Of a stretch of DNA of 64,000 nt, positions 1 to 64,000 are shown piece after piece (within the stretch, counting starts at the first letter, position 1; each line of letters begins with the position of its first letter). The DNA is taken from positions 124,001 to 188,000 of the forward strand of contig NZ_JAMBLS010000001.1 in assembly GCF_023336905.1 (NCBI RefSeq), in the 5' to 3' direction. Source of the stretch: Bacteroides sp. ET71. GTDB taxonomy: Bacteria > Bacteroidota > Bacteroidia > Bacteroidales > Bacteroidaceae. A program made the position numbers and the translations under genes. A model generated the notes under the pieces. The model did not search any database. It was given only the letters and a program-made list of their open reading frames with translations, and was not told the DNA's origin.

Positions 1-452
1 CAACGCGACAGCCCTACCACACACGAAGCAGCCCCCATCGACTGAAACCATCCGCTCAGCCCCCACAAAATGGCAAACAAGAGGAACGAATGTACAAACC
101 CCAGACAAAGATTAACCAAAGCCGTCACCAGCAATCCCGTAGACATAAAACGCCGAATATTGCTCCGGTCAGCCAAGAATCCATTGGTAAACTTACCTAT
201 GGCATACGTAAAAAACAATACCGAACCGATGATGCCCAACTCTGTTTCCGAAAAGATGCCCTCCTCCACAATAGGCTTTTTCACCACGTTCAGGCTTAAT
301 CGGCAAACATAATACAAGCCATAACCAATCGTAGCAGTCAAAAAAGTCGACCACTGAAGACGACGCAAACGTCGTTTCTGTTCAGATATGCCTTCCCCGT
401 TACAAAGCTTCGGCTGCGAAACCCTGTAAAAATCAAGTATAGATTTCCACAT
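1..452 (-). CDS. GlpT/UhpT-family MFS transporter (partial, N-terminal 150 residues)
   Basis: Inner-membrane major facilitator protein of the organophosphate:phosphate antiporter family, which imports glycerol-3-phosphate or hexose phosphates. The gene runs off the left edge of the window. The visible part starts at an ATG (452) and has a basic N-terminus, then hydrophobic helices separated by the short motif ADRSNIRRF (compare SDRSNPR in GlpT) and a WFQSMG motif close to the WFQGMG of GlpT. It is the last visible gene of the operon that begins with SusC at 10348 and lies 133 bp beyond the phosphodiesterase gene, with a repeat element in that gap. The pairing with a glycerophosphodiesterase suggests it imports the released phosphate ester. 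The exact substrate cannot be read from this fragment. Confidence 0.85.
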   Translation of the reverse strand, partial: MWKSILDFYRVSQPKLCNGEGISEQKRRLRRLQWSTFLTATIGYGLYYVCRLSLNVVKKPIVEEGIFSETELGIIGSVLFFTYAIGKFTNGFLADRSNIRRFMSTGLLVTALVNLCLGFVHSFLLFAILWGLSGWFQSMGAASCVVGLSR

Positions 453-474
453 AAATGATAATTTAGCGGGATTA

Positions 475-572
475 ACCACAGATGACACTGATTATACGGA
501 TAAGCACTGATTCTTAATAATCTAAATACTAAAATCTGTGTTTAATCCAGTATTATCTGCGTTATCTGTGGT
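475..572. repeat. 98-bp element with terminal inverted repeats
   Basis: The ends are inverted copies of each other: ACCACAGAT at 475-483 and ATCTGTGGT at 564-572. The interior is AT-rich and contains further inverted pieces such as ATCTGTG and ATCTGCG. A sister element lies at 51351-51447 and a partial relative near 13664-13720. It sits between the phosphodiesterase and transporter genes of one operon. Confidence 0.7.
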
Positions 573-585
573 CTAAATTCCTATT

Positions 586-1485
586 TTACTCACGCAATCC
601 CTTTTCCTCCAGATAATCCAAAAGCAAAGCCGGTCTATCAGTTTGAATCAATTTAGCCCCTTGCTTCACAATCCACCCCCAGCTTTTTTCCGGTTCTCCC
701 AATTCCACCGCACGGTCATCGTCATGCCCTCCGCAAAGCTCCGGCCACAAACTATTGATAAATACCTTCGCACCACTCTCGCGCACTTTCTTTATCAACC
801 TCAACACCTCCGGCCCATCGTTGTCAAACACCAGCTCGAAAGCTTTCGGCTTCATATGCTCCAGATAACCGTCTATGACATCCTCTGCCCCCTCTTTATG
901 CAGATTCACCACAGGCATGAAAACCATCTCATCCAGCACCTCACCATTCTCCGCTTTTACCTGCTCATAAGGCAATCCAGCTTTCATCACACACTGGTTC
1001 ACAGTACCCGTTTTTTTCAAAATGGCATACGCCTCCTTAAAGTAATCATACCCCTTGTCCACGTTCACCATGATTTTCCCCTTACACAGCAACATACACT
1101 CTTCAAACGTAGGAATTTGATGGCGAGTTTTACAACCAGCTCCATTCTTTAGGCGCATCGCTTTCAATTCCGCCAACGTATAATCTTCCGGTTTCCCCTT
1201 TCCTGTTGTAGTACGATTGAGCGTTTTATCGTGCATCAGTATCAGATGCCCGTCCTTTGTTTTTTTCAGATCCACCTCTACCATATCTACTCCCATATCA
1301 ATACAATTTTGAATGGCCTGCAACGAGTTTTCCGGTGCATTACGCCAGTCTCCCCGATGAGATACAACCAGAATTTCCTCCGAATTTTCGGATAACTGTT
1401 TACGGACGTCAAAAACATCATTTTGCCCCCAAATAAACAACGGAGCATATAATATCAAAAAAAATGCAAGACATACCTTTCTCAT
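586..1485 (-). CDS. glycerophosphodiester phosphodiesterase
   Basis: Exported enzyme that hydrolyses glycerophosphodiesters to glycerol-3-phosphate and an alcohol. The 299-residue protein starts with a signal peptide (about residues 1-20, ending IWG). The GDPD TIM barrel follows. Its catalytic pair is at H43-R44 with E52-N53 close by, the metal ligands are E70 and D72, and the second catalytic His is in the HD pair at residues 85-86. The length fits the family. The protein is probably periplasmic. It lies between the TIM-barrel lipoprotein (62 bp upstream) and the GlpT-like transporter (133 bp downstream), which suggests cleavage outside the inner membrane followed by import of the phosphate ester. 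Confidence 0.9.
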   Translation of the reverse strand: MRKVCLAFFLILYAPLFIWGQNDVFDVRKQLSENSEEILVVSHRGDWRNAPENSLQAIQNCIDMGVDMVEVDLKKTKDGHLILMHDKTLNRTTTGKGKPEDYTLAELKAMRLKNGAGCKTRHQIPTFEECMLLCKGKIMVNVDKGYDYFKEAYAILKKTGTVNQCVMKAGLPYEQVKAENGEVLDEMVFMPVVNLHKEGAEDVIDGYLEHMKPKAFELVFDNDGPEVLRLIKKVRESGAKVFINSLWPELCGGHDDDRAVELGEPEKSWGWIVKQGAKLIQTDRPALLLDYLEEKGLRE

Positions 1486-1547
1486 ACTTCTTTTCCTTTC
1501 TCAAATTATCATTAGTTCATTTTACAATACTCATATACATCCATTCA

Positions 1548-2423
1548 CTACCTATTCATTATTTCATCAAACGTAGCTTTCACCCTCTGAGGTGTAGGTC
1601 GTTTCTTTCCATTTTCGCAATCCTTAGTTGCCTCATACATAAAGATTCCCTGATAGCCAGATTCTTTTAAACGGGTAACAAGCCGTTTCCAATCAATCTT
1701 TCCTTGTGTCGGCAACCAATGACATTCATTCTCGAAATCGAAATCAGAAGCATGGATAGTTCCTATGTAAGATTCCAACACATCCATAAAATGCTCTGTG
1801 GAACCTTGCGTATAATGATTAGTATCAAAACATACCTTTACACCTGGTATATCTTTAATAATCTCCAAAAGTTCCTCAGGTGTATTTCCCAAACAAGTGC
1901 GAGGTAAATTCTCAATGCACAGTTCCACACCGATGCTATCCGCACAAACCTTTAGCTTAGCAATTGACTTACGGGCATTCATTAAACGTTGTGCACGAAT
2001 ACTATCAGGAATAGGTTCAGAACTCGGATGCAAAACTAAACGAGCCGGATTGAATTGCGCACTTTGCTTTATCATTTCTGCCATAAAAGCGACATTGGCA
2101 TCACGAAGTGAATCATCTAATACAGAAATATCCAACGTACGAGAAAAAGGCAAATGAATAGACCAAACTTCCATGTCCGCGCTATCAATTTGGGCACACA
2201 AAGATTTGATTCGCGGAATTACCTCATGTTCCGGAACTCCTCTATAACACTTATTAAAAGCCACCTCTACATATTCAATTCCTTGCTGACGGGCTTCAAT
2301 AAAATCATTCACAGTAGGAGTCTTCCAAATAGCAGTCGTAGTTCCCACTTTATAAGGCGTGCTTTCACACGACCACACTATGATAGCCAATGACAAAGCC
2401 AAACAAAAATAGAATCTTCTCAT
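1548..2423 (-). CDS. sugar phosphate isomerase/epimerase-like TIM-barrel lipoprotein
   Basis: Member of the AP-endonuclease-2/xylose-isomerase-like TIM-barrel superfamily. The 291 residues begin with a lipoprotein signal (hydrophobic stretch ending VWSC, Cys19), so the enzyme is membrane-anchored. Likely metal ligands are visible: E171 in IENLP, D200 and H203 in CFDTNH, H224 in TIHASDF and E264 in FMYEAT, with H90 and H132 also at barrel strand ends. Family members isomerise, epimerise or dehydrate sugars and cyclitols, but the substrate cannot be predicted. The start codon lies one base from the stop codon of the metallo-beta-lactamase gene upstream, so the two are probably translationally coupled. 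Confidence 0.8.
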   Translation of the reverse strand: MRRFYFCLALSLAIIVWSCESTPYKVGTTTAIWKTPTVNDFIEARQQGIEYVEVAFNKCYRGVPEHEVIPRIKSLCAQIDSADMEVWSIHLPFSRTLDISVLDDSLRDANVAFMAEMIKQSAQFNPARLVLHPSSEPIPDSIRAQRLMNARKSIAKLKVCADSIGVELCIENLPRTCLGNTPEELLEIIKDIPGVKVCFDTNHYTQGSTEHFMDVLESYIGTIHASDFDFENECHWLPTQGKIDWKRLVTRLKESGYQGIFMYEATKDCENGKKRPTPQRVKATFDEIMNR

Positions 2424-2424
2424 A

Positions 2425-3483
2425 TCATTCAGACTTTAAAGCATTATTCTTCCAAACCAGTTTCTCCCCCCACATCGGTACATACGTCTGGTCACATTGT
2501 ATTTGAGAAGCCCTTTCCAAAGCCATAGGAAGGCTCCACCTGGATTCCTCGGCACTAATATGAGTCAACTCCAAAATATGAGACAAAAGAACATAATCCG
2601 GTTGTGTCTGCCCACTTCCTGTTCCTATGATATTGTTTTCCGTCAATGCATTAGGCGCGTAACGCGGTATCAAGATGTTTACTGAACCTAAGATATTCGT
2701 ATATTGCGAAGGCTTATAATTAGAATCACCTGTATGCATCAATGTCAGGTGATTACTATCGGCACCGCAATCTATTGTAAACACTGTAACAAAGTTTGAG
2801 AGCCCCGAGTTATTATGATCTGTGATAGAAGTACGAATGGAAAAGTTTCCTATTGTATAAGTTGTCGGTACTGTCGAAGTATAATCTTTCCCTTCAGCAA
2901 TATAGTTGGATAAAACCGGCTTTCCGGCCTCCAACATAGCCTCTATCAAACCTTCATCATAATGGTCTTGATGATTATGCGTGACACACAAGAAATCCAG
3001 ATAAGGTTCTAACTTGTCTGCCCAACGATGCATTATATCTATGGCAAAACAGCCGGAAGGAGTCTTTATGACATATCCCATATTATACAACATCCAGATA
3101 TGTGCCGTACCCTCCTCCACAACATCGTTTGCCACCTCATCCAAGACGCGGTCAAAAGCTTGCCTATACACAGAAAGCAACACATCATACTTTTCTTTGC
3201 TCTCTGCCAATTGGTCGGAACTGTTCAAATAATCCTCAAAATAATCAGCAGAGCAAAGGTCTGCCAGTCCTTGTATTTTGTCAAACACTTGCAGGCGCTC
3301 ATTGTCTTGTGGAGAAAGAGGCGTAGTATTCCACAACGATTGCAAAATGCCAGCAGCTTCTTCTTGCTGAGAAGTCTGATTATTTTCCTCTTCAGGAGGT
3401 GTTGTTACAGCCTCATCTCCCCCACAGGCCACACAGAAGAAGCCTGCCATCACAAACAAAAACAGATATAAAAAATTCTTCAT
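2425..3483 (-). CDS. metallo-beta-lactamase-fold lipoprotein hydrolase
   Basis: Predicted zinc-dependent hydrolase anchored as a lipoprotein: the signal ends FCVAC with Cys20, followed by an acidic, Glu/Gln-rich linker. A helical region of unknown role occupies about residues 45-125. The metallo-beta-lactamase fold follows, with the metal motif H169-N-H171-Q-D173-H174, a further ligand region MHTGD (H250, D253) and a C-terminal LSHILELTH segment. The layout resembles the UlaG-like or general hydrolase branch rather than antibiotic-resistance lactamases. It lies in the SusC/SusD operon, 63 bp downstream of the propeller lipoprotein gene. The substrate is unknown. A phosphodiester or lactone would fit the context, but that is inference. 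Confidence 0.8.
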   Translation of the reverse strand: MKNFLYLFLFVMAGFFCVACGGDEAVTTPPEEENNQTSQQEEAAGILQSLWNTTPLSPQDNERLQVFDKIQGLADLCSADYFEDYLNSSDQLAESKEKYDVLLSVYRQAFDRVLDEVANDVVEEGTAHIWMLYNMGYVIKTPSGCFAIDIMHRWADKLEPYLDFLCVTHNHQDHYDEGLIEAMLEAGKPVLSNYIAEGKDYTSTVPTTYTIGNFSIRTSITDHNNSGLSNFVTVFTIDCGADSNHLTLMHTGDSNYKPSQYTNILGSVNILIPRYAPNALTENNIIGTGSGQTQPDYVLLSHILELTHISAEESRWSLPMALERASQIQCDQTYVPMWGEKLVWKNNALKSE

Positions 3484-3546
3484 AAAGATAGCTATTAAGA
3501 TCCTGCCATCCCGTTTGCTACGGAATGACAGGATTCGACATTATAC

Positions 3547-5499
3547 TCAATATTGACAAGTTCCCTGAATGTTTCCGCCACGGCAACTCCACGTAGAAGT
3601 CTCAGGCAAAGCAAATACAGGTATGGCTATCAAATTTCCGCCAATATAGCCGACATACAATTTACCGTCCATGCCGATGGTTAAACCAGCCATTATCTTG
3701 GCATTATCGCCGGAAGCATCTGTATCCATCTGCCAAGCCTCTACTCCAGTATAGGAATCAACAGCATGGATGACACCATTGGAAGCACCAAAATAAATAA
3801 TGCCTTTGTCATCCAATACAGGGAAACAATAGGTTAAAGCAGCCCCTGCATTAAATTTCCACTTCAACGAACCGTCGGCACTGACTGCGTACAACGACTT
3901 GCCTCCCTTATCAACGAAATAGACCGTGCCATCCTTGCTTACAATAGGTGCATAAGCATCACCATTAGCACCAACAGTCCATTTCATTTGCCCGTCGGCT
4001 GTATTGATAGCTATTAATCCGGCACCACCAGCTTGTGCAGCATACAACGTTCCGCCATCAATAGCAAAAGAACCAATCTCTGTAACAGCCGCCGATGTCT
4101 TCCACAATTCTTCACCATCTGCTGTAAAGGCATAAACATAACTGCGCGTGCCTACATAGACAGTTCCATCACGGTCAATAGCAATGGCTGCTGCCTTGTT
4201 AGCCGTACCCTCCAACGCTTTCGTCCAACGTGCCGTTCCGTTGCTGGTATCTACCGCATGGAGCATATTGTCTCCATCCAAAGCATATACCGTTGTGCCA
4301 TCAGCCGACACGGCCGGGAAACAATCCAATCTCGTGTTGTCAGCTCCCGTGGCATATTGCCATTTTGCACTGCCATCGGGCATCACTGCATATAAGGTAG
4401 AATTACGAGCCCCTTGATAGATAACTCCATCCGGCCCTACGGCAGATCCACCGCCATATGTAATCGCATCGGATATGGCAAAAGTCCATTTCTTCTCGCC
4501 TGTCGCAGCATCAAAAGCATTCAAATCTCCCACCTTATCCGCCGTAGGCAAGTAGAATGTGCTGCCATCCGGCGAAAACACAGGATTAGAAGCCTTTATA
4601 TATCCCATCGAAGTCTCCCAAGCGACATCAATCACATACACAGTCTGCTCTGCCGTCTCTTTCGAACCATCCGCATAAGTCACCTCTACCTCCAGAGTAT
4701 ATTCTCCGCCATTCTCATAAGCCTTGAAAACTTCCGCTCCATCAGCTTGCGTACCATCTCCAAACGTCCATGCCACAGCTTGCACTTCGCCCATGAAATA
4801 CATGTCGTTGTAACTCATTGTCAACTCTTCGCCGGCCAAAACATAAGTTGTCAGCCCGACAAACGGAGATACTTCTCCTGGAGTCACAGTGGCCGTTACA
4901 GCCTCCGAAATTCCTTTATCATAAACAGCCTGTAAAGAAATGGTATATTCCTGTCCATTTACCAAGTCCGGTACAATATAAGTTTCTGCATCCGCATCCT
5001 CAATATTTATAGTCCGGCCATCTGGTTCTATATTCACCTGATATCCTTTCACCATGTCCGAAGCCGGTTTAGTCCAGCTCAAACGAACACGAGAATCACC
5101 GGCAACAGCAGTAAACGCAGTAGGAGGAATCAACGAAGAAACCGGGGTGACCGATGCCGATACCCGTCCCGAACGTTTACCATTATAAACCGCTTGTACA
5201 TAGAAAGTATAAGCAACCTTATTGACAAGATTTTCTATCAACGCACTACACTGTGAAGCATCATTTATAGTTAGATTTCCGCCTGTGGCCTCCAATGATC
5301 CGGAAGTCCACGAAATGTAATATCCCGTAGGCTGAGCCTCGTCCGAAGGTGTCCAAGACAATTCCGCGCTGGCATCCAAAGGCGTAATAGTCAAATCATT
5401 AACTTCGTATAAATCCCAACTGGCCTGGGGCAAATCGTCTTCGCAGGCAACAAAGAGCAAAGACAAGACAGCAAACAAGCCATATACTATCTTTTTCAT
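3547..5499 (-). CDS. FN3/PKD/PQQ-like beta-propeller surface lipoprotein
   Basis: 650-residue lipoprotein (signal ending FVAC, Cys19). The domain order is two fibronectin type III modules (about residues 28-120 and 122-208), a PKD-like module (about 215-290, with AWTFGDG and a TYADGS hairpin), then a C-terminal eight-bladed PQQ-like beta-propeller (about 295-650). Each blade repeats the pattern DGTVYVGT...LYAV.A.DG...W. The position directly after SusD, 21 bp away, is typical of a surface glycan-binding or accessory lipoprotein of a Sus-like system, so I infer a substrate-binding role on the cell surface. No catalytic residues are apparent. The propeller could instead be structural. Confidence 0.8.
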   Translation of the reverse strand: MKKIVYGLFAVLSLLFVACEDDLPQASWDLYEVNDLTITPLDASAELSWTPSDEAQPTGYYISWTSGSLEATGGNLTINDASQCSALIENLVNKVAYTFYVQAVYNGKRSGRVSASVTPVSSLIPPTAFTAVAGDSRVRLSWTKPASDMVKGYQVNIEPDGRTINIEDADAETYIVPDLVNGQEYTISLQAVYDKGISEAVTATVTPGEVSPFVGLTTYVLAGEELTMSYNDMYFMGEVQAVAWTFGDGTQADGAEVFKAYENGGEYTLEVEVTYADGSKETAEQTVYVIDVAWETSMGYIKASNPVFSPDGSTFYLPTADKVGDLNAFDAATGEKKWTFAISDAITYGGGSAVGPDGVIYQGARNSTLYAVMPDGSAKWQYATGADNTRLDCFPAVSADGTTVYALDGDNMLHAVDTSNGTARWTKALEGTANKAAAIAIDRDGTVYVGTRSYVYAFTADGEELWKTSAAVTEIGSFAIDGGTLYAAQAGGAGLIAINTADGQMKWTVGANGDAYAPIVSKDGTVYFVDKGGKSLYAVSADGSLKWKFNAGAALTYCFPVLDDKGIIYFGASNGVIHAVDSYTGVEAWQMDTDASGDNAKIMAGLTIGMDGKLYVGYIGGNLIAIPVFALPETSTWSCRGGNIQGTCQY

Positions 5500-5520
5500 A
5501 AGTAAAATCTCCTTTCTTTA

Positions 5521-6906
5521 TTAATTAGCACCTTCATACCCGGGATTCTGCCACAGAATATCCGTATTCCCAATCTTTTCCATCTCATTCTGCGGAATCG
5601 GGAATAAAAGCTGATAATCCTGTATACCCATCACTTCTTGAGCATATCCCATGCGTACCAAGTCAAACCAACGATGCCCCTCATAAGGGAACTCTCGTTG
5701 ACGCTCGTCCAAAATAGCCTTGCGGAAACTTGCTTTGTCAGGCACATCCGAAGCGTCCAACGCCTCGATACCTGAACGTGTACGTACGTCGTTCAAACAT
5801 TCCAATGCCACAGAAGACGAAGATGCATCATAATGCAATTCATTCAAAGCTTCAGCATACATCAGAAGCACATCAGCATACCGCAACAAAATTTGGTCAT
5901 TGCCCACTACATTATAAGTAGTGCTCCGCGTATCCATAAACTTAGGCATCAGGCAGACATTGTTGGCAGCCTGCACATAGGTAATCAAAGCCTTGCGGGC
6001 ATCGTTGGCTTCATAACAGTTTACAAGAGCTTCCGATTGATTCGTATTATCCGTTAAATTAGTTGTACTAAACCAGTAACCATGTCCTTCGTTTTCCACT
6101 TCTTTATTGAAACGCACAGCAAAAATGATTTCCCGGTTCATTTTATTCTCCACATCAAACACATCTTGCACGGGTTTCAACAGTTCATATTTCCCGCGCA
6201 ATTGCGAAAGAACATCAGCAGCTTCTTGCCACTTATGGAAGGTCAAATAGACTTTACCCAACAATGCCATAGCCGCACCCGAGGTAGCACGACCGATGTC
6301 GTCCCCCGAATAAGAAGCCGGAAGCATGTTTTCATCAATGATAGACTTCAAATCACCAGCTATATAGTTATACATTTCCTCATCAGTAGCACGTCTTGTC
6401 TGCAAAGCTTCCGACACATTCAACACCTGACGCGCCACCGGTACGCCCCCCCAGACACGGTACATATTAAAGTAATTCAAGGCACGAACAAACAAAGCTT
6501 CACCCTTATATTGTTTCTTCAGACTTTCGTCAAAAGAAGCACCGTCTATACGGTCAAGCACCATATTACAGCGATACACATTATTATTAAAATTGGCCCA
6601 ATAATCATCCAAGATACCATTAGAAGGCACTTCCGCAAATTGATCAATGTCATAACGGTCTTGCGTACCCGATGTCGGTGCACTCAAATAAAGATTATCG
6701 CTTCGGTACTCACAACACTCTGTATAGAAATTTACCTGCGACTGCAACTTCGCATAACATGCCACGACTGCCAAATTATAGTCATCTGCCGTTTGAAAAA
6801 CTTTATCAATGACGACCTTGTCTGCCGGATCCAATTCGAAAAAATCATTGGTGCAAGAAGGCAACATTAAAACTGCCAACAAGCATAAATAGATATGTTT
6901 CTTCAT
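5521..6906 (-). CDS. SusD/RagB-family outer-membrane substrate-binding lipoprotein
   Basis: Surface lipoprotein that delivers ligand to its SusC partner. The signal ends MLPSC with Cys18, followed by the usual SusD N-terminal pattern (FFELDPADK, then VFQTADDYNLAVVACY). The C-terminal SusD half shows the familiar EFPYEGHRWFDLVRMGYA and LFPIPQNEM segments. At 461 residues it is slightly short for the family (usually 480-600). The start lies 10 bp after the SusC stop codon, which is standard susC-susD coupling. The ligand cannot be inferred from the protein itself. Confidence 0.95.
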   Translation of the reverse strand: MKKHIYLCLLAVLMLPSCTNDFFELDPADKVVIDKVFQTADDYNLAVVACYAKLQSQVNFYTECCEYRSDNLYLSAPTSGTQDRYDIDQFAEVPSNGILDDYWANFNNNVYRCNMVLDRIDGASFDESLKKQYKGEALFVRALNYFNMYRVWGGVPVARQVLNVSEALQTRRATDEEMYNYIAGDLKSIIDENMLPASYSGDDIGRATSGAAMALLGKVYLTFHKWQEAADVLSQLRGKYELLKPVQDVFDVENKMNREIIFAVRFNKEVENEGHGYWFSTTNLTDNTNQSEALVNCYEANDARKALITYVQAANNVCLMPKFMDTRSTTYNVVGNDQILLRYADVLLMYAEALNELHYDASSSSVALECLNDVRTRSGIEALDASDVPDKASFRKAILDERQREFPYEGHRWFDLVRMGYAQEVMGIQDYQLLFPIPQNEMEKIGNTDILWQNPGYEGAN

Positions 6907-6916
6907 TTTCTTATTC

Positions 6917-9900
6917 TTATAAAGTTAAGTTGATGCCAAACATAAATGTCCTTGCTAAAGGATAAGTACCATAGTCCTCACCGGGAGTCAAGGCACTATC
7001 CGGACGTGCATTCACTTCCGGATTATAACCACTATAATCGGTAAAGGTCACCAAATTCTGTCCAGAAACGTAAAGTCTCAAACGCTCTACACTAAAACGA
7101 CGAGTCCATTTCTGAGGCAAGGTGTATCCCAATGATACATTCTGTAAACGTAAATAAGAGCCATCTTCGATATGCCACGTCGATGTACGTCCGTTGTAAC
7201 CCGTCTGTTTACGATTGGCTTTATTAATCTGACCATTACCCGGATTTTCTTCACTTTGCCAGCGATTCAAAGCTATGGTTGTTCCATTCACATTGCCTTC
7301 CATATTATCAATATAACGGCGATTTAAATTCAAAATCTCATTCCCATAAACGCCTTGGAAATTAATGTCGAAATCAAAACCTTTATACCAAACCTTTCCA
7401 CCAAAACCATACGTAAAATCTGGCATATAATTACCAACAACGGTACGGTCTTTATCCAAATCCAACACGCCATCTCCATCCACATCCACAAAGCGAAAAT
7501 CACCAACCCGAGTATTATCAAAGTGAGGGTACTTTTTCAAGTCTTCTTCCGTTGCAAAAATACCATCTTGCACCAACAGATAATAGTTTCCGATGGGTTG
7601 TCCTACTTCTGTAATGTAATAAGCATGTTCCACACTTCCCGAGGAGATAATCGGTGCATCACCCGGGCCTAAAGCCTTTACTTCGTTCGTATTTTTAGCC
7701 CAGTTAGCATTAAATTGATAACCAAAATCCTTACCAAAATTCTGCTGAGATGTCAAACCGATTTCCCAACCACGGTTATTCACCTTACCTATATTCATTA
7801 AAGAAGTGCTATAACCTGTCAACAAAGGTACAGGAACACTTAATAACATGTCCGAGGTATTTGTATTATAATAATCAACCGTCACACCCAGATATCCGTT
7901 AAACATCTGTACATCAACACCTGCATTAACCATTTTGTTCTTTTCCCAACTTAAATCATCACGTTCTATATTATCGGGTTTATATCCAGGAACAAGTGCA
8001 CCCTGTCCTGAACCTAAGATATAATCATCGAACGACAAAGTAGCCAGATGTTCGTAATTGCCAATCTGAAAATTACCTGTGACACCATAACTTAGGCGAA
8101 TCTTCATATCATTGATAAATGACAGGAATTTGGTTTCTTTAAAAAAGTTTTCCTCACTGATACGCCAAGCTGCAGAAACTGAAGGGAAATATCCCCAACG
8201 ATTGTTTTTTCCAAATCGAGAAGAACCATCTGCACGGATAGCTGCCGACAACATATATTTTCCTTCATAGCCATACTGTACACGTGCCAAATAAGAAGCT
8301 ATCGACCATTGGGTTTTGTTAGAACTGCCCGATACCACCGTACCCCCAGTTATTGTTTGTATGTAATCATTAGGATAATCCGTAGCCGTCACACTATTAG
8401 TTTTTGCAGTTTCTTTCTGTGCGGACTGTACTAAAATAGCATTTATGCTATGTTTTTCATTTATGGTCGTTGTATATGTCAACTGATTTTCAATCAACCA
8501 ATTAAAATATAACGAAGAGGAACTATATCCTTCCGGATTAGAGGGAGTGTCATAATAATCTTTCCCTCTTAATGGAAGGGCCGACTGACGATAAGTATCA
8601 TTGTGTGCCCCATAATAATCACCACCAAAAGAAATCTTATAAGAAAGCCCTTTAAACAATTCCAACTCTGCAAAAACTTTTCCAGTGAGAGACATACGGT
8701 CTACCACATCTGAAGCCAATGTAGCCATAGCCACTGGGTTCAGCACTTCATTATGCTGATAATCAGTGCCAATTCTCCAGTAACCGTTACCTTGATAATT
8801 GAAGCTGCCATCAGGATTATATACAGGCCATACAGGCGGCATCATTAAAGCAGATTGTACAATACCATTAGCACCGGAGGCGTCTACCCGATTGGAAGTA
8901 GAATAAGAAGGTGCGAAATTTACTCCGAACTTCAAACGATTAAACTTGCCATCCAAATTCATGCGCATGCTATATTTCTTGAAATCCGAGTTGATAATGA
9001 TACCTTCTTTACTCATGTAATTACCAGATACGAAATAATTAATGCTTTGCGTCTTACCAGACAAAGAAATGTTATGCCCTGTCGTAGCTGCTGTACGAAA
9101 AATAGCATCTTGCCAATCGGTATCCGTCAACCCTGGTACGCCCTCTAAATAAGGAAACAGTTCGGGAGGAATCTGGTGATAAGATTGAGGACGTATGCTG
9201 TTCGGATCGTCGGGCGAAGCACCGGGTACTTCCGAAAGATAAGCATTATTATGACCGTCGCGAGCAAACTCCGCATACTGATAAGCATTCATCATGTCTA
9301 ATTTCTTTGAAACACTCTGAAAACCATAGTAACCATCATATTGTACCGTTAGCTTCTCTGTATTACCACGTTTGGTAGTAACCAATATGACGCCGTTTGA
9401 ACCACGGCTACCATAGATGGCAGCCGCCGAGGCATCTTTCAAGACCTCGATGGACTCTATGTCATTCGTATTCAAATTGGCAAAACCACGCTCCATAGGC
9501 ACACCGTCTACAATATAAAGCGGATCGCTGCCAGCATTGACTGTACTAATACCCCTCACACGAATGCTCACACTTCCCTCTGGGTCTCCGCTAGGAATAG
9601 TTACCTGCACACCGGGCATCTTCCCGACCAATGCCTGACGGAAATCCGTTGCCGGATTATTGGCTAAAGCTTCAGCCTTTACCGAAGCCACCGAAACAGA
9701 AACATCGCTCTTCTTCTGTACACCATAACCCACCACAACTACTTCATCCAGCATCTCCGTATCTTCAGAAAGCACAACACGAGCCAGACCACTACTGCCC
9801 GCCTTAAATTCCTGGGTCTGATAACCAATATAAGATACTTGAATGACGGCATCTTCCGGTACATTATTCAACGTATAACGTCCATCCATGTCCGTCACCA

Positions 9901-10348
9901 CACCATTGGTGGTACCTTTCACCATCACGTTGGCTCCAATTATAGACAATCCTGTATGGTCTAAAACCATACCAGAGATACGCTTCCCCGATTGAGCCAT
10001 TTTCAAATTGCTTTTCCCTACCGTTATCGTATTATTATCCCTATTGAAGCTCAGTCCCGTCTGCCGGGCAATCTCGTCCAAAGCCGCATCCGGCGAAGCA
10101 TTGGACACACGGAGGGTCACGGCCGGAGCCGCATCGACCACCGCCTGGTCATAAAAAAAAGTCAAACCGGTCTGCTGCTCTATCTGCTTCAGTGCGGACT
10201 CCAAACTGACTTGCCGCACATCCAACGTGACAGTCTTTTCTTGCGCCAACACCCATCCGGGCATCAGCACCATACATAGAAATAGCAAAAATGCCGAAAA
10301 TGAGTTTACATTTCTACCTTTTCTTTCAACATTCGAAAGATAATCCAT
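6917..10348 (-). CDS. SusC/RagA TonB-dependent outer-membrane transporter with STN signalling domain
   Basis: 1143-residue TonB-linked porin. In order: signal peptide (to about residue 36, AQ/EK), an N-terminal STN domain (about 40-110) of the type that talks to a FecR anti-sigma factor, a carboxypeptidase-regulatory-like beta-sandwich (about 124-205), a plug domain (about 215-330, with the VRGI.TVNAGSDPLYIVDGVP region), and a 22-strand barrel ending in an aromatic-hydrophobic C-terminus (FMFGINLTL). The STN domain and the sigma/FecR pair encoded just upstream indicate trans-envelope induction by the transported ligand. It is the first gene of the seven-gene operon running left to the window edge. 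Confidence 0.95.
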   Translation of the reverse strand: MDYLSNVERKGRNVNSFSAFLLFLCMVLMPGWVLAQEKTVTLDVRQVSLESALKQIEQQTGLTFFYDQAVVDAAPAVTLRVSNASPDAALDEIARQTGLSFNRDNNTITVGKSNLKMAQSGKRISGMVLDHTGLSIIGANVMVKGTTNGVVTDMDGRYTLNNVPEDAVIQVSYIGYQTQEFKAGSSGLARVVLSEDTEMLDEVVVVGYGVQKKSDVSVSVASVKAEALANNPATDFRQALVGKMPGVQVTIPSGDPEGSVSIRVRGISTVNAGSDPLYIVDGVPMERGFANLNTNDIESIEVLKDASAAAIYGSRGSNGVILVTTKRGNTEKLTVQYDGYYGFQSVSKKLDMMNAYQYAEFARDGHNNAYLSEVPGASPDDPNSIRPQSYHQIPPELFPYLEGVPGLTDTDWQDAIFRTAATTGHNISLSGKTQSINYFVSGNYMSKEGIIINSDFKKYSMRMNLDGKFNRLKFGVNFAPSYSTSNRVDASGANGIVQSALMMPPVWPVYNPDGSFNYQGNGYWRIGTDYQHNEVLNPVAMATLASDVVDRMSLTGKVFAELELFKGLSYKISFGGDYYGAHNDTYRQSALPLRGKDYYDTPSNPEGYSSSSLYFNWLIENQLTYTTTINEKHSINAILVQSAQKETAKTNSVTATDYPNDYIQTITGGTVVSGSSNKTQWSIASYLARVQYGYEGKYMLSAAIRADGSSRFGKNNRWGYFPSVSAAWRISEENFFKETKFLSFINDMKIRLSYGVTGNFQIGNYEHLATLSFDDYILGSGQGALVPGYKPDNIERDDLSWEKNKMVNAGVDVQMFNGYLGVTVDYYNTNTSDMLLSVPVPLLTGYSTSLMNIGKVNNRGWEIGLTSQQNFGKDFGYQFNANWAKNTNEVKALGPGDAPIISSGSVEHAYYITEVGQPIGNYYLLVQDGIFATEEDLKKYPHFDNTRVGDFRFVDVDGDGVLDLDKDRTVVGNYMPDFTYGFGGKVWYKGFDFDINFQGVYGNEILNLNRRYIDNMEGNVNGTTIALNRWQSEENPGNGQINKANRKQTGYNGRTSTWHIEDGSYLRLQNVSLGYTLPQKWTRRFSVERLRLYVSGQNLVTFTDYSGYNPEVNARPDSALTPGEDYGTYPLARTFMFGINLTL

Positions 10349-10458
10349 AAATTTGCGCGTTTTTAATGATTGAATAAATTGTTAAGAACAAACATTTGCG
10401 ACACTGCGATGCGATGCCCGACAGCCTCGAAACATTCGGACATGCGTCCGCATGACGC

Positions 10459-10492
10459 AGGGGCGGTTCCTGGAGCCGGCCCCTTTTCTTTG
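10459..10492. promoter_or_regulatory. GC-rich hairpin in the susC leader
   Basis: GGGGC-GGTTCC can pair with GGAGCC-G-GCCCC, giving about ten base pairs and a very tight loop. Read on the plus strand it is followed by TTTTCTTT, so it has terminator form there. Read on the minus strand it lies in the predicted 5' leader of susC, about 110 nt upstream of the start, where it could act as an attenuator or roadblock. Its role is not shown. Confidence 0.45.
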
Positions 10493-10580
10493 TAAGCAAT
10501 CAAGTAGGTGCTTTCTTCATGGCCTGTAAAATTAAGAATGAATAATCTGTTTTCATCTTACTATACACTTCATTGCACAC

Positions 10581-10602
10581 AGACAGGGGTCTTGTTAACT
10601 TT
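10581..10602 (-). promoter_or_regulatory. 22-bp box upstream of susC, shared with fecR upstream region
   Basis: On the minus strand the box reads AAAGTTAAC-A-AGACCCCTGTCT and matches the box at 12895-12916 at 21 of 22 positions. It lies about 235 bp upstream of the susC start. Occurrence upstream of both the fecR and susC genes makes it a candidate site for the ECF sigma factor encoded here, or for another shared regulator. Confidence 0.5.
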
Positions 10603-10759
10603 ATTTAGCAAAGGAAATCGATGGCTGATTGCTTGCTCACCCCAAGAATCTTTTTAAAATTCATTTTCCCTGTTATCCCGAACGTTGTTCTCCCCCGATA
10701 ACGGAGGAAGCAAGAGGGGGTATCGAGGGACCTCACTACGCGCCTGAAAAGTATTAGGG

Positions 10760-10799
10760 AGATGTTTCGACTACGCTTCGCCCCGCTCAACATGACAGA
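10760..10799. repeat. REP-like repeat
   Basis: Member of a dispersed family that reads GATGTTTCGACTACGC, a GC-rich centre, then CCGCTCAACATGACAG. The centre is partly palindromic. Relatives occur at 33088-33196, 35513-35624, 36977-37092, 41424-41463 and 52418-52452. Confidence 0.75.
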
Positions 10800-11070
10800 G
10801 AGAGCGATTTTTAAAACGACAGGCTCTATGTTACGGTAATTACGCAACGTTTAAACCGAAATGACATGACCCCCACAAATTCTTTCCTGATTGCGGGGTA
10901 TTGCAGCCTTGAATTTTTCTATGACTCCAAGCGGGAAACTGCCACACATTATGCTGAAAACCATTACCCGCACAGGTCGTGAGAAGGAAATTTTGTCCGG
11001 AGACTTCATCGACACACACAAGCTACGCGCCGCCAGCAATGTAAACGCCTTATCGAGCCTTATCAAACAG

Positions 11071-11160
11071 CCACCAAAGTCGTATCTCCTCCCTACCTCG
11101 TCCTTGTGTATGACAGGGACGAGGTAGGGAGAAGGTAGGGAGGAGGTACGACTTTGGTAG
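11071..11160. repeat. long inverted-repeat element, diverged relative of the 39568 palindrome
   Basis: The left arm begins CCACCAAAGTCGTA and the right arm ends TACGACTTTGGTAG. The core carries CCTACCTCGTCC on one side and GGGACGAGGTAGGG on the other. It shares the CTCGTCCTTGTGTAT core and the GAGGTACGACTTTGGTAG right end with the element at 39568-39645, so the two belong to one family. Confidence 0.7.
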
Positions 11161-11251
11161 GAAGAAATTGGATGGGAGAAACAGGTCATGCAAATGGCAA
11201 AAAGAAAAAAACTCAGTTCCCTATTCTTGCTTCCAACAAGAATCGCTACAT

Positions 11252-11706
11252 ATGCAAAAACATACGTTTATGCTCCACACAGAGGGATTATATATCTGTA
11301 ACTTCGGCCCTATCAAAGAAGCGAAAGTAACCATCCGGAGAAATGACAGTCACGATAGGTGAACAAGGGTCCGGGAAAAGCACCGTTGCTAAACTTTACT
11401 CGCTTTTTTCGTGGTTGGAGAAAGCGTTGATGAGACATTCTCTGACAGCACAATACATCATGCGCTATTCCAGGTTCAGGAAAACATATGCAGCCTACAA
11501 CCATCTGGACAGCTATTTCAGACCAGAAACGAAGCTACGTTTCAAAGGATTTCATTACTTGTTCGAGTATCTGGGTGAACAACTGCACATCATGGAAATC
11601 AACCCGGAGAAAACTTTCTTCAGTATCTCGAAAGTGATGTACGTGCCTGCCGAACGGAACATATTGGGCAGCGTAGACCACCCCTCACAACTCAAGGGAC
11701 TTGAAA
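11252..11706 (+). pseudogene. AAA ATPase remnant (frameshifted and truncated)
   Basis: Fragment of an AAA-type ATPase. The first piece (from ATG 11252) reads LYICNFGPIKEAKVTI, the usual first strand of this family, and then hits a stop codon at about 11361. From about 11343 the next frame continues with VTIGEQGSGKSTVAK, a complete Walker A motif, and runs on through KVMYVPAERNILGSVDHP. A frameshift near 11335-11345 therefore separates two halves of one reading frame. Homology-like sequence then stops just before the 3' end of fecR (11722), so signature, Walker B and D-loop motifs are all missing. Roughly 150 residues of a protein probably 350-450 long remain. It is almost certainly non-functional. 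Confidence 0.75.
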
Positions 11707-11721
11707 ATAGGTTTCTGCCTG

Positions 11722-12702
11722 TCATTTGTAGAGCACGATGCTGTCTCCCTCTGCGCGGTAGTGGATGCCGCTGGCATATTCGATGGAGCGCAGGACTGCT
11801 TCCAAGGTTTTGTTGTCATGCTGGCCGGAAATAAGATTGTCCGAACCTACCCCGTCGGCAAAGACAATGCGGCAATGATAACGGCGCTCCAGTTCACGAG
11901 CCACGTCGAACAACGGAGTGCGGTAAAAACGCAGGCTGCCTGTACGCCAGGAAGCCACCTCTCCTTCTTCTTTCTGCTTGGCATATTCGCCGGAAAGGGT
12001 ATTGATAAGCACACGCTCGTTGGCCGTCAGGCGCATCATGGCTTCGGGCAGGTCGACCTGCACCTTGCCTTCTTCCACGTCTACGGACATCATCTGGTCG
12101 GAAGAATAGGCTTTCACATCAAAACAGGTGCCTAACACACGCACACGGAGGCTGGGGGTCACGACCAGGAAAGGCTGGCTATCGTCATGGCGCACACGGA
12201 AGTAGCCTTCGCCTTCGAGCGTGATCCGACGTTCATCGCCTACAAAGTGTTCGGGGTAGCGCACAGAAGAGCAGGCGTTCAGCATCACGAAAGTGCCGTC
12301 TGGCAAACGGACTTCCTTACGCTCTCCATAAGAGGTGGAAACTTCCAGATAGTTAATGTCCACCTGTTGCCTCGTCTGCCAAAAATATACGCCCCCCAGC
12401 ACCAAACAGCAAACAGCGGCCACAGAAGCGGCAACGGCCGCCAAACGCCTGAAGGGGAAACGAGGAGCAGGGCGAAGACGCTGCAAGAGTTGGCGGGCTT
12501 CCTCTTTATATCGCTCGCGGTCTGAAAGGCTGCCCGAGGACTGGGCGGCCGACTCCTCCCAGATGTCGGACATCAGGTCGTGAAGTACCCCTGTCGTCTG
12601 CGGGTCTTTCAATTTGTCGCTTAGCTGGCGAAGGTCTTCTTTTGTATAAAGATTATCAACGTATCGTTGCCACAATTTTTTGTCGTTTCCTGCTGATTTC
12701 AT
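11722..12702 (-). CDS. FecR-family anti-sigma factor
   Basis: 326-residue single-pass inner-membrane regulator. The cytoplasmic N-terminal part (about residues 1-100) would hold the ECF sigma factor, and a membrane helix follows at about 105-127 (AAVAASVAAVCCLVLGGVYF). The periplasmic FecR domain (about 140-235) contains the typical VRLPDGTFVMLNACSSVRYPEHF and FDVKAYS segments, and a C-terminal DUF4974-like domain ends the protein (FDVARELERRYHCRIVF). It should receive the signal from the STN domain of the SusC protein at 6917-10348. The gene follows the sigma gene with a 216-bp gap, longer than usual, which contains the 22-bp box at 12895. Confidence 0.92.
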   Translation of the reverse strand: MKSAGNDKKLWQRYVDNLYTKEDLRQLSDKLKDPQTTGVLHDLMSDIWEESAAQSSGSLSDRERYKEEARQLLQRLRPAPRFPFRRLAAVAASVAAVCCLVLGGVYFWQTRQQVDINYLEVSTSYGERKEVRLPDGTFVMLNACSSVRYPEHFVGDERRITLEGEGYFRVRHDDSQPFLVVTPSLRVRVLGTCFDVKAYSSDQMMSVDVEEGKVQVDLPEAMMRLTANERVLINTLSGEYAKQKEEGEVASWRTGSLRFYRTPLFDVARELERRYHCRIVFADGVGSDNLISGQHDNKTLEAVLRSIEYASGIHYRAEGDSIVLYK

Positions 12703-12894
12703 CTTTTATCTGAATTTTATGTGCTCAGAACCTGCTCAAAATTATTTGCCGGGCATACCCTAAATAACCGGAAATACCCATGATTTGTAGAGTAGAACGT
12801 TCAGACGATATTCCATCCAACATGACAAATCTCTTTTTTTGAGCAAGCTCTTATTGCGCGAATCTTATTTATCAAAGTACACGCGAAGAAGGAA

Positions 12895-12916
12895 AGACAG
12901 GGGTCTCGTTAACTTT
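12895..12916 (-). promoter_or_regulatory. 22-bp box upstream of fecR
   Basis: Near-identical to the box at 10581-10602 (one mismatch). It lies 2 bp past the sigma stop codon and about 195 bp upstream of the fecR start, in the same orientation relative to the gene as the susC box. Confidence 0.5.
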
Positions 12917-12918
12917 TT

Positions 12919-13524
12919 TTATAACACATTCAGGCAAACAAGAAGCAGAATGGCATCTACGCTTATCACGGCATTCTTACGGAGGTACTCGCGAAGGGTC
13001 TTTAGTGAAGTAGAGATGGATTCCTGCACTGTATAGACGGAAATGCCCAGTTGCTCGGCTATCTCCTTGTGTGACAACTGTCTTTCACGACTCATCTCAA
13101 AGATTTCGCGCTGGCGGGGCGTCAGCAACTGCAAAGCTTGGGCAATGAGGCGGCGCAGGTCGTTGAACAGGATTTCCTGCTTCGTGTCATTGCTGTAATC
13201 CACCGCTTGCGAAAGGATATGTTCGCGCAGGCGTTCTTGCTGTTCAAAAGTGCGAAGCTGGTTGAGGATGCGGTTGCGCACAATGGTATGCACATAGGCA
13301 GAAAAAGAAGCATCGGGGTCGATAAAACGGCGGCCTTGCCAGATGACAGCAAACGTGTCCTGAAAGATGTCTTCTGCATATTCTTTAGACTTCAGGAAAC
13401 GCATGGCGAAATAGAGCAACCGCTCTTTGTAGGCTGCATACAATTCGCAGAAAGCATCCTCATCTCCGTCTATCAGACGAAGAACCAATGAGCGTTCATC
13501 TGCAAGAGTTTCTACTGAATACAT
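12919..13524 (-). CDS. ECF-type RNA polymerase sigma factor
   Basis: 201 residues if the ATG at 13524 is used. A longer frame opens at 13551 but would add nine residues unlike the family. Region 2 covers about residues 10-75, with DEDAFCELYAAYKERLLYFA and the core YAEDIFQDTFAVIW. Region 4 follows at about 130-185 (TPRQREIFEMSRERQLSHKEIAEQLGISVYTVQ), a clear helix-turn-helix. The protein belongs to the Bacteroidetes FecI-like group that works with a FecR anti-sigma factor and a SusC/TonB transporter, all encoded here. Two TACCTTTG motifs lie upstream, fitting basal expression by the housekeeping sigma factor. Confidence 0.93.
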   Translation of the reverse strand: MYSVETLADERSLVLRLIDGDEDAFCELYAAYKERLLYFAMRFLKSKEYAEDIFQDTFAVIWQGRRFIDPDASFSAYVHTIVRNRILNQLRTFEQQERLREHILSQAVDYSNDTKQEILFNDLRRLIAQALQLLTPRQREIFEMSRERQLSHKEIAEQLGISVYTVQESISTSLKTLREYLRKNAVISVDAILLLVCLNVL

Positions 13525-13548
13525 GGTTTTACTGTATGCTTTTGGCCA

Positions 13549-13578
13549 CAAAGGTATGGCTTTGACATTACAAAGGTA
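13549..13578 (-). promoter_or_regulatory. two -7 type promoter motifs upstream of the sigma gene
   Basis: The Bacteroidetes -7 consensus TAnnTTTG is matched exactly twice on the minus strand as TACCTTTG, at 13556-13549 and 13578-13571, 22 bp apart. The nearer copy is 24 bp from the chosen ATG at 13524. No clear -33 TTTG was found for either. Confidence 0.5.
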
Positions 13579-13663
13579 TTAAAAAAAAGGATGAGATATA
13601 CTTTTCTCTTACAAAAAGCCAAAAGGAAGCATGCTACCACCAGTCTATTCCCGCCGGAGAGGA

Positions 13664-13720
13664 CATTAATCAGGCGCAGATTTCACGGATGATGCAGATA
13701 AATGACCACAGCATAATCTG
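13664..13720. repeat. partial relative of the 98-bp inverted-repeat element
   Basis: Contains CAGGCGCAGATTTCACGGATGATGCAGATAAATGACCACAG in broken form, matching the internal ATCTGCGT/CACGGAT/CCACAG words of the elements at 475 and 51351. The terminal repeats are not intact. The remainder of 13579-13833 shows nothing else supportable. Confidence 0.4.
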
Positions 13721-13833
13721 CTAAAGCCGTGTAACCCGCGCCTTGAAAAGAATGCTCTGACTTTTACGCTCCTCTTTCTTTCATACAGTCAAGAAAAGAA
13801 GCGGGAAACAGGGGGAAACATTCCACAAGTCTC

Positions 13834-14805
13834 TTATACATAAGTCTCGAGCAGTTTCACTGCCTTCTCCGGTACAATAGTGACTTCTTGCACTGTGGCA
13901 GGCAAGAGTACGGTTTCTCCGGCTTGCAAAGAAATTTCGTTCTTCTCATTGTCTATCAAGCGGCAGGAGCCTTCGACACAGATGAAGATGACAAAAGAGT
14001 CGAGTTCCGAATAATCGCAAGAGATTTCCTCTGTCATGTCATATACGGAGGTTGTAAAATAAGGACATGCTACCACTTCGACGGGTTCGTTTTGAACGTG
14101 GTCATAGGCAGTGCGGAAGTCATCTTGCACATCGGAAAAATTGATGGCGTCTACGGCCTGTGCGGTATGCAATTCACGCGTTTTGCCGTTTTTGTCTTTA
14201 CGGTTATAATCGAAGATACGGTAGGTAATGTCAGAAGTCTGCTGTATCTCGGCTACAAAAGCTCCTGCACCTATGCCATGCACGCGTCCCGCAGGAACAT
14301 AAAAGACATCGCCGGGCTGTATGTTGCAAGTCTGCAATACTTCAGCAAAAGTTCCGTCGTGCACGCGTTCCTTATATTCTTTGGGTGTGATTTCCTTGGC
14401 AAAACCAGAGATGAGCTTTGCGCCCTTGTCGGCAGCGATGACATACCACATTTCATTTTTTCCAAAGCTGTTGTGGCGTTGCTTGGCCAATGCGTCGTCG
14501 GGATGCACCTGGATGGAAAGATCCAGCTTGGCATCGATAAACTTGATGAGCAAGGGGAACTTTTCGCCAAAACGGGCATAATTGGCCTCACCCACCAATT
14601 CTTCTTTGTACTTGCGCACCATTTCGGGCAAGGTCAATCCCTTGTCAGGACCGTTGGCAACCACGGACTCACTGCCTTCTACTGCAGATACTTCCCAACT
14701 TTCTCCCACGTTCTGGAGAGATTCATTCAGATGTTTGAACGGGATAATCTTGTCGCCTCCCCAAAGCGTTTGCTTTAAGATAGGCTCAAACTTTAAAGGA
14801 TACAT
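13834..14805 (-). CDS. manA: mannose-6-phosphate isomerase, class I
   Basis: Cytoplasmic zinc enzyme that interconverts mannose-6-phosphate and fructose-6-phosphate, feeding mannose catabolism or GDP-sugar synthesis. The 323-residue protein is a cupin. Zinc ligands are visible in SIQVHPDD (Gln and His) and GKNEMWYV (Glu), with a further His in VPAGRVHGIGAGAFVAEIQQ. The segment ending TYRIFDYNRKDKNGKTRELH is typical of the short bacterial form. It is transcribed divergently from the galM operon. A good promoter match (14855-14886) lies 50 bp upstream. Confidence 0.95.
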   Translation of the reverse strand: MYPLKFEPILKQTLWGGDKIIPFKHLNESLQNVGESWEVSAVEGSESVVANGPDKGLTLPEMVRKYKEELVGEANYARFGEKFPLLIKFIDAKLDLSIQVHPDDALAKQRHNSFGKNEMWYVIAADKGAKLISGFAKEITPKEYKERVHDGTFAEVLQTCNIQPGDVFYVPAGRVHGIGAGAFVAEIQQTSDITYRIFDYNRKDKNGKTRELHTAQAVDAINFSDVQDDFRTAYDHVQNEPVEVVACPYFTTSVYDMTEEISCDYSELDSFVIFICVEGSCRLIDNEKNEISLQAGETVLLPATVQEVTIVPEKAVKLLETYV

Positions 14806-14854
14806 TTGTTTTTAATAAAATCTTTAATAATGTGATTTACATTGATTATGGGGG

Positions 14855-14886
14855 CAAACATACAAAAAAATAAGTAGTCTATCAAA
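14855..14886 (-). promoter_or_regulatory. manA promoter
   Basis: Exact match to the Bacteroidetes promoter form on the minus strand: TTTG (14886-14883), a 20-bp spacer, then TATGTTTG (14862-14855). Transcription would start near 14848, about 43 nt before the manA ATG. Confidence 0.7.
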
Positions 14887-14981
14887 ATTTGGATAAAGAA
14901 ATAAAAGAAGACAACCGGGAAAAGAAGATTTTCCCAAACGCTAAACTTTCCTAAAAAGCTTCTTATATTTTCTACCAATTA

Positions 14982-15013
14982 CTTGGGAGAACAAAAGAAA
15001 TTCTCTTTATTTG
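14982..15013 (+). promoter_or_regulatory. galM operon promoter
   Basis: CTTG (14982-14985), a 20-bp spacer, then TTTATTTG (15006-15013), which differs from TAnnTTTG at one position. It lies about 29 bp before the galM ATG. Confidence 0.5.
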
Positions 15014-15041
15014 CAAGAAAATTAATTTAAACTACCATGAT

Positions 15042-16148
15042 ATGACAAACACTGCTACAACAGAACACAATTTGTCGGGCCTGAAAAGGCAAGATTTTCA
15101 AAAAGACATAAATGGGGAAAAAACCGATTTATATATATTAAGGAATGCCAAAGGCATGGAAGTGGCTGTCACGAACTATGGATGTGCGCTGCTTTCGATT
15201 ATGGTTCCAGATAAGAACGGCCATTATGGCAATGTTATTCTGGGACATGACAGCATCGAGCATGTCATCAACAGCCCGGAGCCTTTCTTAAGCACCATCA
15301 TCGGCCGGTATGGCAACCGTATTGCCAAAGGCAAGTTCACCTTGTATGGCGAAGAGCACCAGTTGGCAATCAACAATGGACCCAACTCACTGCACGGAGG
15401 GCCGACAGGATTCCACGCCCGCGTATGGGATGCTGTACAGCCGACGCCGACAACCGTCATATTCAATTATACTTCGGCTGACGGCGAAGAGGGTTTTCCC
15501 GGCAAACTGGAAGTGGAAGTTACTTATCGGCTGGAAGACGAAATAAATGCACTGGCCATCGAATACAGAGCCACGACAGACAAAGCTACCGTCGTCAACC
15601 TGACAAACCACGGATTTTTCAACTTGGCGGGCATCGCCAATCCCACCCCTACCGCATTAGACCACATTGTAACTATCAACGCTGATTTTTATGTTCCCAT
15701 AGACGAGGTTTCTATCCCCACGGGAGAGATTCTGAAAGTGGAAGGTACTCCCATGGACTTCCGGACACCCCATGCATTGGGCGAACGGATAGATGATACC
15801 TTTGAACAGTTGAAAAACGGAGCAGGATATGACCACTGTTACGTACTGAATAAAGGTGAGCGTGGTGCATTGGAGCTGGCAGCGACTTGTCTGTGTCCTT
15901 CGAGCGGACGTATGATGGAAGTTTATACGACGGAGGGAGGCGTGCAGCTCTATACGGGTAATTGGCTGAACGGATTTGCAGGCAGCCATGGCGCTACATT
16001 CCCGGCGCGCAGTGCAGTCTGCTTTGAGGCCCAATGCTTCCCGGATACCCCTAACAAGGCTCATTTCCCGTCTGCCGTACTGTTGCCGGGCGATGAATAT
16101 CAACAAATCACGGTCTACAAATTTGGAATACAAGGAGAAAATGAATAA
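15042..16148 (+). CDS. galM: aldose 1-epimerase (galactose mutarotase)
   Basis: Converts beta- to alpha-galactose so that galactokinase can use it. The 368-residue protein shows the family landmarks: GRYGNRIAKGKF, NSLHGGPTGFHARVWD, the catalytic-His region VVNLTNHGFFNLAG and the C-terminal catalytic-Glu segment VCFEAQCFPDTPNKAHFP. It has no signal peptide and so is cytoplasmic. It is the first gene of a three-gene operon with a sugar transporter (38 bp downstream) and galK. The two alpha-galactosidase genes 5 kb downstream would provide its substrate. Confidence 0.95.
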   Translation: MTNTATTEHNLSGLKRQDFQKDINGEKTDLYILRNAKGMEVAVTNYGCALLSIMVPDKNGHYGNVILGHDSIEHVINSPEPFLSTIIGRYGNRIAKGKFTLYGEEHQLAINNGPNSLHGGPTGFHARVWDAVQPTPTTVIFNYTSADGEEGFPGKLEVEVTYRLEDEINALAIEYRATTDKATVVNLTNHGFFNLAGIANPTPTALDHIVTINADFYVPIDEVSIPTGEILKVEGTPMDFRTPHALGERIDDTFEQLKNGAGYDHCYVLNKGERGALELAATCLCPSSGRMMEVYTTEGGVQLYTGNWLNGFAGSHGATFPARSAVCFEAQCFPDTPNKAHFPSAVLLPGDEYQQITVYKFGIQGENE

Positions 16149-16186
16149 TAAACTAAATTTATAAATCTGTAATTACTAAAAAAACT

Positions 16187-17527
16187 ATGACACAAGAAAA
16201 GAAAAACGGAAACCTTATTGCTATCATTGCAATGTGTTTCCTGTTTGCAATGATTTCCTTCGTAACCAATTTGGCCGCTCCCTTTGGCACGATTTGGAAA
16301 AACGAGTATGCCGGTGCAAACACACTGGGAATGATGGGTAACATGATGAACTTCCTGGCTTATCTGTTCATGGGTATCCCGGCCGGTAACATGCTCGTTA
16401 AAATCGGCTATAAAAAGACTGCCCTTATCGCTATGGCAGTAGGTTTCATTGGTTTGTTCACTCAATATCTTTCCAGCTTCTGCGGGGCAGAAACCGGTGT
16501 ATTCACCATGGGTGATTATATTATTAAACTGAACTTCATCATCTACCTGTTAGGAGCTTTCATCTGCGGTTTCTGCGTATGTATGCTGAATACAGTGGTC
16601 AACCCTATGTTGAACCTGCTGGGAGGAGGCGGAAACCGTGGTAACCAACTCATCCAAACGGGTGGTGCGTTGAACTCATTGGCAGGTACGCTGACTCCGT
16701 TGTTTGTGGGTGCACTGATTGGTACCGTAACCGACAAGACAGCCATGTCTGATGTCACTCCGCTGTTGTTCATCGCTATGGGCGTGTTTGTAGTGGCATT
16801 CCTGATTATTGCCTGCGTCAGCATTCCTGAACCTCACTTGAAAAAAGGTCCCCAGAAGAAAGAAAAGTTCGAATACAGCCCCTGGAATTTCCGCCATACG
16901 GTATTGGGAATTTTTGGTATTTTTGTATATGTGGGCATTGAAATCGGTATCCCGGGAACGTTGAACTTCTATCTGGCTGATGCGAGTGACAAGGGCGCAG
17001 GCCTGACGGCTAATGGCGCAGCCATCGGAGGTGCCATTGCTGCCATGTATTGGTTGCTTATGCTGGTAGGACGTCTGGCAAGTAGTGCCATCAGCGGTAA
17101 GGTAGCCAGCCGCACGCAATTGATTGTTGCTTCGTCGGTGGCTATCTGCTTTATATTGATTGCTATTTTCATCCCCAAAACTGTCACAGTTTCCATGCCT
17201 GGCTACACAGTAGGCGAAGGTTTCCAAATTGCTCAAGTGCCGGCAAGTGCCTTGTTCCTGGTGTTGTGCGGTTTGTGTACGTCAGTCATGTGGGGTGGTA
17301 TTTTCAATCTGGCTGTTGAAGGCCTGGGTAAGTATACAGCACAAGCTTCGGGCTTGTTTATGATGATGGTAGTAGGCGGCGGCATCTTCCCGCTGGTACA
17401 GCAGTTCATTTCGGATGCAGCAGGCTATATGCCAAGCTATTGGCTCATCATCATTTTGTTGGCTTATCTGCTTTACTACAGTCTGATAGGATGCAAGAAT
17501 GTTAACAAGGACATTCCTGTTGATTGA
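16187..17527 (+). CDS. MFS glucose/galactose-type transporter
   Basis: 446-residue inner-membrane protein with about 12 hydrophobic helices, of the fucose/glucose/galactose:proton symporter branch of the major facilitator superfamily. Recognisable pieces are the MMGNMMNFLAYLFMGIPAGNMLVKIGYKK loop, the NTVVNPMLNLLGGGGNRGNQLIQTGGALNSLAG stretch and PLFVGALIG. Its place between galM and galK makes galactose the likely substrate, with glucose also possible. The spacing of 38 bp from galM and 28 bp to galK supports one transcript. Confidence 0.88.
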   Translation: MTQEKKNGNLIAIIAMCFLFAMISFVTNLAAPFGTIWKNEYAGANTLGMMGNMMNFLAYLFMGIPAGNMLVKIGYKKTALIAMAVGFIGLFTQYLSSFCGAETGVFTMGDYIIKLNFIIYLLGAFICGFCVCMLNTVVNPMLNLLGGGGNRGNQLIQTGGALNSLAGTLTPLFVGALIGTVTDKTAMSDVTPLLFIAMGVFVVAFLIIACVSIPEPHLKKGPQKKEKFEYSPWNFRHTVLGIFGIFVYVGIEIGIPGTLNFYLADASDKGAGLTANGAAIGGAIAAMYWLLMLVGRLASSAISGKVASRTQLIVASSVAICFILIAIFIPKTVTVSMPGYTVGEGFQIAQVPASALFLVLCGLCTSVMWGGIFNLAVEGLGKYTAQASGLFMMMVVGGGIFPLVQQFISDAAGYMPSYWLIIILLAYLLYYSLIGCKNVNKDIPVD

Positions 17528-17555
17528 GTTTGGTCATCTTTAATACATAAATGAT

Positions 17556-18710
17556 ATGGATATAGAACACGTAAGAAGTCGTTTCATCAAACATTTTGAT
17601 GGAACTACAGGAGCTATATATGCCGCTCCGGGACGAATCAACCTCATCGGTGAACATACGGATTATAATGGTGGCTTTGTCTTTCCCGGTGCCATTGACA
17701 AGGGAATGATTGCCGAAATCAAACCCAATGGGACAGATGTAGTAAAGGCTTATTCCATCGACCTGAAAGATTATGTTGAGTTTGGCTTGAAAGAAGAAGA
17801 TGCTCCACGGGCCAGTTGGGCACGGTACATTTTCGGCGTATGCCGCGAAATGATCAAACGGGGTGTAGACGTAAAAGGATTCAATACGGCTTTCTCCGGA
17901 GACGTTCCTCTGGGAGCAGGCATGTCTTCTTCGGCAGCATTGGAGAGCACCTATGCTTATGCATTGAATGATTTGTTTGGCGAAAACAAAATAGACAAGT
18001 TCGAATTGGCGAAGGTCGGACAAGCTACAGAGCACAATTACTGTGGCGTAAACTGTGGCATCATGGACCAGTTTGCTTCTGTATTCGGCAAAAAGAACAG
18101 CCTTATCCGCTTGGACTGCCGGTCTTTGGAATATCAGTATTATCATTTTGAGCCAAAGGGTTACCGCTTGGTGCTGGTTGATTCGGTGGTTAAGCATGAA
18201 TTGGCTTCATCGGCTTACAACAAGCGCCGCCAAAGCTGCGAGACGGTGGTGGCTGCCATTCAGAAGAGACATCCACATGTGGAATTCTTACGCGATTGCA
18301 CCATGGAAATGTTGCAGGAGGCACAGGCTGAAATCAGCGAAGAAGACTACAAACGTGCTGAATACGTGATTGAAGAGATCCAACGTGTATTGGATGTATG
18401 CGATGCCTTGGAAAAGAACGACTATGAAACAGTCGGCCAAAAGATGTATGAAACGCACTACGGCATGAGCAAACTGTACGAAGTAAGCTGCGAAGAGCTC
18501 GACTTCTTGAACGACCTGGCTTTCGATTGCGGTGTTACGGGTTCGCGTGTCATGGGCGGCGGCTTCGGCGGTTGTACCATCAACCTTGTTAAAGAAGAGT
18601 TGTATGGCACCTTTATCGAAAAGGCCAAAGAAGAATTTAGAAAGAAGTTCAACCGGAATCCTAAAATCTACGATGTCGTCATTAGTGACGGTGCCCGCAG
18701 GTTGGAATAA
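17556..18710 (+). CDS. galK: galactokinase
   Basis: GHMP-family kinase that phosphorylates alpha-galactose at C1, the first committed step of the Leloir pathway. The 384-residue protein carries the galactokinase signature GRINLIGEHTDYNGG (residues 26-40), the ATP-binding GHMP motif PLGAGMSSSAALE and the C-terminal GSRVMGGGFGGCT motif. The catalytic Asp is in CGIMDQFASVFG. It is the last gene of the galM-transporter-galK operon and is followed by a hairpin with a T-run at 18741-18795. No galT or galE is visible in this window. Confidence 0.97.
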   Translation: MDIEHVRSRFIKHFDGTTGAIYAAPGRINLIGEHTDYNGGFVFPGAIDKGMIAEIKPNGTDVVKAYSIDLKDYVEFGLKEEDAPRASWARYIFGVCREMIKRGVDVKGFNTAFSGDVPLGAGMSSSAALESTYAYALNDLFGENKIDKFELAKVGQATEHNYCGVNCGIMDQFASVFGKKNSLIRLDCRSLEYQYYHFEPKGYRLVLVDSVVKHELASSAYNKRRQSCETVVAAIQKRHPHVEFLRDCTMEMLQEAQAEISEEDYKRAEYVIEEIQRVLDVCDALEKNDYETVGQKMYETHYGMSKLYEVSCEELDFLNDLAFDCGVTGSRVMGGGFGGCTINLVKEELYGTFIEKAKEEFRKKFNRNPKIYDVVISDGARRLE

Positions 18711-18740
18711 GTGGATTTTAATGCATTCCATTCACGCACA

Positions 18741-18795
18741 AAGCGGATTCGGCAGAAACTTCCGTAGGAAGAGGCATGTTGAATCCGCTCTTTTT
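18741..18795 (+). terminator. terminator after galK
   Basis: AGCGGATTC (18742-18750) pairs with GAATCCGCT (18781-18789), and CTTTTT follows. The loop is long (30 nt), but the stem and T-run are clear. Confidence 0.6.
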
Positions 18796-18906
18796 ATATC
18801 CAGCTATTTCCGCTTTTAGCTGACATGAAGAGTATATTTTACTTCCATGAAACATTCCGACCCAAGAAAAGAAACTTTTTTTGAAAGATTATTAGCCATA
18901 AACGCC

Positions 18907-18914
18907 TATCTTTG
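18907..18914 (+). promoter_or_regulatory. -7 type promoter motif upstream of transketolase
   Basis: TATCTTTG is an exact TAnnTTTG match, 62 bp before the tkt ATG. A TTTG lies at 18880-18883, with a 23-bp spacer that is slightly longer than ideal. Confidence 0.5.
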
Positions 18915-18976
18915 CAGCAAAGAAAAGTGACTTATATATTATAGGGAAATCAAATATTCATCAACCTTTGACAGAT

Positions 18977-20986
18977 ATGAATGACAGTAAACTTATGACC
19001 CGCGCAGCAGACAACATCCGCATACTTGCTGCTTCGATGGTTGAAAAAGCAAACTCCGGACACCCGGGCGGTGCCATGGGAGGTGCTGATTTCATCAATG
19101 TGCTCTTCTCTGAGTTTTTGGTATACGACCCTGAAAATCCGACGTGGGAAGCCCGTGACCGTTTCTTCCTCGACCCAGGGCACATGTCGCCGATGCTCTA
19201 TTCCACATTGGCACTGACAGGTAAATTCACCTTGGACGAATTGCAACAATTCCGCCAATGGGGCAGCCCGACACCCGGCCATCCGGAACGGGATGTCATG
19301 CGCGGCATTGAAAACACATCAGGCCCGCTGGGACAAGGACATACCTTTGCCGTAGGTGCTGCCATTGCCGCTAAATTCCTGAAAGCCCGCTTCCCCGAAG
19401 TCATGCCACAGACCATTTATGCCTATATCTCTGACGGTGGCATACAGGAAGAAATTTCACAAGGTGCCGGCCGTATCGCCGGAACGCTGGGTTTGGACAA
19501 CCTCATCATGTTCTACGACGCCAACGACATACAGCTTTCCACAAAGACCAAAGATGTAACATGTGAAGACACAGCCAAGAAATATGAGGCATGGGGCTGG
19601 AAAACAATCACAATCAACGGAAATGACCCCGATGCCATCCGCAGCGCCTTGAATGAAGCCAAGGCTGAAACTGAACGCCCGACACTCATCATCGGCCATA
19701 CCATCATGGGCAAAGGAGCACGTCGCGCAGATGGCAGCAGCTATGAAGCTTGCTGCGCCACACACGGCGCACCACTCGGTGGGGATGCTTACATCAACAC
19801 CATCAAAAACCTGGGCGGAGACCCGGAAAATCCGTTTGTCATTTTCCCAGAAGTAGCTGAACTATATGCAAAACGAGCTGCCGAATTGAAAGAGCTGGTA
19901 GCCAAGCAATATGCCATCAAAGCCGAATGGGCCAAGGCCAACCCCGAAAAAGCCGCAAAACTGGACTTGTTCTTCTCGGGCAAAGCTCCACAAATCGACT
20001 GGAGTGCCGTACAACAGAAGCCGAATTCGGCTACACGTACCGCATCGGCTACTGTGCTCGGCGTATTGGCCACGCAAGTAGAAAACATGATTGTCGCTTC
20101 GGCCGACCTCTCCAACTCTGACAAGACCGACGGTTTCCTGAAAAAAACGCACGCTTTCACCAAAGGCGACTTTACCGGCGCTTTCTTCCAGGCTGGTGTA
20201 GCCGAGCTGACCATGGCCTGCTGCTGCATTGGCATGGCCCTGCATGGTGGAGTCATCCCGGCTTGCGGTACATTCTTCGTATTCTCCGACTACATGAAGC
20301 CGGCAATCCGTATGGCCGCTTTGATGGAAGTTCCCGTCAAATTCATCTGGACACACGATGCTTTCCGCGTAGGTGAAGACGGTCCTACCCATGAGCCGGT
20401 GGAACAGGAAGCCCAAATCCGACTGATGGAAAAACTGCAAAACCACAAAGGGCACAACTCCATGCTGGTACTCCGCCCGGCAGACGCAGAAGAGACCACA
20501 GAAGCCTGGCGTCTGGCCATGGAGAATACGACCACGCCGACAGGTCTCATCTTCTCCCGCCAGAACATCAACAACTTGCCCGAAGGCACAGACTATAAAC
20601 AGGCAGCCAAGGGCGCTTACATCGTGGCCGGCTCAGATGAAAATCCGGATGTCATCCTCCTGGCCTCCGGCTCGGAAGTAGCAACGTTGGTAGCCGGTGC
20701 CGAACTGCTCCGCAAAGACGGAGTGAAAGTACGCATTCTGTCAGTTCCCTCGGAAGGGTTGTTCCGTACCCAACCAACCGACTATCAAGAAAGCATCCTG
20801 CCACACAATGCCAAAGTATTCGGTCTGACCGCAGGATTGCCCGTTACCCTGGAAGGGCTCGTAGGCTCCCAAGGCAAGATATGGGGGCTGCCCTCTTTCG
20901 GCTTCTCAGCTCCGTACAAGGTACTGGATGAGAAACTGGGCTTCACGGCAGAAAATATATACAAGCAGGTTAAATCTATGTTATAA
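18977..20986 (+). CDS. tkt: transketolase
   Basis: Thiamine-diphosphate enzyme that transfers two-carbon units in the non-oxidative pentose phosphate pathway. I chose the ATG at 18977 (669 residues, starting MNDSKLMTRAADNIR). A TTG three codons upstream at 18968 is possible but less likely. Landmarks are the N-terminal ANSGHPGGAMGGADF, the pyrophosphate/Mg region ISDGGIQEEISQG with the following NLIMFYDAND, and the central-domain RVGEDGPTHEPVEQ. It is full length. rpiB lies just downstream in the same direction, so two pentose-phosphate enzymes are grouped. Confidence 0.97.
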   Translation: MNDSKLMTRAADNIRILAASMVEKANSGHPGGAMGGADFINVLFSEFLVYDPENPTWEARDRFFLDPGHMSPMLYSTLALTGKFTLDELQQFRQWGSPTPGHPERDVMRGIENTSGPLGQGHTFAVGAAIAAKFLKARFPEVMPQTIYAYISDGGIQEEISQGAGRIAGTLGLDNLIMFYDANDIQLSTKTKDVTCEDTAKKYEAWGWKTITINGNDPDAIRSALNEAKAETERPTLIIGHTIMGKGARRADGSSYEACCATHGAPLGGDAYINTIKNLGGDPENPFVIFPEVAELYAKRAAELKELVAKQYAIKAEWAKANPEKAAKLDLFFSGKAPQIDWSAVQQKPNSATRTASATVLGVLATQVENMIVASADLSNSDKTDGFLKKTHAFTKGDFTGAFFQAGVAELTMACCCIGMALHGGVIPACGTFFVFSDYMKPAIRMAALMEVPVKFIWTHDAFRVGEDGPTHEPVEQEAQIRLMEKLQNHKGHNSMLVLRPADAEETTEAWRLAMENTTTPTGLIFSRQNINNLPEGTDYKQAAKGAYIVAGSDENPDVILLASGSEVATLVAGAELLRKDGVKVRILSVPSEGLFRTQPTDYQESILPHNAKVFGLTAGLPVTLEGLVGSQGKIWGLPSFGFSAPYKVLDEKLGFTAENIYKQVKSML

Positions 20987-21000
20987 TTACTCTATCAGTG

Positions 21001-21052
21001 GCTACGGGTCATATCGGACGGCAAGCAATTGCAGCCGGAAACCCGTAGCCTT
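21001..21052 (+). terminator. hairpin between tkt and rpiB
   Basis: GCTACGGGT (21001-21009) pairs with ACCCGTAGC (21041-21049), and TTT follows. The short T-run suggests a weak terminator or processing site, so rpiB may still be read through from tkt. Confidence 0.45.
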
Positions 21053-21076
21053 TACATTAATCCTACATCATCCAGC

Positions 21077-21517
21077 ATGAAAATCATTGGACTCTGCTCC
21101 GACCATGCAGGCTTCGCCTTGAAGCAACACGTCAAACAATGGCTCGAAGCAAAAGGATGGCCCTACAAGGACTTTGGCACTTACAGCGAAGAGAGCTGCG
21201 ACTATCCAGACTATGCACACCCCTTGGCTGAAGCCATCGAGGCAGGCGAATGTTACCCGGGTATTGCCATCTGCGGCAGTGGACAAGGCATCAGCATCAC
21301 CCTCAACAAGCATCAAGGCATACGCTGCGCCTTGTGCTGGGCTCCCGAACTGGCAGCCTTGTCACGTCGGCATAACGATGCAAACGTATTGGCCATGCCC
21401 GGCCGTTTCATCACAAACGAACAGGCAGATGCCATCATGGAGGCATTCTTCAACACAAGTTTCGAAGGCGGACGGCACCTGCGAAGGGTACAGAAAATAC
21501 CTGTGACACGAAAATAA
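21077..21517 (+). CDS. rpiB: ribose-5-phosphate isomerase B
   Basis: Interconverts ribose-5-phosphate and ribulose-5-phosphate. The start is the ATG at 21077 (146 residues, MKIIGLCSDHAGFALK). An in-frame upstream start at 21029 overlaps the hairpin after tkt and adds a tail unlike the family. The LacAB/RpiB fold is indicated by CSDHAG, the active-site AICGSGQGISITLNKH (the catalytic Cys is in ICGSG) and RHNDANVLAMPGRFI. It lies 91 bp after tkt and 4 bp before nudC, so rpiB and nudC are almost certainly co-transcribed. Confidence 0.95.
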   Translation: MKIIGLCSDHAGFALKQHVKQWLEAKGWPYKDFGTYSEESCDYPDYAHPLAEAIEAGECYPGIAICGSGQGISITLNKHQGIRCALCWAPELAALSRRHNDANVLAMPGRFITNEQADAIMEAFFNTSFEGGRHLRRVQKIPVTRK

Positions 21518-21521
21518 CTCC

Positions 21522-22295
21522 ATGCAAACCTACGTTTTCTACAATGACCGCCTCCTGCTGAGGAAGGCCGGAGAACACCGTTGCCGCATTCCCGACGAAA
21601 GCGAACTACCCAAGGACCTGGCAGACCGTCCCCTCCCCTCGCACGAGGTATTGCTGCCCAATGGTAACACCATCCGCACGCTTGCTATCGACCATGAGGT
21701 GAACGAAGGTGCAGATTGGCAAATGACCGGCCTACGGGCTTCGTTTGACTACTTGCCTATCAGCGAGTATAAAGCAGCGGGCAAAGCTTTCCAAATCCTC
21801 TGGTGGGACCGCCACAGCCGCTTCTGTCCGGTCTGTGGTACACCGACCGAACAGCGAGCTCCCATCATGAAAAAATGCCCCGCCTGCGGCTATGAAATTT
21901 ATCCGCCTATCTCAACAGCCATTATTGTCCTCATACGCCGTGGCCGCGACGAAGTATTACTGGTACATGCGCGCAACTTCCGGGGTACGTTCTACGGACT
22001 TGTAGCCGGCTTTCTGGAACCCGGTGAGACACTGGAACAATGCGTCCGCCGTGAAGTACATGAAGAGACAGGGCTGCAAATCGACAACATCACCTATTTC
22101 GACAGCCAATCCTGGCCCTATCCCAGCGGACTCATGGTAGGATTCACCGCTGACTATGCCAGCGGCACCATCAAACTGCAAGACGATGAACTGAGTGCCG
22201 GCGCTTTCTATCACCGCGACCATTTGCCCGAACTGCCACAAAAACTAAGCATCGCCCGACGCCTCATCGACCATTGGCTGAAAGAACGTCCTTAA
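21522..22295 (+). CDS. nudC: NAD(+) diphosphatase (Nudix, NudC-type)
   Basis: 257-residue enzyme that cleaves NAD(H) to NMN(H) and AMP and can remove NAD caps from RNA. An N-terminal NUDIX-like domain is followed by a four-Cys zinc ribbon around residues 100-125 (CPVCG...CPACG). The catalytic Nudix box at about 163-187 fits GX5EX7REUXEEXGU (GFLEPGETLEQCVRREVHEETG). The SQPWPFPxS element of NudC enzymes appears as SQSWPYPSG. A piece of this gene (81 bp including half the zinc ribbon) is copied between the two alpha-galactosidase genes at 24856-24936. Confidence 0.93.
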   Translation: MQTYVFYNDRLLLRKAGEHRCRIPDESELPKDLADRPLPSHEVLLPNGNTIRTLAIDHEVNEGADWQMTGLRASFDYLPISEYKAAGKAFQILWWDRHSRFCPVCGTPTEQRAPIMKKCPACGYEIYPPISTAIIVLIRRGRDEVLLVHARNFRGTFYGLVAGFLEPGETLEQCVRREVHEETGLQIDNITYFDSQSWPYPSGLMVGFTADYASGTIKLQDDELSAGAFYHRDHLPELPQKLSIARRLIDHWLKERP

Positions 22296-22376
22296 CTCCA
22301 CCGCACGAACAAAATCAGCAAACGTCCACATGGTTTTGACACACGCCGGAAACTTTTATACTGACAACTGGCAGCT

Positions 22377-22425
22377 AAAAAGGGAACAGGCAATACCCTC
22401 ACGGGCACCTGCCTGCTCCCTTTTT
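22377..22425. terminator. bidirectional terminator between nudC and the first GH36 gene
   Basis: AAAAAGGGAACAGGCA pairs with TGCCTGCTCCCTTTTT with one mismatch, so it has an A-run on one side and a T-run on the other. It can end the rpiB-nudC transcript (plus) and the alpha-galactosidase transcript (minus). Confidence 0.8.
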
Positions 22426-22454
22426 AGCATGAAAAACAATAATATCCGTACTTC

Positions 22455-24692
22455 TTAATCTTCCACAGCCTCCAGATAGAGTACGCGGCTGGCGTAATCA
22501 CTCTGTTTCTGATAATCCACTTTATGATTGTAAGGCAGCTCCAAACCATTAGCCATCAGATAAGCACCACTGTAAACTTTTCCCTCGCAGGAGAGCGGTT
22601 CGTTATCAATGCGGTTCAATTCGTGCACTTTATACAGTTTGTTGGCATCCAGTCCAGCCATCGGCACACGGGGCAAATGTTGATTCATAAAATGCTCTGT
22701 CTTCCACCAATAAAAGACTGCTTTGTCTTTCGTTGGACTGACATACATCAATGAAGCAGCACCCAATTTGTCATACGGAGAAAGCAGACGGTAAATATCA
22801 CCTTGTTGCACCACCGGACGAATAATCTTGTATTCGGATATAGCCTGCTTGCACAACGCTTTTTCTTCGTCGGTCATGTTCTTGGGTTGGATCTCCAAGC
22901 CCAAGCGTCCACTCATGGCCACATCGATGCGGTATTTCAAGGGAATGACGCGGAACGTTAGTTGATTGGGTACACCACCGATGTGGGAAGCCATGGCGAT
23001 AGCAGGGAAGAAATAAGAAGTGCCCCATTGCATATAGACGCGTTGCAAAGCATCGGTGTTGTCACTCGCCCAGAACTCGTCGAAGTAAGGCAATATGCCC
23101 CAATTGGCACGTCCGCCCCCACTGGCACAGGCCTGCATGGTCAGGTTTGGATATTTGGCACGGATGCGCTGGCAGACTTTCTCCAGCCCGCGGTGGTATT
23201 CGATGTACAGGTGGCTCTGACGGTCAGCAGGCAGATATTGCGAGCCATGGTTCGTAATGGACATATTGGCGTCCCACTTGATGTAGTCAATTTCCGGATA
23301 TTTGGTCATCAGGTTGTCCACCACCCCGAAGACAAAATCCTGCACTTCGGGATTGCTCAAGTCGAGTACCAATTGCGTGCCTCCTCGTCCTCCTGGCAGG
23401 ATTCCACGGTGCGGTTCTTCCAAAACCCAATCAGGATGTTTTTCGTAGAGTTCGCTGATTGTATTGGTCATCTCCGGTTCAATCCAGATACCGAACTTAA
23501 TGCCATGTTTCTTGGCATCGGCCAGCAGGCCTTCGATACCTTCGGGCAGTTTTTCGGTATTTACCACCCAATCGCCTAACGCGCAATTATCCGTATTGCG
23601 TTTGTATTTCCCACCGAACCATCCGTCATCCATCACGAAAAGTTCTCCACCCATCTCTGCGATGTCGGCCATCATTTGGTCCATGATTTCCTGATTGAAA
23701 TCGAAGTAGACAGCTTCCCAACTGTTCAGCAGGATTTTACGCAACTTGTCACCATTAGCCAGTTTGTATTCGCGGCCCCAACGATGGAAGTTACGGCTGG
23801 CCCCACTCAAGCCTTCGTTGCTGTACGTCAAAGCCAGAACCGGAGTGACGAAGGTTTCGTCCTTCTCCAAGGTATAAGCCGAGTTTTCTTCGTTGATGCC
23901 GGCAAAAAAGCCGTGGAAATCGTGGAAATCATTGTCGTACGTCTCAACACGCAACTTGTAGTTGCCTCCGTAGCAGAGGGCGGCGCCGATGACACGGCCT
24001 TCGTTTTCACGCGGGCGGCCGTCCAGCGAGAACATCACTTCGGCATGGGCTGCGTGGGAGTTGCGCACACCGTCTTTGTCTTTGATAACGACGGTTGCAC
24101 CCGGCATCAAGGGTTCCTGAACCAGTTGGCCTTCGTTGGCCCAAGAACCGTAAAGATGACTCAGCCACACATCCCCGCGACGAATAGGGAGGTAGGCCGA
24201 CGCAAACTGGTTGAGCACGACGGGTTTCTTCTCGCAGTTGGTGATTTCGGTCCAGGCTTCGATGATATCCACATCGTTATAAGCACGATAGCAGAGGTTG
24301 ACATAGAAAGGATAGAGTTTATCCTTCAGACGTATGCAAGTTTCAGTAGCATGATCGGTATCGGTCGTAAGCACTTCGTCAACAACCAGTTGTAACGTCA
24401 GATTCCCGTCGGGATGTTTCACGGCAATGGCAGTCTCCTTCATACAGTTCCAGTCCTGGCCGTAAGCCGGATAGGCGGCATCCATGCCCCAATCGGCTTC
24501 AAACGTTTTTAGGTCAGCATCGGTCAGTTTCTGGCCATAATAGAGGATTCTGAGTTCTCCGCCCTTGGGCGCTTTGAGCAGCAAGGAGGTGTTTGGGGTG
24601 GATACACACACGTTTTGGGCAAGCAGCCCGCCTGCCAGCAGGCACATCCCGGCGAGGGATGTCATTAGTTTTTTTAAGTTCATGGTTTTCAA
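22455..24692 (-). CDS. alpha-galactosidase, GH36 (copy A)
   Basis: Exported glycoside hydrolase that removes alpha-1,6-galactose from melibiose- or raffinose-type sugars. The 745-residue protein has a signal peptide ending near LLAQ, an N-terminal beta-supersandwich and a GH36 TIM barrel. The nucleophile Asp is in YIKWDANMS (about residue 472) and the acid/base Asp in WASDNTD (about 543), with MDDGWFGGK and CASGGGRANWG as further landmarks. An ATG three codons in (24683) aligns with the start of copy B and may be the true start. The protein is extremely similar to copy B throughout. Small insertions such as ENSAYTLEKDE versus KGE mark divergence since duplication. Confidence 0.93.
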   Translation of the reverse strand: MKTMNLKKLMTSLAGMCLLAGGLLAQNVCVSTPNTSLLLKAPKGGELRILYYGQKLTDADLKTFEADWGMDAAYPAYGQDWNCMKETAIAVKHPDGNLTLQLVVDEVLTTDTDHATETCIRLKDKLYPFYVNLCYRAYNDVDIIEAWTEITNCEKKPVVLNQFASAYLPIRRGDVWLSHLYGSWANEGQLVQEPLMPGATVVIKDKDGVRNSHAAHAEVMFSLDGRPRENEGRVIGAALCYGGNYKLRVETYDNDFHDFHGFFAGINEENSAYTLEKDETFVTPVLALTYSNEGLSGASRNFHRWGREYKLANGDKLRKILLNSWEAVYFDFNQEIMDQMMADIAEMGGELFVMDDGWFGGKYKRNTDNCALGDWVVNTEKLPEGIEGLLADAKKHGIKFGIWIEPEMTNTISELYEKHPDWVLEEPHRGILPGGRGGTQLVLDLSNPEVQDFVFGVVDNLMTKYPEIDYIKWDANMSITNHGSQYLPADRQSHLYIEYHRGLEKVCQRIRAKYPNLTMQACASGGGRANWGILPYFDEFWASDNTDALQRVYMQWGTSYFFPAIAMASHIGGVPNQLTFRVIPLKYRIDVAMSGRLGLEIQPKNMTDEEKALCKQAISEYKIIRPVVQQGDIYRLLSPYDKLGAASLMYVSPTKDKAVFYWWKTEHFMNQHLPRVPMAGLDANKLYKVHELNRIDNEPLSCEGKVYSGAYLMANGLELPYNHKVDYQKQSDYASRVLYLEAVED

Positions 24693-24720
24693 TAATTTTT
24701 AATTAGGTAATATTACAACG

Positions 24721-24767
24721 CAAAAATAAGCCTTTCCGGACATAAATTGATAGGATTTTATCTTTTT
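24721..24767 (-). promoter_or_regulatory. GH36 copy A promoter region and conserved box
   Basis: The minus-strand -7 motif TATTTTTG (24728-24721) matches TAnnTTTG. About 17 bp upstream is a box (24746-24767) whose plus-strand text ATTGATAGGATTTTATCTTT is identical upstream of copy B. The box contains the inverted half-sites GATA and TATC and overlaps where a -33 element would be, as expected for an activator site. Confidence 0.55.
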
Positions 24768-24855
24768 ATGATACCTATTTATCATTTTCACCCCCGATGC
24801 CCCTCCCGGAGCAGGGACAGACGACTGCCACGGGGCGTGAATTCTAAGGCCATTA

Positions 24856-24936
24856 AAATCCTCTGGTGGAACCGTCACAGCCGCTTCTGTCCGGTCTGTG
24901 GTACACCGACCGAACAGCGAGCTCCCATCATGAAAA
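24856..24936 (+). pseudogene. nudC fragment (duplication scar)
   Basis: 81 bp matching nudC 21793-21873 at all but one base. It encodes ILWW.RHSRFCPVCG and on to the APIMK segment, i.e. the first half of the zinc ribbon. It joins directly to a copy of the sequence downstream of nudC, so about 484 bp of nudC has been deleted from this copy. Confidence 0.9.
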
Positions 24937-24965
24937 CATACTGACACCCGGCAGCTAAAAATATT

Positions 24966-25006
24966 GCAGGCAGATACCCTCACGGGCACCTGCCTGCTCC
25001 CTTTTT
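24966..25006. terminator. degenerate copy of the post-nudC terminator
   Basis: GCAGGCA (24966-24972) pairs with TGCCTGC (24990-24996), and TCCCTTTTT follows. The left A/G arm of the original hairpin at 22377 has decayed to AAAAATATT, so the stem is shorter. On the minus strand it lies just beyond the copy B stop codon. Confidence 0.55.
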
Positions 25007-25036
25007 ATCATGAAAAACAATAAATATCCGTATTTC

Positions 25037-27244
25037 TTAATCTTCCACAGCCTCCAGATAGAGTACGCGGCTGGCGTAATCACTCTGCTTGTGATAATCT
25101 ACCTTGTGATTATAGGGGATTTCCAAGCCATTGGCCATGAGATAAGCACCGCTGAAAATCTTACCTTCGAAAGGAAGAGGTTCATTGTCGATGCGGTTCA
25201 ACTCGTGTATGCGATAGAGCTTATCGGCCTGAAGGCCTGCCATCGGCACGCGTGGCAAATGCTGATTGACGAAATGTTCGGTCTTCCACCAATAAAAGAC
25301 AGCCTTATCCTTTTCGGGAGTGACATACATCAGCGAAGCGGCACCCTGCTTGTCGTAAGGCGAGAGCAAACGGTAGATGTCGCCTTGCTGCACGATGGGA
25401 CGGATGGTCTTATACTCGGCAATGGCCTGCTTGCACAGCGCCTTCTCCTCGTCCGTCATGTTCTTGGGCTGTATCTCCATGCCCAGGCGGCCGCTCATGG
25501 CCACGTCGATGCGATACTTCAGCGGGATGTTGCGGAAAGTCTGGTGATTGGGCGTCGCGCTGATGTGCGAGGCCATGGCGATGGCGGGGAAGAAGTATGA
25601 CGTGCCCCACTGCATGTAGACGCGTTGCAGGGCGTCGGTATTGTCGCTCACCCAGAACTCGTCGAAATAGGGCAAGATGCCCCAGTTGGCACGGCCGCCG
25701 CCACTGGCACAAGCTTGTATGGTGAGGTCGGGATACTTGGCACGGATGCGCTGGCACACCTTCTCCAGCCCGCGATGATACTCGATATACAGATGACTCT
25801 GGCGATCGGCAGGCAAGTACTGCGAGCCGTGGTTCATGATAGACATATTGGCATCCCACTTGATGTAATCAATCTCCGGATATTTGGTCATCAGGTCGTC
25901 CACCACGCCGAACACGAAGTCCTGCACCTCGGGGTTGCCCAGGTCAAGCACAAGCTGCGTGCCTCCTCGTCCCTGTACAGCATCGCGCTGCGGCGCTTTC
26001 ACAATCCAATCGGGATGTTTTTCATACAGTTCGCTCTTGCTGTTCGTCATCTCCGGCTCAATCCAGATGCCAAACTTGATGCCGTGCTTCTTGGCATCGG
26101 CCAAGAGTCCTTCGATGCCTTCGGGCAGTTTGCGCGTGTCCACCACCCAGTCACCCAAAGAAGAAGAATCGTTGTTGCGCTGGTACTTGCCGCCGAACCA
26201 TCCGTCGTCCATCACGAATAGCTCACCGCCCATCGCCGCGATGTCGGCCATCATCTGGTCCATACCCTCCTGATTGATATCGAAGTAGACGCCTTCCCAA
26301 CTGTTCAGCAGAATCTTGCGCAGTTTGTCACCGTTGGCCAGCTTATAGGTACGCCCCCAACGGTGGAAGTTGCGGCTGGCCCCGCTTAGTCCCTCCTGGC
26401 TGTACGTCAGTGCCAAAGGTGGTGTAACAAACGTTTCGCCTTTCTCCAGTGTATAGGCCGAGTTCTCTTCGTTGATACCGGCAAAGAACCGGTGCAGGTC
26501 ATTATCGTGCGTCTCCACACGCAACTTATAATTACCGCCATAGCACAGTGCCGCACCGATGACCCGACCTTCGTTCTCACGCGGTTGCCCGTCCAGCGAG
26601 AACATCACCTCGGCATGATCGGTGTGCGAATTGCGTACGCCGTCTTTGTTCTTGATAACCTTCATGCCCGGCGTCAGCGGTTCCTGCACCAACAGCCCTT
26701 CGTTAGCCCACGACCCGTGCAAATGGCTGAGCCACACCTGTCCGCGGCGAATAGGTAGATAAGCCGACGCAAACTGGTTCAGCACGACAGGCTTCTTCTC
26801 GCCGTTGACAATCTCCGTCCATGCCTCGATGACATCCACATCCTTGTAGGCACGGTAGCAAAGGTTGACATGGAAGGGGTAGACCTTGTCTTTCAGTCGG
26901 ATGACAGTTTTGGTGGACACATCATCCGTCCACGAAGCCACGTCTACCACCGCCAGTTGCAGCGACAAGTTCCCGTCAGGGTGCTGTACGCTGATGGCCG
27001 TCTCCGTGATGCAGTTCAAGCCGTAAGCCGGATAAGCTGCATCCATTCCCCAATCTTCCTCGTAAGTTTTCAGATCGGCCTCTGTCAGTTTCTGACCATA
27101 ATATAAAAATCTCACTTCACCCCCCTCCGGTGCTTTCAGCAACAACGAAGTATGCGGGGTGGATACACACACGTTCTGGGCAAACAATCCGCCTGCCAGA
27201 AGGCACATCCCGGCAAGGGATGCCACTTGTTTCTTCAGATTCAT
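25037..27244 (-). CDS. alpha-galactosidase, GH36 (copy B)
   Basis: 735-residue paralogue of the neighbouring gene, with the same exported alpha-galactosidase architecture. It has a signal peptide (MNLKKQVASLAGMCLLAGGLFAQ), a nucleophile Asp in YIKWDANMS (about residue 463) and an acid/base Asp in WVSDNTD (about 533). Differences from copy A cluster in a few loops: CITETAISVQ versus MKETAIAVK, PQRDAVQGRGG versus PHRGILPGGRGG, and SATPNHQTF versus GGVPNQLTF. These loops may alter substrate choice. Codon use is somewhat more GC-rich than in copy A, so the duplication is not very recent. Galactose released would enter through the transporter and galK at 16-18.7 kb. Confidence 0.93.
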   Translation of the reverse strand: MNLKKQVASLAGMCLLAGGLFAQNVCVSTPHTSLLLKAPEGGEVRFLYYGQKLTEADLKTYEEDWGMDAAYPAYGLNCITETAISVQHPDGNLSLQLAVVDVASWTDDVSTKTVIRLKDKVYPFHVNLCYRAYKDVDVIEAWTEIVNGEKKPVVLNQFASAYLPIRRGQVWLSHLHGSWANEGLLVQEPLTPGMKVIKNKDGVRNSHTDHAEVMFSLDGQPRENEGRVIGAALCYGGNYKLRVETHDNDLHRFFAGINEENSAYTLEKGETFVTPPLALTYSQEGLSGASRNFHRWGRTYKLANGDKLRKILLNSWEGVYFDINQEGMDQMMADIAAMGGELFVMDDGWFGGKYQRNNDSSSLGDWVVDTRKLPEGIEGLLADAKKHGIKFGIWIEPEMTNSKSELYEKHPDWIVKAPQRDAVQGRGGTQLVLDLGNPEVQDFVFGVVDDLMTKYPEIDYIKWDANMSIMNHGSQYLPADRQSHLYIEYHRGLEKVCQRIRAKYPDLTIQACASGGGRANWGILPYFDEFWVSDNTDALQRVYMQWGTSYFFPAIAMASHISATPNHQTFRNIPLKYRIDVAMSGRLGMEIQPKNMTDEEKALCKQAIAEYKTIRPIVQQGDIYRLLSPYDKQGAASLMYVTPEKDKAVFYWWKTEHFVNQHLPRVPMAGLQADKLYRIHELNRIDNEPLPFEGKIFSGAYLMANGLEIPYNHKVDYHKQSDYASRVLYLEAVED

Positions 27245-27283
27245 GGTTTTCAGTTCTTTTTTAGTTAGGTAATCTTACAGATG

Positions 27284-27332
27284 CAAATGTACGCTTTTTC
27301 GGCCAGACAGATTGATAGGATTTTATCTTTTT
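27284..27332 (-). promoter_or_regulatory. GH36 copy B promoter region and conserved box
   Basis: The minus-strand -7 motif TACATTTG (27291-27284) matches TAnnTTTG exactly. The box at 27311-27332 is identical to the one upstream of copy A and starts 19 bp from the -7 motif. Flanking sequence differs more than the box does. Confidence 0.6.
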
Positions 27333-27383
27333 CTGATATCTATGTGACAATCTTCGTCCACGGGTCCCTGCCGGGCAGCCGAT

Positions 27384-27475
27384 TTCTAAGGACCTTAGAA
27401 CGGGGGGTCTAAGGTTGTTAGAACGGGAGTTCTAAAGTCATTAGATAGGACGTTCTAAGGTCATTAGGTGAGAAA
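27384..27475. repeat. tandem array, four units of 23 bp
   Basis: The unit resembles TTCTAAGGTCATTAGAACGGG. The word TCTAAGG or TCTAAAG recurs at 27385, 27408, 27431 and 27454, exactly every 23 bp. Units are diverged between the anchors. A single stray unit (TTCTAAGGCCATTA) occurs at 24842-24855, directly before the nudC scar. Confidence 0.8.
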
Positions 27476-27543
27476 GGTCGGGAGAAATAGGCAAAATTCC
27501 CTAAAAAACGCGGCGGAGGCAACCATCTTCGGGCGGCGAGTGT

Positions 27544-27551
27544 TACTTTTG
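27544..27551 (+). promoter_or_regulatory. -7 type promoter motif of the OmpA-like lipoprotein gene
   Basis: TACTTTTG matches TAnnTTTG exactly and lies 27 bp before the ATG at 27579. No convincing -33 TTTG was found at the right distance. Confidence 0.5.
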
Positions 27552-27578
27552 CAACATGAACTTTAAACAGAAAGAACT

Positions 27579-28262
27579 ATGGACAAGATGAAACTTACGG
27601 CATTGAGCCTGTGCAGCTGTCTGCTGCTGGCGGGCTGCGGCACATTTAACAACATGAACAATACGGCCAAAGGTGGCATCATCGGCGGCGGTTCGGGTGC
27701 AACGGCCGGGGCCATCATCGGCGGGCTGATAGGCAAAGGCAAGGGTGCGGGCATCGGAGCGGCCATCGGGGCGGCGGTAGGTACAGGTGCGGGCGTCATC
27801 ATCGGCAAGAAGATGGACAAGAAGGCCGCAGCGGCCGCCCAAATCGAAGAGGCGCAGGTGGAACAGGTGACGGACAACAACGGACTGGCAGCCGTGAAGG
27901 TGACCTTTGGCGACAACGTGCTGTTCGACTTCAACTCCACCGCCTTGAGCAACGAGGCAAAGGCTGCCCTGCGCGAACTGGCCGAAATCTTGCGCGAAGA
28001 CCCCACGACGGACATCGCCATCATCGGCCATACGGACAAAGCCGGCACGTATGAAGTGAACCTGAAGTTCTCGAAAGAACGCGCCTACAACGTGGAGAAC
28101 TACTTGCAGGACTGCGGCGTATCACCTAAACAGTTTAAGGAAGTGAAAGGCGTGGCCTACGATGAATACGACGAGACCAAAACGGCTGCCGAGAACCGCC
28201 GCGTAGAGATCTATATGTATGCCAGCGAAGAGATGATTCAGCAGGCCGAGGCGCAGAGCTGA
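27579..28262 (+). CDS. OmpA-family lipoprotein with glycine-zipper segment
   Basis: 227-residue envelope protein. The lipoprotein signal ends LLAGC (Cys20). A glycine-zipper stretch (about residues 32-75, repeated GAxxGxxIG units) probably inserts into or lies along a membrane. An OmpA C-terminal peptidoglycan-binding domain follows (about 105-220), with VLFDFNSTAL, IIGHTDKAGTYEVNLKFSKERAYNVENYL and ENRRVEIYM. The order matches YiaD-like proteins that tie the outer membrane to peptidoglycan. It stands alone, with its own promoter motif upstream and a strong terminator hairpin 21 bp downstream. Confidence 0.92.
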   Translation: MDKMKLTALSLCSCLLLAGCGTFNNMNNTAKGGIIGGGSGATAGAIIGGLIGKGKGAGIGAAIGAAVGTGAGVIIGKKMDKKAAAAAQIEEAQVEQVTDNNGLAAVKVTFGDNVLFDFNSTALSNEAKAALRELAEILREDPTTDIAIIGHTDKAGTYEVNLKFSKERAYNVENYLQDCGVSPKQFKEVKGVAYDEYDETKTAAENRRVEIYMYASEEMIQQAEAQS

Positions 28263-28282
28263 ACTTCATCCCCAAAACATAC

Positions 28283-28313
28283 GAAAAAAGGCGCGGAATC
28301 CGCGCCTTTTTCT
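28283..28313. terminator. bidirectional terminator between the lipoprotein gene and cydB
   Basis: AAAAAAGGCGCGGA and TCCGCGCCTTTTTC form a near-perfect stem with A- and T-runs on both sides. It serves the convergent genes on either side. Confidence 0.9.
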
Positions 28314-28333
28314 TTTACTGTACCAACAGGAGT

Positions 28334-29479
28334 TTAATAGGCGTGTTCGCCCTTCTCTTCCAACTCCTTTACATCCATCTTCCGGTTGTTGATGCTGCGC
28401 CAGGCGTAGATGATGTACGCCAGCACAAACGGCACAAGGATGGAAACGTAGGCCATTGTCTTCAACGTAAACTCACTGGAACAACTGTTGGTCAACGTCA
28501 GCGAGCTTTGCAAATCCACGTTGGAAGGATAATAGGCCGTGTTATTGTATCCGGCCACGAGCAACAGGGCCAGTACCGTCAGCACTGTGCCGATGCCTGC
28601 AAACCAGATGCCCTTGTCGAACGCGGGCTTCCACAACGTGCGGACGATACCCCACAGCACGCCTACCACGCCTAAAAGGAAGACGATGAGCACAAGCGGC
28701 ATGGCTAGGAAGTTGTTCAGGTACTTATACGGTTCCATGTAAATCTCGCCCGTCTCCGGATTCACCGCAAAGCCGTCTGCCACCAGTGTGCGCACCAGGA
28801 AAGCCAGGAAGAACACGAGGAACAATGCCGTGTTGCCCCACAACGTCCGACGGCTGCGGGCCACGAGGTCGGGCTCGTCTATATTATTAATGAAATAGAG
28901 TGCGCCGAGGATGCGGGACAGGAAGAAGACGGCCAGGCCGAGGATGACGTTCCACACATTGCCCAGCGCATCCAGCCCGTGCCAGTTGTTGGCCCAATGG
29001 CTGATGACGGGCATGGCTTCTGTCAGATTGCCTTTGTCCACATAGAAAGCCGAGCCGGTGAAGAACGTGGCCACGGCACCGCCCAGCAGGATGGGACCTA
29101 CCACTCCATTCAGAATCAGGAAAGCGCGGTAGGTCTTCTGTCCCAGCAGATTGCCCGCCTTCGACTGGAACTCGTAGCTGACGGCCTGGAGCACGAAGGT
29201 GAAGAGGATAATCATCCACAACCAGTACGCTCCGCCGAAGCTGGTGCTGTAAAACAAGGGAAACGAAGCGAAGAAGCCTCCGCCAAAGGTGACAAGCGTA
29301 GTGAACGTGAACTCCCACTTGCGCCCCGTGGAGTTCATAATCAGTTTGCGTTGCTGCTCGGTCTTGCCCAGGCAATACAAGAGAGAGTTGCCTCCCTGCA
29401 CGAAAAGCAGGAATACCAGAATCGCTCCCAGCAGGGAAACGATAAACCACCAATAGTGTTGAAGAAAACTATAGCTCAT
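28334..29479 (-). CDS. cydB: cytochrome bd ubiquinol oxidase subunit II
   Basis: Membrane subunit of the bd-type oxidase, which reduces oxygen at very low concentration using quinol. In Bacteroides it gives nanaerobic growth and oxygen protection. The 381-residue protein has about eight or nine hydrophobic helices and begins with the usual FLQHYWWFIVSLLGAILVFLLFVQGG. The N-terminal ETTLVTFGGGFFASFPLFYSTSFGGAYW-like stretch (here FTTLVTFGGG) is the family hallmark. It lies 40 bp after cydA and is transcribed with it. Confidence 0.95.
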   Translation of the reverse strand: MSYSFLQHYWWFIVSLLGAILVFLLFVQGGNSLLYCLGKTEQQRKLIMNSTGRKWEFTFTTLVTFGGGFFASFPLFYSTSFGGAYWLWMIILFTFVLQAVSYEFQSKAGNLLGQKTYRAFLILNGVVGPILLGGAVATFFTGSAFYVDKGNLTEAMPVISHWANNWHGLDALGNVWNVILGLAVFFLSRILGALYFINNIDEPDLVARSRRTLWGNTALFLVFFLAFLVRTLVADGFAVNPETGEIYMEPYKYLNNFLAMPLVLIVFLLGVVGVLWGIVRTLWKPAFDKGIWFAGIGTVLTVLALLLVAGYNNTAYYPSNVDLQSSLTLTNSCSSEFTLKTMAYVSILVPFVLAYIIYAWRSINNRKMDVKELEEKGEHAY

Positions 29480-29519
29480 AAACGATAATGTTCAATGGTT
29501 AATAGTCAATTGTTAATTA

Positions 29520-31070
29520 TTAATTGTGCTCCACACCTTTCCGGATGGCTTTCAGCATAATGCCAATCTCGGCGATGAGCAGAACGGTGAAAAGCAGCAG
29601 GAAAAGGAAGAAGGTGGTCTGCACGGAACCGACCTCCAGCTTGGAGATGGCGGCAGACACGGGCAGCATGTCCTGAATGGCCCACGGCTGGCGGCCACAT
29701 TCGGCCACAGCCCAACCGGCCTGTCCGGCGATATATCCCAAGGGGATGGTCCACATGGCCACCAGATGCATCCAGCGCATCTTCGAGAGATCGCGCTTAT
29801 AAACAAGGAACAGCACGACAAGGAAAAACAGGATGAAATATCCGCCCAGCATCACCATGATGCGGAACATGTAGAACGTCAATGGCACGTCGGGCACCAG
29901 CTCGTTGACATTCTTGACGTAACCATAACCAAAGTAAGGCATATTCTCTTTCAGCACCCGGGCGGCTTCCTGCGCTTTGACCTCGTCGCCTTCGGCCTTG
30001 GCAGTGCGATAGTCGGCAAAGGCAGTGATGGCCACCTGTCCGCGTGCAATCTTCTCTTCGGCAGAGAGAGCCGTGGAACCGTCTTTCAGCTTATATCCCC
30101 CGTTCAACAGGTCGTTGATGCCGGGCACGAAGGCATTGGCGTCACGCTCGCCCAGCAAAGAGAGCATCTTGGGAATCTCGATGCGCATCAAGAAAGGGTC
30201 TACCCCGTCATCAGGTGCCTGCTTCTGCGGGTTCAAGATGCCGAAGGCCACCAGGCCTGCCCCTTCCTGACCTTCGTAGAAGCCTTCCATGGCGGCCAGC
30301 TTCATGGGCTGTTTCTGCGCCACCTGATAGGCAGAGCCGTCGCCCGTCCAGGCGGAAAGCACGGCAGCCACCAGGCCTACCCATGCAGCGACCTTGACAC
30401 TGGCCAGAGAGAACTGCTTGTCGCGCTTCTTCCACAAATACCAGCAACTGACGCCTACCACAAAGATGGCACCCAGCACCCAGCCCGAAAGAACGGTATG
30501 GAAAAACTTGTTGACGGCCATCGGTGAAGTGGCCACGGCCAGAAAGTCGACCATTTCATTGCGGGCGGTGTCGGGGTTGAACTCCATGCCCACGGGATAC
30601 TGCATCCAGGCGTTGGCCACCAGAATCCACCAGGCGGAGATGGTGGCGCCCAAGCCCGTCAGCCACGTGGAAGCCAGGTGGAAACCTTTGCTGACTTTGT
30701 TCCACCCGAAAAACATCACGGCTATGAACGTCGCCTCCATAAAGAAAGCCAGGATGCCCTCGATGGCCAACGGTGCGCCGAAAATGTCGCCCACGAACCA
30801 CGAATAGTTGCTCCAGTTGGTTCCAAACTCAAACTCCAGAATGAGGCCCGTGGCCACGCCGATGGCAAAGTTAATGCCGAAAAGTTTCATCCAGAAGCGA
30901 GCCGTCCGTTTCCAGAACTCGTTGCCTGTACGGTAGTAGATGGTCTCCATCAGGCCCATAATCACCGCCAGGCCTAAGGTCAGCGGTACGAAAATCCAGT
31001 GATAAATGGCCGTCAGGGCAAACTGCGCCCGCGACCAGTCAATCAGAGAGGTGTCAATGTGTTCTACCAT
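29520..31070 (-). CDS. cydA: cytochrome bd ubiquinol oxidase subunit I
   Basis: Haem-bearing subunit of the bd oxidase. The 516-residue protein shows the expected RAQFALTAIYHWIFVPLTLGLA opening, where H24 is the equivalent of the high-spin haem ligand, then GLILEFEFGTNWSNYSWFVGDIFGAPLA and the GRQPWAIQD segment that follows the quinol-binding loop. The Q-loop region is of moderate length. It is preceded by the DUF4492 gene and followed by cydB, the standard Bacteroidetes arrangement. Confidence 0.96.
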   Translation of the reverse strand: MVEHIDTSLIDWSRAQFALTAIYHWIFVPLTLGLAVIMGLMETIYYRTGNEFWKRTARFWMKLFGINFAIGVATGLILEFEFGTNWSNYSWFVGDIFGAPLAIEGILAFFMEATFIAVMFFGWNKVSKGFHLASTWLTGLGATISAWWILVANAWMQYPVGMEFNPDTARNEMVDFLAVATSPMAVNKFFHTVLSGWVLGAIFVVGVSCWYLWKKRDKQFSLASVKVAAWVGLVAAVLSAWTGDGSAYQVAQKQPMKLAAMEGFYEGQEGAGLVAFGILNPQKQAPDDGVDPFLMRIEIPKMLSLLGERDANAFVPGINDLLNGGYKLKDGSTALSAEEKIARGQVAITAFADYRTAKAEGDEVKAQEAARVLKENMPYFGYGYVKNVNELVPDVPLTFYMFRIMVMLGGYFILFFLVVLFLVYKRDLSKMRWMHLVAMWTIPLGYIAGQAGWAVAECGRQPWAIQDMLPVSAAISKLEVGSVQTTFFLFLLLFTVLLIAEIGIMLKAIRKGVEHN

Positions 31071-31112
31071 TATGAATCAGTTTTTAGTTGTGAATGTTTG
31101 AATGAGAAGTCG

Positions 31113-31343
31113 TCAATTACCCGGCACCCTGCGCTCTATCAGTTCGCGGCTCACGAAGTCATCTTCGTCCAACCCGCCGGACGATTCCCGGATAAAGTCG
31201 GGGAAAAAGAACAGTTTCAGAATGACGAACATGATGAACAGTTTCAGCAAGATAATGGCCCACAGCACACGCCCCCACGTCATTGCGCGGAAGCCGTCGC
31301 GGTAGAAGCGCCAGATGTTTGTCACGGTTTGTATCATACACAT
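31113..31343 (-). CDS. DUF4492 small membrane protein
   Basis: About 76 residues, with one long hydrophobic helix (VLWAIILLKLFIMFVILKLFFF) after a basic, aromatic N-terminus (WRFYRDGFRAMTWGR). Genes of this family lie directly upstream of cydA across Bacteroidetes, so a role as a small accessory subunit or assembly factor of the bd oxidase is likely, by analogy with CydX in other phyla. The start is at 31343 or two codons later at 31337. An in-frame extension to 31424 would run into a tandem repeat array and is unlikely. It lies 42 bp before cydA. Confidence 0.85.
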   Translation of the reverse strand: MCMIQTVTNIWRFYRDGFRAMTWGRVLWAIILLKLFIMFVILKLFFFPDFIRESSGGLDEDDFVSRELIERRVPGN

Positions 31344-31389
31344 AGGTTTAACGGTTATCATGCAGAAGACTGCCTCCCTGCGCCCATCT

Positions 31390-31470
31390 CCGGAACAGCC
31401 ATCGTTCACGCACGGAACAGCCATCGTTCATGCACGGAACAGCCTGCGTTAAAGCACGGGGAAAGCATCC
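31390..31470. repeat. tandem array, three to four units of 22 bp
   Basis: The unit is close to GGAACAGCCATCGTTCATGCAC. GGAACAG recurs at 31392, 31414 and 31436, exactly 22 bp apart, with a degraded fourth unit near 31458. It lies inside the predicted 5' leader of the cyd transcript. Confidence 0.8.
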
Positions 31471-31487
31471 GCTGTTTATAACGATTA

Positions 31488-31519
31488 CAAATATATCGTT
31501 CCTTTGGTTATCTGCCAAA
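31488..31519 (-). promoter_or_regulatory. promoter of the DUF4492-cydA-cydB operon
   Basis: Exact match on the minus strand: TTTG (31519-31516), a 20-bp spacer, then TATATTTG (31495-31488). Transcription would start near 31481 and give a leader of about 140 nt that carries the tandem array. Confidence 0.75.
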
Positions 31520-31618
31520 CAAAACGGCTGCAAACTTCGGGAAAAACCGCGCACGGACTTGCACTTGTCGACAGAAAACCGGAAACAGACGATAAAAAGC
31601 GGCACAACGTCCAATCCT

Positions 31619-31650
31619 TTTGTAATCCAAACGGACATTGGCGTATTTTG
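31619..31650 (+). promoter_or_regulatory. promoter of the tolC-efflux operon
   Basis: TTTG (31619-31622), a 20-bp spacer, then GTATTTTG (31643-31650), close to TAnnTTTG. It lies 31 bp before the chosen tolC start. Confidence 0.55.
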
Positions 31651-31680
31651 CAACATGAATCACCAAGTATAAGCAAAGAT

Positions 31681-33057
31681 ATGAAAAAGGTAAGAAGATT
31701 GATTGCGACCGCTTGTTGCGCCCTGGGCTGCACAGCCCTGTGGGCCCAGGACGCCACAACAACGGCAGCCGACAGCCTGCCCGCACGGTGGGACTTGCAG
31801 ACGTGCATCGACTACGCCCTGCAACACAACATCACCATCCAGCGCAACCGCATCAGCGCACAAAGCACAGAAGAAGACCTGAAGACGGCCAAGGCCGAGT
31901 GGTTCCCCAGCCTGAGCGGAAACGTGAGCCAGCGCATCGTGAACCGCCCGAACACGGACAACGGCACCATCATCAGCGGCGACAACATCACGACAAGCCA
32001 AAGCAAGACGTCGTACAACGGCAGCTACGGCATAGACGCCAACTGGACACTCTTCAACGGCGGAAGCCGCGTGAACGGCATCAAGCAACAGAAGCTGAAC
32101 AGCCGTATCGCCGAGCTGACCATTGCCGAGAGCGAAAACTCCATTCAGGAAAGCATCATGCAACTCTACATGCAGATACTCTACGCCGCCGAGGCAGTGA
32201 AGGTGAACGAGGGCACGCTCGAGGTGAGCCGCGCCACCTTCGAACGGGGCAAGCAACTGTATGACGCAGGCAGCCTCTCCGCCGCCGACCTGGCCCAACT
32301 GGAGGCACAGGTGAGCAACGACAACTACCAGGTGGTGACCGCCCAAGCCACGCTGCAAGACTACCGCCTGCAACTGAAGCAACTGCTGGAACTGGACGGC
32401 GACTACGAGATGCAACTGGACATGCCCGAGCTGGACAACACCGACGTACTCAACCCCCTGCCCCTGAAGGACGACGTCTACCGCACGGCCCTGGCCCTGC
32501 GCCCGGAGATTGAATCGGGACGGCTGAACATCGAAGCGGCCGACCTGGGCATCAAGGTGGCACGCGCAGGCTACATCCCCAGCATCAGCCTCTCGGCAGG
32601 CATCGGCAGCACGAACGCTAACGGCAGCGACTTCAGCTTCTCGGAGCAAATCAAACAGAACTGGAACAACTCGCTGGGCGTAACGCTGAGCATCCCCATC
32701 TTTAACCAAAGACAGACCAAGAGCGCCGTCAACAAGGCCAAGCTGCAGAAGCAGACCAGCCAACTGGACCTGCTGGACAGCCAGAAGGAACTGTACCGCA
32801 CCATCGAGAACTACTGGCTCGACGCCCGCAGCGCCCAGCAACAGTACGAGGCAGCCTTGCAACAGGTGAAAAGCTCGCAGACCAGCTACGACCTCGTCAG
32901 CGAGCAATTCAGCCTGGGCATGAAGAACACCGTGGAGCTGCTGACGGAGAAGAACAACCTGCTCAACGCCCAGCAATCGCTGCTGCAGGCCAAATACATG
33001 GCCCTGCTCAACGCCGGGCTGCTGCGCTTCTATCAGGGGGAAATCATGAAATTGTAA
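31681..33057 (+). CDS. TolC-family outer-membrane efflux channel
   Basis: 458 residues from the ATG at 31681, chosen because it begins a clean signal peptide (MKKVRRLIATACCALGCTALWAQ). An in-frame upstream start at 31504 would precede the promoter. Two outer-membrane-efflux repeats (about residues 35-230 and 240-455) are seen from the long Gln/Ala-rich coiled helices and from motifs such as NGSYGIDANWTLFNGG and NNSLGVTLSIPIFNQRQTK. It forms the outer-membrane duct of the tripartite exporter encoded downstream. Confidence 0.92.
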   Translation: MKKVRRLIATACCALGCTALWAQDATTTAADSLPARWDLQTCIDYALQHNITIQRNRISAQSTEEDLKTAKAEWFPSLSGNVSQRIVNRPNTDNGTIISGDNITTSQSKTSYNGSYGIDANWTLFNGGSRVNGIKQQKLNSRIAELTIAESENSIQESIMQLYMQILYAAEAVKVNEGTLEVSRATFERGKQLYDAGSLSAADLAQLEAQVSNDNYQVVTAQATLQDYRLQLKQLLELDGDYEMQLDMPELDNTDVLNPLPLKDDVYRTALALRPEIESGRLNIEAADLGIKVARAGYIPSISLSAGIGSTNANGSDFSFSEQIKQNWNNSLGVTLSIPIFNQRQTKSAVNKAKLQKQTSQLDLLDSQKELYRTIENYWLDARSAQQQYEAALQQVKSSQTSYDLVSEQFSLGMKNTVELLTEKNNLLNAQQSLLQAKYMALLNAGLLRFYQGEIMKL

Positions 33058-33087
33058 CCAAAAAGATGCGGACGACGCGACAGAATC

Positions 33088-33196
33088 TGTCATGTTGAGC
33101 GAAGGCCGGAGGCCGGAGTCGAAACATCTCCAGACGGAAATAGAAAAACAGAAGGAGATCCTTCGACTACGCTACGCTCCGCTCAGGATGACAGAT
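33088..33196. repeat. paired REP-like repeats
   Basis: Two members of the dispersed family face each other: CATGTTGAGCG...GTCGAAACATCTCC at 33088-33131 and GATCCTTCGACTACGC...CGCTCAGGATGACAG at 33157-33195. Together they could form a large hairpin between tolC and the adaptor gene. Confidence 0.75.
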
Positions 33197-33262
33197 ACAA
33201 CGGGAAGGCACGCCGCTTGCTCCGCAAACTAACTCATAATATAATCTTTAAGCATACCGAAT

Positions 33263-34486
33263 ATGAACAAGAAGAAAATCATCCTCAGCGCCGCCGCCGT
33301 CATCGTGGTGGCAGGCGTGGCCGTCTGGGCATTGTCCGGCGGAGCCAAGAAACAGGAGGTGAAGTACGAGACCGCCGTGGTGGGCCGGCAGGACATTGCC
33401 GACTTCGTCACCGCCACGGGAAGCATCGAACCCGTCACCGAGGTCGAGGTGGGCACGCAGGTGAGCGGCATCATCGACAAGATTTACGTGGACTACAACA
33501 GCGTGGTGAAGCAGGGACAGCTCATCGCCGAGATGGACAAGGTGACGCTGGAGAGCGACCTGGCTTCGGCACAGGCCACGTATGACGGCGCCAAGGCCGA
33601 GTATGAATACCAGGAGAGCCTCTACAACCGCAACAAGGGCCTGCACGACAAGAAACTCATCAGCGACACCGACTACGAGCAAAGCCTCTACGACTACCGC
33701 CGCTCGAAGAGCACCTTCGACAGCAGCCGGGCCGCCTTGGAGAAAGCCGAGCGCAACCTGTCGTACGCCACCATCACCGCGCCCATCGACGGCGTGGTCA
33801 TCAGCAAGGACGTGGAAGAGGGACAGACCGTGGCCTCGGGCTTTGAGACCCCGACGCTGTTCACCATTGCCGCCGACCTGACGCAGATGCAGGTAGTGGC
33901 CGACGTGGACGAGGCCGACATAGGCGGCGTGGAGGAAGGGCAGCGCGTGGAGTTCACCGTCGACGCCTACCCCGGGCAGACCTTCGCCGGGCAGGTGACG
34001 CAGGTGCGTCTGGGCGAGTCGAGCGACGCCTCGTCGACGTCGTCCAGCAGCAGCACGGTGGTGACATACGAGGTGGTCATCTCCGCCCCCAACCCCGACC
34101 TGAAGCTGAAGCCGCGCCTGACGGCCAACATCAACATCTACACCGTGGACAAGCCCGGCGTGCTGGCCGTGCCCAGCAAGGCGCTGCGCTTCACGCCCGC
34201 CGGGCCCATCGTGGGAGCGGATGCGGTGGTGAACGACTGCGAGGGCGAGCATAAGCTGTGGACACGCGAGGGCAACACCTTCACCGCCCACGCCGTCGAG
34301 ACGGGCATCTCGAACGGCACCTACACGGAAATCCTGGGCGGCATCGGCGAGGGCACGACCGTCGTGGCCGACGCCGAGTTCGGAGGCACCGCTGCCAAGG
34401 CCGAGATCCAGACGAGCGGCGAACGCAGCCCCTTCATGCCCGGCCCTCCGGGAAGCGACAAGGAGAAAAAGGAGAAAAAAGACTGA
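33263..34486 (+). CDS. MacA-type periplasmic adaptor (membrane fusion protein)
   Basis: 407-residue adaptor joining an inner-membrane ABC exporter to the TolC channel. The N-terminal anchor helix (KKKIILSAAAVIVVAGVAVWAL) is followed by a lipoyl-like barrel-sandwich (VTEVEVGTQVSGIIDKIYVDYNSVVKQGQLIAEMD), a coiled-coil hairpin (about residues 100-165), a beta-barrel domain with VDEADIGGVEEGQRVEFTVDAYPGQTFAGQV, and a C-terminal membrane-proximal domain. A Ser/Thr run (about residues 255-264) lies in the beta-barrel region. The tail is charged (DKEKKEKKD). The next two genes encode a MacB-type ABC exporter split into separate ATPase and permease. Confidence 0.92.
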   Translation: MNKKKIILSAAAVIVVAGVAVWALSGGAKKQEVKYETAVVGRQDIADFVTATGSIEPVTEVEVGTQVSGIIDKIYVDYNSVVKQGQLIAEMDKVTLESDLASAQATYDGAKAEYEYQESLYNRNKGLHDKKLISDTDYEQSLYDYRRSKSTFDSSRAALEKAERNLSYATITAPIDGVVISKDVEEGQTVASGFETPTLFTIAADLTQMQVVADVDEADIGGVEEGQRVEFTVDAYPGQTFAGQVTQVRLGESSDASSTSSSSSTVVTYEVVISAPNPDLKLKPRLTANINIYTVDKPGVLAVPSKALRFTPAGPIVGADAVVNDCEGEHKLWTREGNTFTAHAVETGISNGTYTEILGGIGEGTTVVADAEFGGTAAKAEIQTSGERSPFMPGPPGSDKEKKEKKD

Positions 34487-34492
34487 TGCCCG

Positions 34493-34640
34493 CACGCAGT
34501 TGAAAATGCGACCCGACGCAGTTAAAAATGCGCCTTGACGCAGTTATAAACGCGCCTTGACGGAGTTGAAAATGCGCCTTGACGCATTTTTAACGGGACT
34601 ATGGCGCATTTTCAACGACAATATGGCGCATTTTCAATCA
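34493..34640. repeat. tandem array, seven units of 22 bp
   Basis: The anchor CGCAG or CGCAT recurs at 34495, 34517, 34539, 34561 (as CGGAG), 34583, 34605 and 34627, exactly every 22 bp. The first four units read CGCAGTTGAAAATGCGCCTTGA. The last ones read GGCGCATTTTCAACGACAAT, which is largely the reverse complement of the first half, so the array can fold on itself. It lies between the adaptor and ATPase genes. Confidence 0.85.
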
Positions 34641-34714
34641 AGTAATAAATATTGAGAAAACAGGCCAAATCCCCGTTCCTCATTCATCATTCTTCATTAC
34701 ACATTATTATATAT

Positions 34715-35461
34715 ATGAGCAAAACAGTCATCGAACTTCACGACATCCGCCGCGACTTCCAAGTGGGCGACGAGACGGTGCACGCCTTGCGCGGCGTGTC
34801 GTTCTCCATCCACGAGGGCGAGTTCGTCACCATCATGGGCACCTCGGGCTCGGGCAAATCGACCCTGCTCAACACGCTGGGCTGCCTCGACACCCCCACC
34901 AGCGGCGAATACCTGCTGGACGGCACCAGCGTGCGCACCATGTCGAAGCCCCAGCGCGCCGTGCTGCGCAACCGCAAAATCGGCTTCGTCTTCCAAAACT
35001 ACAACCTGCTGCCGAAAACCACGGCCGTAGAGAACGTCGAACTGCCCCTGATGTACAACCCCTCGGTCAGCGCCGCCGAACGCCGCCGCCGCGCCATCGA
35101 CGCCCTCGTGGCCGTCGGCCTGGGCGACCGCCTGGAGCACAAGTCCAACCAGATGTCCGGCGGACAGATGCAGCGCGTGGCCATCGCCCGCGCCCTGGTC
35201 AACGACCCCGCCGTCATCCTGGCCGACGAGGCCACGGGCAACCTGGACACGCGCACGTCCTTCGAGATACTCGTCCTCTTCCAAGAGCTGCACCGCGAGG
35301 GACGCACCATCATCTTCGTCACCCACAACCCCGACATCGCCCAATACAGCAGCCGCAACATCCGCCTGCGCGACGGCCACGTCATCGAAGACAAGGAGAA
35401 TCCCCGCATCCTCTCGGCCGCCGAGGCACTGGCCGCGCTGCCGAAGAACGACGACGACTAA
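34715..35461 (+). CDS. ABC transporter ATP-binding protein (MacB/LolD type)
   Basis: 248 residues from the ATG at 34715. The frame opens upstream at 34652, but that tail is encoded by low-complexity intergenic sequence. It has a complete nucleotide-binding domain: Walker A GTSGSGKST, Q-loop in GFVFQNYNLLP, signature MSGGQMQRVAIARAL, Walker B VILADEAT with GNLD, and H-loop IIFVTHNPD. It powers the permease encoded next. The GC content of this gene is conspicuously high compared with the flanking repeats. Confidence 0.95.
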   Translation: MSKTVIELHDIRRDFQVGDETVHALRGVSFSIHEGEFVTIMGTSGSGKSTLLNTLGCLDTPTSGEYLLDGTSVRTMSKPQRAVLRNRKIGFVFQNYNLLPKTTAVENVELPLMYNPSVSAAERRRRAIDALVAVGLGDRLEHKSNQMSGGQMQRVAIARALVNDPAVILADEATGNLDTRTSFEILVLFQELHREGRTIIFVTHNPDIAQYSSRNIRLRDGHVIEDKENPRILSAAEALAALPKNDDD

Positions 35462-35512
35462 TTTAATGAAGAATGGAGAATGAGGAATGAAGAATGTCAC
35501 CCGCACGCACGG

Positions 35513-35624
35513 TCATCCTGAGCGGAGCCCGCAGGGCGCAGCCGAAGGATCTCACTACGCGCACGAACAGGCAAGGCCCCAAGGGAGATTCTTCGACTCC
35601 GGCTCCGCCTCCGCTCAGAATGAC
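35513..35624. repeat. paired REP-like repeats
   Basis: CATCCTGAGCGGAG...GCCGAAGGATCTC at 35515-35552 and GATTCTTCGACTCC...CCGCTCAGAATGACAG at 35589-35624 are inverted members of the dispersed family, between the ATPase and permease genes. Short ATTCTTCATT-type direct repeats flank them. Confidence 0.75.
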
Positions 35625-35699
35625 AGCGGCGACAGCACTCGTTCGTCATTCCCCATTCATCATTCTTCATTCTTAATTCTTCATTATTTATAATATCTT

Positions 35700-36920
35700 A
35701 TGAACGGAACCAACTTATTCAAGATAGCCCTGCGCGCCCTGGCCAACAACAAGCTGCGCGCCTTCCTCACGATGCTTGGCATCATCATCGGCGTGGCCTC
35801 GGTCATCACCATGCTCGCCATCGGCCAAGGCTCGAAGAAGAGCATCCAGGCCCAGATTTCGGAGATGGGCTCGAACATCATCATGATACACCCCGGCGGC
35901 GAACGCCGCGGCGGCGTCCGCATGGACCCCACCGAGATGCAGACACTCAAGCTGACGGACTACGAAGCCCTGCGCGACGAGACCAACTTCCTGGCCGCCG
36001 TCAGCCCCAACGTCTCCAGCAGCGGACAGCTCATCGCCGGCAACAACAACTACCCCTCCAGCATCAACGGCGTGGGCACGGAATACCTCGAAATCCGCCA
36101 ACTCTCTGTCGAGCAAGGCGAGATGTTCACCGAAGCCGACATACAGGTCTCGGCCAAAGTCTGCGTCATCGGACAGACCATCGTCGACAACCTCTTCCCC
36201 GACGGGCAAGACCCCATCGGCAAAGTCATCCGCTTCAACCAGGTGCCCTTCCGCGTGGTGGGCATCCTCAAGGCCAAAGGCTACAACTCCATGGGCATGG
36301 ACCAGGACGACATCGTCCTCGCCCCCTACACCACGGTGATGAAGCGCCTGCTGGCCCAAACCTATCTGGAAGGCATCTTCGCCTCCGCTCTCAGCGAAGA
36401 CATGACGGATTATGCCACGGACGAAATCACCACCATCCTGCGCCGCAACCACAAGCTCCTGTCCTCAGATGAAGACGACTTCACCATCCGCTCGCAGCAG
36501 GAACTCAGCTCGATGCTGAACAGCACCACCGACCTGATGACCACACTGCTGGCCTGCATCGCCGGCATCTCGCTCGTGGTGGGCGGCATCGGCATCATGA
36601 ATATCATGTACGTCTCCGTCACCGAGCGCACCCGCGAAATCGGCCTGCGCATGTCCGTCGGCGCACGGGGCATCGACATCCTGGCCCAGTTCCTCATCGA
36701 AGCCATCCTCATCAGCATCACAGGCGGACTGATAGGCGTGCTCATCGGATGCGGCGCATCGTTCATTGTGAAGAACGTGGCCCACTGGCCCATCTACATC
36801 CAGCCGTGGAGCGTGTTCCTGTCCTTTGCCGTCTGCACCGTCACGGGCGTGTTCTTCGGCTGGTATCCCGCCAAGAAAGCCGCCGACCTCGACCCGATTG
36901 AGGCCATACGATATGAATAA
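35700..36920 (+). CDS. ABC transporter permease (MacB/FtsX type)
   Basis: 406-residue permease with four membrane helices: one at the N-terminus (ALANNKLRAFLTMLGIIIGVASVITMLAIGQGS, a MacB_PCD hallmark) and three at the C-terminus. The FtsX core there contains LLACIAGISLVVGGIGIMNIMYVSVTERTREIGLRMSVGAR. The large periplasmic domain lies between (about residues 45-275). With the separate ATPase, the adaptor and TolC it forms a MacAB-TolC-like tripartite exporter. The substrate is unknown. Such pumps move macrolides, peptides, lipids or siderophores. Confidence 0.95.
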   Translation: MNGTNLFKIALRALANNKLRAFLTMLGIIIGVASVITMLAIGQGSKKSIQAQISEMGSNIIMIHPGGERRGGVRMDPTEMQTLKLTDYEALRDETNFLAAVSPNVSSSGQLIAGNNNYPSSINGVGTEYLEIRQLSVEQGEMFTEADIQVSAKVCVIGQTIVDNLFPDGQDPIGKVIRFNQVPFRVVGILKAKGYNSMGMDQDDIVLAPYTTVMKRLLAQTYLEGIFASALSEDMTDYATDEITTILRRNHKLLSSDEDDFTIRSQQELSSMLNSTTDLMTTLLACIAGISLVVGGIGIMNIMYVSVTERTREIGLRMSVGARGIDILAQFLIEAILISITGGLIGVLIGCGASFIVKNVAHWPIYIQPWSVFLSFAVCTVTGVFFGWYPAKKAADLDPIEAIRYE

Positions 36921-37206
36921 AGCTACAAACTACAAGTTACGAATAACAGGTTTATGAGTAACAAGAGTGTGTGCTGTCATGTTGAGCGGAGGCGAAGCCG
37001 GAGTCGAAACATCTCCTTCCGGCACACCCAAGGGACAGGAGCCATAGGGAGATTCTTCGACTACGCCCTACGGGCTCCGCTCAGAATGACAGATACCACA
37101 TACTTGTAGCCCGTAGCTAACCCCACGGTTCATTACTGAACTCGTAGCTTGTAGCTTATCACTCGTAGCTCATAGCTCGTAACCAACAAATCACTATCTT
37201 TGCCGT
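36921..37206. repeat. repeat-rich spacer between permease and histidine kinase genes
   Basis: Holds paired REP-like repeats (36977-37017 and 37050-37092, inverted to each other) and a run of diverged GTAGCTTGTAGCTTAT / CGTAGCTCATAGCTCG words at 37140-37183, with an inverted match CTACAAACTACAAG near 36924. No gene. Confidence 0.65.
37195..37202 (+). promoter_or_regulatory. -7 promoter motif immediately before the histidine kinase start
   Basis: TATCTTTG matches TAnnTTTG exactly, with only 4 bp between it and the ATG at 37207. If it is used, the mRNA would be leaderless or nearly so. No clear -33 TTTG was found. Confidence 0.5.
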
Positions 37207-38271
37207 ATGAAACAGACTGACACTCATCTGCGCTACATCGAAGCCGCCATCCACATCATCGGCTGGGGCATCGTCTTCGGCTTCCCCTACCTGATGATGA
37301 GCCGCAGCGGAGTCAACCTCACATGGGGAGACTACCTGCGCCACGGCAGCATCGTGCCCTTGACGTTTCTCATCGTGTTCTATATCAACTATCTCTTCCT
37401 CATCCCCCGCTACCTATTCGGCGGACGGACAAAAGAGTATATCCTGATAAATATCGTACTGATTGCCTGCCTGGCATTCGGTTCGCATCTCTGGCAGGAA
37501 TACATGTTCCGCCACCAGCCGCCTGGCAGACCTGACAAACCGTTCCACATCGGACCACCCAAGTGGCTTTTCCTCCTGCGCGACGCTTTCTCCATGGTGC
37601 TCACCGTAGGCTTGAGCACCGCCATCCGGCTGAGCAAACGCTGGGCACAGATAGAAGGTGCCCGCCGCGAAGCCGAGAAAAGCCGCACGGAAGCCGAGCT
37701 GAAGAACCTGCGCAACCAACTCAACCCACACTTCCTGCTCAACACACTGAACAACATCTATGCCCTCATCGCCTTCGACGCCGACAAGGCACAGACAGCC
37801 GTGCAGGAACTGAGCCGCCTGCTGCGCTATGTGCTCTACGAAAACCAGCAGAAAACTGTCACACTGGATAAGGAGATGGACTTCATCCGCAACTACATCG
37901 AACTGATGCGCATCCGCCTGGCAGCCAATGTCAGCGTGGAAACCTGCTTCGACATACGCCCGGACAGCCGCACCGAGATTGCGCCCCTCATCTTCATATC
38001 GCTGATAGAGAACGCGTTCAAGCACGGCATATCGCCCACGGAGCCCAGCTTCATCCGCATCCATTTCAGCGAAAGCCCCGGAAAGATATGCTGCGATATA
38101 CAGAACAGTTATCACCCCAAGACACAAACTGACAAAAGTGGAAGCGGCATCGGACTGGAACAGGTGCAGAAACGCCTGGACCTCTCCTATCCCGGCCGAT
38201 ACTCCTGGAAGCAGGGAGTCAGCCCAGACAAGAAAGAATATTATTCCCAACTAACCATAAAGACAGTATGA
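37207..38271 (+). CDS. LytS-type sensor histidine kinase
   Basis: 354-residue membrane kinase. Helices occupy roughly residues 14-31, 47-67, 79-95 and 122-141, followed by a coiled linker (RREAEKSRTEAELKNLRNQ). The His_kinase domain then shows the phospho-acceptor H175 in QLNPHFLLNTLNN and a C-terminal ATPase domain with ENAFKHGI and GSGIGLEQVQKRL. It has no large extracellular sensor. Its stop overlaps the start of the response-regulator gene by 4 bp (ATGA). The position after the MacAB-TolC-like genes suggests control of that exporter, as in other Bacteroides efflux loci, but this is inference. Confidence 0.93.
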   Translation: MKQTDTHLRYIEAAIHIIGWGIVFGFPYLMMSRSGVNLTWGDYLRHGSIVPLTFLIVFYINYLFLIPRYLFGGRTKEYILINIVLIACLAFGSHLWQEYMFRHQPPGRPDKPFHIGPPKWLFLLRDAFSMVLTVGLSTAIRLSKRWAQIEGARREAEKSRTEAELKNLRNQLNPHFLLNTLNNIYALIAFDADKAQTAVQELSRLLRYVLYENQQKTVTLDKEMDFIRNYIELMRIRLAANVSVETCFDIRPDSRTEIAPLIFISLIENAFKHGISPTEPSFIRIHFSESPGKICCDIQNSYHPKTQTDKSGSGIGLEQVQKRLDLSYPGRYSWKQGVSPDKKEYYSQLTIKTV

Positions 38272-38966
38272 AATGTATCGTCGTAGATGATGAGCCTTTG
38301 GCTTTGGACCTCCTGGAAAGCTATGTCAGAAAGACCCCGTTCCTGGAACTGGCCGGAAAATACTCCAGCGCCGTACAAGCCATGAAAGAACTGGCCAACC
38401 AACAAGTCGACCTGATATTCCTGGACATCCAAATGCCCGAACTGAACGGGCTGGAGTTCTCGCGTATGCTTCCGCCCGAAACGTGCATTATCTTTACGAC
38501 AGCCTTCGACCAATATGCCATCGACGGCTACAAGGTCAATGCCATTGACTACCTGCTAAAGCCCATCTCCTACCCCGACTTCCTGCAGGCCGCCAACAAA
38601 GCCCTGCACCAGCACGAACTGATGCACCGCACGCCCCAAGACGAAATAGACAGCATCTTCGTGAAAAGCGAATACAAACTGGTGCAGATAGAACTGCGGA
38701 AAATCCTTTACGTCGAAGGGCTGAAGGACTACATCAAGATTTACGAAGAAGACAACCCCAAGCCCGTACTGTCACTGATGAGCATGAAAGCCATGGAAGA
38801 CCTCCTGCCTCCCTCGCAGTTCATGCGCGTGCACCGCTCTTACATTATCCGCAAAGATAAGATACGGGTTATCGACCGAGGACGCATCGTCTTCGGCAAG
38901 ACCTATATACCCATCAGCGACAGCTATAAACAGGTGTTTCAAGAGTATCTGGAGAAAAGAAGCTGA
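38268..38966 (+). CDS. LytTR-family response regulator
   Basis: 232-residue DNA-binding regulator. The receiver domain (residues 1-120) has acidic VVDDEP, phospho-acceptor D53 in LIFLDIQMP and conserved Thr/Lys further on (FTTAFDQYA, YLLKPI). The LytTR DNA-binding domain (about 130-230) contains IFVKSEYKLVQIELRKILYVEGLKDYIKIY and FMRVHRSYIIRKDKI. It is translationally coupled to the kinase gene upstream. Confidence 0.95.
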   Translation: MKCIVVDDEPLALDLLESYVRKTPFLELAGKYSSAVQAMKELANQQVDLIFLDIQMPELNGLEFSRMLPPETCIIFTTAFDQYAIDGYKVNAIDYLLKPISYPDFLQAANKALHQHELMHRTPQDEIDSIFVKSEYKLVQIELRKILYVEGLKDYIKIYEEDNPKPVLSLMSMKAMEDLLPPSQFMRVHRSYIIRKDKIRVIDRGRIVFGKTYIPISDSYKQVFQEYLEKRS

Positions 38967-38975
38967 AGCCCGGAA

Positions 38976-39447
38976 TCATAGCTTCTGCAATTGCTCTATG
39001 TCTTCAACAGGCAGGTTCGTATAACGGGCCACACTATCCACAGACATTCCGTCCGACAACATTTCTTTGGCGATGGCAAGGGCTTTGTTCTTTCCCCCCC
39101 TTTGCCATGCCTTCCTCCATGCCCAATGCAAAGCCCTTGTGTTCTGCCGTGGACAGCACGCTGTACCAGTCACGGAAAGCCTTGAGGCTGTCTTCGTATT
39201 CCGCCAGGAACTTCTCGCCCCGGTCGTTCTCGCAATAAACATCGAACACGGCCTTCCGGTCAAGTTCCTGCGTACCCAGCTGCTCGCTGTTCAGGTAAGT
39301 CAGGTTGGTGATGACCTCCTGACCGTCCAACAGCGAGTTCAAGAAACTGCGCAACAGCTCCTTGTTCACCTCCGTGCCGAACAGCTTCTTGAAAGCAAAG
39401 TCGGTATAGAAATTGACGTATCTCTCGTGTAATCCTTCCAGTGGCAT
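38976..39447 (-). pseudogene. Rpn/PD-(D/E)XK nuclease family gene remnant
   Basis: The 5' part reads MPLEGLHERYVNFYTDFAFKKLFG and on to KAVFDVYCENDRGEKFLAE, the usual N-terminus of Rpn/PDDEXK-type transposase-like nucleases. It then jumps directly to YEDSLKAFRDWYSVL, a segment normally near the C-terminus, so the middle of the gene (typically about 150 codons) is gone. In addition a run of seven Cs (39094-39100, plus strand) shifts the frame. Removing one base restores MAKGGKNKALAIAKEMLSDGM and the family C-terminus SVARYTNLPVEDIEQLQ. Two independent lesions make it non-functional. Confidence 0.85.
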
Positions 39448-39567
39448 AAGTCATTCCGATTATTCAACTGCCGCAAATATACGCATAAAAACTCACCCCG
39501 GCAACTTTCCCCGTTTATTTTCAAAAACCTGCCCGGCTCCATCCTGCCAAAATCGTTTCTCCGTCCC

Positions 39568-39645
39568 ACCTGGTCCGTACCTCGTCCTTGTGTATACACA
39601 AGGACGAGGTACGGACCAGGTAAGAGCGAGGTACGACTTTGGTAG
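39568..39645. repeat. perfect 54-bp palindrome with conserved right flank
   Basis: 39568-39621 is its own reverse complement with no mismatch and no loop: ACCTGGTCCGTACCTCGTCC on the left, TGTATACA at the centre, GGACGAGGTACGGACCAGGT on the right. It is followed by GAGGTACGACTTTGGTAG (39628-39645), which also ends the relative at 11071-11160. Confidence 0.9.
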
Positions 39646-39782
39646 AACCCAGATACGGTTCCGGACTGCCGACAACCATGCCCGACAGAGGAAAAAGCTC
39701 ACCCCTAAAGCCCCCAAGCAGCATCGGGACTTTTTGGCAACACATCGTGACTATTTGCCCCATCTGTCAAGAGGCGATTCTC

Positions 39783-39790
39783 TACTTTTG
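39783..39790 (+). promoter_or_regulatory. -7 promoter motif for the small peptide gene
   Basis: TACTTTTG matches TAnnTTTG exactly, 45 bp before the ATG at 39836. A TTTG at 39754-39757 is 25 bp away, rather far for a -33 element. Confidence 0.45.
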
Positions 39791-39835
39791 CCACGCTGAA
39801 AACAGAAGTGTAATAATAAAAAGAGAGATATATCT

Positions 39836-40042
39836 ATGGAGAAAAAGAAGAAATACGTGAAACCGGAGATGCGGGTCGCGGAATGGGACTTCAATGAGGC
39901 GGTGTGCGATAATAGTGTTATGCTTCTTAGCACATGCAACATTACCTCTGAAGTCGGTAGATCTGAAATTAAAATCAATACATTCAGGGGAGAAATTGAT
40001 TGGGAAGATTTTAATGAAACGACAAAAGAACGAGGATTCTAA
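39836..40042 (+). CDS. small hypothetical peptide, 68 residues, K-K-Y-x-K-P-E-M N-terminus
   Basis: The peptide starts MEKKKKYVKPEMRVAEWDF, continues with NEAVCDNSVMLLSTCN and ends in an acidic, Thr/Lys-containing tail. It has two Cys residues (at about 24 and 34) and no signal peptide or membrane helix. Many Bacteroidetes carry small genes of unknown function whose products start with a KKxYxKPxMxV-type segment, and some are suspected precursor or secreted peptides. That likeness is by eye only. The gene has its own promoter motif and overlaps nothing. The lipoprotein gene starts 16 bp downstream, so the two form an operon on AT-rich DNA. Confidence 0.6.
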   Translation: MEKKKKYVKPEMRVAEWDFNEAVCDNSVMLLSTCNITSEVGRSEIKINTFRGEIDWEDFNETTKERGF

Positions 40043-40058
40043 TTTAATTTTTCGGCTT

Positions 40059-41339
40059 ATGAATAGTAAATACATATCAAGCCTCATTGTTTGCTTGTTA
40101 ATAATGGGATGTACAAAATCAAATGACGAAATAAATATTGAGCCAGGAGAGTATACACGAATACTATTCCTGCAAGTAGAAGAAGCAGCTAATGCCCAAA
40201 CAAAAGCCATAGATGGAGTAGGTGTCTTTACGGCTAAATACGATCCAGAACCGGACGACCCAGATGGAGGAGTTGTAGATCCTCCTTTACAGAATGACTA
40301 CATTTATATTCATTCAACTACAGATGCAGATAAATGGGTTAGGTATAATATAAGAAATGATTTACCTAGCTGTAACGGTTGCGATGGCTTTCAGTTTGAA
40401 ATTAGAAAGAATGAAGATGGAACTATAACATTAATTAATGGTTTAGATGCTGAGGGGCAACCTAAAGGAGAGGTAACATTTAATGCAGATGAACAAATAT
40501 ATTTTTCATCTATTCCGGACGAAGTATGGGAAGGTACCTCTGAAGAAGCATCCCCAGTGACTGGACAATCAGTTTTAATTAGAGATGCCCAAAAAAATAA
40601 GGAATTATATAGGAGCGAGAAAAATTACAAGATTTCGGACTTAATAACAGGAGAAAATGGGCTAAGTGAAGAACTTGTAATGAAAAGGAAATGTTCTGCA
40701 TTTAGAATATATTTTCTGTTCACAGAATTAGATGCTCCATCGTTTACTCTTCCAGGTACAGGAAATGTAGGAACAAATGAATATTATATTATAGAAGAAG
40801 ATGATTTTGTAGACAAGACAGGACATTCATTAGAAGAATGGAACGGGAAACTATATATTGGCCCTTGCTTTAGCAATTTCTACAATGTAAATACAGGAAT
40901 TGCAAGCTACAAAGAAGGACATTCCGATGGTTACTATGTAACTAATGAACAAGAATATACAGGTTTTACTCCTGTGACCTATGCACGTACAGAAGGTACT
41001 GTTACACAAAATTTCACAGGATTTGGTGTGTCTACTGCAAATAGCAAATATTTAATTACTCCTTATGATGAGCATAATGAAGATCCTTTTTATTCTTATG
41101 TCTTTATAAAAGATAACAATACAGATCCCAGTAGCGATTCTGGTGCAAAATATTTTAGCTATGATTGGTCAACTGGTACTCCTGAATTTAACACGACACA
41201 AGTAATTGTTCTCGTGTATGATGTGGACGAATTGCTTAAAGCTTTTCCAAAATCTACAGATGCCAACACAAAAAGTAATTATTGGAAAGAACCTCAAAAA
41301 TTAGATATTAAACCTGGAAAAGTATTTTTCATTCAATAA
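40059..41339 (+). CDS. uncharacterised lipoprotein (possibly fimbrillin-like)
   Basis: 426 residues from the ATG at 40059, which starts a lipoprotein signal (MNSKYISSLIVCLLIMGC). The in-frame opening at 39894 overlaps the upstream peptide gene and is not the start. The mature protein is acidic and Asp/Asn/Thr-rich, with a Pro/Asp linker (YDPEPDDPDGG) and several short beta-rich stretches, but no catalytic motif. N-terminal lines such as YTRILFLQVEEAANAQTKA resemble fimbrillin or adhesin lipoproteins of Bacteroides. That is a weak impression. The gene is far more AT-rich than its neighbours, which suggests acquisition by transfer. Confidence 0.65.
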   Translation: MNSKYISSLIVCLLIMGCTKSNDEINIEPGEYTRILFLQVEEAANAQTKAIDGVGVFTAKYDPEPDDPDGGVVDPPLQNDYIYIHSTTDADKWVRYNIRNDLPSCNGCDGFQFEIRKNEDGTITLINGLDAEGQPKGEVTFNADEQIYFSSIPDEVWEGTSEEASPVTGQSVLIRDAQKNKELYRSEKNYKISDLITGENGLSEELVMKRKCSAFRIYFLFTELDAPSFTLPGTGNVGTNEYYIIEEDDFVDKTGHSLEEWNGKLYIGPCFSNFYNVNTGIASYKEGHSDGYYVTNEQEYTGFTPVTYARTEGTVTQNFTGFGVSTANSKYLITPYDEHNEDPFYSYVFIKDNNTDPSSDSGAKYFSYDWSTGTPEFNTTQVIVLVYDVDELLKAFPKSTDANTKSNYWKEPQKLDIKPGKVFFIQ

Positions 41340-41423
41340 TTTTTTAAAAGAGTAAAGTTATAGTTTTCCCTGTTCCCGTAGCTGAGGGATTCCACGATGT
41401 GCAGCATAAGCAGATATTTTTAG

Positions 41424-41463
41424 CGAGATGTTTCGACTACGCTGCGCTCCGCTCAACATGACA
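41424..41463. repeat. REP-like repeat
   Basis: GAGATGTTTCGACTACGC, a GC-rich centre, then CCGCTCAACATGACAG. It is nearly identical to the copy at 10760-10799, 31 kb away. Confidence 0.75.
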
Positions 41464-41494
41464 GACAGACAGGGAAACAAATACCTCCCACAAC

Positions 41495-41550
41495 GGGAAA
41501 AGGGGATGCCTCATAACAAGCAGTATGGCGCATCCCCTTTCCCTCTTTTT
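41495..41550 (+). terminator. terminator
   Basis: GGGAAAAGGGGATGC (41495-41509) pairs with GCATCCCCTTTCCC (41530-41543) with a single-base bulge, followed by TCTTTTT. It is placed to end the peptide-lipoprotein transcript. Confidence 0.8.
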
Positions 41551-41570
41551 GTAAAGGTTCCCAAACACTG

Positions 41571-41645
41571 CCGCCATCATCGCCCTGCGATGCCGCCATC
41601 ATCGGGCAACGATACAGCCATCGGCAGGCAACGGTGGCGGCAGCA
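41571..41645. repeat. tandem array, about three units of 22 bp
   Basis: CCGCCATCATCG recurs at 41571 and 41593, and a diverged CAGCCATCGG at 41615, exactly 22 bp apart. A weaker GGTGGCGGCA follows about 22 bp later. Confidence 0.65.
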
Positions 41646-41738
41646 GCAAGCCGGGCATAGTAAGCCCCCTCGGCTGCGCCCGGGATGAAAGGATTTTCCA
41701 TTCATTCGACCAAGCACACGGAATAAAACCGCCTTTCA

Positions 41739-41770
41739 TTTGGCAAAGCCAAGAAAAAAACATTACTTTG
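41739..41770 (+). promoter_or_regulatory. promoter of the AAA ATPase/nuclease pair
   Basis: TTTG (41739-41742), a 20-bp spacer, then TTACTTTG (41763-41770), one mismatch from TAnnTTTG. It lies 26 bp before the ATPase ATG. Confidence 0.6.
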
Positions 41771-41796
41771 CAAAATAAACAGGAGGGGAATCGAAC

Positions 41797-43119
41797 ATGA
41801 ACAAGTACGTCGAATTATCAGTCAAAGACTTGCGCGCCATCCATCAGGCAGACATCTCGCTGGACGGCATTACGGTGGTTTCCGGCATAAACGGATGCGG
41901 GAAAAGCACCTTGTCCCGGTTGTTATACTACTTGTTCCGGAATGCCAATGCCTTCGACGAGTTGGCATTGGCCCGTGTAAACGAGCAACTCTATTCTTAC
42001 CGTAGCGTGCTGGAACAACTCCGGATGGCCATGTATTATTCCAGGAATGCCATAGGTTCGTCTGCCCGCAGAAACGTCCCACGCCACAAGTTCCCTCCCC
42101 TCACCCATTTGGAAAATGCACGCGCCTTTTTGGAAAGCGCCCGAAGCCTATGCTCGGAGTTCCTGAACATGGAAGAAAGCCTGCAGGAAGAAGGAAAGTC
42201 CCTCCTCTCGCAACGGTTGCGCTATATTCTCCAGTCAACAACGAAAGCCAACAATGACAAAGACTTCCGGAAACTGCTGGACACACTGCTCAGCCGGATA
42301 GCAGACTATGTATCCAAAGCCGAACAGGAAACCATACAACGCCCCTACAAATTGTTGCGCGAGAGCATCTACGACGTGTTTGACGCAGACTTGTCGTCCA
42401 ACGTCACGGTCAAAGAATACGGCGAAACCATCTTTGGCGGACGCATATCGGCTATACCCCTACTGCACTATATCAAAAAAGTGGCCTACATTGACACGCC
42501 CATGCTCATAGGCATGAAGCCCTATTCCGGGCAACCAGCCTATTGGGACGAATTGAACACCTTGCTCAAGCAACCACCCCGAAGAGGCTACAAAAGAAGC
42601 ATCAACGACATCATCAAGAATGAAATCATCGGAGGGGATGCCGCCTACGATGAGGACAACCTTATCCAAGGATTCATCTATACGAGAAAAGACGGGCAAA
42701 GTTTCGACCTGCAAGAGTGCGCCACGGGCATCAAGTCATTCGCCGTGCTGCAACTCCTGTTAAAGAACCGTTTCTTAGACGAGAACACCTTGTTGATTAT
42801 CGATGAACCGGAAGCCCATCTGCATCCGCAATGGATTGTGGAATATGCGCGCCTGATTGTTTTGCTACATAAAAGGGTCGGAGTAAAGTTCTTCATTGCC
42901 AGCCATAGCACCGACATGGTCAGCGCCATCAGATACATCGCAGAGAAAGAGAAATGCCTGCCCGCCGTAGGTTTCTACGTAGCAGAGGAAGAACAAGACG
43001 AGAAGAACAAATTCCTTTTCCATTTCAAAGCGTTAGGGCACGACATTGAACCTATTTTCGAGTCATTCAACAAATCGTTCGAAAAATTAGACCTGTATGC
43101 CAATCAAGAAAAAATGTGA
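41797..43119 (+). CDS. AAA-type ATP-binding protein (OLD/SMC-like ATPase domain)
   Basis: 440-residue ATPase of the AAA_15/AAA_21 type. Walker A is GINGCGKST (residues 30-38). A divergent helical middle (about 60-280) is followed by an ABC-like signature region, ECATGIKSFAVLQLL (about 305-320), and Walker B LLIIDEPEAHLHP (about 332-344). The H-loop is FFIASHSTDM. Enzymes of this shape act as the sensor or motor subunit of many two-gene phage defence systems (for example Septu-like) but also in DNA repair. The last 23 bp overlap the next gene, which encodes a nuclease-like protein, so the pair is coupled. It has its own promoter, and the product is full length. Confidence 0.85.
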   Translation: MNKYVELSVKDLRAIHQADISLDGITVVSGINGCGKSTLSRLLYYLFRNANAFDELALARVNEQLYSYRSVLEQLRMAMYYSRNAIGSSARRNVPRHKFPPLTHLENARAFLESARSLCSEFLNMEESLQEEGKSLLSQRLRYILQSTTKANNDKDFRKLLDTLLSRIADYVSKAEQETIQRPYKLLRESIYDVFDADLSSNVTVKEYGETIFGGRISAIPLLHYIKKVAYIDTPMLIGMKPYSGQPAYWDELNTLLKQPPRRGYKRSINDIIKNEIIGGDAAYDEDNLIQGFIYTRKDGQSFDLQECATGIKSFAVLQLLLKNRFLDENTLLIIDEPEAHLHPQWIVEYARLIVLLHKRVGVKFFIASHSTDMVSAIRYIAEKEKCLPAVGFYVAEEEQDEKNKFLFHFKALGHDIEPIFESFNKSFEKLDLYANQEKM

Positions 43120-43630
43120 GAAGAATCCATCGGAACACCATTTCAAGGGGAATGATGGCATACTGCGGTTCGCATCAGGAGAACCGCTCATGGCTGAATG
43201 CATAGAACTGATAAGCGATATCCTGAAAGCCGAGAATTACGAAGAGAAGACATGCCCCTTTGACAAGGAAATGGCTTTAAATCTCGATCGCGTCGAAATA
43301 AAAAAGAAAAAGGGTTCATCACGGGACAAGACAGTGGATTTCGTCGTTTGCCTGGAAAAAGATTGGCTGCTATTAGTAGAAGCCAAGTTAGACGTGGACA
43401 ATGTGGCAAACATTGCTAAAAGTATCATCAAAAAAATAGAATATTCAAAGCTCTTGTTGCAGTCTTGCGGAAACTTCTGCCACACCGAAGAGGAGAAAGT
43501 CGTTTTGCTGAAAAACCGGAACTACCAGCAGCAATCTAACAAACTCCGTAAACTATTGATGGCTAAAGACTGGCAGATCATTCCATACCGAGTATGTGAT
43601 TTCTACGAAAGATATTTTATTTCACCATAA
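43097..43630 (+). CDS. putative PD-(D/E)XK-type nuclease partner of the AAA ATPase
   Basis: 177-residue protein without a name I recognise. Its centre contains the pattern of a PD-(D/E)XK active site: D81 in KTVDFVVCL, then E95 and K97 in LLLVEAKLD, with hydrophobic strands around both. A Lys-rich stretch (IKKKKGSSRDK) precedes it. The C-terminal third (KLLMAKDWQIIPYRVCDFYERYF) is basic and aromatic. The start overlaps the ATPase gene by 23 bp, which points to one functional unit. A nuclease role is inferred from motif spacing only. Other residues of the fold cannot be confirmed by eye. The PqqD-like gene begins 5 bp after its stop. Confidence 0.6.
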   Translation: MPIKKKCEKNPSEHHFKGNDGILRFASGEPLMAECIELISDILKAENYEEKTCPFDKEMALNLDRVEIKKKKGSSRDKTVDFVVCLEKDWLLLVEAKLDVDNVANIAKSIIKKIEYSKLLLQSCGNFCHTEEEKVVLLKNRNYQQQSNKLRKLLMAKDWQIIPYRVCDFYERYFISP

Positions 43631-43635
43631 CTTCT

Positions 43636-43911
43636 ATGAAAGCAACCCTTAAACCGGACTTCCTGGTCCACGACATCGCCGGCGAGCAAATCCTGATTGG
43701 CGGCGGAGAACAAATCAATTTCTCGAAGATGCTGATGCTGAACGAGACATCGGCGTTCCTCATCAACGAACTGAAGAAGCAGGCGGCCACGGACGAGGAA
43801 CTGGCGCTACGGCTGGCCGAGAACTATGAGGTGGACATGGAGGTGGCACGGAGGGACGTGCAGGAATTGCTTCGGCAACTGGAGGAGCAGGGAGTGGCCG
43901 TACTCGAATAA
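43636..43911 (+). CDS. PqqD-family protein
   Basis: 91-residue protein with the PqqD/RRE winged-helix pattern: MKATLKPDFLVHDIAGEQILIGGG (the beta-strands), NFSKMLMLNETSAFLINEL, then LALRLAENYEVDMEVARRDVQELLRQLEEQGV. In peptide-modification pathways such domains bind the leader of a precursor peptide. Free-standing PqqD-like proteins also sit in Bacteroides polysaccharide loci beside an ABC exporter, an S24/S26 peptidase and a nucleotidyltransferase, all three present here. It lies 5 bp downstream of the nuclease gene and converges on the exporter gene with only 7 bp between stops. Confidence 0.88.
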   Translation: MKATLKPDFLVHDIAGEQILIGGGEQINFSKMLMLNETSAFLINELKKQAATDEELALRLAENYEVDMEVARRDVQELLRQLEEQGVAVLE

Positions 43912-43918
43912 GGAGGAA

Positions 43919-45556
43919 TCAGAGGCGGACGACCCGCTCGCAACCGGCGGCCACGGCCTCGTGGTGGGTGACAAAAATGACGGTCCGGCCGGCGTAGTCG
44001 TGCTTCAGGCGGGTGAGGAATTGCCGTTCCGTGTCGGGGTCAAGCGCCGAGGTGGCCTCGTCCAGCAGCAGGATGCCGGCAGGACGGAGCAAAGCACGGG
44101 CGATGGCGATGCGTTGTGCCTGTCCTTCGCTCAGCCCTCCCCCTTGCTCGCCCAGGCTTGCATCGAGGCCGCCGGGCAGGGTAAAGACAAAATCGGCCAC
44201 GGCTGTCCGCAGGGCTCGGCACATGTCTTCGTCCGTGGCTTGCGGATTGCCCATCCGCAGGTTGTCGCGCACGGTGCCGCTGAACAGGGTGTTGCCCTGC
44301 GGCACATAGGTGAAGTTGCAGCGGGTTTCGGCCGACAAGGGGCAGACGCGCTGCCCCACGCGCAGGCAGGCCGTTCCCTGCTCGGGAGCGACCAGCGCCA
44401 GCAGCAGACGCACGAGGGTCGTTTTCCCTTTGCCGGTTTCTCCCACCACGGCCGTGCAACTGCCGGCAGGGAAATCGCAGGAGAAACGTGTGAACACGGC
44501 CCGGTCGCCGGGAGAATAGCGGAACGTCAGGTCGCGGATTTCCACAGCAGGCGGTTCGCGGAAACGAAGCGGTTCTGCCGCATCCTCCACCGATACATGT
44601 TCCAGTTCCAGCAAACGGTCGGCAGCCGTGAAGGCTTCGGCAAAGGCCGGAAGCAGGCGTGCCAGCCCCAAAACCGGCTGTTGTATCTTGCCCACCAGTT
44701 GCAGGAAAGCGGCCATCGTGCCGAAGGTTATCAGCCCTTCGCCCAGTTGCACCGTCCCCCACAAGAATGCTATCAGATAGCCGCCGGAAAAGGCCAGCGA
44801 AACCAGCAGGCGCGAGGCCAGCGAGAAACGGGTGCGCTGCATGACCTGGCCGCTCCATTCCTGTTGCCGCTCGTCCAACCGGCCCACGTGCCGGCGGTTC
44901 TGCTCCAAAGCCTTGACCACCAGTCGGTGCTGCAAACTTTCCTGTATCAACGACTGTATATGGCTGTCGCTCTGCCGGATGGCATGCGTGTACCGGTTCA
45001 TGCGCCGCATATAGAAACGTGCAACCGGCAGGAACAAGGGCATCACGGCCACTACGGCCCAAGGCAGCCAGGGGTCCAGCAGGCAAAAGAAAGCGAAGGC
45101 CGCCAGCAGTTGCACACTCACAATCAGCAGGGAGGGGACGGAGACCGTCAGCAAGCTCACAACAGCCGAGACGTCCCGCTCGACGCGGTTCACGACGTCG
45201 CCCGTGTGAAACCGTTCCAGCTCGTTCCAACGGCTATACAGCAGATGGGCGAACAGACGATGCCGCAGCCCGTTGCCCGCACCTACCTGCATACGCACGC
45301 CAATCCACCCCTCGCACACGTTGCATCCCAACTGCAACAGCAGCAGAAGCAGCAATCCGGCCCCGGCTTGCCACAAGCGGATGCCTGCAACCGCTCCCGT
45401 CGCCACGTCTATCGCCAGCTTGGAAACATAGATGAATGTCAGTGACAACAGCACAGAGCATACGCCCACCAGGCTGTCCAGCAGGATACTGCGCCTCCAT
45501 CCGGCGGAGGCTCCCCACAGATAGGCCAGACTTTCTTTCTTAAACCACCCCCTCAT
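43919..45556 (-). CDS. ABC exporter (fused permease and ATPase)
   Basis: 545-residue half-transporter of the MsbA/lipid- or peptide-exporter type. Six helices fill residues 1-300. The nucleotide-binding domain then has Walker A VGETGKGKTTLV, a signature that reads LSEGQAQRIAIARALL (SEGQ instead of the common SGGQ), Walker B ILLLDEATSALD and H-loop IFVTHHEAV. There is no peptidase C39 domain, so leader cleavage would need another enzyme. The S24/S26 peptidase gene begins upstream and overlaps it by 4 bp (stop at 45553, start at 45556), so the two are coupled. Confidence 0.9.
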   Translation of the reverse strand: MRGWFKKESLAYLWGASAGWRRSILLDSLVGVCSVLLSLTFIYVSKLAIDVATGAVAGIRLWQAGAGLLLLLLLQLGCNVCEGWIGVRMQVGAGNGLRHRLFAHLLYSRWNELERFHTGDVVNRVERDVSAVVSLLTVSVPSLLIVSVQLLAAFAFFCLLDPWLPWAVVAVMPLFLPVARFYMRRMNRYTHAIRQSDSHIQSLIQESLQHRLVVKALEQNRRHVGRLDERQQEWSGQVMQRTRFSLASRLLVSLAFSGGYLIAFLWGTVQLGEGLITFGTMAAFLQLVGKIQQPVLGLARLLPAFAEAFTAADRLLELEHVSVEDAAEPLRFREPPAVEIRDLTFRYSPGDRAVFTRFSCDFPAGSCTAVVGETGKGKTTLVRLLLALVAPEQGTACLRVGQRVCPLSAETRCNFTYVPQGNTLFSGTVRDNLRMGNPQATDEDMCRALRTAVADFVFTLPGGLDASLGEQGGGLSEGQAQRIAIARALLRPAGILLLDEATSALDPDTERQFLTRLKHDYAGRTVIFVTHHEAVAAGCERVVRL

Positions 45557-45999
45557 AACGCCAACCTCCTATACACCGCCAGCACATAACGCCGCCAACA
45601 CCCCAGATGCAGCCAGCACCACGAGTAGATGCGCCACGCCCGGCCGCTGACGGGATACGTGCGCCCCTTGCGTACAACCGACACCGCCACGGCCAACACA
45701 TCGGCGGCTGAAGCCTCTTCTGTCTGATGCACATTGCCGTCACCTTGCAGCCACAACCGCTGCCCGTCCTGACGAACAATGCGGTGCAACACGATGCGCC
45801 CGTCGCCCGCCCGCACCAGAGCCAGCGCCCCGACGCGCAAAGACGACGCTTCGTACGCACACAAGACAACGGCGTCGCGCCCATCGGCCAGAAACGGCAG
45901 CATGCTGTTGCCCCGCACCGGTATGGTCACGGCATAGCCCTGACGCACAAGCTGCTGGATTTCGGGGAGTAGCACCGCATTATCGAAAGTCTTTTTCAT
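45553..45999 (-). CDS. S24/S26-family peptidase (LexA/signal-peptidase-like)
   Basis: 148-residue protein with the Ser-containing motif PVRGNSMLPFLADGRDAVVL (nucleophile S32) and the HRIVRQDG...LQGDGN block of S24/S26 serine peptidases. A general-base Lys is not obvious at the usual place: GALALVRAGDGRIVLHRIV carries Arg. Catalysis might therefore be altered, or the Lys lies elsewhere. The C-terminus is aromatic and hydrophobic (RIYSWCWLHLGCWRRYVLAVYRRL), perhaps membrane-associated. It is the first gene before the ABC exporter. Pairing with an exporter and a PqqD-like protein suggests processing of an exported product. Confidence 0.8.
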   Translation of the reverse strand: MKKTFDNAVLLPEIQQLVRQGYAVTIPVRGNSMLPFLADGRDAVVLCAYEASSLRVGALALVRAGDGRIVLHRIVRQDGQRLWLQGDGNVHQTEEASAADVLAVAVSVVRKGRTYPVSGRAWRIYSWCWLHLGCWRRYVLAVYRRLAL

Positions 46000-46025
46000 A
46001 CATCCTTTATCCTTTCATTCAAAAA

Positions 46026-46050
46026 CGAGGGTGCCCGATGGGCACCCTCT
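46026..46050 (-). terminator. terminator after the OmpA-like gene
   Basis: GAGGGTGCCC (46027-46036) and GGGCACCCTC (46040-46049) form a perfect ten-bp stem with a GAT loop. On the minus strand it is followed by GTTTTTG, so it ends the 46136-47899 transcript. Confidence 0.85.
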
Positions 46051-46135
46051 GCAAACAAAACAAACAAACGGTTCTTCCGGCCACACTTGGCACGGAAGAA
46101 GCAAAAAATCGTTTCACAACGATTATGACCCATAT

Positions 46136-47899
46136 TTACTCGATTACGTAGTGCACCTTGACTTTCACACAGCGGTTCAGTTTGGCGTTCAATCCCCGCG
46201 TGCTTTCGTCGGTCACTGTGGCAATCGGGTCCGTTAAGGCATTGAGTGAAAAGTTATTTCCTACGACTTTCCGGAAATTCTCATTTCCTTTCAGCCACTT
46301 CACAACCGTGTAGGCACGGTTGAAGGCCAGTGTCTTGTTGCGTTCGTGGCCGATGTTGGCAGCATCAGCCCCCGTATAATTGTCTTGGCTGGTAGCCAGT
46401 CCCTCGGCCTGCACATACAAGATACGTCCATTCTCGAAGATATCTTTTATGGCACGTACAGTTGCCGAATCGGCACACGCACCGACGTAGCCGCCCTCTC
46501 CCTCGATGGCTGCATAGACATCGGCAAAACTGTAGGTATCAGACTCGGGATCGGCTTTCATGTTCTGCTTCACCACTTCCAAACCGTCATGGGCATTCAG
46601 GGCATACGAAGCAGTCTCCTTGTAATTGTCGCCGCTCAGCAGGCTCTGGTTCTTGGTTTCATCGTCCACACGGTAGTACCACGTCTTGTTTCCACCGTAC
46701 ACCGGTGCGTAGTAATACCCTTCACGGGCCTTGAAAGCCTCCAGGCTGGCAGCATCCATCTCCAGCGAAATCGGGCTCTTGCTCATCTCATAGCCACGTG
46801 CCACTCCGTCGGACGAAACCTCGGCATTGGCCTTGCCTGTCGGCACATCCGTCGTAGCCAACCGATTCAACGAAGCGCCGGACTTCAGGCGCGAAGCCAC
46901 CTGTCCGTCGTCCACGAACTTCTTCTGCGTGAAGATGCCCGATGCCAGGTAGTCGATGGCATTGACGGCATCACCTTCTACGATAGGCGCATCGTCACGA
47001 CCGGAATAGTTGTTGGGGAAGAACACGTAGAACACGAAAGACTTATACTCCGGACATTTCGTCTCCACGACATTGGTCACAGGAGCCGGTTCCACGATAT
47101 ACACCGGTGCCGGGCAAGCCACGCAACGCTCCCAGCCACGCTTCTTGAAGTAATACGTCAGCCCCACGCGGATGCCCACGTTGCTGTCGAACCACTTGCT
47201 GCCTTCGCCGGTTTGCTTGATAGTCACTCCGTCGAAATTGGTCTGAAACAACGTCGTATATAGCTTTACGTCCAGCGAAACAGCTTTCTTCTTTGTAAAG
47301 AAACGACTGTACTGCAACTCCAGGTGTCCGGCCCATTCATTGCGCTGCGCCGAAATGCCGTAATGATGCAATGCACCCAGGCCGGCGGACAGGATGAACT
47401 GGTTCATCAATTTATCTGAATTGATGCCCTCGTATCCACAGAAAAGGCGGGAGAGGTTGAACATGACGTTGGCGTTCAAGTCCCACCATTTGTACTTGGT
47501 CTCCCAATAAGGCGTTCCGTCATCTGCCAACATGCTTTCGCCTTGTGTAAACATGTTCTCCTCTTTGCTGAATCCCCTGGAATTGCCGATTCCAAACTGC
47601 AGCTTCACACCAATGCCCGGCGTGAACCACTTACCGACACCTACATTGAAATCGGGTGACAGTTTTCCTTTGAAATCTCCCACCGTACCGTAATCACCGA
47701 AAAAGGCATGGCCGCCCACGCTTCCCAAGACAAACCAGTTGTCCCAGAAACGGTTGGTCACCACCCGGTAGCGGTCTTCCGTCGGTTGTACAACCGGGCT
47801 CGCATCTCCTACCACAGTGTCTGCCTCGACTGTCTGTGCATGGATGCCGCCGCAGCAAAAGAGCAGCAACAGCATCACACAAGCTGTAAATTTTTTCAT
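46136..47899 (-). CDS. OmpA-family outer-membrane protein
   Basis: 587-residue envelope protein with a signal peptide (MKKFTACVMLLLLFCCGGIHAQ). The N-terminal half (about 45-270) looks like an eight-stranded outer-membrane barrel (FFGDYGTVGDFKGKLSPDFNVGVGKWFTPGIGVKLQFGIG). A linker and a diverged OmpA-like C-terminal domain follow (HERNKTLAFNRAYTVVKWLKGN...KLNRCVKVKVHYVIE). A PAP-rich segment (ERCVACPAPVYIVEPAPV) separates the halves. It lies 33 bp downstream of the sugar-phosphate transferase gene, probably in the same transcript, and may link the surface polysaccharide machinery to the envelope. Confidence 0.82.
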   Translation of the reverse strand: MKKFTACVMLLLLFCCGGIHAQTVEADTVVGDASPVVQPTEDRYRVVTNRFWDNWFVLGSVGGHAFFGDYGTVGDFKGKLSPDFNVGVGKWFTPGIGVKLQFGIGNSRGFSKEENMFTQGESMLADDGTPYWETKYKWWDLNANVMFNLSRLFCGYEGINSDKLMNQFILSAGLGALHHYGISAQRNEWAGHLELQYSRFFTKKKAVSLDVKLYTTLFQTNFDGVTIKQTGEGSKWFDSNVGIRVGLTYYFKKRGWERCVACPAPVYIVEPAPVTNVVETKCPEYKSFVFYVFFPNNYSGRDDAPIVEGDAVNAIDYLASGIFTQKKFVDDGQVASRLKSGASLNRLATTDVPTGKANAEVSSDGVARGYEMSKSPISLEMDAASLEAFKAREGYYYAPVYGGNKTWYYRVDDETKNQSLLSGDNYKETASYALNAHDGLEVVKQNMKADPESDTYSFADVYAAIEGEGGYVGACADSATVRAIKDIFENGRILYVQAEGLATSQDNYTGADAANIGHERNKTLAFNRAYTVVKWLKGNENFRKVVGNNFSLNALTDPIATVTDESTRGLNAKLNRCVKVKVHYVIE

Positions 47900-47932
47900 C
47901 TTAACTCTATTATTTGAAGGTTTGTTTAATTA

Positions 47933-49339
47933 TTAATATGCATTCTCCTCTCCCCGGATAGCATTGGCCATTGTCTTATATATAATATACAAGTCCAGCA
48001 TAAAGCTCCAGTGCTCGATGTACCAGATGTCGTTGCGTATCCGGTTCTCCATGTCGCCCAAAGCCTTGGTCTCGCCACGGAAGCCGGACACTTGGCTCCA
48101 ACCCGTGATGCCCGGCCTCACATAATGCCGCACCATGTATTTGTTAATCAGCTTCGAATACTCCTCCGTATGTTTCAGCATGTGCGGCCGGGGGCCCACG
48201 ATGCTCATGTCTCCCCGCAGCACGTTGAAAAACTGAGGCGTCTCGTCCAGGTTGCTTCTGCGCAGAAAGTGCCCCCAACGCGTGACCCTCGGGTCGTCCC
48301 GCGTGGCCTGCACGTTATCTGCCTCCATATTCACCCGCATACTGCGGAACTTGTAACAGTAAAATTCCTTGTCGTCCAGCCCGTTCCGTTTCTGGCGGAA
48401 GAACACGGGCCCCGGCATCGTGCTTTTGGTCACAACGGCCACCACCAGCCAGATGACAGGAAACAACGTGCACAGAAACAAGAGCGAAAACACGATGTCG
48501 AAACTCCGCTTCAGCACCTGGTTGCCCAGCCGGCTCAACGGTTCGCGCCGCAACGTCAAATAAGGCACCATCCCTATCCGTTCCAGATACATCTGGTTCT
48601 GAAAATAGTTATGCACGTCCGGCACACTGTAAAAATGCACCAGGTGGTTCTCGCAATAATTGATGAGCTGCAAGATGATATCCTTCTCTGCCGGCGGCAG
48701 ACAACAGAACACATCCCGGATGCGCCCGTGAGCCTTCAAAAAGTCAATAATCGCTTGCGGCTTTCCCCGATAAGGACACTCCTTCGGGAAATCGGGATTC
48801 GGAGCGTTGTCGAAATACCCTGCCACATCATAACCGGCCCACGTCTCCGAGGTCAGTTCATAATAAAGTTGCAGGTTGTTTTCCGTGCTTCCCACCAGCA
48901 ACACTTCCCGGCGGTCTTTCCCGCCCAAGCGCACGCGCTTGATGGCAAAACGGAACCCCAAACGGAAAGCCAGCATACAGACAAACAAGAAGCCGATGTA
49001 GCCGGCAAAGAAATAAGACCACACGTCCATGTAGTCGCCGATGGCCAGGATGACGCCCGCCAATACCGCATACGAACAGACATTCCAACACACCACCGTC
49101 ACAATCTGATAGGCATACACCTTCCGCTTGTACAACATGACGGAACGCTGGGCACTGCACAACAAGTAACACAGCATCAGCGTCAACACGATTTGCAGTT
49201 TCGGTGCGTTCAGCACCTTTGCCCAATGCGTGTTGTCCAGCAACAGACAAAAGAGCTGGAACGCAGCGCCGCACAGCAACGTTTCCAACGTGATGACCGT
49301 GACTTCAACCAACTGATTATATGATTGCATCCTTATCAT
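47933..49339 (-). CDS. undecaprenyl-phosphate sugar-1-phosphate transferase (WbaP/WcaJ type)
   Basis: Starts a polysaccharide repeat unit by moving a sugar-1-phosphate onto undecaprenyl phosphate. The 468-residue protein has four or five N-terminal membrane helices, a CoA-binding-like NAD-type domain (about 140-260, VLLVGSTENNLQLYYEL) and the C-terminal bacterial sugar transferase domain (about 275-468). That domain has LKRSFDIVFSLLFLCTLFPVIW, FFRQKRNGLDDKEFYCYKFRSM, RRSNLDETPQFFNVLRGDMSIVGPRPH and VRPGITGWSQVSGFRG. It marks the entry step of the capsule or exopolysaccharide locus that runs to the right edge. Confidence 0.95.
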   Translation of the reverse strand: MIRMQSYNQLVEVTVITLETLLCGAAFQLFCLLLDNTHWAKVLNAPKLQIVLTLMLCYLLCSAQRSVMLYKRKVYAYQIVTVVCWNVCSYAVLAGVILAIGDYMDVWSYFFAGYIGFLFVCMLAFRLGFRFAIKRVRLGGKDRREVLLVGSTENNLQLYYELTSETWAGYDVAGYFDNAPNPDFPKECPYRGKPQAIIDFLKAHGRIRDVFCCLPPAEKDIILQLINYCENHLVHFYSVPDVHNYFQNQMYLERIGMVPYLTLRREPLSRLGNQVLKRSFDIVFSLLFLCTLFPVIWLVVAVVTKSTMPGPVFFRQKRNGLDDKEFYCYKFRSMRVNMEADNVQATRDDPRVTRWGHFLRRSNLDETPQFFNVLRGDMSIVGPRPHMLKHTEEYSKLINKYMVRHYVRPGITGWSQVSGFRGETKALGDMENRIRNDIWYIEHWSFMLDLYIIYKTMANAIRGEENAY

Positions 49340-49448
49340 GCTTGCCGTTCAGCTTCGTTTTGCGCGCAAAGGAAAAGAAAAAACCAAAGCATGGATAGAC
49401 AGATAGTCACTGCCTGTTGCTAAATTGTCCAATCCTTGTCCAGACATT

Positions 49449-51329
49449 TCAATGTCCGCGTCCGAACAGACGCCCGGCAGCCTTCTGACACAAAAAGAAG
49501 AAAGCCTCGCCCGGCATCAACCGCCACAAGCGGACACTGCGGACCAGCCAGAAGCAAGCATTGCCGCCAATCCGTTTCCAAGCCTGCCGTCTGTCGGCCG
49601 AAAGGGCTTCCCGCTCCATCTTCAACCGGTAACCGTCTTTGAACAAGATGTCTTCCAGCAACCGTTCCGGGCGGCCATGCAGGGGCGGGAAAGGAAAGCG
49701 GAAGCCTTCTCCCAAACGGGCTTCCATAAACCCGAACAACGCCCGGCTAAACCTCACCAGATGCAATCTTCTCAACACCTCCGCCAGCTTTCTTCCGTCC
49801 AACGGCGCCCGACGGAGCATTACCGCCACGTCGCACACTTGCTTCAGGCCGATGCCATAGCTCAGCACATGACGCCGCACGTGCAAAAGCAGGCAGGCTA
49901 CATACAGCTCCACGCCCCACCGGTCGGCCGCCAGCATCCGTTGCAGACGGACATTCAGAAAGGGATTATACACCGTCTCCCGACAGGGATGCAGCTCCAC
50001 CGCCACCCGCCCGTCCTGCAAAGCCAGGCTGTCCTCTTCGTGCCGATAGACGTAACCGGCCTCCCGCAGAAAGGCCTCCACACGTTCCCATCCCCGGCGC
50101 ACCACGAGGTCGATGTCGCCATAACTGCGATACTGTGGCTTGCGATACCAACAGGCCACCGAACTGCCCTTGAACACTTCGGCCTCTATCCCTCGGACCA
50201 CCAGCCTGTCCAGCCACGCTTTTTCAGCCCTGGCCAGCGAAACATTCATCCGCTCGATGTGCAACAGATGGAAAATGCACTGCGTCCACAAAGCCTCCGA
50301 AGGACGACACGCCGTCTGCGACACGCCGTCTATCCACAGGCCCGACACGGCCTGTTCGCGGCTCAGTGCAAAGAGCCGCTGCCAGTCGCCTTCATCCAAA
50401 GGCATCTCCTCTTCCTCCGGAGTTTCACCCCAAAGGCCCAGGCGGAGGAAATAGAAAAAAGTTGACAAGGGAACGAGTTGACGAGTTGACGAGAGACAAG
50501 TTAACAAGGTCTCAGTTGCCTGAAGCCTTGTCCCCTCGTCAACTCGTCCCCTTGTCAACTTATTAACTCGTCCCCTTGTCAACTTGTTAACTGAGAGAAA
50601 CTGCGGCACCTTCCAGCCCATCTTCAGCAATTTCAGCAACACACCCGGGAAGCCGTGACGGCGGTAAATCTCCACATCTTCGCGCCACATCTGCCTGCGG
50701 CGGGCCTTATCGGTAGACAGCCCCCCCATGCGCATCCGCACCACGTAACGGTCGAGATAGGCTACCCGTAAGTGCCTCTCATACAGACAACGCAACAGGA
50801 AATCCGTATCTGCGGCAATCTTATAATGCTCGTCATACGCCCCGACCTTCTCCATCACCTCCCGCCGGATGTACACCGTGGGATGCAGAGGCAACCAGCC
50901 ACACGCCACCTTCCAGCGCCGATACGGCCCGCTCACCCAATCGCGCACCACCCGTTCCGTATCTCTTGCATCGACAAACAACCCGTTGCCATACACCAAA
51001 TCGGCTCCGGTCCTTTCGAAACAGGCGGCAATGTCGGCCACAACGTGCCGGTCGAACAGGAAATCGTCCGAGTGCAACAGTCCCACCACGTCGCCCGTAG
51101 CCAGGCGCAGTCCCTTGTTGATGGCTTCGTACATGCCGTGGTCAGGCTCCGAGAGCAGACGGCCGATACGGTTGCCGTAGCTGCGGATGACCTCCAGCGA
51201 GCCGTCCCGGCTGGCACCGTCCACCACGATGTACTCAATGTCCGGATGCGTCTGTGCCAGCACGCTCCCGATGGCTTGGGCGATAGTGGCCTCGCGGTTA
51301 TAACACGTTGTGATAATGGATATTTTCAC
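49449..51329 (-). CDS. glycosyltransferase family 2 fused to a nucleotidyltransferase-like domain
   Basis: 626-residue apparent fusion. Residues 1 to about 242 are a GT2 transferase (SIITTCYNREATIAQAIGSVLAQ, VDGASRDGSLEVI, DXD-like LLHSDDF, RRHGFPGVLLKLLKMGWKVPQF). Residues about 293-626 form a nucleotidyltransferase (NTP_transf_5-like) unit beginning FFYFLRLGLWGE, with a nucleotidyltransferase motif at YRSYGDIDLVVRRGWERVEAFL. The linker (about 245-290, reading KLTRGRVNKLTRGRVDEGT) is encoded by an intergenic-type inverted repeat at 50461-50596. Each half has the length of a free-standing protein, so two neighbouring genes have probably been joined by loss of a stop codon inside the repeat. 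Confidence 0.85.
   Translation of the reverse strand: MKISIITTCYNREATIAQAIGSVLAQTHPDIEYIVVDGASRDGSLEVIRSYGNRIGRLLSEPDHGMYEAINKGLRLATGDVVGLLHSDDFLFDRHVVADIAACFERTGADLVYGNGLFVDARDTERVVRDWVSGPYRRWKVACGWLPLHPTVYIRREVMEKVGAYDEHYKIAADTDFLLRCLYERHLRVAYLDRYVVRMRMGGLSTDKARRRQMWREDVEIYRRHGFPGVLLKLLKMGWKVPQFLSVNKLTRGRVNKLTRGRVDEGTRLQATETLLTCLSSTRQLVPLSTFFYFLRLGLWGETPEEEEMPLDEGDWQRLFALSREQAVSGLWIDGVSQTACRPSEALWTQCIFHLLHIERMNVSLARAEKAWLDRLVVRGIEAEVFKGSSVACWYRKPQYRSYGDIDLVVRRGWERVEAFLREAGYVYRHEEDSLALQDGRVAVELHPCRETVYNPFLNVRLQRMLAADRWGVELYVACLLLHVRRHVLSYGIGLKQVCDVAVMLRRAPLDGRKLAEVLRRLHLVRFSRALFGFMEARLGEGFRFPFPPLHGRPERLLEDILFKDGYRLKMEREALSADRRQAWKRIGGNACFWLVRSVRLWRLMPGEAFFFLCQKAAGRLFGRGH
50461..50596. repeat. 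inverted repeat inside the fused GT2-nucleotidyltransferase gene
   Basis: The left side contains AGTTGACAAGGGAACGAGTTGACGAGTTG words, and the right side the complements CAACTCGTCCCCTTGTCAACT, repeated with AACTCGTCC and TTGTTAACT. Such low-complexity words normally occur between Bacteroides genes. Here the whole repeat reads open in frame. Confidence 0.75.
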
Positions 51330-51350
51330 GACAAGATGCGCACCAAATTG

Positions 51351-51447
51351 ACCACAGACGACGCAGATTACTCGAAGATTGTCACCGATTGTTTATATGG
51401 ACCATCACATCCGTGATTATCTGCATAATCCGTGTTTCATCTGTGGT
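51351..51447. repeat. 97-bp element with terminal inverted repeats
   Basis: ACCACAGA at 51351-51358 and TCTGTGGT at 51440-51447 bound an interior with CGCAGATTA, ATCCGTGATTATCTGCATAA and CCGTGTTTCA. It matches the element at 475-572 in ends and length and lies between two glycosyltransferase genes. Confidence 0.7.
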
Positions 51448-52348
51448 CAGAAATATAATTATCCAATAGATATTGTTTAATTAAATCCGGGTCGAAGTGG
51501 AAACGTTTCTTCAATTCGTAGACCTTGGCATCCACCAGCATCCGGTACCAAAAGCCTTGCAGGATGTGCCAGATAAAGCCTTCCCGCCCATCCAGGAAAC
51601 CGCCCCTCAGGCCGTAGCGATAGAAAAAATTCAGGAAAGGACGAAGAAACAAGGGGGTTTTCACGTATTTCAGCTTCAGCCAACGCTTGCGCTCGGCGTC
51701 GGTGCCCCAGAATCTGGGACGAACTTCCGCTGACTGATTATCCAATCCATAGCCTATCAACAACATATTCACGGCCTCCCGACTGGCGTAGTTGTTATGT
51801 TTCTGTGTCCACCAAGTCAAATCGTTCAGATTATCATCTGACTGGTCAGCGTCTATGTAAATCGTTGAGCCGGAAAACACAATCAAATGTTCATCCATCC
51901 ATTTATCCTCACAAGCACCATACCCCCTCCGTATGATTTTTATCTGTGGAGCCGGATACCACCCTCCATGCAGCAAAGGCCGGCCCATAAAATAAATCTT
52001 TTTATTTACATATACACCAGTTATATCCTCATCAGCCTCTGCCAAACGACCAAGCACCTGCGCGGCCAATTCCGACTCTACATACTCATCAGCATCCACC
52101 CTCCAAATCCAATCCGTAACTATCGGCAACTGCTGCAATGCCCAATTAAACTGCCTGGCTTGATTTTCAAACGGATGCTGAACAACTTTTGCCCCCAGCT
52201 TCCCCGCGATCTCGCAAGTCCGGTCGGTACTGAAGGAGTCGACCACCCAAATTTCCTCGCATACGCCTTGCAACGAACGGATGCAACGGGCAATGTGTTT
52301 TTCCTCGTTCTTGGTGAGGATGATGGCGGCGATGGAATTGTTACACAT
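51437..52348 (-). CDS. glycosyltransferase family 2
   Basis: 303-residue GT-A-fold transferase. The N-terminal nucleotide-binding region reads AAIILTKNEEKHIARCIRSLQGVCEEIWVVDSFSTDRT, and the DXD metal motif is in WIWRVDADEYV. The C-terminal part includes the YGLRGGFLDGREGFIWHIL segment common in this GT2 subgroup, which often works in lipopolysaccharide core or capsule assembly. The sugar donor is unknown. The 3' end runs into the 97-bp inverted-repeat element (51351-51447), so the last few codons overlap it. Confidence 0.92.
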   Translation of the reverse strand: MCNNSIAAIILTKNEEKHIARCIRSLQGVCEEIWVVDSFSTDRTCEIAGKLGAKVVQHPFENQARQFNWALQQLPIVTDWIWRVDADEYVESELAAQVLGRLAEADEDITGVYVNKKIYFMGRPLLHGGWYPAPQIKIIRRGYGACEDKWMDEHLIVFSGSTIYIDADQSDDNLNDLTWWTQKHNNYASREAVNMLLIGYGLDNQSAEVRPRFWGTDAERKRWLKLKYVKTPLFLRPFLNFFYRYGLRGGFLDGREGFIWHILQGFWYRMLVDAKVYELKKRFHFDPDLIKQYLLDNYISDHR

Positions 52349-52417
52349 ACAAATTACTATTCTTCGTTAAAAGTCAAGATAATAACAGATATGTCCAGTA
52401 TAAAAAGGCACTATTAT

Positions 52418-52452
52418 TCTGTCATTCCGAGCGTAGCCGAGGAATCTCAAGA
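52418..52452. repeat. REP-like repeat (half element)
   Basis: TGTCATTCCGAGCGTAGCCGAGGAATCTC, split by a short palindromic centre. It is a diverged relative of the REP-like family in the 10-41 kb region and lies in the 151-bp gap between two minus-strand genes. Confidence 0.6.
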
Positions 52453-52499
52453 CAACCTCCTACTTTCTATACACCCCAATAGAGAATCACGATTCCCTT

Positions 52500-53048
52500 T
52501 CACTCTTCAGAACATATAACCCGCTTTTTGATGAACCGCGCCGGATTCCCCCCAACCACCGTCCACGCCTCCACATCCTTGAACACAGCAGCCCGTGCAC
52601 CCACCACAGCTCCCTCGCCCACGGTCACGCCCGGCCCGATGAAGGCCTCGGCGGCCACCCAGGCACGGTCGGCTATGACAATCGGCCTTTCTATCTGCTC
52701 GTGACGAGAAGAGGTAATATTGTGCGAAGCCGTGCACAGGAAACTACGCTGAGACACCGTAGCATTGACACCAATCTCTACCGGCGCAGCATTGTAGCAA
52801 TCCACCCCGGAGGCCAGGCAGGCATGATCTTTCATCACCAAATTCCATGGCATGAAAACACAGACCGAAGCATAGACATTAGCCGTATCAGCCACCTTAG
52901 CCCCAAACAAACGCAGCAGACAGCGTTTCCACGGCATAAATGTGCTCTTGGGGAAAGGACGCGCCAACAACGTCCAGCAAATACACCACAGCATCCTCTT
53001 CACGCGGTTGGCCGTCGTGTAGGGTGATTGAAAATGCATATAATCCAT
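52500..53048 (-). CDS. WcaF-like sugar O-acetyltransferase
   Basis: 182 residues from the ATG at 53048 (MDYMHFQSPYT). A longer open frame to 53219 overlaps the upstream acetyltransferase gene and is unlikely. The protein is a left-handed beta-helix acetyltransferase with hexapeptide-type turns (VGEGAVVGARAAVFKDVEAWTVVGGNPA) and the ANRVKRMLWCICWTLLARPFPKS opening typical of colanic-acid WcaF relatives. It would acetylate a sugar of the repeat unit. The next gene encodes a close structural relative, so two acetylation sites are possible. Confidence 0.88.
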   Translation of the reverse strand: MDYMHFQSPYTTANRVKRMLWCICWTLLARPFPKSTFMPWKRCLLRLFGAKVADTANVYASVCVFMPWNLVMKDHACLASGVDCYNAAPVEIGVNATVSQRSFLCTASHNITSSRHEQIERPIVIADRAWVAAEAFIGPGVTVGEGAVVGARAAVFKDVEAWTVVGGNPARFIKKRVICSEE

Positions 53049-53091
53049 ACTGATAACGAAGCTTATTGGTTTGCTACTTTGCGATATAGGA

Positions 53092-53712
53092 TCAGCATTT
53101 CTTCTGCCTTTTTTCGGGAGGAATATAATTATACCTATACTTTTTATATTCTTCTTCAGGTATCCGCTCTCCTCTGACTTGGCAGGGTGCTCCGAAAGCG
53201 ATTGTATTCTCAGGAACATCTTTCAACACCACACTTCTAGCACCTATTACGGCCATCTGACCGATCGTAACCCCCTTTCCAATGTAAGAATCAGCCCCAA
53301 TAAATGCGCCGTTGCCAATGTGTATGGGTGACAAATCCGATGCGAAATTTCGAGAACGGACATCGTGTCCCCCAGGTATTATATGTACAAAATTGGATAT
53401 GCTTACATAATCTCCAATACAAATCTTAGTACGTGGCTTAATATAAGCATAGTCATCAATAGACACAAAATTACCAATTTCAATATTCCAAGGAATAAAG
53501 ATTGTACTTTTAGGGGAGATATAACATCCTCTCCCTATTTTTGCACCGAAACACTTTAAGAGAAATACCCTCCATTGAGTCAAAGGATTCAAACTGGTTT
53601 TAAACAGCAATGTATCTACACATCTCCAAACCAACAATTTAATTTTATATCTTCTTGTTACATTCTGCGTTTTAGCATCACGCACAAACCACAAATCTTT
53701 TTCCATGATCAC
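53092..53712 (-). CDS. WcaF-like sugar O-acetyltransferase, second copy
   Basis: 206-residue hexapeptide-repeat acetyltransferase related to its downstream neighbour. It shares the FKTSLNPLTQWRVFLLKCFGAKIGRG opening pattern, a PKSTIFIPWNIEIGN block and the C-terminal ITIGQMAVIGARSVVLKDVPENTIAFGAPC-type turn (here VTIGQM). An internal ATG at 53706 would shorten it by two codons. The C-terminal extension is basic (EEEYKKYRYNYIPPEKRQKK). Transcription is continuous with the glycosyltransferase gene upstream, which overlaps it by 4 bp. Confidence 0.88.
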   Translation of the reverse strand: MIMEKDLWFVRDAKTQNVTRRYKIKLLVWRCVDTLLFKTSLNPLTQWRVFLLKCFGAKIGRGCYISPKSTIFIPWNIEIGNFVSIDDYAYIKPRTKICIGDYVSISNFVHIIPGGHDVRSRNFASDLSPIHIGNGAFIGADSYIGKGVTIGQMAVIGARSVVLKDVPENTIAFGAPCQVRGERIPEEEYKKYRYNYIPPEKRQKKC

Positions 53713-54800
53713 ACCTTATCTTGCAGATACATATTATATAAACTCACAGCCACACTTTTAGTAGAATACTTTTCTTCAACCAATTTCCTTCCATTACTCC
53801 CCAACTTCTTCAATTCATCATCACTCAATGAAAGCAAACGGGAAACAGCCTGTTTCAAAGAATCCTTGTCACGTCTTACCCAACAGCCACAATGATATGT
53901 TTCCAAATCTCTCCATGGCGTACCTTGGGTTGTAATAACGGGGGTACCACAAGCCAAAGATTCTGCTATGACATACCCAAAGTTTTCACTGTAAGAAGGA
54001 AGGATAAAGAAATCACTATTACGATACAATTCCCATTTACTCTCTCCATAAACCCCACCGACAAAAACAATATTCACCAAATCTATCTGCCCGACACGTT
54101 TTTTTAGAGATGCAACATAAACCGACTCACCTTCTCCAGCTATAATCACCTCATAGTTTCTCAACCTATCTTTCAAATCTTCCAAGACTTCAAGTAATAG
54201 TTCGATACCTTTTTTCTGGTGTAGTCGAGACATATACAAAATACGCTTGTTAATCTTCCACCCCTTCTTTACCCCTACATTTGCGACATCAACACCATTG
54301 GGAATAGTTATGACATTCATATTATATCCCAACTGAAGAATATTTTCCTTTTCACTGTCAGCCGTAGCAATCAACGCAGTAGCGCTTTTCAATGCTTTCT
54401 TCTGAAATAAAAACAGTGCAAACTTTTTCTTCAACGGATGCCTATTTAGAATCCAAGGTTCAAGCATGCCATGAAGGGTAATATATGTCCTTATCCCTCT
54501 CTTTAAAGCCTCTCTTTGGATAATCCACGTTTGAATCATCCAAATGCCATTGATATGTACCACATCCGGATGTTCTTCTTCCAGTATATCTATCCATTGT
54601 TTTCTAAAATTCCCAAGCTGACTTACAGGTAATGGCAAATATATAACTTTGCAATTTTCCAACAACAACGGATTCTGAGTTGGACGCGTTACAACAATTA
54701 AATCCACTATTTTGCCCAACTCTTTTGTCAAAAGCTGCATATACATCGAGACCCCTCCCAAAGAGCGATCTATGGCTGTGACAAAATGAATGACTTTCAT
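53709..54800 (-). CDS. glycosyltransferase family 4
   Basis: About 363 residues from the ATG at 54800 (MKVIHFVTAIDRSLGGVSMYM). A start seven codons earlier at 54821 is also open. It has the GT-B fold: an N-terminal acceptor domain with VVHINGIWMIQTW, then a C-terminal donor domain with RILYMSRLHQKKGIELLLEVL and the nucleotide-sugar motif FILPSYSENFGYVIAESLACGTPVI, including the paired Glu residues of the EX7E motif. It acts at the cytoplasmic face on the growing lipid-linked oligosaccharide. Its donor and linkage cannot be predicted. Confidence 0.92.
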   Translation of the reverse strand: MKVIHFVTAIDRSLGGVSMYMQLLTKELGKIVDLIVVTRPTQNPLLLENCKVIYLPLPVSQLGNFRKQWIDILEEEHPDVVHINGIWMIQTWIIQREALKRGIRTYITLHGMLEPWILNRHPLKKKFALFLFQKKALKSATALIATADSEKENILQLGYNMNVITIPNGVDVANVGVKKGWKINKRILYMSRLHQKKGIELLLEVLEDLKDRLRNYEVIIAGEGESVYVASLKKRVGQIDLVNIVFVGGVYGESKWELYRNSDFFILPSYSENFGYVIAESLACGTPVITTQGTPWRDLETYHCGCWVRRDKDSLKQAVSRLLSLSDDELKKLGSNGRKLVEEKYSTKSVAVSLYNMYLQDKV

Positions 54801-55042
54801 TGGCATCTTATCTCCTAACAAACTTCATTGTACATTTAATTTCTAAACCTGCATCCGTCAAAGCACAGCCTCCGCTTTGTGAATCTGCTCCGACATGGCA
54901 GACTGACGATTGTCGTGACAAGTTGTCTGCATATTATAATCCGCCTACCCCAGTCAAAAACTCACGTTCACCTTTGTCGCAGACTCTCTCCAATACATAT
55001 TCCGTAGTAACCAAAATACATTTTAGTTTGTTTAAAAATCAA

Positions 55043-55855
55043 CTAAGATTCTGACTGTATTGAGGAATAAACATCGTTCAACAATGGAATCTGAGCCTCT
55101 CGATAGAACATATCCAATAACCCACCATTAGTCAAATTTACAACCTTTATAGAATGTTTTCCACAATAACTCGCCAATCTATTCAAGTCATGCAAATGTC
55201 TAGAATGCATTAAAAGATCAATAGCCAACTGAGATGTAGATTTTCCCATCAACTCTTCATCATTCCCATAAAAATGGCTTTCCGAAGACTGAATCATTTC
55301 ATATGCAATCCCAGTTGCATCAAACCCAGTAAAATATATTGTATCAAATAATTGCTGTATAGCAAAATCAAAGCATGCTCCCGAAACCCCAAGGTTATAA
55401 AAAGGTAAATAAGATTTTAGCCAATAAATTCTTGCATCTTTCCTATATGAACAGAGTAGAGGATCATTATACCAAGACAATGGCAAGATTATTTTTGTAT
55501 CAGGGCTCAATTCCCAAATTTTATCCAACCAAGCTATCGGCCATACCCCCTTCAACATTTTAGCATCTATAAATACATGGTACTTCGGTTGTAACTCTTT
55601 ATACATTGGATGCATAAAACCCCGATTCACAAACATAAGATTAGTACCCTTTAAAACACTTAAATCCTGTGTTTTTAGTGAAGGAGCATTTAATACAATA
55701 TATAAATTCTCTCCTCGTCCATCTCTAGGCAAACTATTCATCTTTTTACTTATTTTCCATAGAGTTGGATTTAAGCAGAACTTAACTTTACGAATATTCT
55801 CTATCAAAGACAATATGAAATCATCTTTGCGTAACATTAACGTCCAAAAATCCAT
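55043..55855 (-). CDS. unrecognised protein with a GT42/DUF115-like N-terminal motif
   Basis: 270 residues, no signal peptide. I do not recognise the family with confidence. The N-terminal part has LYIVLNAPSLKTQDLSVLKGTNLMFVNRG (from residue 51). This resembles the strand-loop NxGPSL element of GT42 sialyltransferases and of DUF115 (MptE-like) proteins. A later block, YFTGFDATGIAYE, fits the GxDxT region of that fold. It follows the CMP-sugar-synthetase-like gene by 15 bp. A transferase using the CMP-sugar made by its neighbours is a reasonable guess, not more. Confidence 0.5.
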   Translation of the reverse strand: MDFWTLMLRKDDFILSLIENIRKVKFCLNPTLWKISKKMNSLPRDGRGENLYIVLNAPSLKTQDLSVLKGTNLMFVNRGFMHPMYKELQPKYHVFIDAKMLKGVWPIAWLDKIWELSPDTKIILPLSWYNDPLLCSYRKDARIYWLKSYLPFYNLGVSGACFDFAIQQLFDTIYFTGFDATGIAYEMIQSSESHFYGNDEELMGKSTSQLAIDLLMHSRHLHDLNRLASYCGKHSIKVVNLTNGGLLDMFYREAQIPLLNDVYSSIQSES

Positions 55856-55870
55856 AACCTTATAACAGCA

Positions 55871-56557
55871 TCATAACCTATTTCTCTCAAAAATCATCTC
55901 TGCAATGGCAAAATCCTCTTCCCAGTCGATATCGAATGATTGCAATTTATTCATAAGATATAGAAAGGGATTTTTACCTATACGATTTCCTGTTGTCACA
56001 TAAATTTCTTTTGAAGCTATAAACATTGCATGATTAATTTCATACAATGGAAACAAATCCTGCGTCCGAGGCCAAAGCAAAGGTGTCGTATTATTAATGA
56101 GCTTTCCCTGCTTATTCAAAAGAAAATTCTTCAATTCAACTACAGAAACCAAAGAATCATATCCCTTCTTCAACATCGAAAAATATACGTCAATAGCCCT
56201 ATCATACATTTCCGCCCCACAAATAGGTGTAGTCACATGTCCCCACAAAATATGTTCGGCTTCAGTTATTGTTGGCACATAACGAATCAAATCTTGCAAA
56301 TTTGTTGAACTAAGGCATAAAGATTCTGGACGTGGAATAATTCTAAGCCGTCTATCTGAAATATATTTCGATGCAATATTTATACATATTTCATCATTTG
56401 TTGAAAGAATTATTTCATCTATCCGCTTCGATGCAGTCAATTGTTGCAGTTTATTTTCAATCAAACCACCATTGATATGAGCAAAAGGACGAGTATTCTT
56501 ATCTTTCACACGCTCACTACCTTTACGTGTTGGAAGGAAAAAGGCTATTTTATCCAT
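55871..56557 (-). CDS. acylneuraminate cytidylyltransferase-like protein
   Basis: 228-residue enzyme of the CMP-ulosonic-acid synthetase family (NeuA/KdsB-like), which activates a keto-sugar acid with CTP. The nucleotide-binding signature is LPTRKGSERVKDKNTRPF (residues 8-25), where family members have IPARxGSKRIPxKN. Other family features are IDEIILSTNDE and ILWGHVTTPICG, and the C-terminal FDIDWEEDFAIAEMI holds the usual acidic pair. The protein is shorter than NeuA (no acetylesterase domain). Its substrate need not be sialic acid. No neuB or neuC homologue is visible in the window, but an aldolase-like gene lies next to it. Confidence 0.85.
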   Translation of the reverse strand: MDKIAFFLPTRKGSERVKDKNTRPFAHINGGLIENKLQQLTASKRIDEIILSTNDEICINIASKYISDRRLRIIPRPESLCLSSTNLQDLIRYVPTITEAEHILWGHVTTPICGAEMYDRAIDVYFSMLKKGYDSLVSVVELKNFLLNKQGKLINNTTPLLWPRTQDLFPLYEINHAMFIASKEIYVTTGNRIGKNPFLYLMNKLQSFDIDWEEDFAIAEMIFERNRL

Positions 56558-56581
56558 TATACAAAGTTCCCAATAACATGT

Positions 56582-58114
56582 TTACAAAAACTGATAGATA
56601 GACTCAACATTCAGTTCACTATAGGATGTTGGAGTAAGCGACCTCAACACAACATTCTGTGTCGGGAATTTTGAGAAAATAAAACTATTTTCATGAGCCA
56701 ATTCAGAATCTTTTGCGGAAAGGCTCTCTCCTTGATATCCATCATATCCGACTAAATTAATAATAGAAGCATTAAAAAAGAGAGCAGTCTGTAATGCTAT
56801 CACCGTACAAGAATCTTTATAACAATTTATAAAATCAACAGAAGGTAACTCATACGTACAATTCTCCGCAAACTCAGGAACTTCAGTCCCCATCAGCCTA
56901 GGATAAGGAGGCAAAATACAAATACCATTAAATTTATCTGATGACAAATTTGCAGCTAATCGTTTTGCTTCATTACCAACTAAACAGTAATATTTTTCAT
57001 TCGATAAATCAGTATAATAAGCTACATATCTCGAAGTAGCAAAAATAATAGCTATATGAGGATTCTTTTCAAGATACTCTTTTATTGCATCAAGATGTTC
57101 CATCGGCGATCTTCCGCCACCAATTACAAGAACCTCACATACCGTATGTCGTTTCAGCAATTCATAATGTGCATTATCCTCTACATGTATGCGCTTATTA
57201 TCCAATGCCCGAACTATACTATTAAAACTATAAGTACGATTCATACACCATGACATAACCTCCTTTTGTGGAATAGAATTAGCCCCGGAAAGCATATAAG
57301 GCAAGTTTGTGCCCCATGTATATTTTTGATACAATGGTTGAAAAACAGATATCAATTCTCCCAATATATTGAAATCAACTTCCAATCCATCCTTCTTATT
57401 TAAATACGTCAACAATAATTCCATATTCAAATTACCGGCTCCTCTTCCCATACCCAATATCGTAGCATCTACCAAATCAGCCCCACATTCTATAGCTGTT
57501 AATGTATTAATTAATCCCAATTGAAGATTATTATGTCCATGAAATCCTATTTGACAAGCAAGCATTTTCCTTACCATACAAAATATTCTTCTCAATTCTT
57601 TAGGAGTAATACCTCCAAAAGAATCCACCATACAAAACAAATCCACATAATCTTCAATCTGGCTCAATTTGGAAAGAAAAGCATTGTTTTCTTTCCACTT
57701 CGATAGATACATGACATTAACGCCTACTCCAAGCCCTAGAGATTTTATTATTTTTGACAAAACAATAGCTTGTTCAATACGTTCTGGGGCTACAGCTATA
57801 CGTACCATATCTACCAATCCTTGAATAGGAAGCAGCAATTTATCCAAGTCATTAGCTATAACACTTTTTTCATTTAACATAACCACTAACTTCTTATTCG
57901 ATAAATCGCGCAAATGTTTTAATACCGAAAAAGGGGTATAACCAAACTTACCTATGTACTCTTGGACAGGATTATTTCGATAACCTATTTCCAAATAGTC
58001 AACTGGCAATTTATTCATCGCTATAATATAGGCATCAACAAGGTTATCCTCAAAATCCCAGTTCGTGTAATAACCTCCATCACGGAATGTGCAATCTAAT
58101 ATTCTAATTTTCAT
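56582..58114 (-). CDS. HMGL-type aldolase fused to a DUF115-like domain
   Basis: 510-residue protein in two parts. Residues 1 to about 260 form a DRE-TIM/HMGL barrel: LDCTFRDGGYY (D7, R11, D12), the metal ligands H192 and H194 with N195 in GFHGHNNLQLG, and GMGRGAGNLNMELL. This is the fold of 4-hydroxy-2-oxovalerate aldolases, which make or break C-C bonds on alpha-keto acids. Residues about 325-510 begin VLVIGGGRSPMEHLDAI and look like a separate Rossmann-like (DUF115-type) domain. It overlaps the glycosyltransferase gene upstream by 11 bp and precedes the CMP transferase gene by 24 bp. A role in building an unusual ulosonic acid is inferred. Confidence 0.8.
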   Translation of the reverse strand: MKIRILDCTFRDGGYYTNWDFEDNLVDAYIIAMNKLPVDYLEIGYRNNPVQEYIGKFGYTPFSVLKHLRDLSNKKLVVMLNEKSVIANDLDKLLLPIQGLVDMVRIAVAPERIEQAIVLSKIIKSLGLGVGVNVMYLSKWKENNAFLSKLSQIEDYVDLFCMVDSFGGITPKELRRIFCMVRKMLACQIGFHGHNNLQLGLINTLTAIECGADLVDATILGMGRGAGNLNMELLLTYLNKKDGLEVDFNILGELISVFQPLYQKYTWGTNLPYMLSGANSIPQKEVMSWCMNRTYSFNSIVRALDNKRIHVEDNAHYELLKRHTVCEVLVIGGGRSPMEHLDAIKEYLEKNPHIAIIFATSRYVAYYTDLSNEKYYCLVGNEAKRLAANLSSDKFNGICILPPYPRLMGTEVPEFAENCTYELPSVDFINCYKDSCTVIALQTALFFNASIINLVGYDGYQGESLSAKDSELAHENSFIFSKFPTQNVVLRSLTPTSYSELNVESIYQFL

Positions 58115-59099
58115 ATAGTCGATTATATAAATCTAAATATTTCCTTGCTACAATTTCACTTCTATATTGCATCACATTTTTCAATCCTTTAGAAATAATA
58201 TCATCTCTATATATTTTATCTTTCAGTACATTACAATATACACTCCTAATACTTTCTACTGAATAAGGATCACATAAACAAGCTCCATTTCCAGCGACTT
58301 CCCTCATTGGACTTATATCCGAAGTAATAACAATACGTCCCATAGCTTGGGCTTCAATGATTGGCATTCCAAATCCCTCATGAAGAGAAGGGAAATTTAT
58401 TATATCTGCATTTTTATATTCCTCTAGCAAGTCATTCTCACTTAAATCATAAGCATTATAATAATTTATTCCATATTTTTCTAACAGATATAAATCATTT
58501 CTCGAGATCTTTCCAATAATTCTTAAATGGCAGCGAATAGTAGATAAGGCTTCTATTGTTCGTGACAAGTTTTTATGAGGCCTCGTTCCAATATGCAATA
58601 TAGTAGGATTATCTTGATTAAAATACTTTTCTACAAATCGGTAATTATCACTTACCGAATCTGGTATAATAGATATCTTATTTCGCGACAAAGGAATGTA
58701 ATGACAGACTTCCTGTTCTGCAAATTTTGATATAAAAACTATTCTTGAAGCAAATTGTAATGGGAGTACTCTTAAAATCCAATAAAAAAAGCGTTTAACA
58801 CAGCTAATATTTTTAATACGACCAATATCATGAACTGTCACTATTGTCTTTCTATCCCATAAAGCCAAAGTGATATAGTGAACATCTCCCGTTATATGAA
58901 ATATCGCATTAGGATGAAGGTTTGCTATATTTCTTACTTGTTTGATATTATTCAAAACATCTCTAACGGATCCGCTTAAGCCAACAACATCAATAGAAAA
59001 CACATTAATTTTATTAAGCAGATAAGGAATCATATTAGCAAAGACTTTGTGTATGCTATATCCACATTGAGGATTCCTATTAATATATACTACTTCCAT
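58104..59099 (-). CDS. glycosyltransferase family 4
   Basis: 331 residues from the ATG at 59099 (MEVVYINRNPQCGYSIHKV). The frame is open to 59144, but those 15 codons show no domain features. GT-B-fold signs are IFHITGDVHY and VTVHDIGR in the acceptor half, LHIGTRPHKNLSRTIEAL at the linker and INFPSLHEGFGMPIIEAQAMGRIVITS in the donor half. The coding region is strongly AT-rich, as are its neighbours. It is coupled to the aldolase gene by overlap. Confidence 0.9.
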   Translation of the reverse strand: MEVVYINRNPQCGYSIHKVFANMIPYLLNKINVFSIDVVGLSGSVRDVLNNIKQVRNIANLHPNAIFHITGDVHYITLALWDRKTIVTVHDIGRIKNISCVKRFFYWILRVLPLQFASRIVFISKFAEQEVCHYIPLSRNKISIIPDSVSDNYRFVEKYFNQDNPTILHIGTRPHKNLSRTIEALSTIRCHLRIIGKISRNDLYLLEKYGINYYNAYDLSENDLLEEYKNADIINFPSLHEGFGMPIIEAQAMGRIVITSDISPMREVAGNGACLCDPYSVESIRSVYCNVLKDKIYRDDIISKGLKNVMQYRSEIVARKYLDLYNRLYEN

Positions 59100-59167
59100 A
59101 ATTACGTAATCTATCATGCAAAATCCAACATCACAATATTTCAATTTTCATTAATGATGACATACTT

Positions 59168-60748
59168 TCAAAAGGAATGTTTACTATCAGAAAAATTATT
59201 CTTATTGATTATTTCGAGAAACATTCTTACCAAATATGTCACTATTCCAAAAATTAATATTCCCTGCCAATACCCCCGCAAAAGATATCCCAAATCATCA
59301 ATACATCCATTTGCATTACGAAACATTCCTAAGAAAACGAACAAACTAATCAAACCATATAAAGAATAAACATTTGAGTTTGAGAAGTAATAGACAAGTG
59401 TATTCAACAATTTGAATACGAGAAAGAAAAGCAGAAATTGAATGACAAAATAAAAATAACCAAAAGTCGCCAGTCCATCCCCCAAATGGCTTGTTACCCG
59501 ATAACTTGGGAAAATGCTTTCATTACGTGCTAACGCATACAATAAATCTCCTCTTGAATAATCAAAATCGTTTTTATTCAAATGAATACCCATAAAATCT
59601 AAAGCCGGCGTAGGAAACGACAAAATAGCTCGATTATAAAAGTGAGTTCGCATCTTCTTTTTATCTTCTTGTGACAATTGGAAGGCATAATACAATGTTT
59701 GATCTGTTATACGAATATTACAATAACGATTTAACATGAAATTATTAACATAGGATTCAGTCCATCCCTCATCATACTTTACCAACTTCTTACTCTGTTC
59801 CCGTTCTGCCAACCTTCTTAATGAAACTATCAAATCTTTGTCCTCATAAGTATCCATTGTTCTTGCAAGCAATTCCCTTTTTGTTACTTGGGAGCGGAAA
59901 AATCTATTATACAACATCGCTGTAGATAGATCAGCCAAAAGTCCCAATAATAAATAAACGACCATGCCTCCCACAACTATTTTGACGGGAGACAAGTATT
60001 TGACCAGAGGTTCTTTTCTATTACAGACTTGCAAAAAATACAAAAGAACCAGCAAAGCAAAAGGAGCAATCAATCCCTCTCTACTGTTGCTGGCCACACC
60101 GAACAAGATGAGCATCACGACATAACCAATCAAGACTGTTTTCATAGCATCACTTATTTGCAAATTCCTATTCCCATAAAGCCTAGGGAAGAATAATACT
60201 ATCGGTGCATACATTAAGAAAGTTAATCCGCTCAGCAATTTACCCAAGACGTTGCCGTATTGAATATCGCCCATGGAGAAAGTATATAGACGTACCAAAA
60301 GCCCTACCAACCCAATAGCCCATACGACCGATACCGGATAGTTCTCGTAAAAATGCCCTTTCTTTAACAAGCACTGCAACAAATTGTCATGACGTCCCCT
60401 CATAAAAGAGGCTCTAAACGCCAATGCAGAAACTATGAACAACAAAGTTTCGAAAAAGAAGGTATAAAAAGGCAACTGTAGACCGTAGGTAATTGGCTTT
60501 CCTTCGAGTAAAGTGGCAGGTAAAGGCAAAAAGCGATAGAAGAACATACTCATGAACATCAGGAAAGCAAAAGGATACTTGCAAATTACTGTTGACTTCA
60601 AAAAATACGTATCAAAAATCAGCCAACAGAAAAATGTCATAACACATCCACTCACATTTTCCCAAGAAGGAAACACACACAATTCCGCCACAATGGAAAT
60701 ATAGAGGATGATTTTCAATATCTTATGCAATAATATGACGGCTGTCAT
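59168..60748 (-). CDS. Wzy-like O-antigen/capsule polymerase
   Basis: 526-residue integral membrane protein with about eleven hydrophobic helices and a long hydrophilic loop (about residues 285-420). That pattern is usual for Wzy polymerases, which join repeat units in the periplasm, while sequence identity within the family is very low. There is no other motif. Its position in the middle of a glycosyltransferase cluster supports the call. It overlaps the downstream-transcribed neighbour by 4 bp (ATGA at 60745). I see no Wzx flippase in the window, which may lie beyond the right edge. Confidence 0.75.
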   Translation of the reverse strand: MTAVILLHKILKIILYISIVAELCVFPSWENVSGCVMTFFCWLIFDTYFLKSTVICKYPFAFLMFMSMFFYRFLPLPATLLEGKPITYGLQLPFYTFFFETLLFIVSALAFRASFMRGRHDNLLQCLLKKGHFYENYPVSVVWAIGLVGLLVRLYTFSMGDIQYGNVLGKLLSGLTFLMYAPIVLFFPRLYGNRNLQISDAMKTVLIGYVVMLILFGVASNSREGLIAPFALLVLLYFLQVCNRKEPLVKYLSPVKIVVGGMVVYLLLGLLADLSTAMLYNRFFRSQVTKRELLARTMDTYEDKDLIVSLRRLAEREQSKKLVKYDEGWTESYVNNFMLNRYCNIRITDQTLYYAFQLSQEDKKKMRTHFYNRAILSFPTPALDFMGIHLNKNDFDYSRGDLLYALARNESIFPSYRVTSHLGDGLATFGYFYFVIQFLLFFLVFKLLNTLVYYFSNSNVYSLYGLISLFVFLGMFRNANGCIDDLGYLLRGYWQGILIFGIVTYLVRMFLEIINKNNFSDSKHSF

Positions 60749-61785
60749 TTCTTCTCATTTATTATTGAAAGAACCTTTCTAATCATCCCTTCGTTGGAAT
60801 AATCATCTGTTATGCAGCGAAGCATCCCTTTTTCGGCAATTAATCTACGCTCCTTTTCGTGAGACAAATAATAACGACATTGTCTCAACAATTCTTCGTT
60901 ATCGGAAAAATAAGCAGCTTCTTCTCCTTCCTTAAACATGGCAAGATGCTCCTCAGTCCGTTCTGCCAACATAAAGCCACCACAGGCAGGAATTTCTACG
61001 GTACGAGTGGTCTGCAAGTCAAAATTCATCTTGCGCAAAAAACAAAGAGAAATCTTGAAGGCAGAAAGGGACTTTGCATAATCATCTTTGTGTAAGCCAT
61101 GCTCTTCAATACGTAAGTTAGGACTATAATCTCTATATTTCAACCATTTTCCACCGCCAAATACACGAACATTTATCCCATGGTCTACCAAATAAAGAAT
61201 GCTTTGGCATCTCTCCTGTTCCCATGCGCCCACAAAACCGACATCACCTCCCAACCTTTCTTTGTCTATGTCGTTCAATTTTCTCGGATAGTGAAAGGAA
61301 GGTTCATAACTATTGTTGACAAAAATCACCTGTTTGGCACCTAAATTCTTCAATGCTTCTTGAATGTAAGATTTATTAGTTACGACATAATCATACCAAG
61401 GAATACATTGCAAATATTGGTAAGATTGGTTATGGCGCAATGCCATATTATCCGGAGAATAACTCACAATGAGCGTATAAGGAGACTTTGCTTTGATATA
61501 TCGTAAGGTTTCCGGATAAATAGTGATTCCTTTATCTATCCAAACCAATTCGTATGTATTGTTGGCAACAAAATTTCTAATTACTTGATTCTCATGACTA
61601 TTTTCCGGAAGTTTTATCGGAAATCCAAACAAGAACAAATGATAAGCAATACGATACCACAACGTACACGGCCTGACAGTTGTATTTACTTCATCCACTT
61701 GATCTGCAATTCTTTTTAACGCCCAATGTCTATGCAGACAAGTATTACTCAAACCGGACAAAGAACCAACAGAAAGAATTCGCAT
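60745..61785 (-). CDS. CgeB-like glycosyltransferase
   Basis: 346-residue GT-B-type protein of the CgeB/GT1-like group. The N-terminus reads MRILSVGSLSGLSNTCLHRHWALKRI. The middle shows WYDYVVTNKSYIQEALKNLGAKQVIFVNNSYEP and DVGFVGAWEQERCQSILYL. The C-terminal donor site includes TTRTVEIPACGGFMLAERTEEHLAMFKEGEEAAYF. Such proteins transfer sugars onto lipid-linked intermediates. It lies 2 bp after the next glycosyltransferase gene upstream, consistent with one long operon. Confidence 0.85.
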   Translation of the reverse strand: MRILSVGSLSGLSNTCLHRHWALKRIADQVDEVNTTVRPCTLWYRIAYHLFLFGFPIKLPENSHENQVIRNFVANNTYELVWIDKGITIYPETLRYIKAKSPYTLIVSYSPDNMALRHNQSYQYLQCIPWYDYVVTNKSYIQEALKNLGAKQVIFVNNSYEPSFHYPRKLNDIDKERLGGDVGFVGAWEQERCQSILYLVDHGINVRVFGGGKWLKYRDYSPNLRIEEHGLHKDDYAKSLSAFKISLCFLRKMNFDLQTTRTVEIPACGGFMLAERTEEHLAMFKEGEEAAYFSDNEELLRQCRYYLSHEKERRLIAEKGMLRCITDDYSNEGMIRKVLSIINEKK

Positions 61786-61787
61786 AG

Positions 61788-62909
61788 TTAATCAATTATT
61801 TTATGCAAGAAATCAGCATATCTCTTGCCGTAAGCCTCCCATGTCAGGTTTCCCACCCCTCTACCTGCATAAATACGGTTATTCAAATTCACATATTTTT
61901 CCATCGCCTCATCAATCGCCTTTATCAAGGCTTCAACCGTATAAGTCTCCAATATTACAATGAACTCTGGATATTCCACCATATCTTTCAAATCTACTGC
62001 ACCTGAATCTCGAGAGCCAACAATAGGTAAATTACAAGCTATTGCTTGCGCTTGCACCATGGCTAGTCCCTCTTCCCTAGAAGGTAAAACAAAGATTTTT
62101 GCTTTCTTATAATAGCTCACCAACTGTACTTGGTCAACCGAATCTATATGAGTAAATTGTCGATGATGAGGGAACGGCATATCTACAAGTCCTCCTACAT
62201 GCAGAAACTTATAATCTGTCCTCAAAATTGCATCATATATCAAATCACAACCTTTACGATATCCCCACCCGCCTACCATGATAATATCATATTCCTTTTC
62301 AAATCCAAATGAAGGATAGAACATCGATAAATCAACTCCATAAGGGTTCACAAATAATTTCTCCACTGGATAATGATGAAATATAAAACTGTCCTTTACA
62401 TGAGAAGACGGTATTGAGATAAAATCAGCTATGCTATATCCTTCTATTTCCCGTATAACATTTATATCCGGTACAGGTTTCTTTCCACAAAGTGAAGGAA
62501 TAGCTTCTAGAATTCTGCGCTGTTCCAATATATGTTTAGAACCTCTTTCCAGTATAACAAGTGCACCTTGTCGTTTGGCTTTTTTTACTGCATAGAGGAA
62601 ATCTCCACTCATAGCGATTAAAACATCACATTTACGCATATACAATCCAGTAACGATGTCTTGTATCCAAATGCGCATACGTTTACTCCACCTAGCTTTT
62701 GGGAAAAATACTCTTTCCATCAGAAGGAAAGGAGCCATAAGAACTATAATTGAAGAGCTACAACGTTTAGGAAGTCCAAACTTTTGAGTACGCCCGGAAG
62801 GCACAAAAGAATAGAACCTGACGTCAAAACCATGCTTGTCCAATTCACGTGCCAAATCGCAGACATGAAAACGACCAGGAGACAAAATATTAATTCTCAA
62901 TTTCCTCAT
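61788..62909 (-). CDS. glycosyltransferase family 4
   Basis: 373 residues. The start codon overlaps the stop of the upstream gene by one base. GT-B-fold features are the N-terminal RINILSPGRFHVCDLARELDKHG, the interdomain YDIIMVGGWGYRKGCDLIYDAI and the donor-site FVLPSREEGLAMVQAQAIACNLPIVGSRDSGA with its EX7E pair. The acceptor is unknown. Base composition is AT-rich like the rest of this block. Confidence 0.92.
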   Translation of the reverse strand: MRKLRINILSPGRFHVCDLARELDKHGFDVRFYSFVPSGRTQKFGLPKRCSSSIIVLMAPFLLMERVFFPKARWSKRMRIWIQDIVTGLYMRKCDVLIAMSGDFLYAVKKAKRQGALVILERGSKHILEQRRILEAIPSLCGKKPVPDINVIREIEGYSIADFISIPSSHVKDSFIFHHYPVEKLFVNPYGVDLSMFYPSFGFEKEYDIIMVGGWGYRKGCDLIYDAILRTDYKFLHVGGLVDMPFPHHRQFTHIDSVDQVQLVSYYKKAKIFVLPSREEGLAMVQAQAIACNLPIVGSRDSGAVDLKDMVEYPEFIVILETYTVEALIKAIDEAMEKYVNLNNRIYAGRGVGNLTWEAYGKRYADFLHKIID

Positions 62910-63712
62910 TATACTTTAATGATGTTTATATGCAAGTATTTCGTAAGAAAAGCATTAGAGTTATCATACAAAGTACGTATCAACCACTTGATATCTTTTT
63001 TATATGGATTAGTACTTGTATAATCAGGTTTTACTATAGGTTTATTAGAGCGCCATGCGCCTTGGGCCCGATGGATACAAACGACTCGTTCCATACTTTT
63101 ATAGCGAGGTGCATCAAAATAGTCCGAAGGATACACATGTATGCCTTCTTTCAGCAACTGTTCCTTATCTTGATAACCATCGGCATCATAACCATAATTG
63201 GTAATCGCTATTTTGGCTAATATTTCAGGCATTATGATCATATCATAACGCATTTCTATTGGTAACCTTTCTGACGTTGCCGTAACAAAATGTCTATGTG
63301 CATAATAGTCCAAACAATCTTTCAAAAAAGGATGCCCCTTTTCTGCCCCAAAAACATGAGCTGTCAAATACCGTTTCTTGGGACGTTCATGAAAATTAGC
63401 TTCTCTGCCTATAAACATTCGGTCATTTAAGAAGGAGTCAAATGATTTGAACACTTCAATATCAGTATCAAGCCAAATTCCACCATACGTATAAACAGCA
63501 TAAGCCCTGATAAAATCTGCCGCAAAAGCCCATTTACGGACACTAATTGCCTCATTGGCAAAAATATTGTTTACAGCAGCTAATTTTGACGAATCCCATA
63601 GCATAAACTCATAATCGGGAAGATGCACTTTCCACGTAGCCATAAGTTCCTTAATATGCTGAGGATAAGATTCATCGGAGAACCAGGAATAATGAATCAA
63701 TTTGGGTATCAT
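62909..63712 (-). CDS. glycosyltransferase family 32 (capsular polysaccharide type)
   Basis: 267-residue transferase with the GT32 layout: IPKLIHYSWFSDESYPQ at the start, ADFIRAYAVYTYGGIWLDTDIEVFKSF containing the DXD motif D82-T-D84, and CIHRAQGAW near the end. These enzymes add hexoses or hexosamines to capsule repeats. The gene overlaps the next by one base. Confidence 0.92.
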   Translation of the reverse strand: MIPKLIHYSWFSDESYPQHIKELMATWKVHLPDYEFMLWDSSKLAAVNNIFANEAISVRKWAFAADFIRAYAVYTYGGIWLDTDIEVFKSFDSFLNDRMFIGREANFHERPKKRYLTAHVFGAEKGHPFLKDCLDYYAHRHFVTATSERLPIEMRYDMIIMPEILAKIAITNYGYDADGYQDKEQLLKEGIHVYPSDYFDAPRYKSMERVVCIHRAQGAWRSNKPIVKPDYTSTNPYKKDIKWLIRTLYDNSNAFLTKYLHINIIKV

Positions 63713-63745
63713 ATTTAGACTTTGAATTTATATTACGATATACAA

Positions 63746-64000
63746 TCACATTTTATATATTCCTTTCAAGACCCAATCTTTAAATTGGGGAGGAATCCAA
63801 GTCATGCACAAAAACATATAAAGCAACCAATGTTTGAAGAATCCTGGTTTATAACCATATTTCCTATACAAATTCAGAAATATGGGTGATTGTTCATCAA
63901 AGAACGAAAGTCTTGTATAAGTATTCTCTTTATAATAGTATAAAGAATAAACAGCAGCTCTTCTAGTAGAAATTCCGTATTCTGTTGTAATCCTTTTTAC
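63746..64000 (-). CDS. glycosyltransferase-like protein, C-terminal end (partial)
   Basis: 84 codons read open from the right edge to a TGA at 63746. The visible tail is basic and aromatic (RRAAVYSLYYYKENTYTRLSFFDEQSP, then a hydrophobic LYMFLCMTWIPPQFKDWVLKG and end). This looks like the C-terminal region of a GT2-type capsule glycosyltransferase, but the catalytic domain is outside the window, so the call rests on context and general character. It is 33 bp upstream of the GT32 gene in the same direction. Confidence 0.55.
   Translation of the reverse strand, partial: VKRITTEYGISTRRAAVYSLYYYKENTYTRLSFFDEQSPIFLNLYRKYGYKPGFFKHWLLYMFLCMTWIPPQFKDWVLKGIYKM

Follow-up and report, generated by a model that had tools for sequence, protein, structure and literature searches.

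Within the window, a stretch of 64,000 nucleotides of Bacteroides sp. ET71 DNA, three consecutive genes on the minus strand of a capsule-type locus run in the order given by the first-pass annotation (58114-56582, 56557-55871, 55855-55043), with gaps of 24 bp and 15 bp between them. The first of the trio (56582..58114) encodes a 510-aa HMGL/DRE-TIM aldolase with an MptE/GT42-like C-terminal domain, the proposed ulosonate-forming enzyme; the second (55871..56557) encodes a 228-aa cytidylyltransferase that resembles CMP-ulosonate synthetases and belongs to the PseF-type lineage found with fused aldolases; and the third (55043..55855) encodes a 270-aa Maf/GT42/MptE-like protein, a proposed CMP-ulosonate transferase, in which the NAPSL motif reported earlier can be read directly. 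The gene for a GT4-type glycosyltransferase (58104..59144, minus strand) overlaps the aldolase start by 11 bp and is probably in the same operon as the trio. It is preceded by the gene for a Wzy-like candidate polymerase of 526 aa (59168..60748, minus strand), for which the Wzy_C match is weak and below the cut-off. The context of the locus, also on the minus strand, includes a second GT4-type glycosyltransferase (53709..54821), a WcaF-like hexapeptide acetyltransferase (53092..53712) and a priming sugar-phosphate transferase with Bac_transf and CoA_binding_3 domains (47933..49339). Since all three trio proteins belong to conserved families, they are not chance ORFs. Pfam detected no KdsA-type synthase in the 20 ORFs searched between about 38 and 64 kb of the window, Pfam and NCBIfam detected no acylating acetaldehyde dehydrogenase among the trio's seven neighbours, and neither a HAD phosphatase gene nor a kinase gene is present in the window locus.

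The aldolase had been described as a fusion with a DUF115-like domain, and this description holds: the barrel (residues 1 to about 310) is recognized as HMGL-type by Pfam (PF00682, 1.9e-19), and the C-terminal domain (about 320-510) is MptE/DUF115-like by profile only. Under a permissive limit of E 1, PF01973 matches the C-terminal half in 10 of 15 family members (best 3.7e-5) and does not match that of the window's own aldolase; a profile-profile comparison of the C-terminal half with the four-row family of the third protein gave a probability of 94.8%. Residues 1-317 match PDB 3dxi, a "putative aldolase", with an E value of 1.7e-148. This is a solved structure of the same barrel domain, although its chain of 320 residues lacks the C-terminal domain and its molecule name is functionally uninformative. 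Two weak matches of the aldolase in its own genome (L002/L003) lie elsewhere in that genome.

The nearest named kin of the barrel are the 4-hydroxy-2-oxovalerate (HOA) aldolases of the DmpG/BphI type, which are matched by the single sequence (1nvm, 2.8e-15) and by the profile (4lrs, 6.7e-25); an enzyme of the IPMS or homocitrate-synthase type was rejected on the basis of its weaker matches. In an alignment with 1nvm, 4lrs and 8ih7, the metal- and pyruvate-site residues of the DRE-TIM enzymes (Arg, Asp, His-x-His) are present in the window aldolase, as they are in HOA aldolases. Among the fused aldolases, Arg11 and Asp12 are kept in 36/36 of the rows that cover them, and Ser165, His192 and His194 in 38/38 rows. 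The catalytic base of HOA aldolases is the His that follows the RDG motif. The three HOA chains compared have His at this position, whereas the fused family has a tyrosine (Tyr15, 36/36 rows covering the position), and therefore the HOA reaction cannot be transferred to the HMGL aldolase. Membership in the HOA family was rejected for this reason, because the protein scores 85.8 bits against a cut-off of 286 for the HOA aldolase NCBIfam equivalog, and because no acetaldehyde dehydrogenase lies among the neighbours searched. Unlike an HOA aldolase, moreover, the aldolase described here has a further domain, which is MptE-like or, in the viral versions, KdsB.

The assignments of the other two proteins rest on matches of different kinds. 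The 228-aa protein matches PF02348 above the Pfam cut-off (1.2e-6), and its PseF match in NCBIfam, at 51.7 bits, is well below the cut-off of 205.7. The 270-aa protein by itself has no meaningful Pfam match, PF01973 included, but a profile built from it and three relatives, unlike the window sequence alone, matches Maf (5mu5, 5.7e-9), GT42 Cst-II (3e-5) and MptE (8sd5, 4.6e-3) proteins. Maf enzymes take CMP-Neu5Ac and CMP-Kdo (PMC11339370), and an E. coli K15 ORF with matches to the Maf and CstII folds is a predicted Kdo transferase (PMC7387560); the passages of PMC13171606 mention ulosonic acid transferases in general only.

Comparison of fused-aldolase loci revealed a strong association between the first two genes of the trio. 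A CMP synthetase gene lies no more than four genes from the fused aldolase in 38/38 loci, and in 29 of them it is directly downstream on the same strand (gaps of -38 to 98 bp), as against 1.2 expected from random gene order within the fetched stretches, which rules out a chance neighbourhood. We therefore regard the link between the aldolase and the CMP synthetase as strongly supported. A HAD phosphatase is encoded no more than five genes away in 25/38 loci. The 38 loci exclude all viral loci, Leisingera M527 (H2), L. caerulea L110 and G480 (L043/L052), which has two stops in one reading and in the later one is a short unfused relative. The order aldolase - KdsB - HAD is found on two annotated Leisingera plasmids, L. 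caerulea L110 included. Five unfused relatives of the aldolase have no CMP synthetase in their visible flanks, and a synthetase partner therefore cannot be predicted from the fold by itself. Two further unfused relatives on plasmids are in records that carry no annotation.

The third gene is a looser associate, and the idea that the whole trio recurs elsewhere was upheld in part. It is linked in only 9/38 loci, one of them weak; within the genus (158 genomes), however, all three aldolase-bearing genomes have the trio complete with a third gene that is clearly orthologous, namely that of the window and those of L094 and L095, where the third proteins are 53% and 63% identical, respectively, to that of the window. 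In both of these relatives a KDG-kinase-like gene, of PfkB type in L094, lies inside the trio, accompanied in L095 by one further ORF. The loose linkage of the third gene and the patchy distribution of the aldolase (9/395 genomes across the phylum and 3/158 in the genus, its own genome counted), which is as expected of capsule genes that move between strains, might suggest that these proteins are freely shared among capsule loci and constitute no pathway. We consider this very improbable, and for the aldolase and the synthetase it is largely refuted by their linkage in every locus and by their fusion on viral contigs.

On 29 viral contigs, which represent 15 distinct proteins at 95%, the aldolase and a KdsB-like synthetase are parts of one polypeptide. 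Of three such fusions compared with NCBIfam, those of L124 (at 4995-6707) and L116 score above both of two curated cut-offs for KdsB subfamilies (255 and 193 bits), and that of L144 exceeds the second only. The viral KdsB halves cluster with 10/11 of the aldolase-linked bacterial KdsB proteins, apart from presumed housekeeping KdsB (SH-aLRT 97); the linked KdsB of L015 falls on the housekeeping side in this tree, in conflict with its place in a tree of 54 synthetases. A search of phage records yielded two partial matches of less than 30% identity, and a megablast search of plasmids with the locus gave nothing useful. In the 54-synthetase tree the aldolase-linked enzymes form one KdsB-like clade, which adjoins presumed housekeeping KdsB, and one PseF-like clade, the sole exception being the long-branched synthetase of L029. 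The window has a PseF-like synthetase; KdsB-like enzymes occur in 11/38 loci, and one additional locus has both types. On the aldolase tree the synthetase type changes 10 times, with at least seven of these changes forced by starred branches, and the number of changes is no less than with shuffled labels.

In view of these KdsB-like partners, the module might boost or remodel ordinary CMP-Kdo or a sialic acid that the cell produces by other genes, with the aldolase modifying or recycling it. Some of the linked synthetases do exceed KdsB subfamily cut-offs, the KdsB-like clade borders on presumed housekeeping KdsB, and four of 14 aldolase-bearing genomes (G054, G112, G123, G203) have no separate high-scoring KdsB gene among the matches listed, the linked gene being the sole match in G123. 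We nevertheless judge this reading improbable, since the other 10, the window's included, have a separate KdsB-like gene and since ordinary Kdo leaves the exchange of PseF-like and KdsB-like types under the same aldolase unexplained. As for sialic acid, NeuB is matched in 9 of the 14 genomes, but a cytidylyltransferase that is not the aldolase-linked one lies within about 5 kb of 11/14 NeuB matches (the others are two in G005, one of them weak, and one in G561), and the window's genome is among the five with no match. The first-pass annotation had named a NeuB-type gene elsewhere in the locus as evidence against its proposal; PF03102 has no match in the whole genome of the window (99.58% complete), in a search that was positive in 9/14 control genomes of well-known bacteria, one of which is a Bacteroides, and NeuB supplying the sugar in trans is thereby rejected for this genome.

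That the HMGL aldolase is the only C-C bond enzyme in sight, as was also claimed, is correct as far as the searched proteins of the window locus go, but four relatives (L017, L028, L029, L032) also encode an HpaI-type aldolase next to or after the HMGL gene, and therefore the HMGL protein in those loci may not form the ulosonate. More generally, the HMGL protein could make another sugar part or precursor, while an HpaI-type aldolase or central metabolism (e.g., uronate breakdown, which yields KDG) supplies the 2-keto-3-deoxy skeleton that the CMP synthetase activates. The replacement of the HOA histidine by Tyr15 and the KDG-kinase-like gene that follows the CMP synthetase in 5/38 loci are in keeping with such a role. 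We think it unlikely, though it is the most serious of the alternatives: no HpaI gene lies within six genes of the aldolase in 34/38 loci, the viral fusion to KdsB places the HMGL product beside the CTP-dependent step, and the window's genome has no KDG-kinase match at a limit of E 1e-20. For HAD proteins the search of this genome also returned no match, an empty answer that is uninformative with a single-sequence query.

Probably, then, the trio represents a widespread module in which neither NeuB nor KdsA is needed to produce a 3-deoxy-2-ulosonic acid that is CMP-activated and put to use; other loci would have other forms of it. The HMGL-fold aldolase, a relative of the pyruvate-dependent HOA aldolases, would condense pyruvate with an aldehyde, either a sugar or a triose, which in many hosts would be phosphorylated; a HAD phosphatase would strip the phosphate where needed; the KdsB-like or PseF-like synthetase, to judge from its family and from the gene fusion, would activate the acid with CTP; and the Maf/GT42/MptE-like protein would move the acid from CMP onto a capsule intermediate, a transfer in which the aldolase's own C-terminal domain perhaps also takes part. 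Domain make-up, conserved active-site residues, and conserved linkage and fusion argue for this scheme. The second, HpaI-type aldolase of four loci and the lack of HAD and kinase genes in the window locus speak against its simple form. The first-pass annotation had likewise envisaged a set that builds, activates and transfers an unusual ulosonic acid; the lack of a NeuB match, the invariable pairing of aldolase and synthetase and the viral fusions favour that interpretation, and the looseness of the third gene counts against it.

The proposed module follows the same logic as the Kdo pathway (KdsA-KdsC-KdsB), in which a C-C bond enzyme, a HAD phosphatase and a CMP synthetase act together, and one of the linked synthetase types is KdsB-like, but its C-C bond enzyme would be of the HMGL type instead of KdsA, and most of its KdsB-like synthetases group apart from the presumed housekeeping enzymes. 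It resembles the nonulosonic acid pathways (NeuB/PseI/LegI followed by NeuA/PseF/LegF) in the PseF-like synthetase of the window and in the proposed transfer by proteins of Maf/GT42 fold; it differs in that the NeuB-type synthase is unmatched in the window's genome and in that the linked PseF-like synthetases, with one exception, are a separate clade. More tentatively, CMP-ulosonic acid pathways may comprise, besides those of the NeuB and KdsA types, an additional class in which an HMGL pyruvate aldolase produces a short 3-deoxy-2-ulosonic acid that KdsB-like or PseF-like enzymes convert to the CMP form. It would serve capsule synthesis in Bacteroidota and in some Proteobacteria, and viruses of bacteria would encode it as a fused aldolase-CMP synthetase with transferases of their own. 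Our guess is that the sugar is a KDG-like hexulosonic acid, perhaps one formed when pyruvate condenses with glyceraldehyde or glyceraldehyde phosphate.

The capsule of Klebsiella K38 contains a 3-deoxy-pentulosonic acid. Passages of PMC4616057, which were checked for this capsule, contain none of the terms aldolase, cytidylyl and ulosonic, and a literature search for pentulosonic acid with capsular found nothing. The pairing of an HMGL aldolase with a CMP-ulosonate synthetase points to an undescribed, aldolase-based route to acidic surface sugars; no account of such a pairing was found in the literature, as represented mostly by titles and the openings of abstracts. The viral version, as a single gene, is directly expressible and testable. 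If the interpretation is true, a function would be gained for the solved structure 3dxi and for the proteins named merely "aldolase catalytic domain-containing protein", and bacterial surfaces would bear sialic-acid-like sugars that searches for NeuB and KdsA miss, their condensing enzyme belonging to another family.

The three genes of the trio were read as open reading frames on the minus strand of the window, at 58114-56582 (the HMGL-type aldolase), 56557-55871 (the CMP-ulosonate-synthetase-like protein) and 55855-55043 (a third, Maf/GT42/MptE-like protein). They are tightly packed, with an 11 bp overlap with a GT4 gene upstream. By Pfam and NCBIfam searches the surrounding genes encode other glycosyltransferases as well as an acetyltransferase, a candidate Wzy-like protein and a priming transferase. 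Past the window end the same contig encodes flippase-, Wzc-like- and export-protein-like sequences (named by eye only), and the locus is of the capsule type. Adjoining the priming transferase, at 43919-51134, are an ABC transporter, an S24-like peptidase, an NTP_transf_5 nucleotidyltransferase (Pfam assignments) and a 587-aa protein with no Pfam match, which appear to belong to an export or peptide system of their own.

The first-pass annotation had proposed that the trio builds, activates and transfers an unusual ulosonic acid without a NeuB- or KdsA-type enzyme, and the co-occurrence in other loci that it named as a check is borne out for the aldolase and the CMP synthetase. We compared 38 loci encoding the fused aldolase (the window, L013-L036, L039, L051, L083-L086 and L094-L100), and in all 38 a CMP synthetase lies within four genes of the aldolase; that of L029 was identified via Pfam and NCBIfam, having been missed by our own models. 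The synthetase is adjacent in 30 of the 38 and immediately downstream in 29, as compared to 1.2 expected from random gene order inside the fetched stretches. Two annotated Leisingera plasmids carry the order aldolase, KdsB, HAD phosphatase. The flanks seen for five unfused bacterial relatives (L040, L041, L113, L114 and L052), some with incomplete plasmid gene tables, contain no CMP synthetase; the L052 relative (7727-8674) is preceded by aspartokinase-, threonine-synthase- and chorismate-mutase-like genes, named by eye. Since the viral contigs L118 and L148 pair an unfused aldolase with a separate, adjoining synthetase, the MptE-like C-terminal domain is dispensable for the pairing.

The linked synthetases comprise 25 PseF-like and 11 KdsB-like cases, one locus with both and one divergent PseF-like protein. 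In a tree of 54 cytidylyltransferases the 11 KdsB-like linked rows form one clade (support 98) beside the presumed housekeeping KdsB, and 17 PseF-like linked rows form another (95), joined at lower support by three rows from HpaI loci and one unlinked row; the L029 synthetase is a long branch among NeuB-linked rows. On the aldolase tree the synthetase type switches 10 times, at least seven of these being forced by well-supported branches, and such changes are no rarer than under shuffled labels. Two groups that are known activators of 3-deoxy-ulosonic acids, PseF-like and KdsB-like, have thus served one aldolase in turn.

Searching IMG/VR with a profile of the aldolase returned 54 loci, viral as classed by that collection. 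On 29 contigs (L124:4995-6707 and 28 more among L116-L147; 15 distinct at 95%) the aldolase barrel and a KdsB-like synthetase share a single intact reading frame, and a further such fusion, on L138, is truncated by the contig end. Each of three fusions tested scores above one or more of the curated cut-offs for KdsB subfamilies. The viral KdsB halves cluster with 10 of the 11 aldolase-linked bacterial KdsB, away from presumed housekeeping KdsB (97); the eleventh, from L015, falls on the housekeeping side of that tree. A cluster of MptE-like ORFs is represented on 13 viral contigs (one of three members tested passes the PF01973 cut-off), short frames with HAD-like motifs are common (one of two tested has a sub-cut-off HAD match), and L124 and L115 encode GT29 sialyltransferase-family proteins. 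L132 has an aldolase and no synthetase, and the more distant aldolases of L149-L168 have none within four genes. The distant aldolases of L149-L167 are unfused, and many of them have SDR-like genes nearby along with neighbours of about 600 aa and about 285 aa; they perhaps serve another pathway.

The best structural match of window aldolase residues 1-317 is a solved "putative aldolase" (3dxi, E 1.7e-148). Next come 4-hydroxy-2-oxovalerate (HOA) aldolases (1nvm, 2.8e-15), whereas homocitrate and isopropylmalate synthases give weaker matches. Arg11 and Asp12 are conserved in all 36 rows covering these positions, and Ser165, His192 and His194 in all 38 fused aldolases. The residue following RDG is Tyr in 36/36 covering rows, whereas it is His, the catalytic base, in the three HOA chains shown. 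With these residues kept and that His replaced, the barrel is probably active, and probably on an acceptor other than acetaldehyde.

The C-terminal domain, detectable solely through profiles, matches PF01973 in 10 of 15 family members (best 3.7e-5) and Rossmann-type families in a few, at a limit of E 1; that of the window aldolase has no Pfam match even at this limit. In profile-profile comparison it matches the family of the third protein with a probability of 94.8%. The four-row profile of that family (the third protein and three relatives) in turn matches Maf structure 5mu5 (5.7e-9), GT42 Cst-II (3e-5) and MptE 8sd5 (4.6e-3). Maf enzymes take CMP-Neu5Ac and CMP-Kdo as donors (PMC11339370), and an ORF of the E. 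coli K15 capsule whose fold matches are Maf and CstII was predicted to be a Kdo transferase (PMC7387560). The C-terminal domain may transfer or bind a CMP-sugar. An MptE-like protein lies within six genes of the aldolase in nine of the 38 loci (one match weak), and clear orthologues of the third protein occur in L094 (53%) and L095 (63%), both from the genus of the window.

Aldolase matches were found in 9/395 genomes at the phylum level, 6/393 within the order, 3/158 within the genus, 5/199 in another family, 2/11 in a third and 3/151 in the window's own family (one an unfused relative), in overlapping sets that count in the window's or centre genome. Scanning named genomes yielded 15 aldolase loci, including those of two Alphaproteobacteria and one Burkholderiales genome. 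As a NeuB-free route would have it, the NeuB search of the window's genome gave no match. Among 14 aldolase-bearing genomes, nine have a NeuB match and five none. For 11 of the 14 NeuB matches listed, a cytidylyltransferase distinct from the aldolase-linked one lies within ~5 kb; both matches in G005 (one weak) and that in G561 have none at this distance. In G320, G578 and G655, NeuB and its synthetase form a second module at most ~10 kb from the aldolase pair. Ten of the 14 genomes, the window's included, have a separate high-scoring KdsB-like gene among the matches listed; G054, G112, G123 and G203 do not. G112 and G123 (loci L028, L029 and L031) have no NeuB match, and their sole cytidylyltransferase matches are the linked ones.

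The economical reading is that the aldolase would join pyruvate to an aldehyde to give a 3-deoxy-2-ulosonate, which would be converted to its CMP-activated form and then transferred. The aldehyde would often be phosphorylated, which would account for a HAD phosphatase among the partners (within five genes of the aldolase in 25 of the 38 loci). A KDG-kinase-like PfkB kinase in five loci (L094:10766-11800, L095:5269-6360, L051:4398-5450, L097:11080-12108 and L099:11070-12098; the L051 copy matches 2afb at E 1.3e-92) hints at a six-carbon acid as product. This kinase lies directly 3' of the CMP synthetase, the slot held by the phosphatase elsewhere. The two never occur together, and eight loci have neither, including the window and L015, where the contig ends; the window's genome has no match to the KDG-kinase query or to the HAD query, the latter a weak negative from one sequence. 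Five loci encode an epimerase-like SDR, and one related genome has a MenD-like thiamine-diphosphate enzyme inside its capsule locus (L051:12505-14274). An HpaI aldolase is found in four loci (L017, L028, L029 and L032), its gene directly after that of the HMGL aldolase, giving two pyruvate-type aldolases per gene run. The scheme does not account for these HpaI loci or for the missing phosphatase of the window locus. The putative ulosonate pathway of the trio survives both the co-occurrence and the NeuB checks proposed for it, and is strengthened by the gene fusion.
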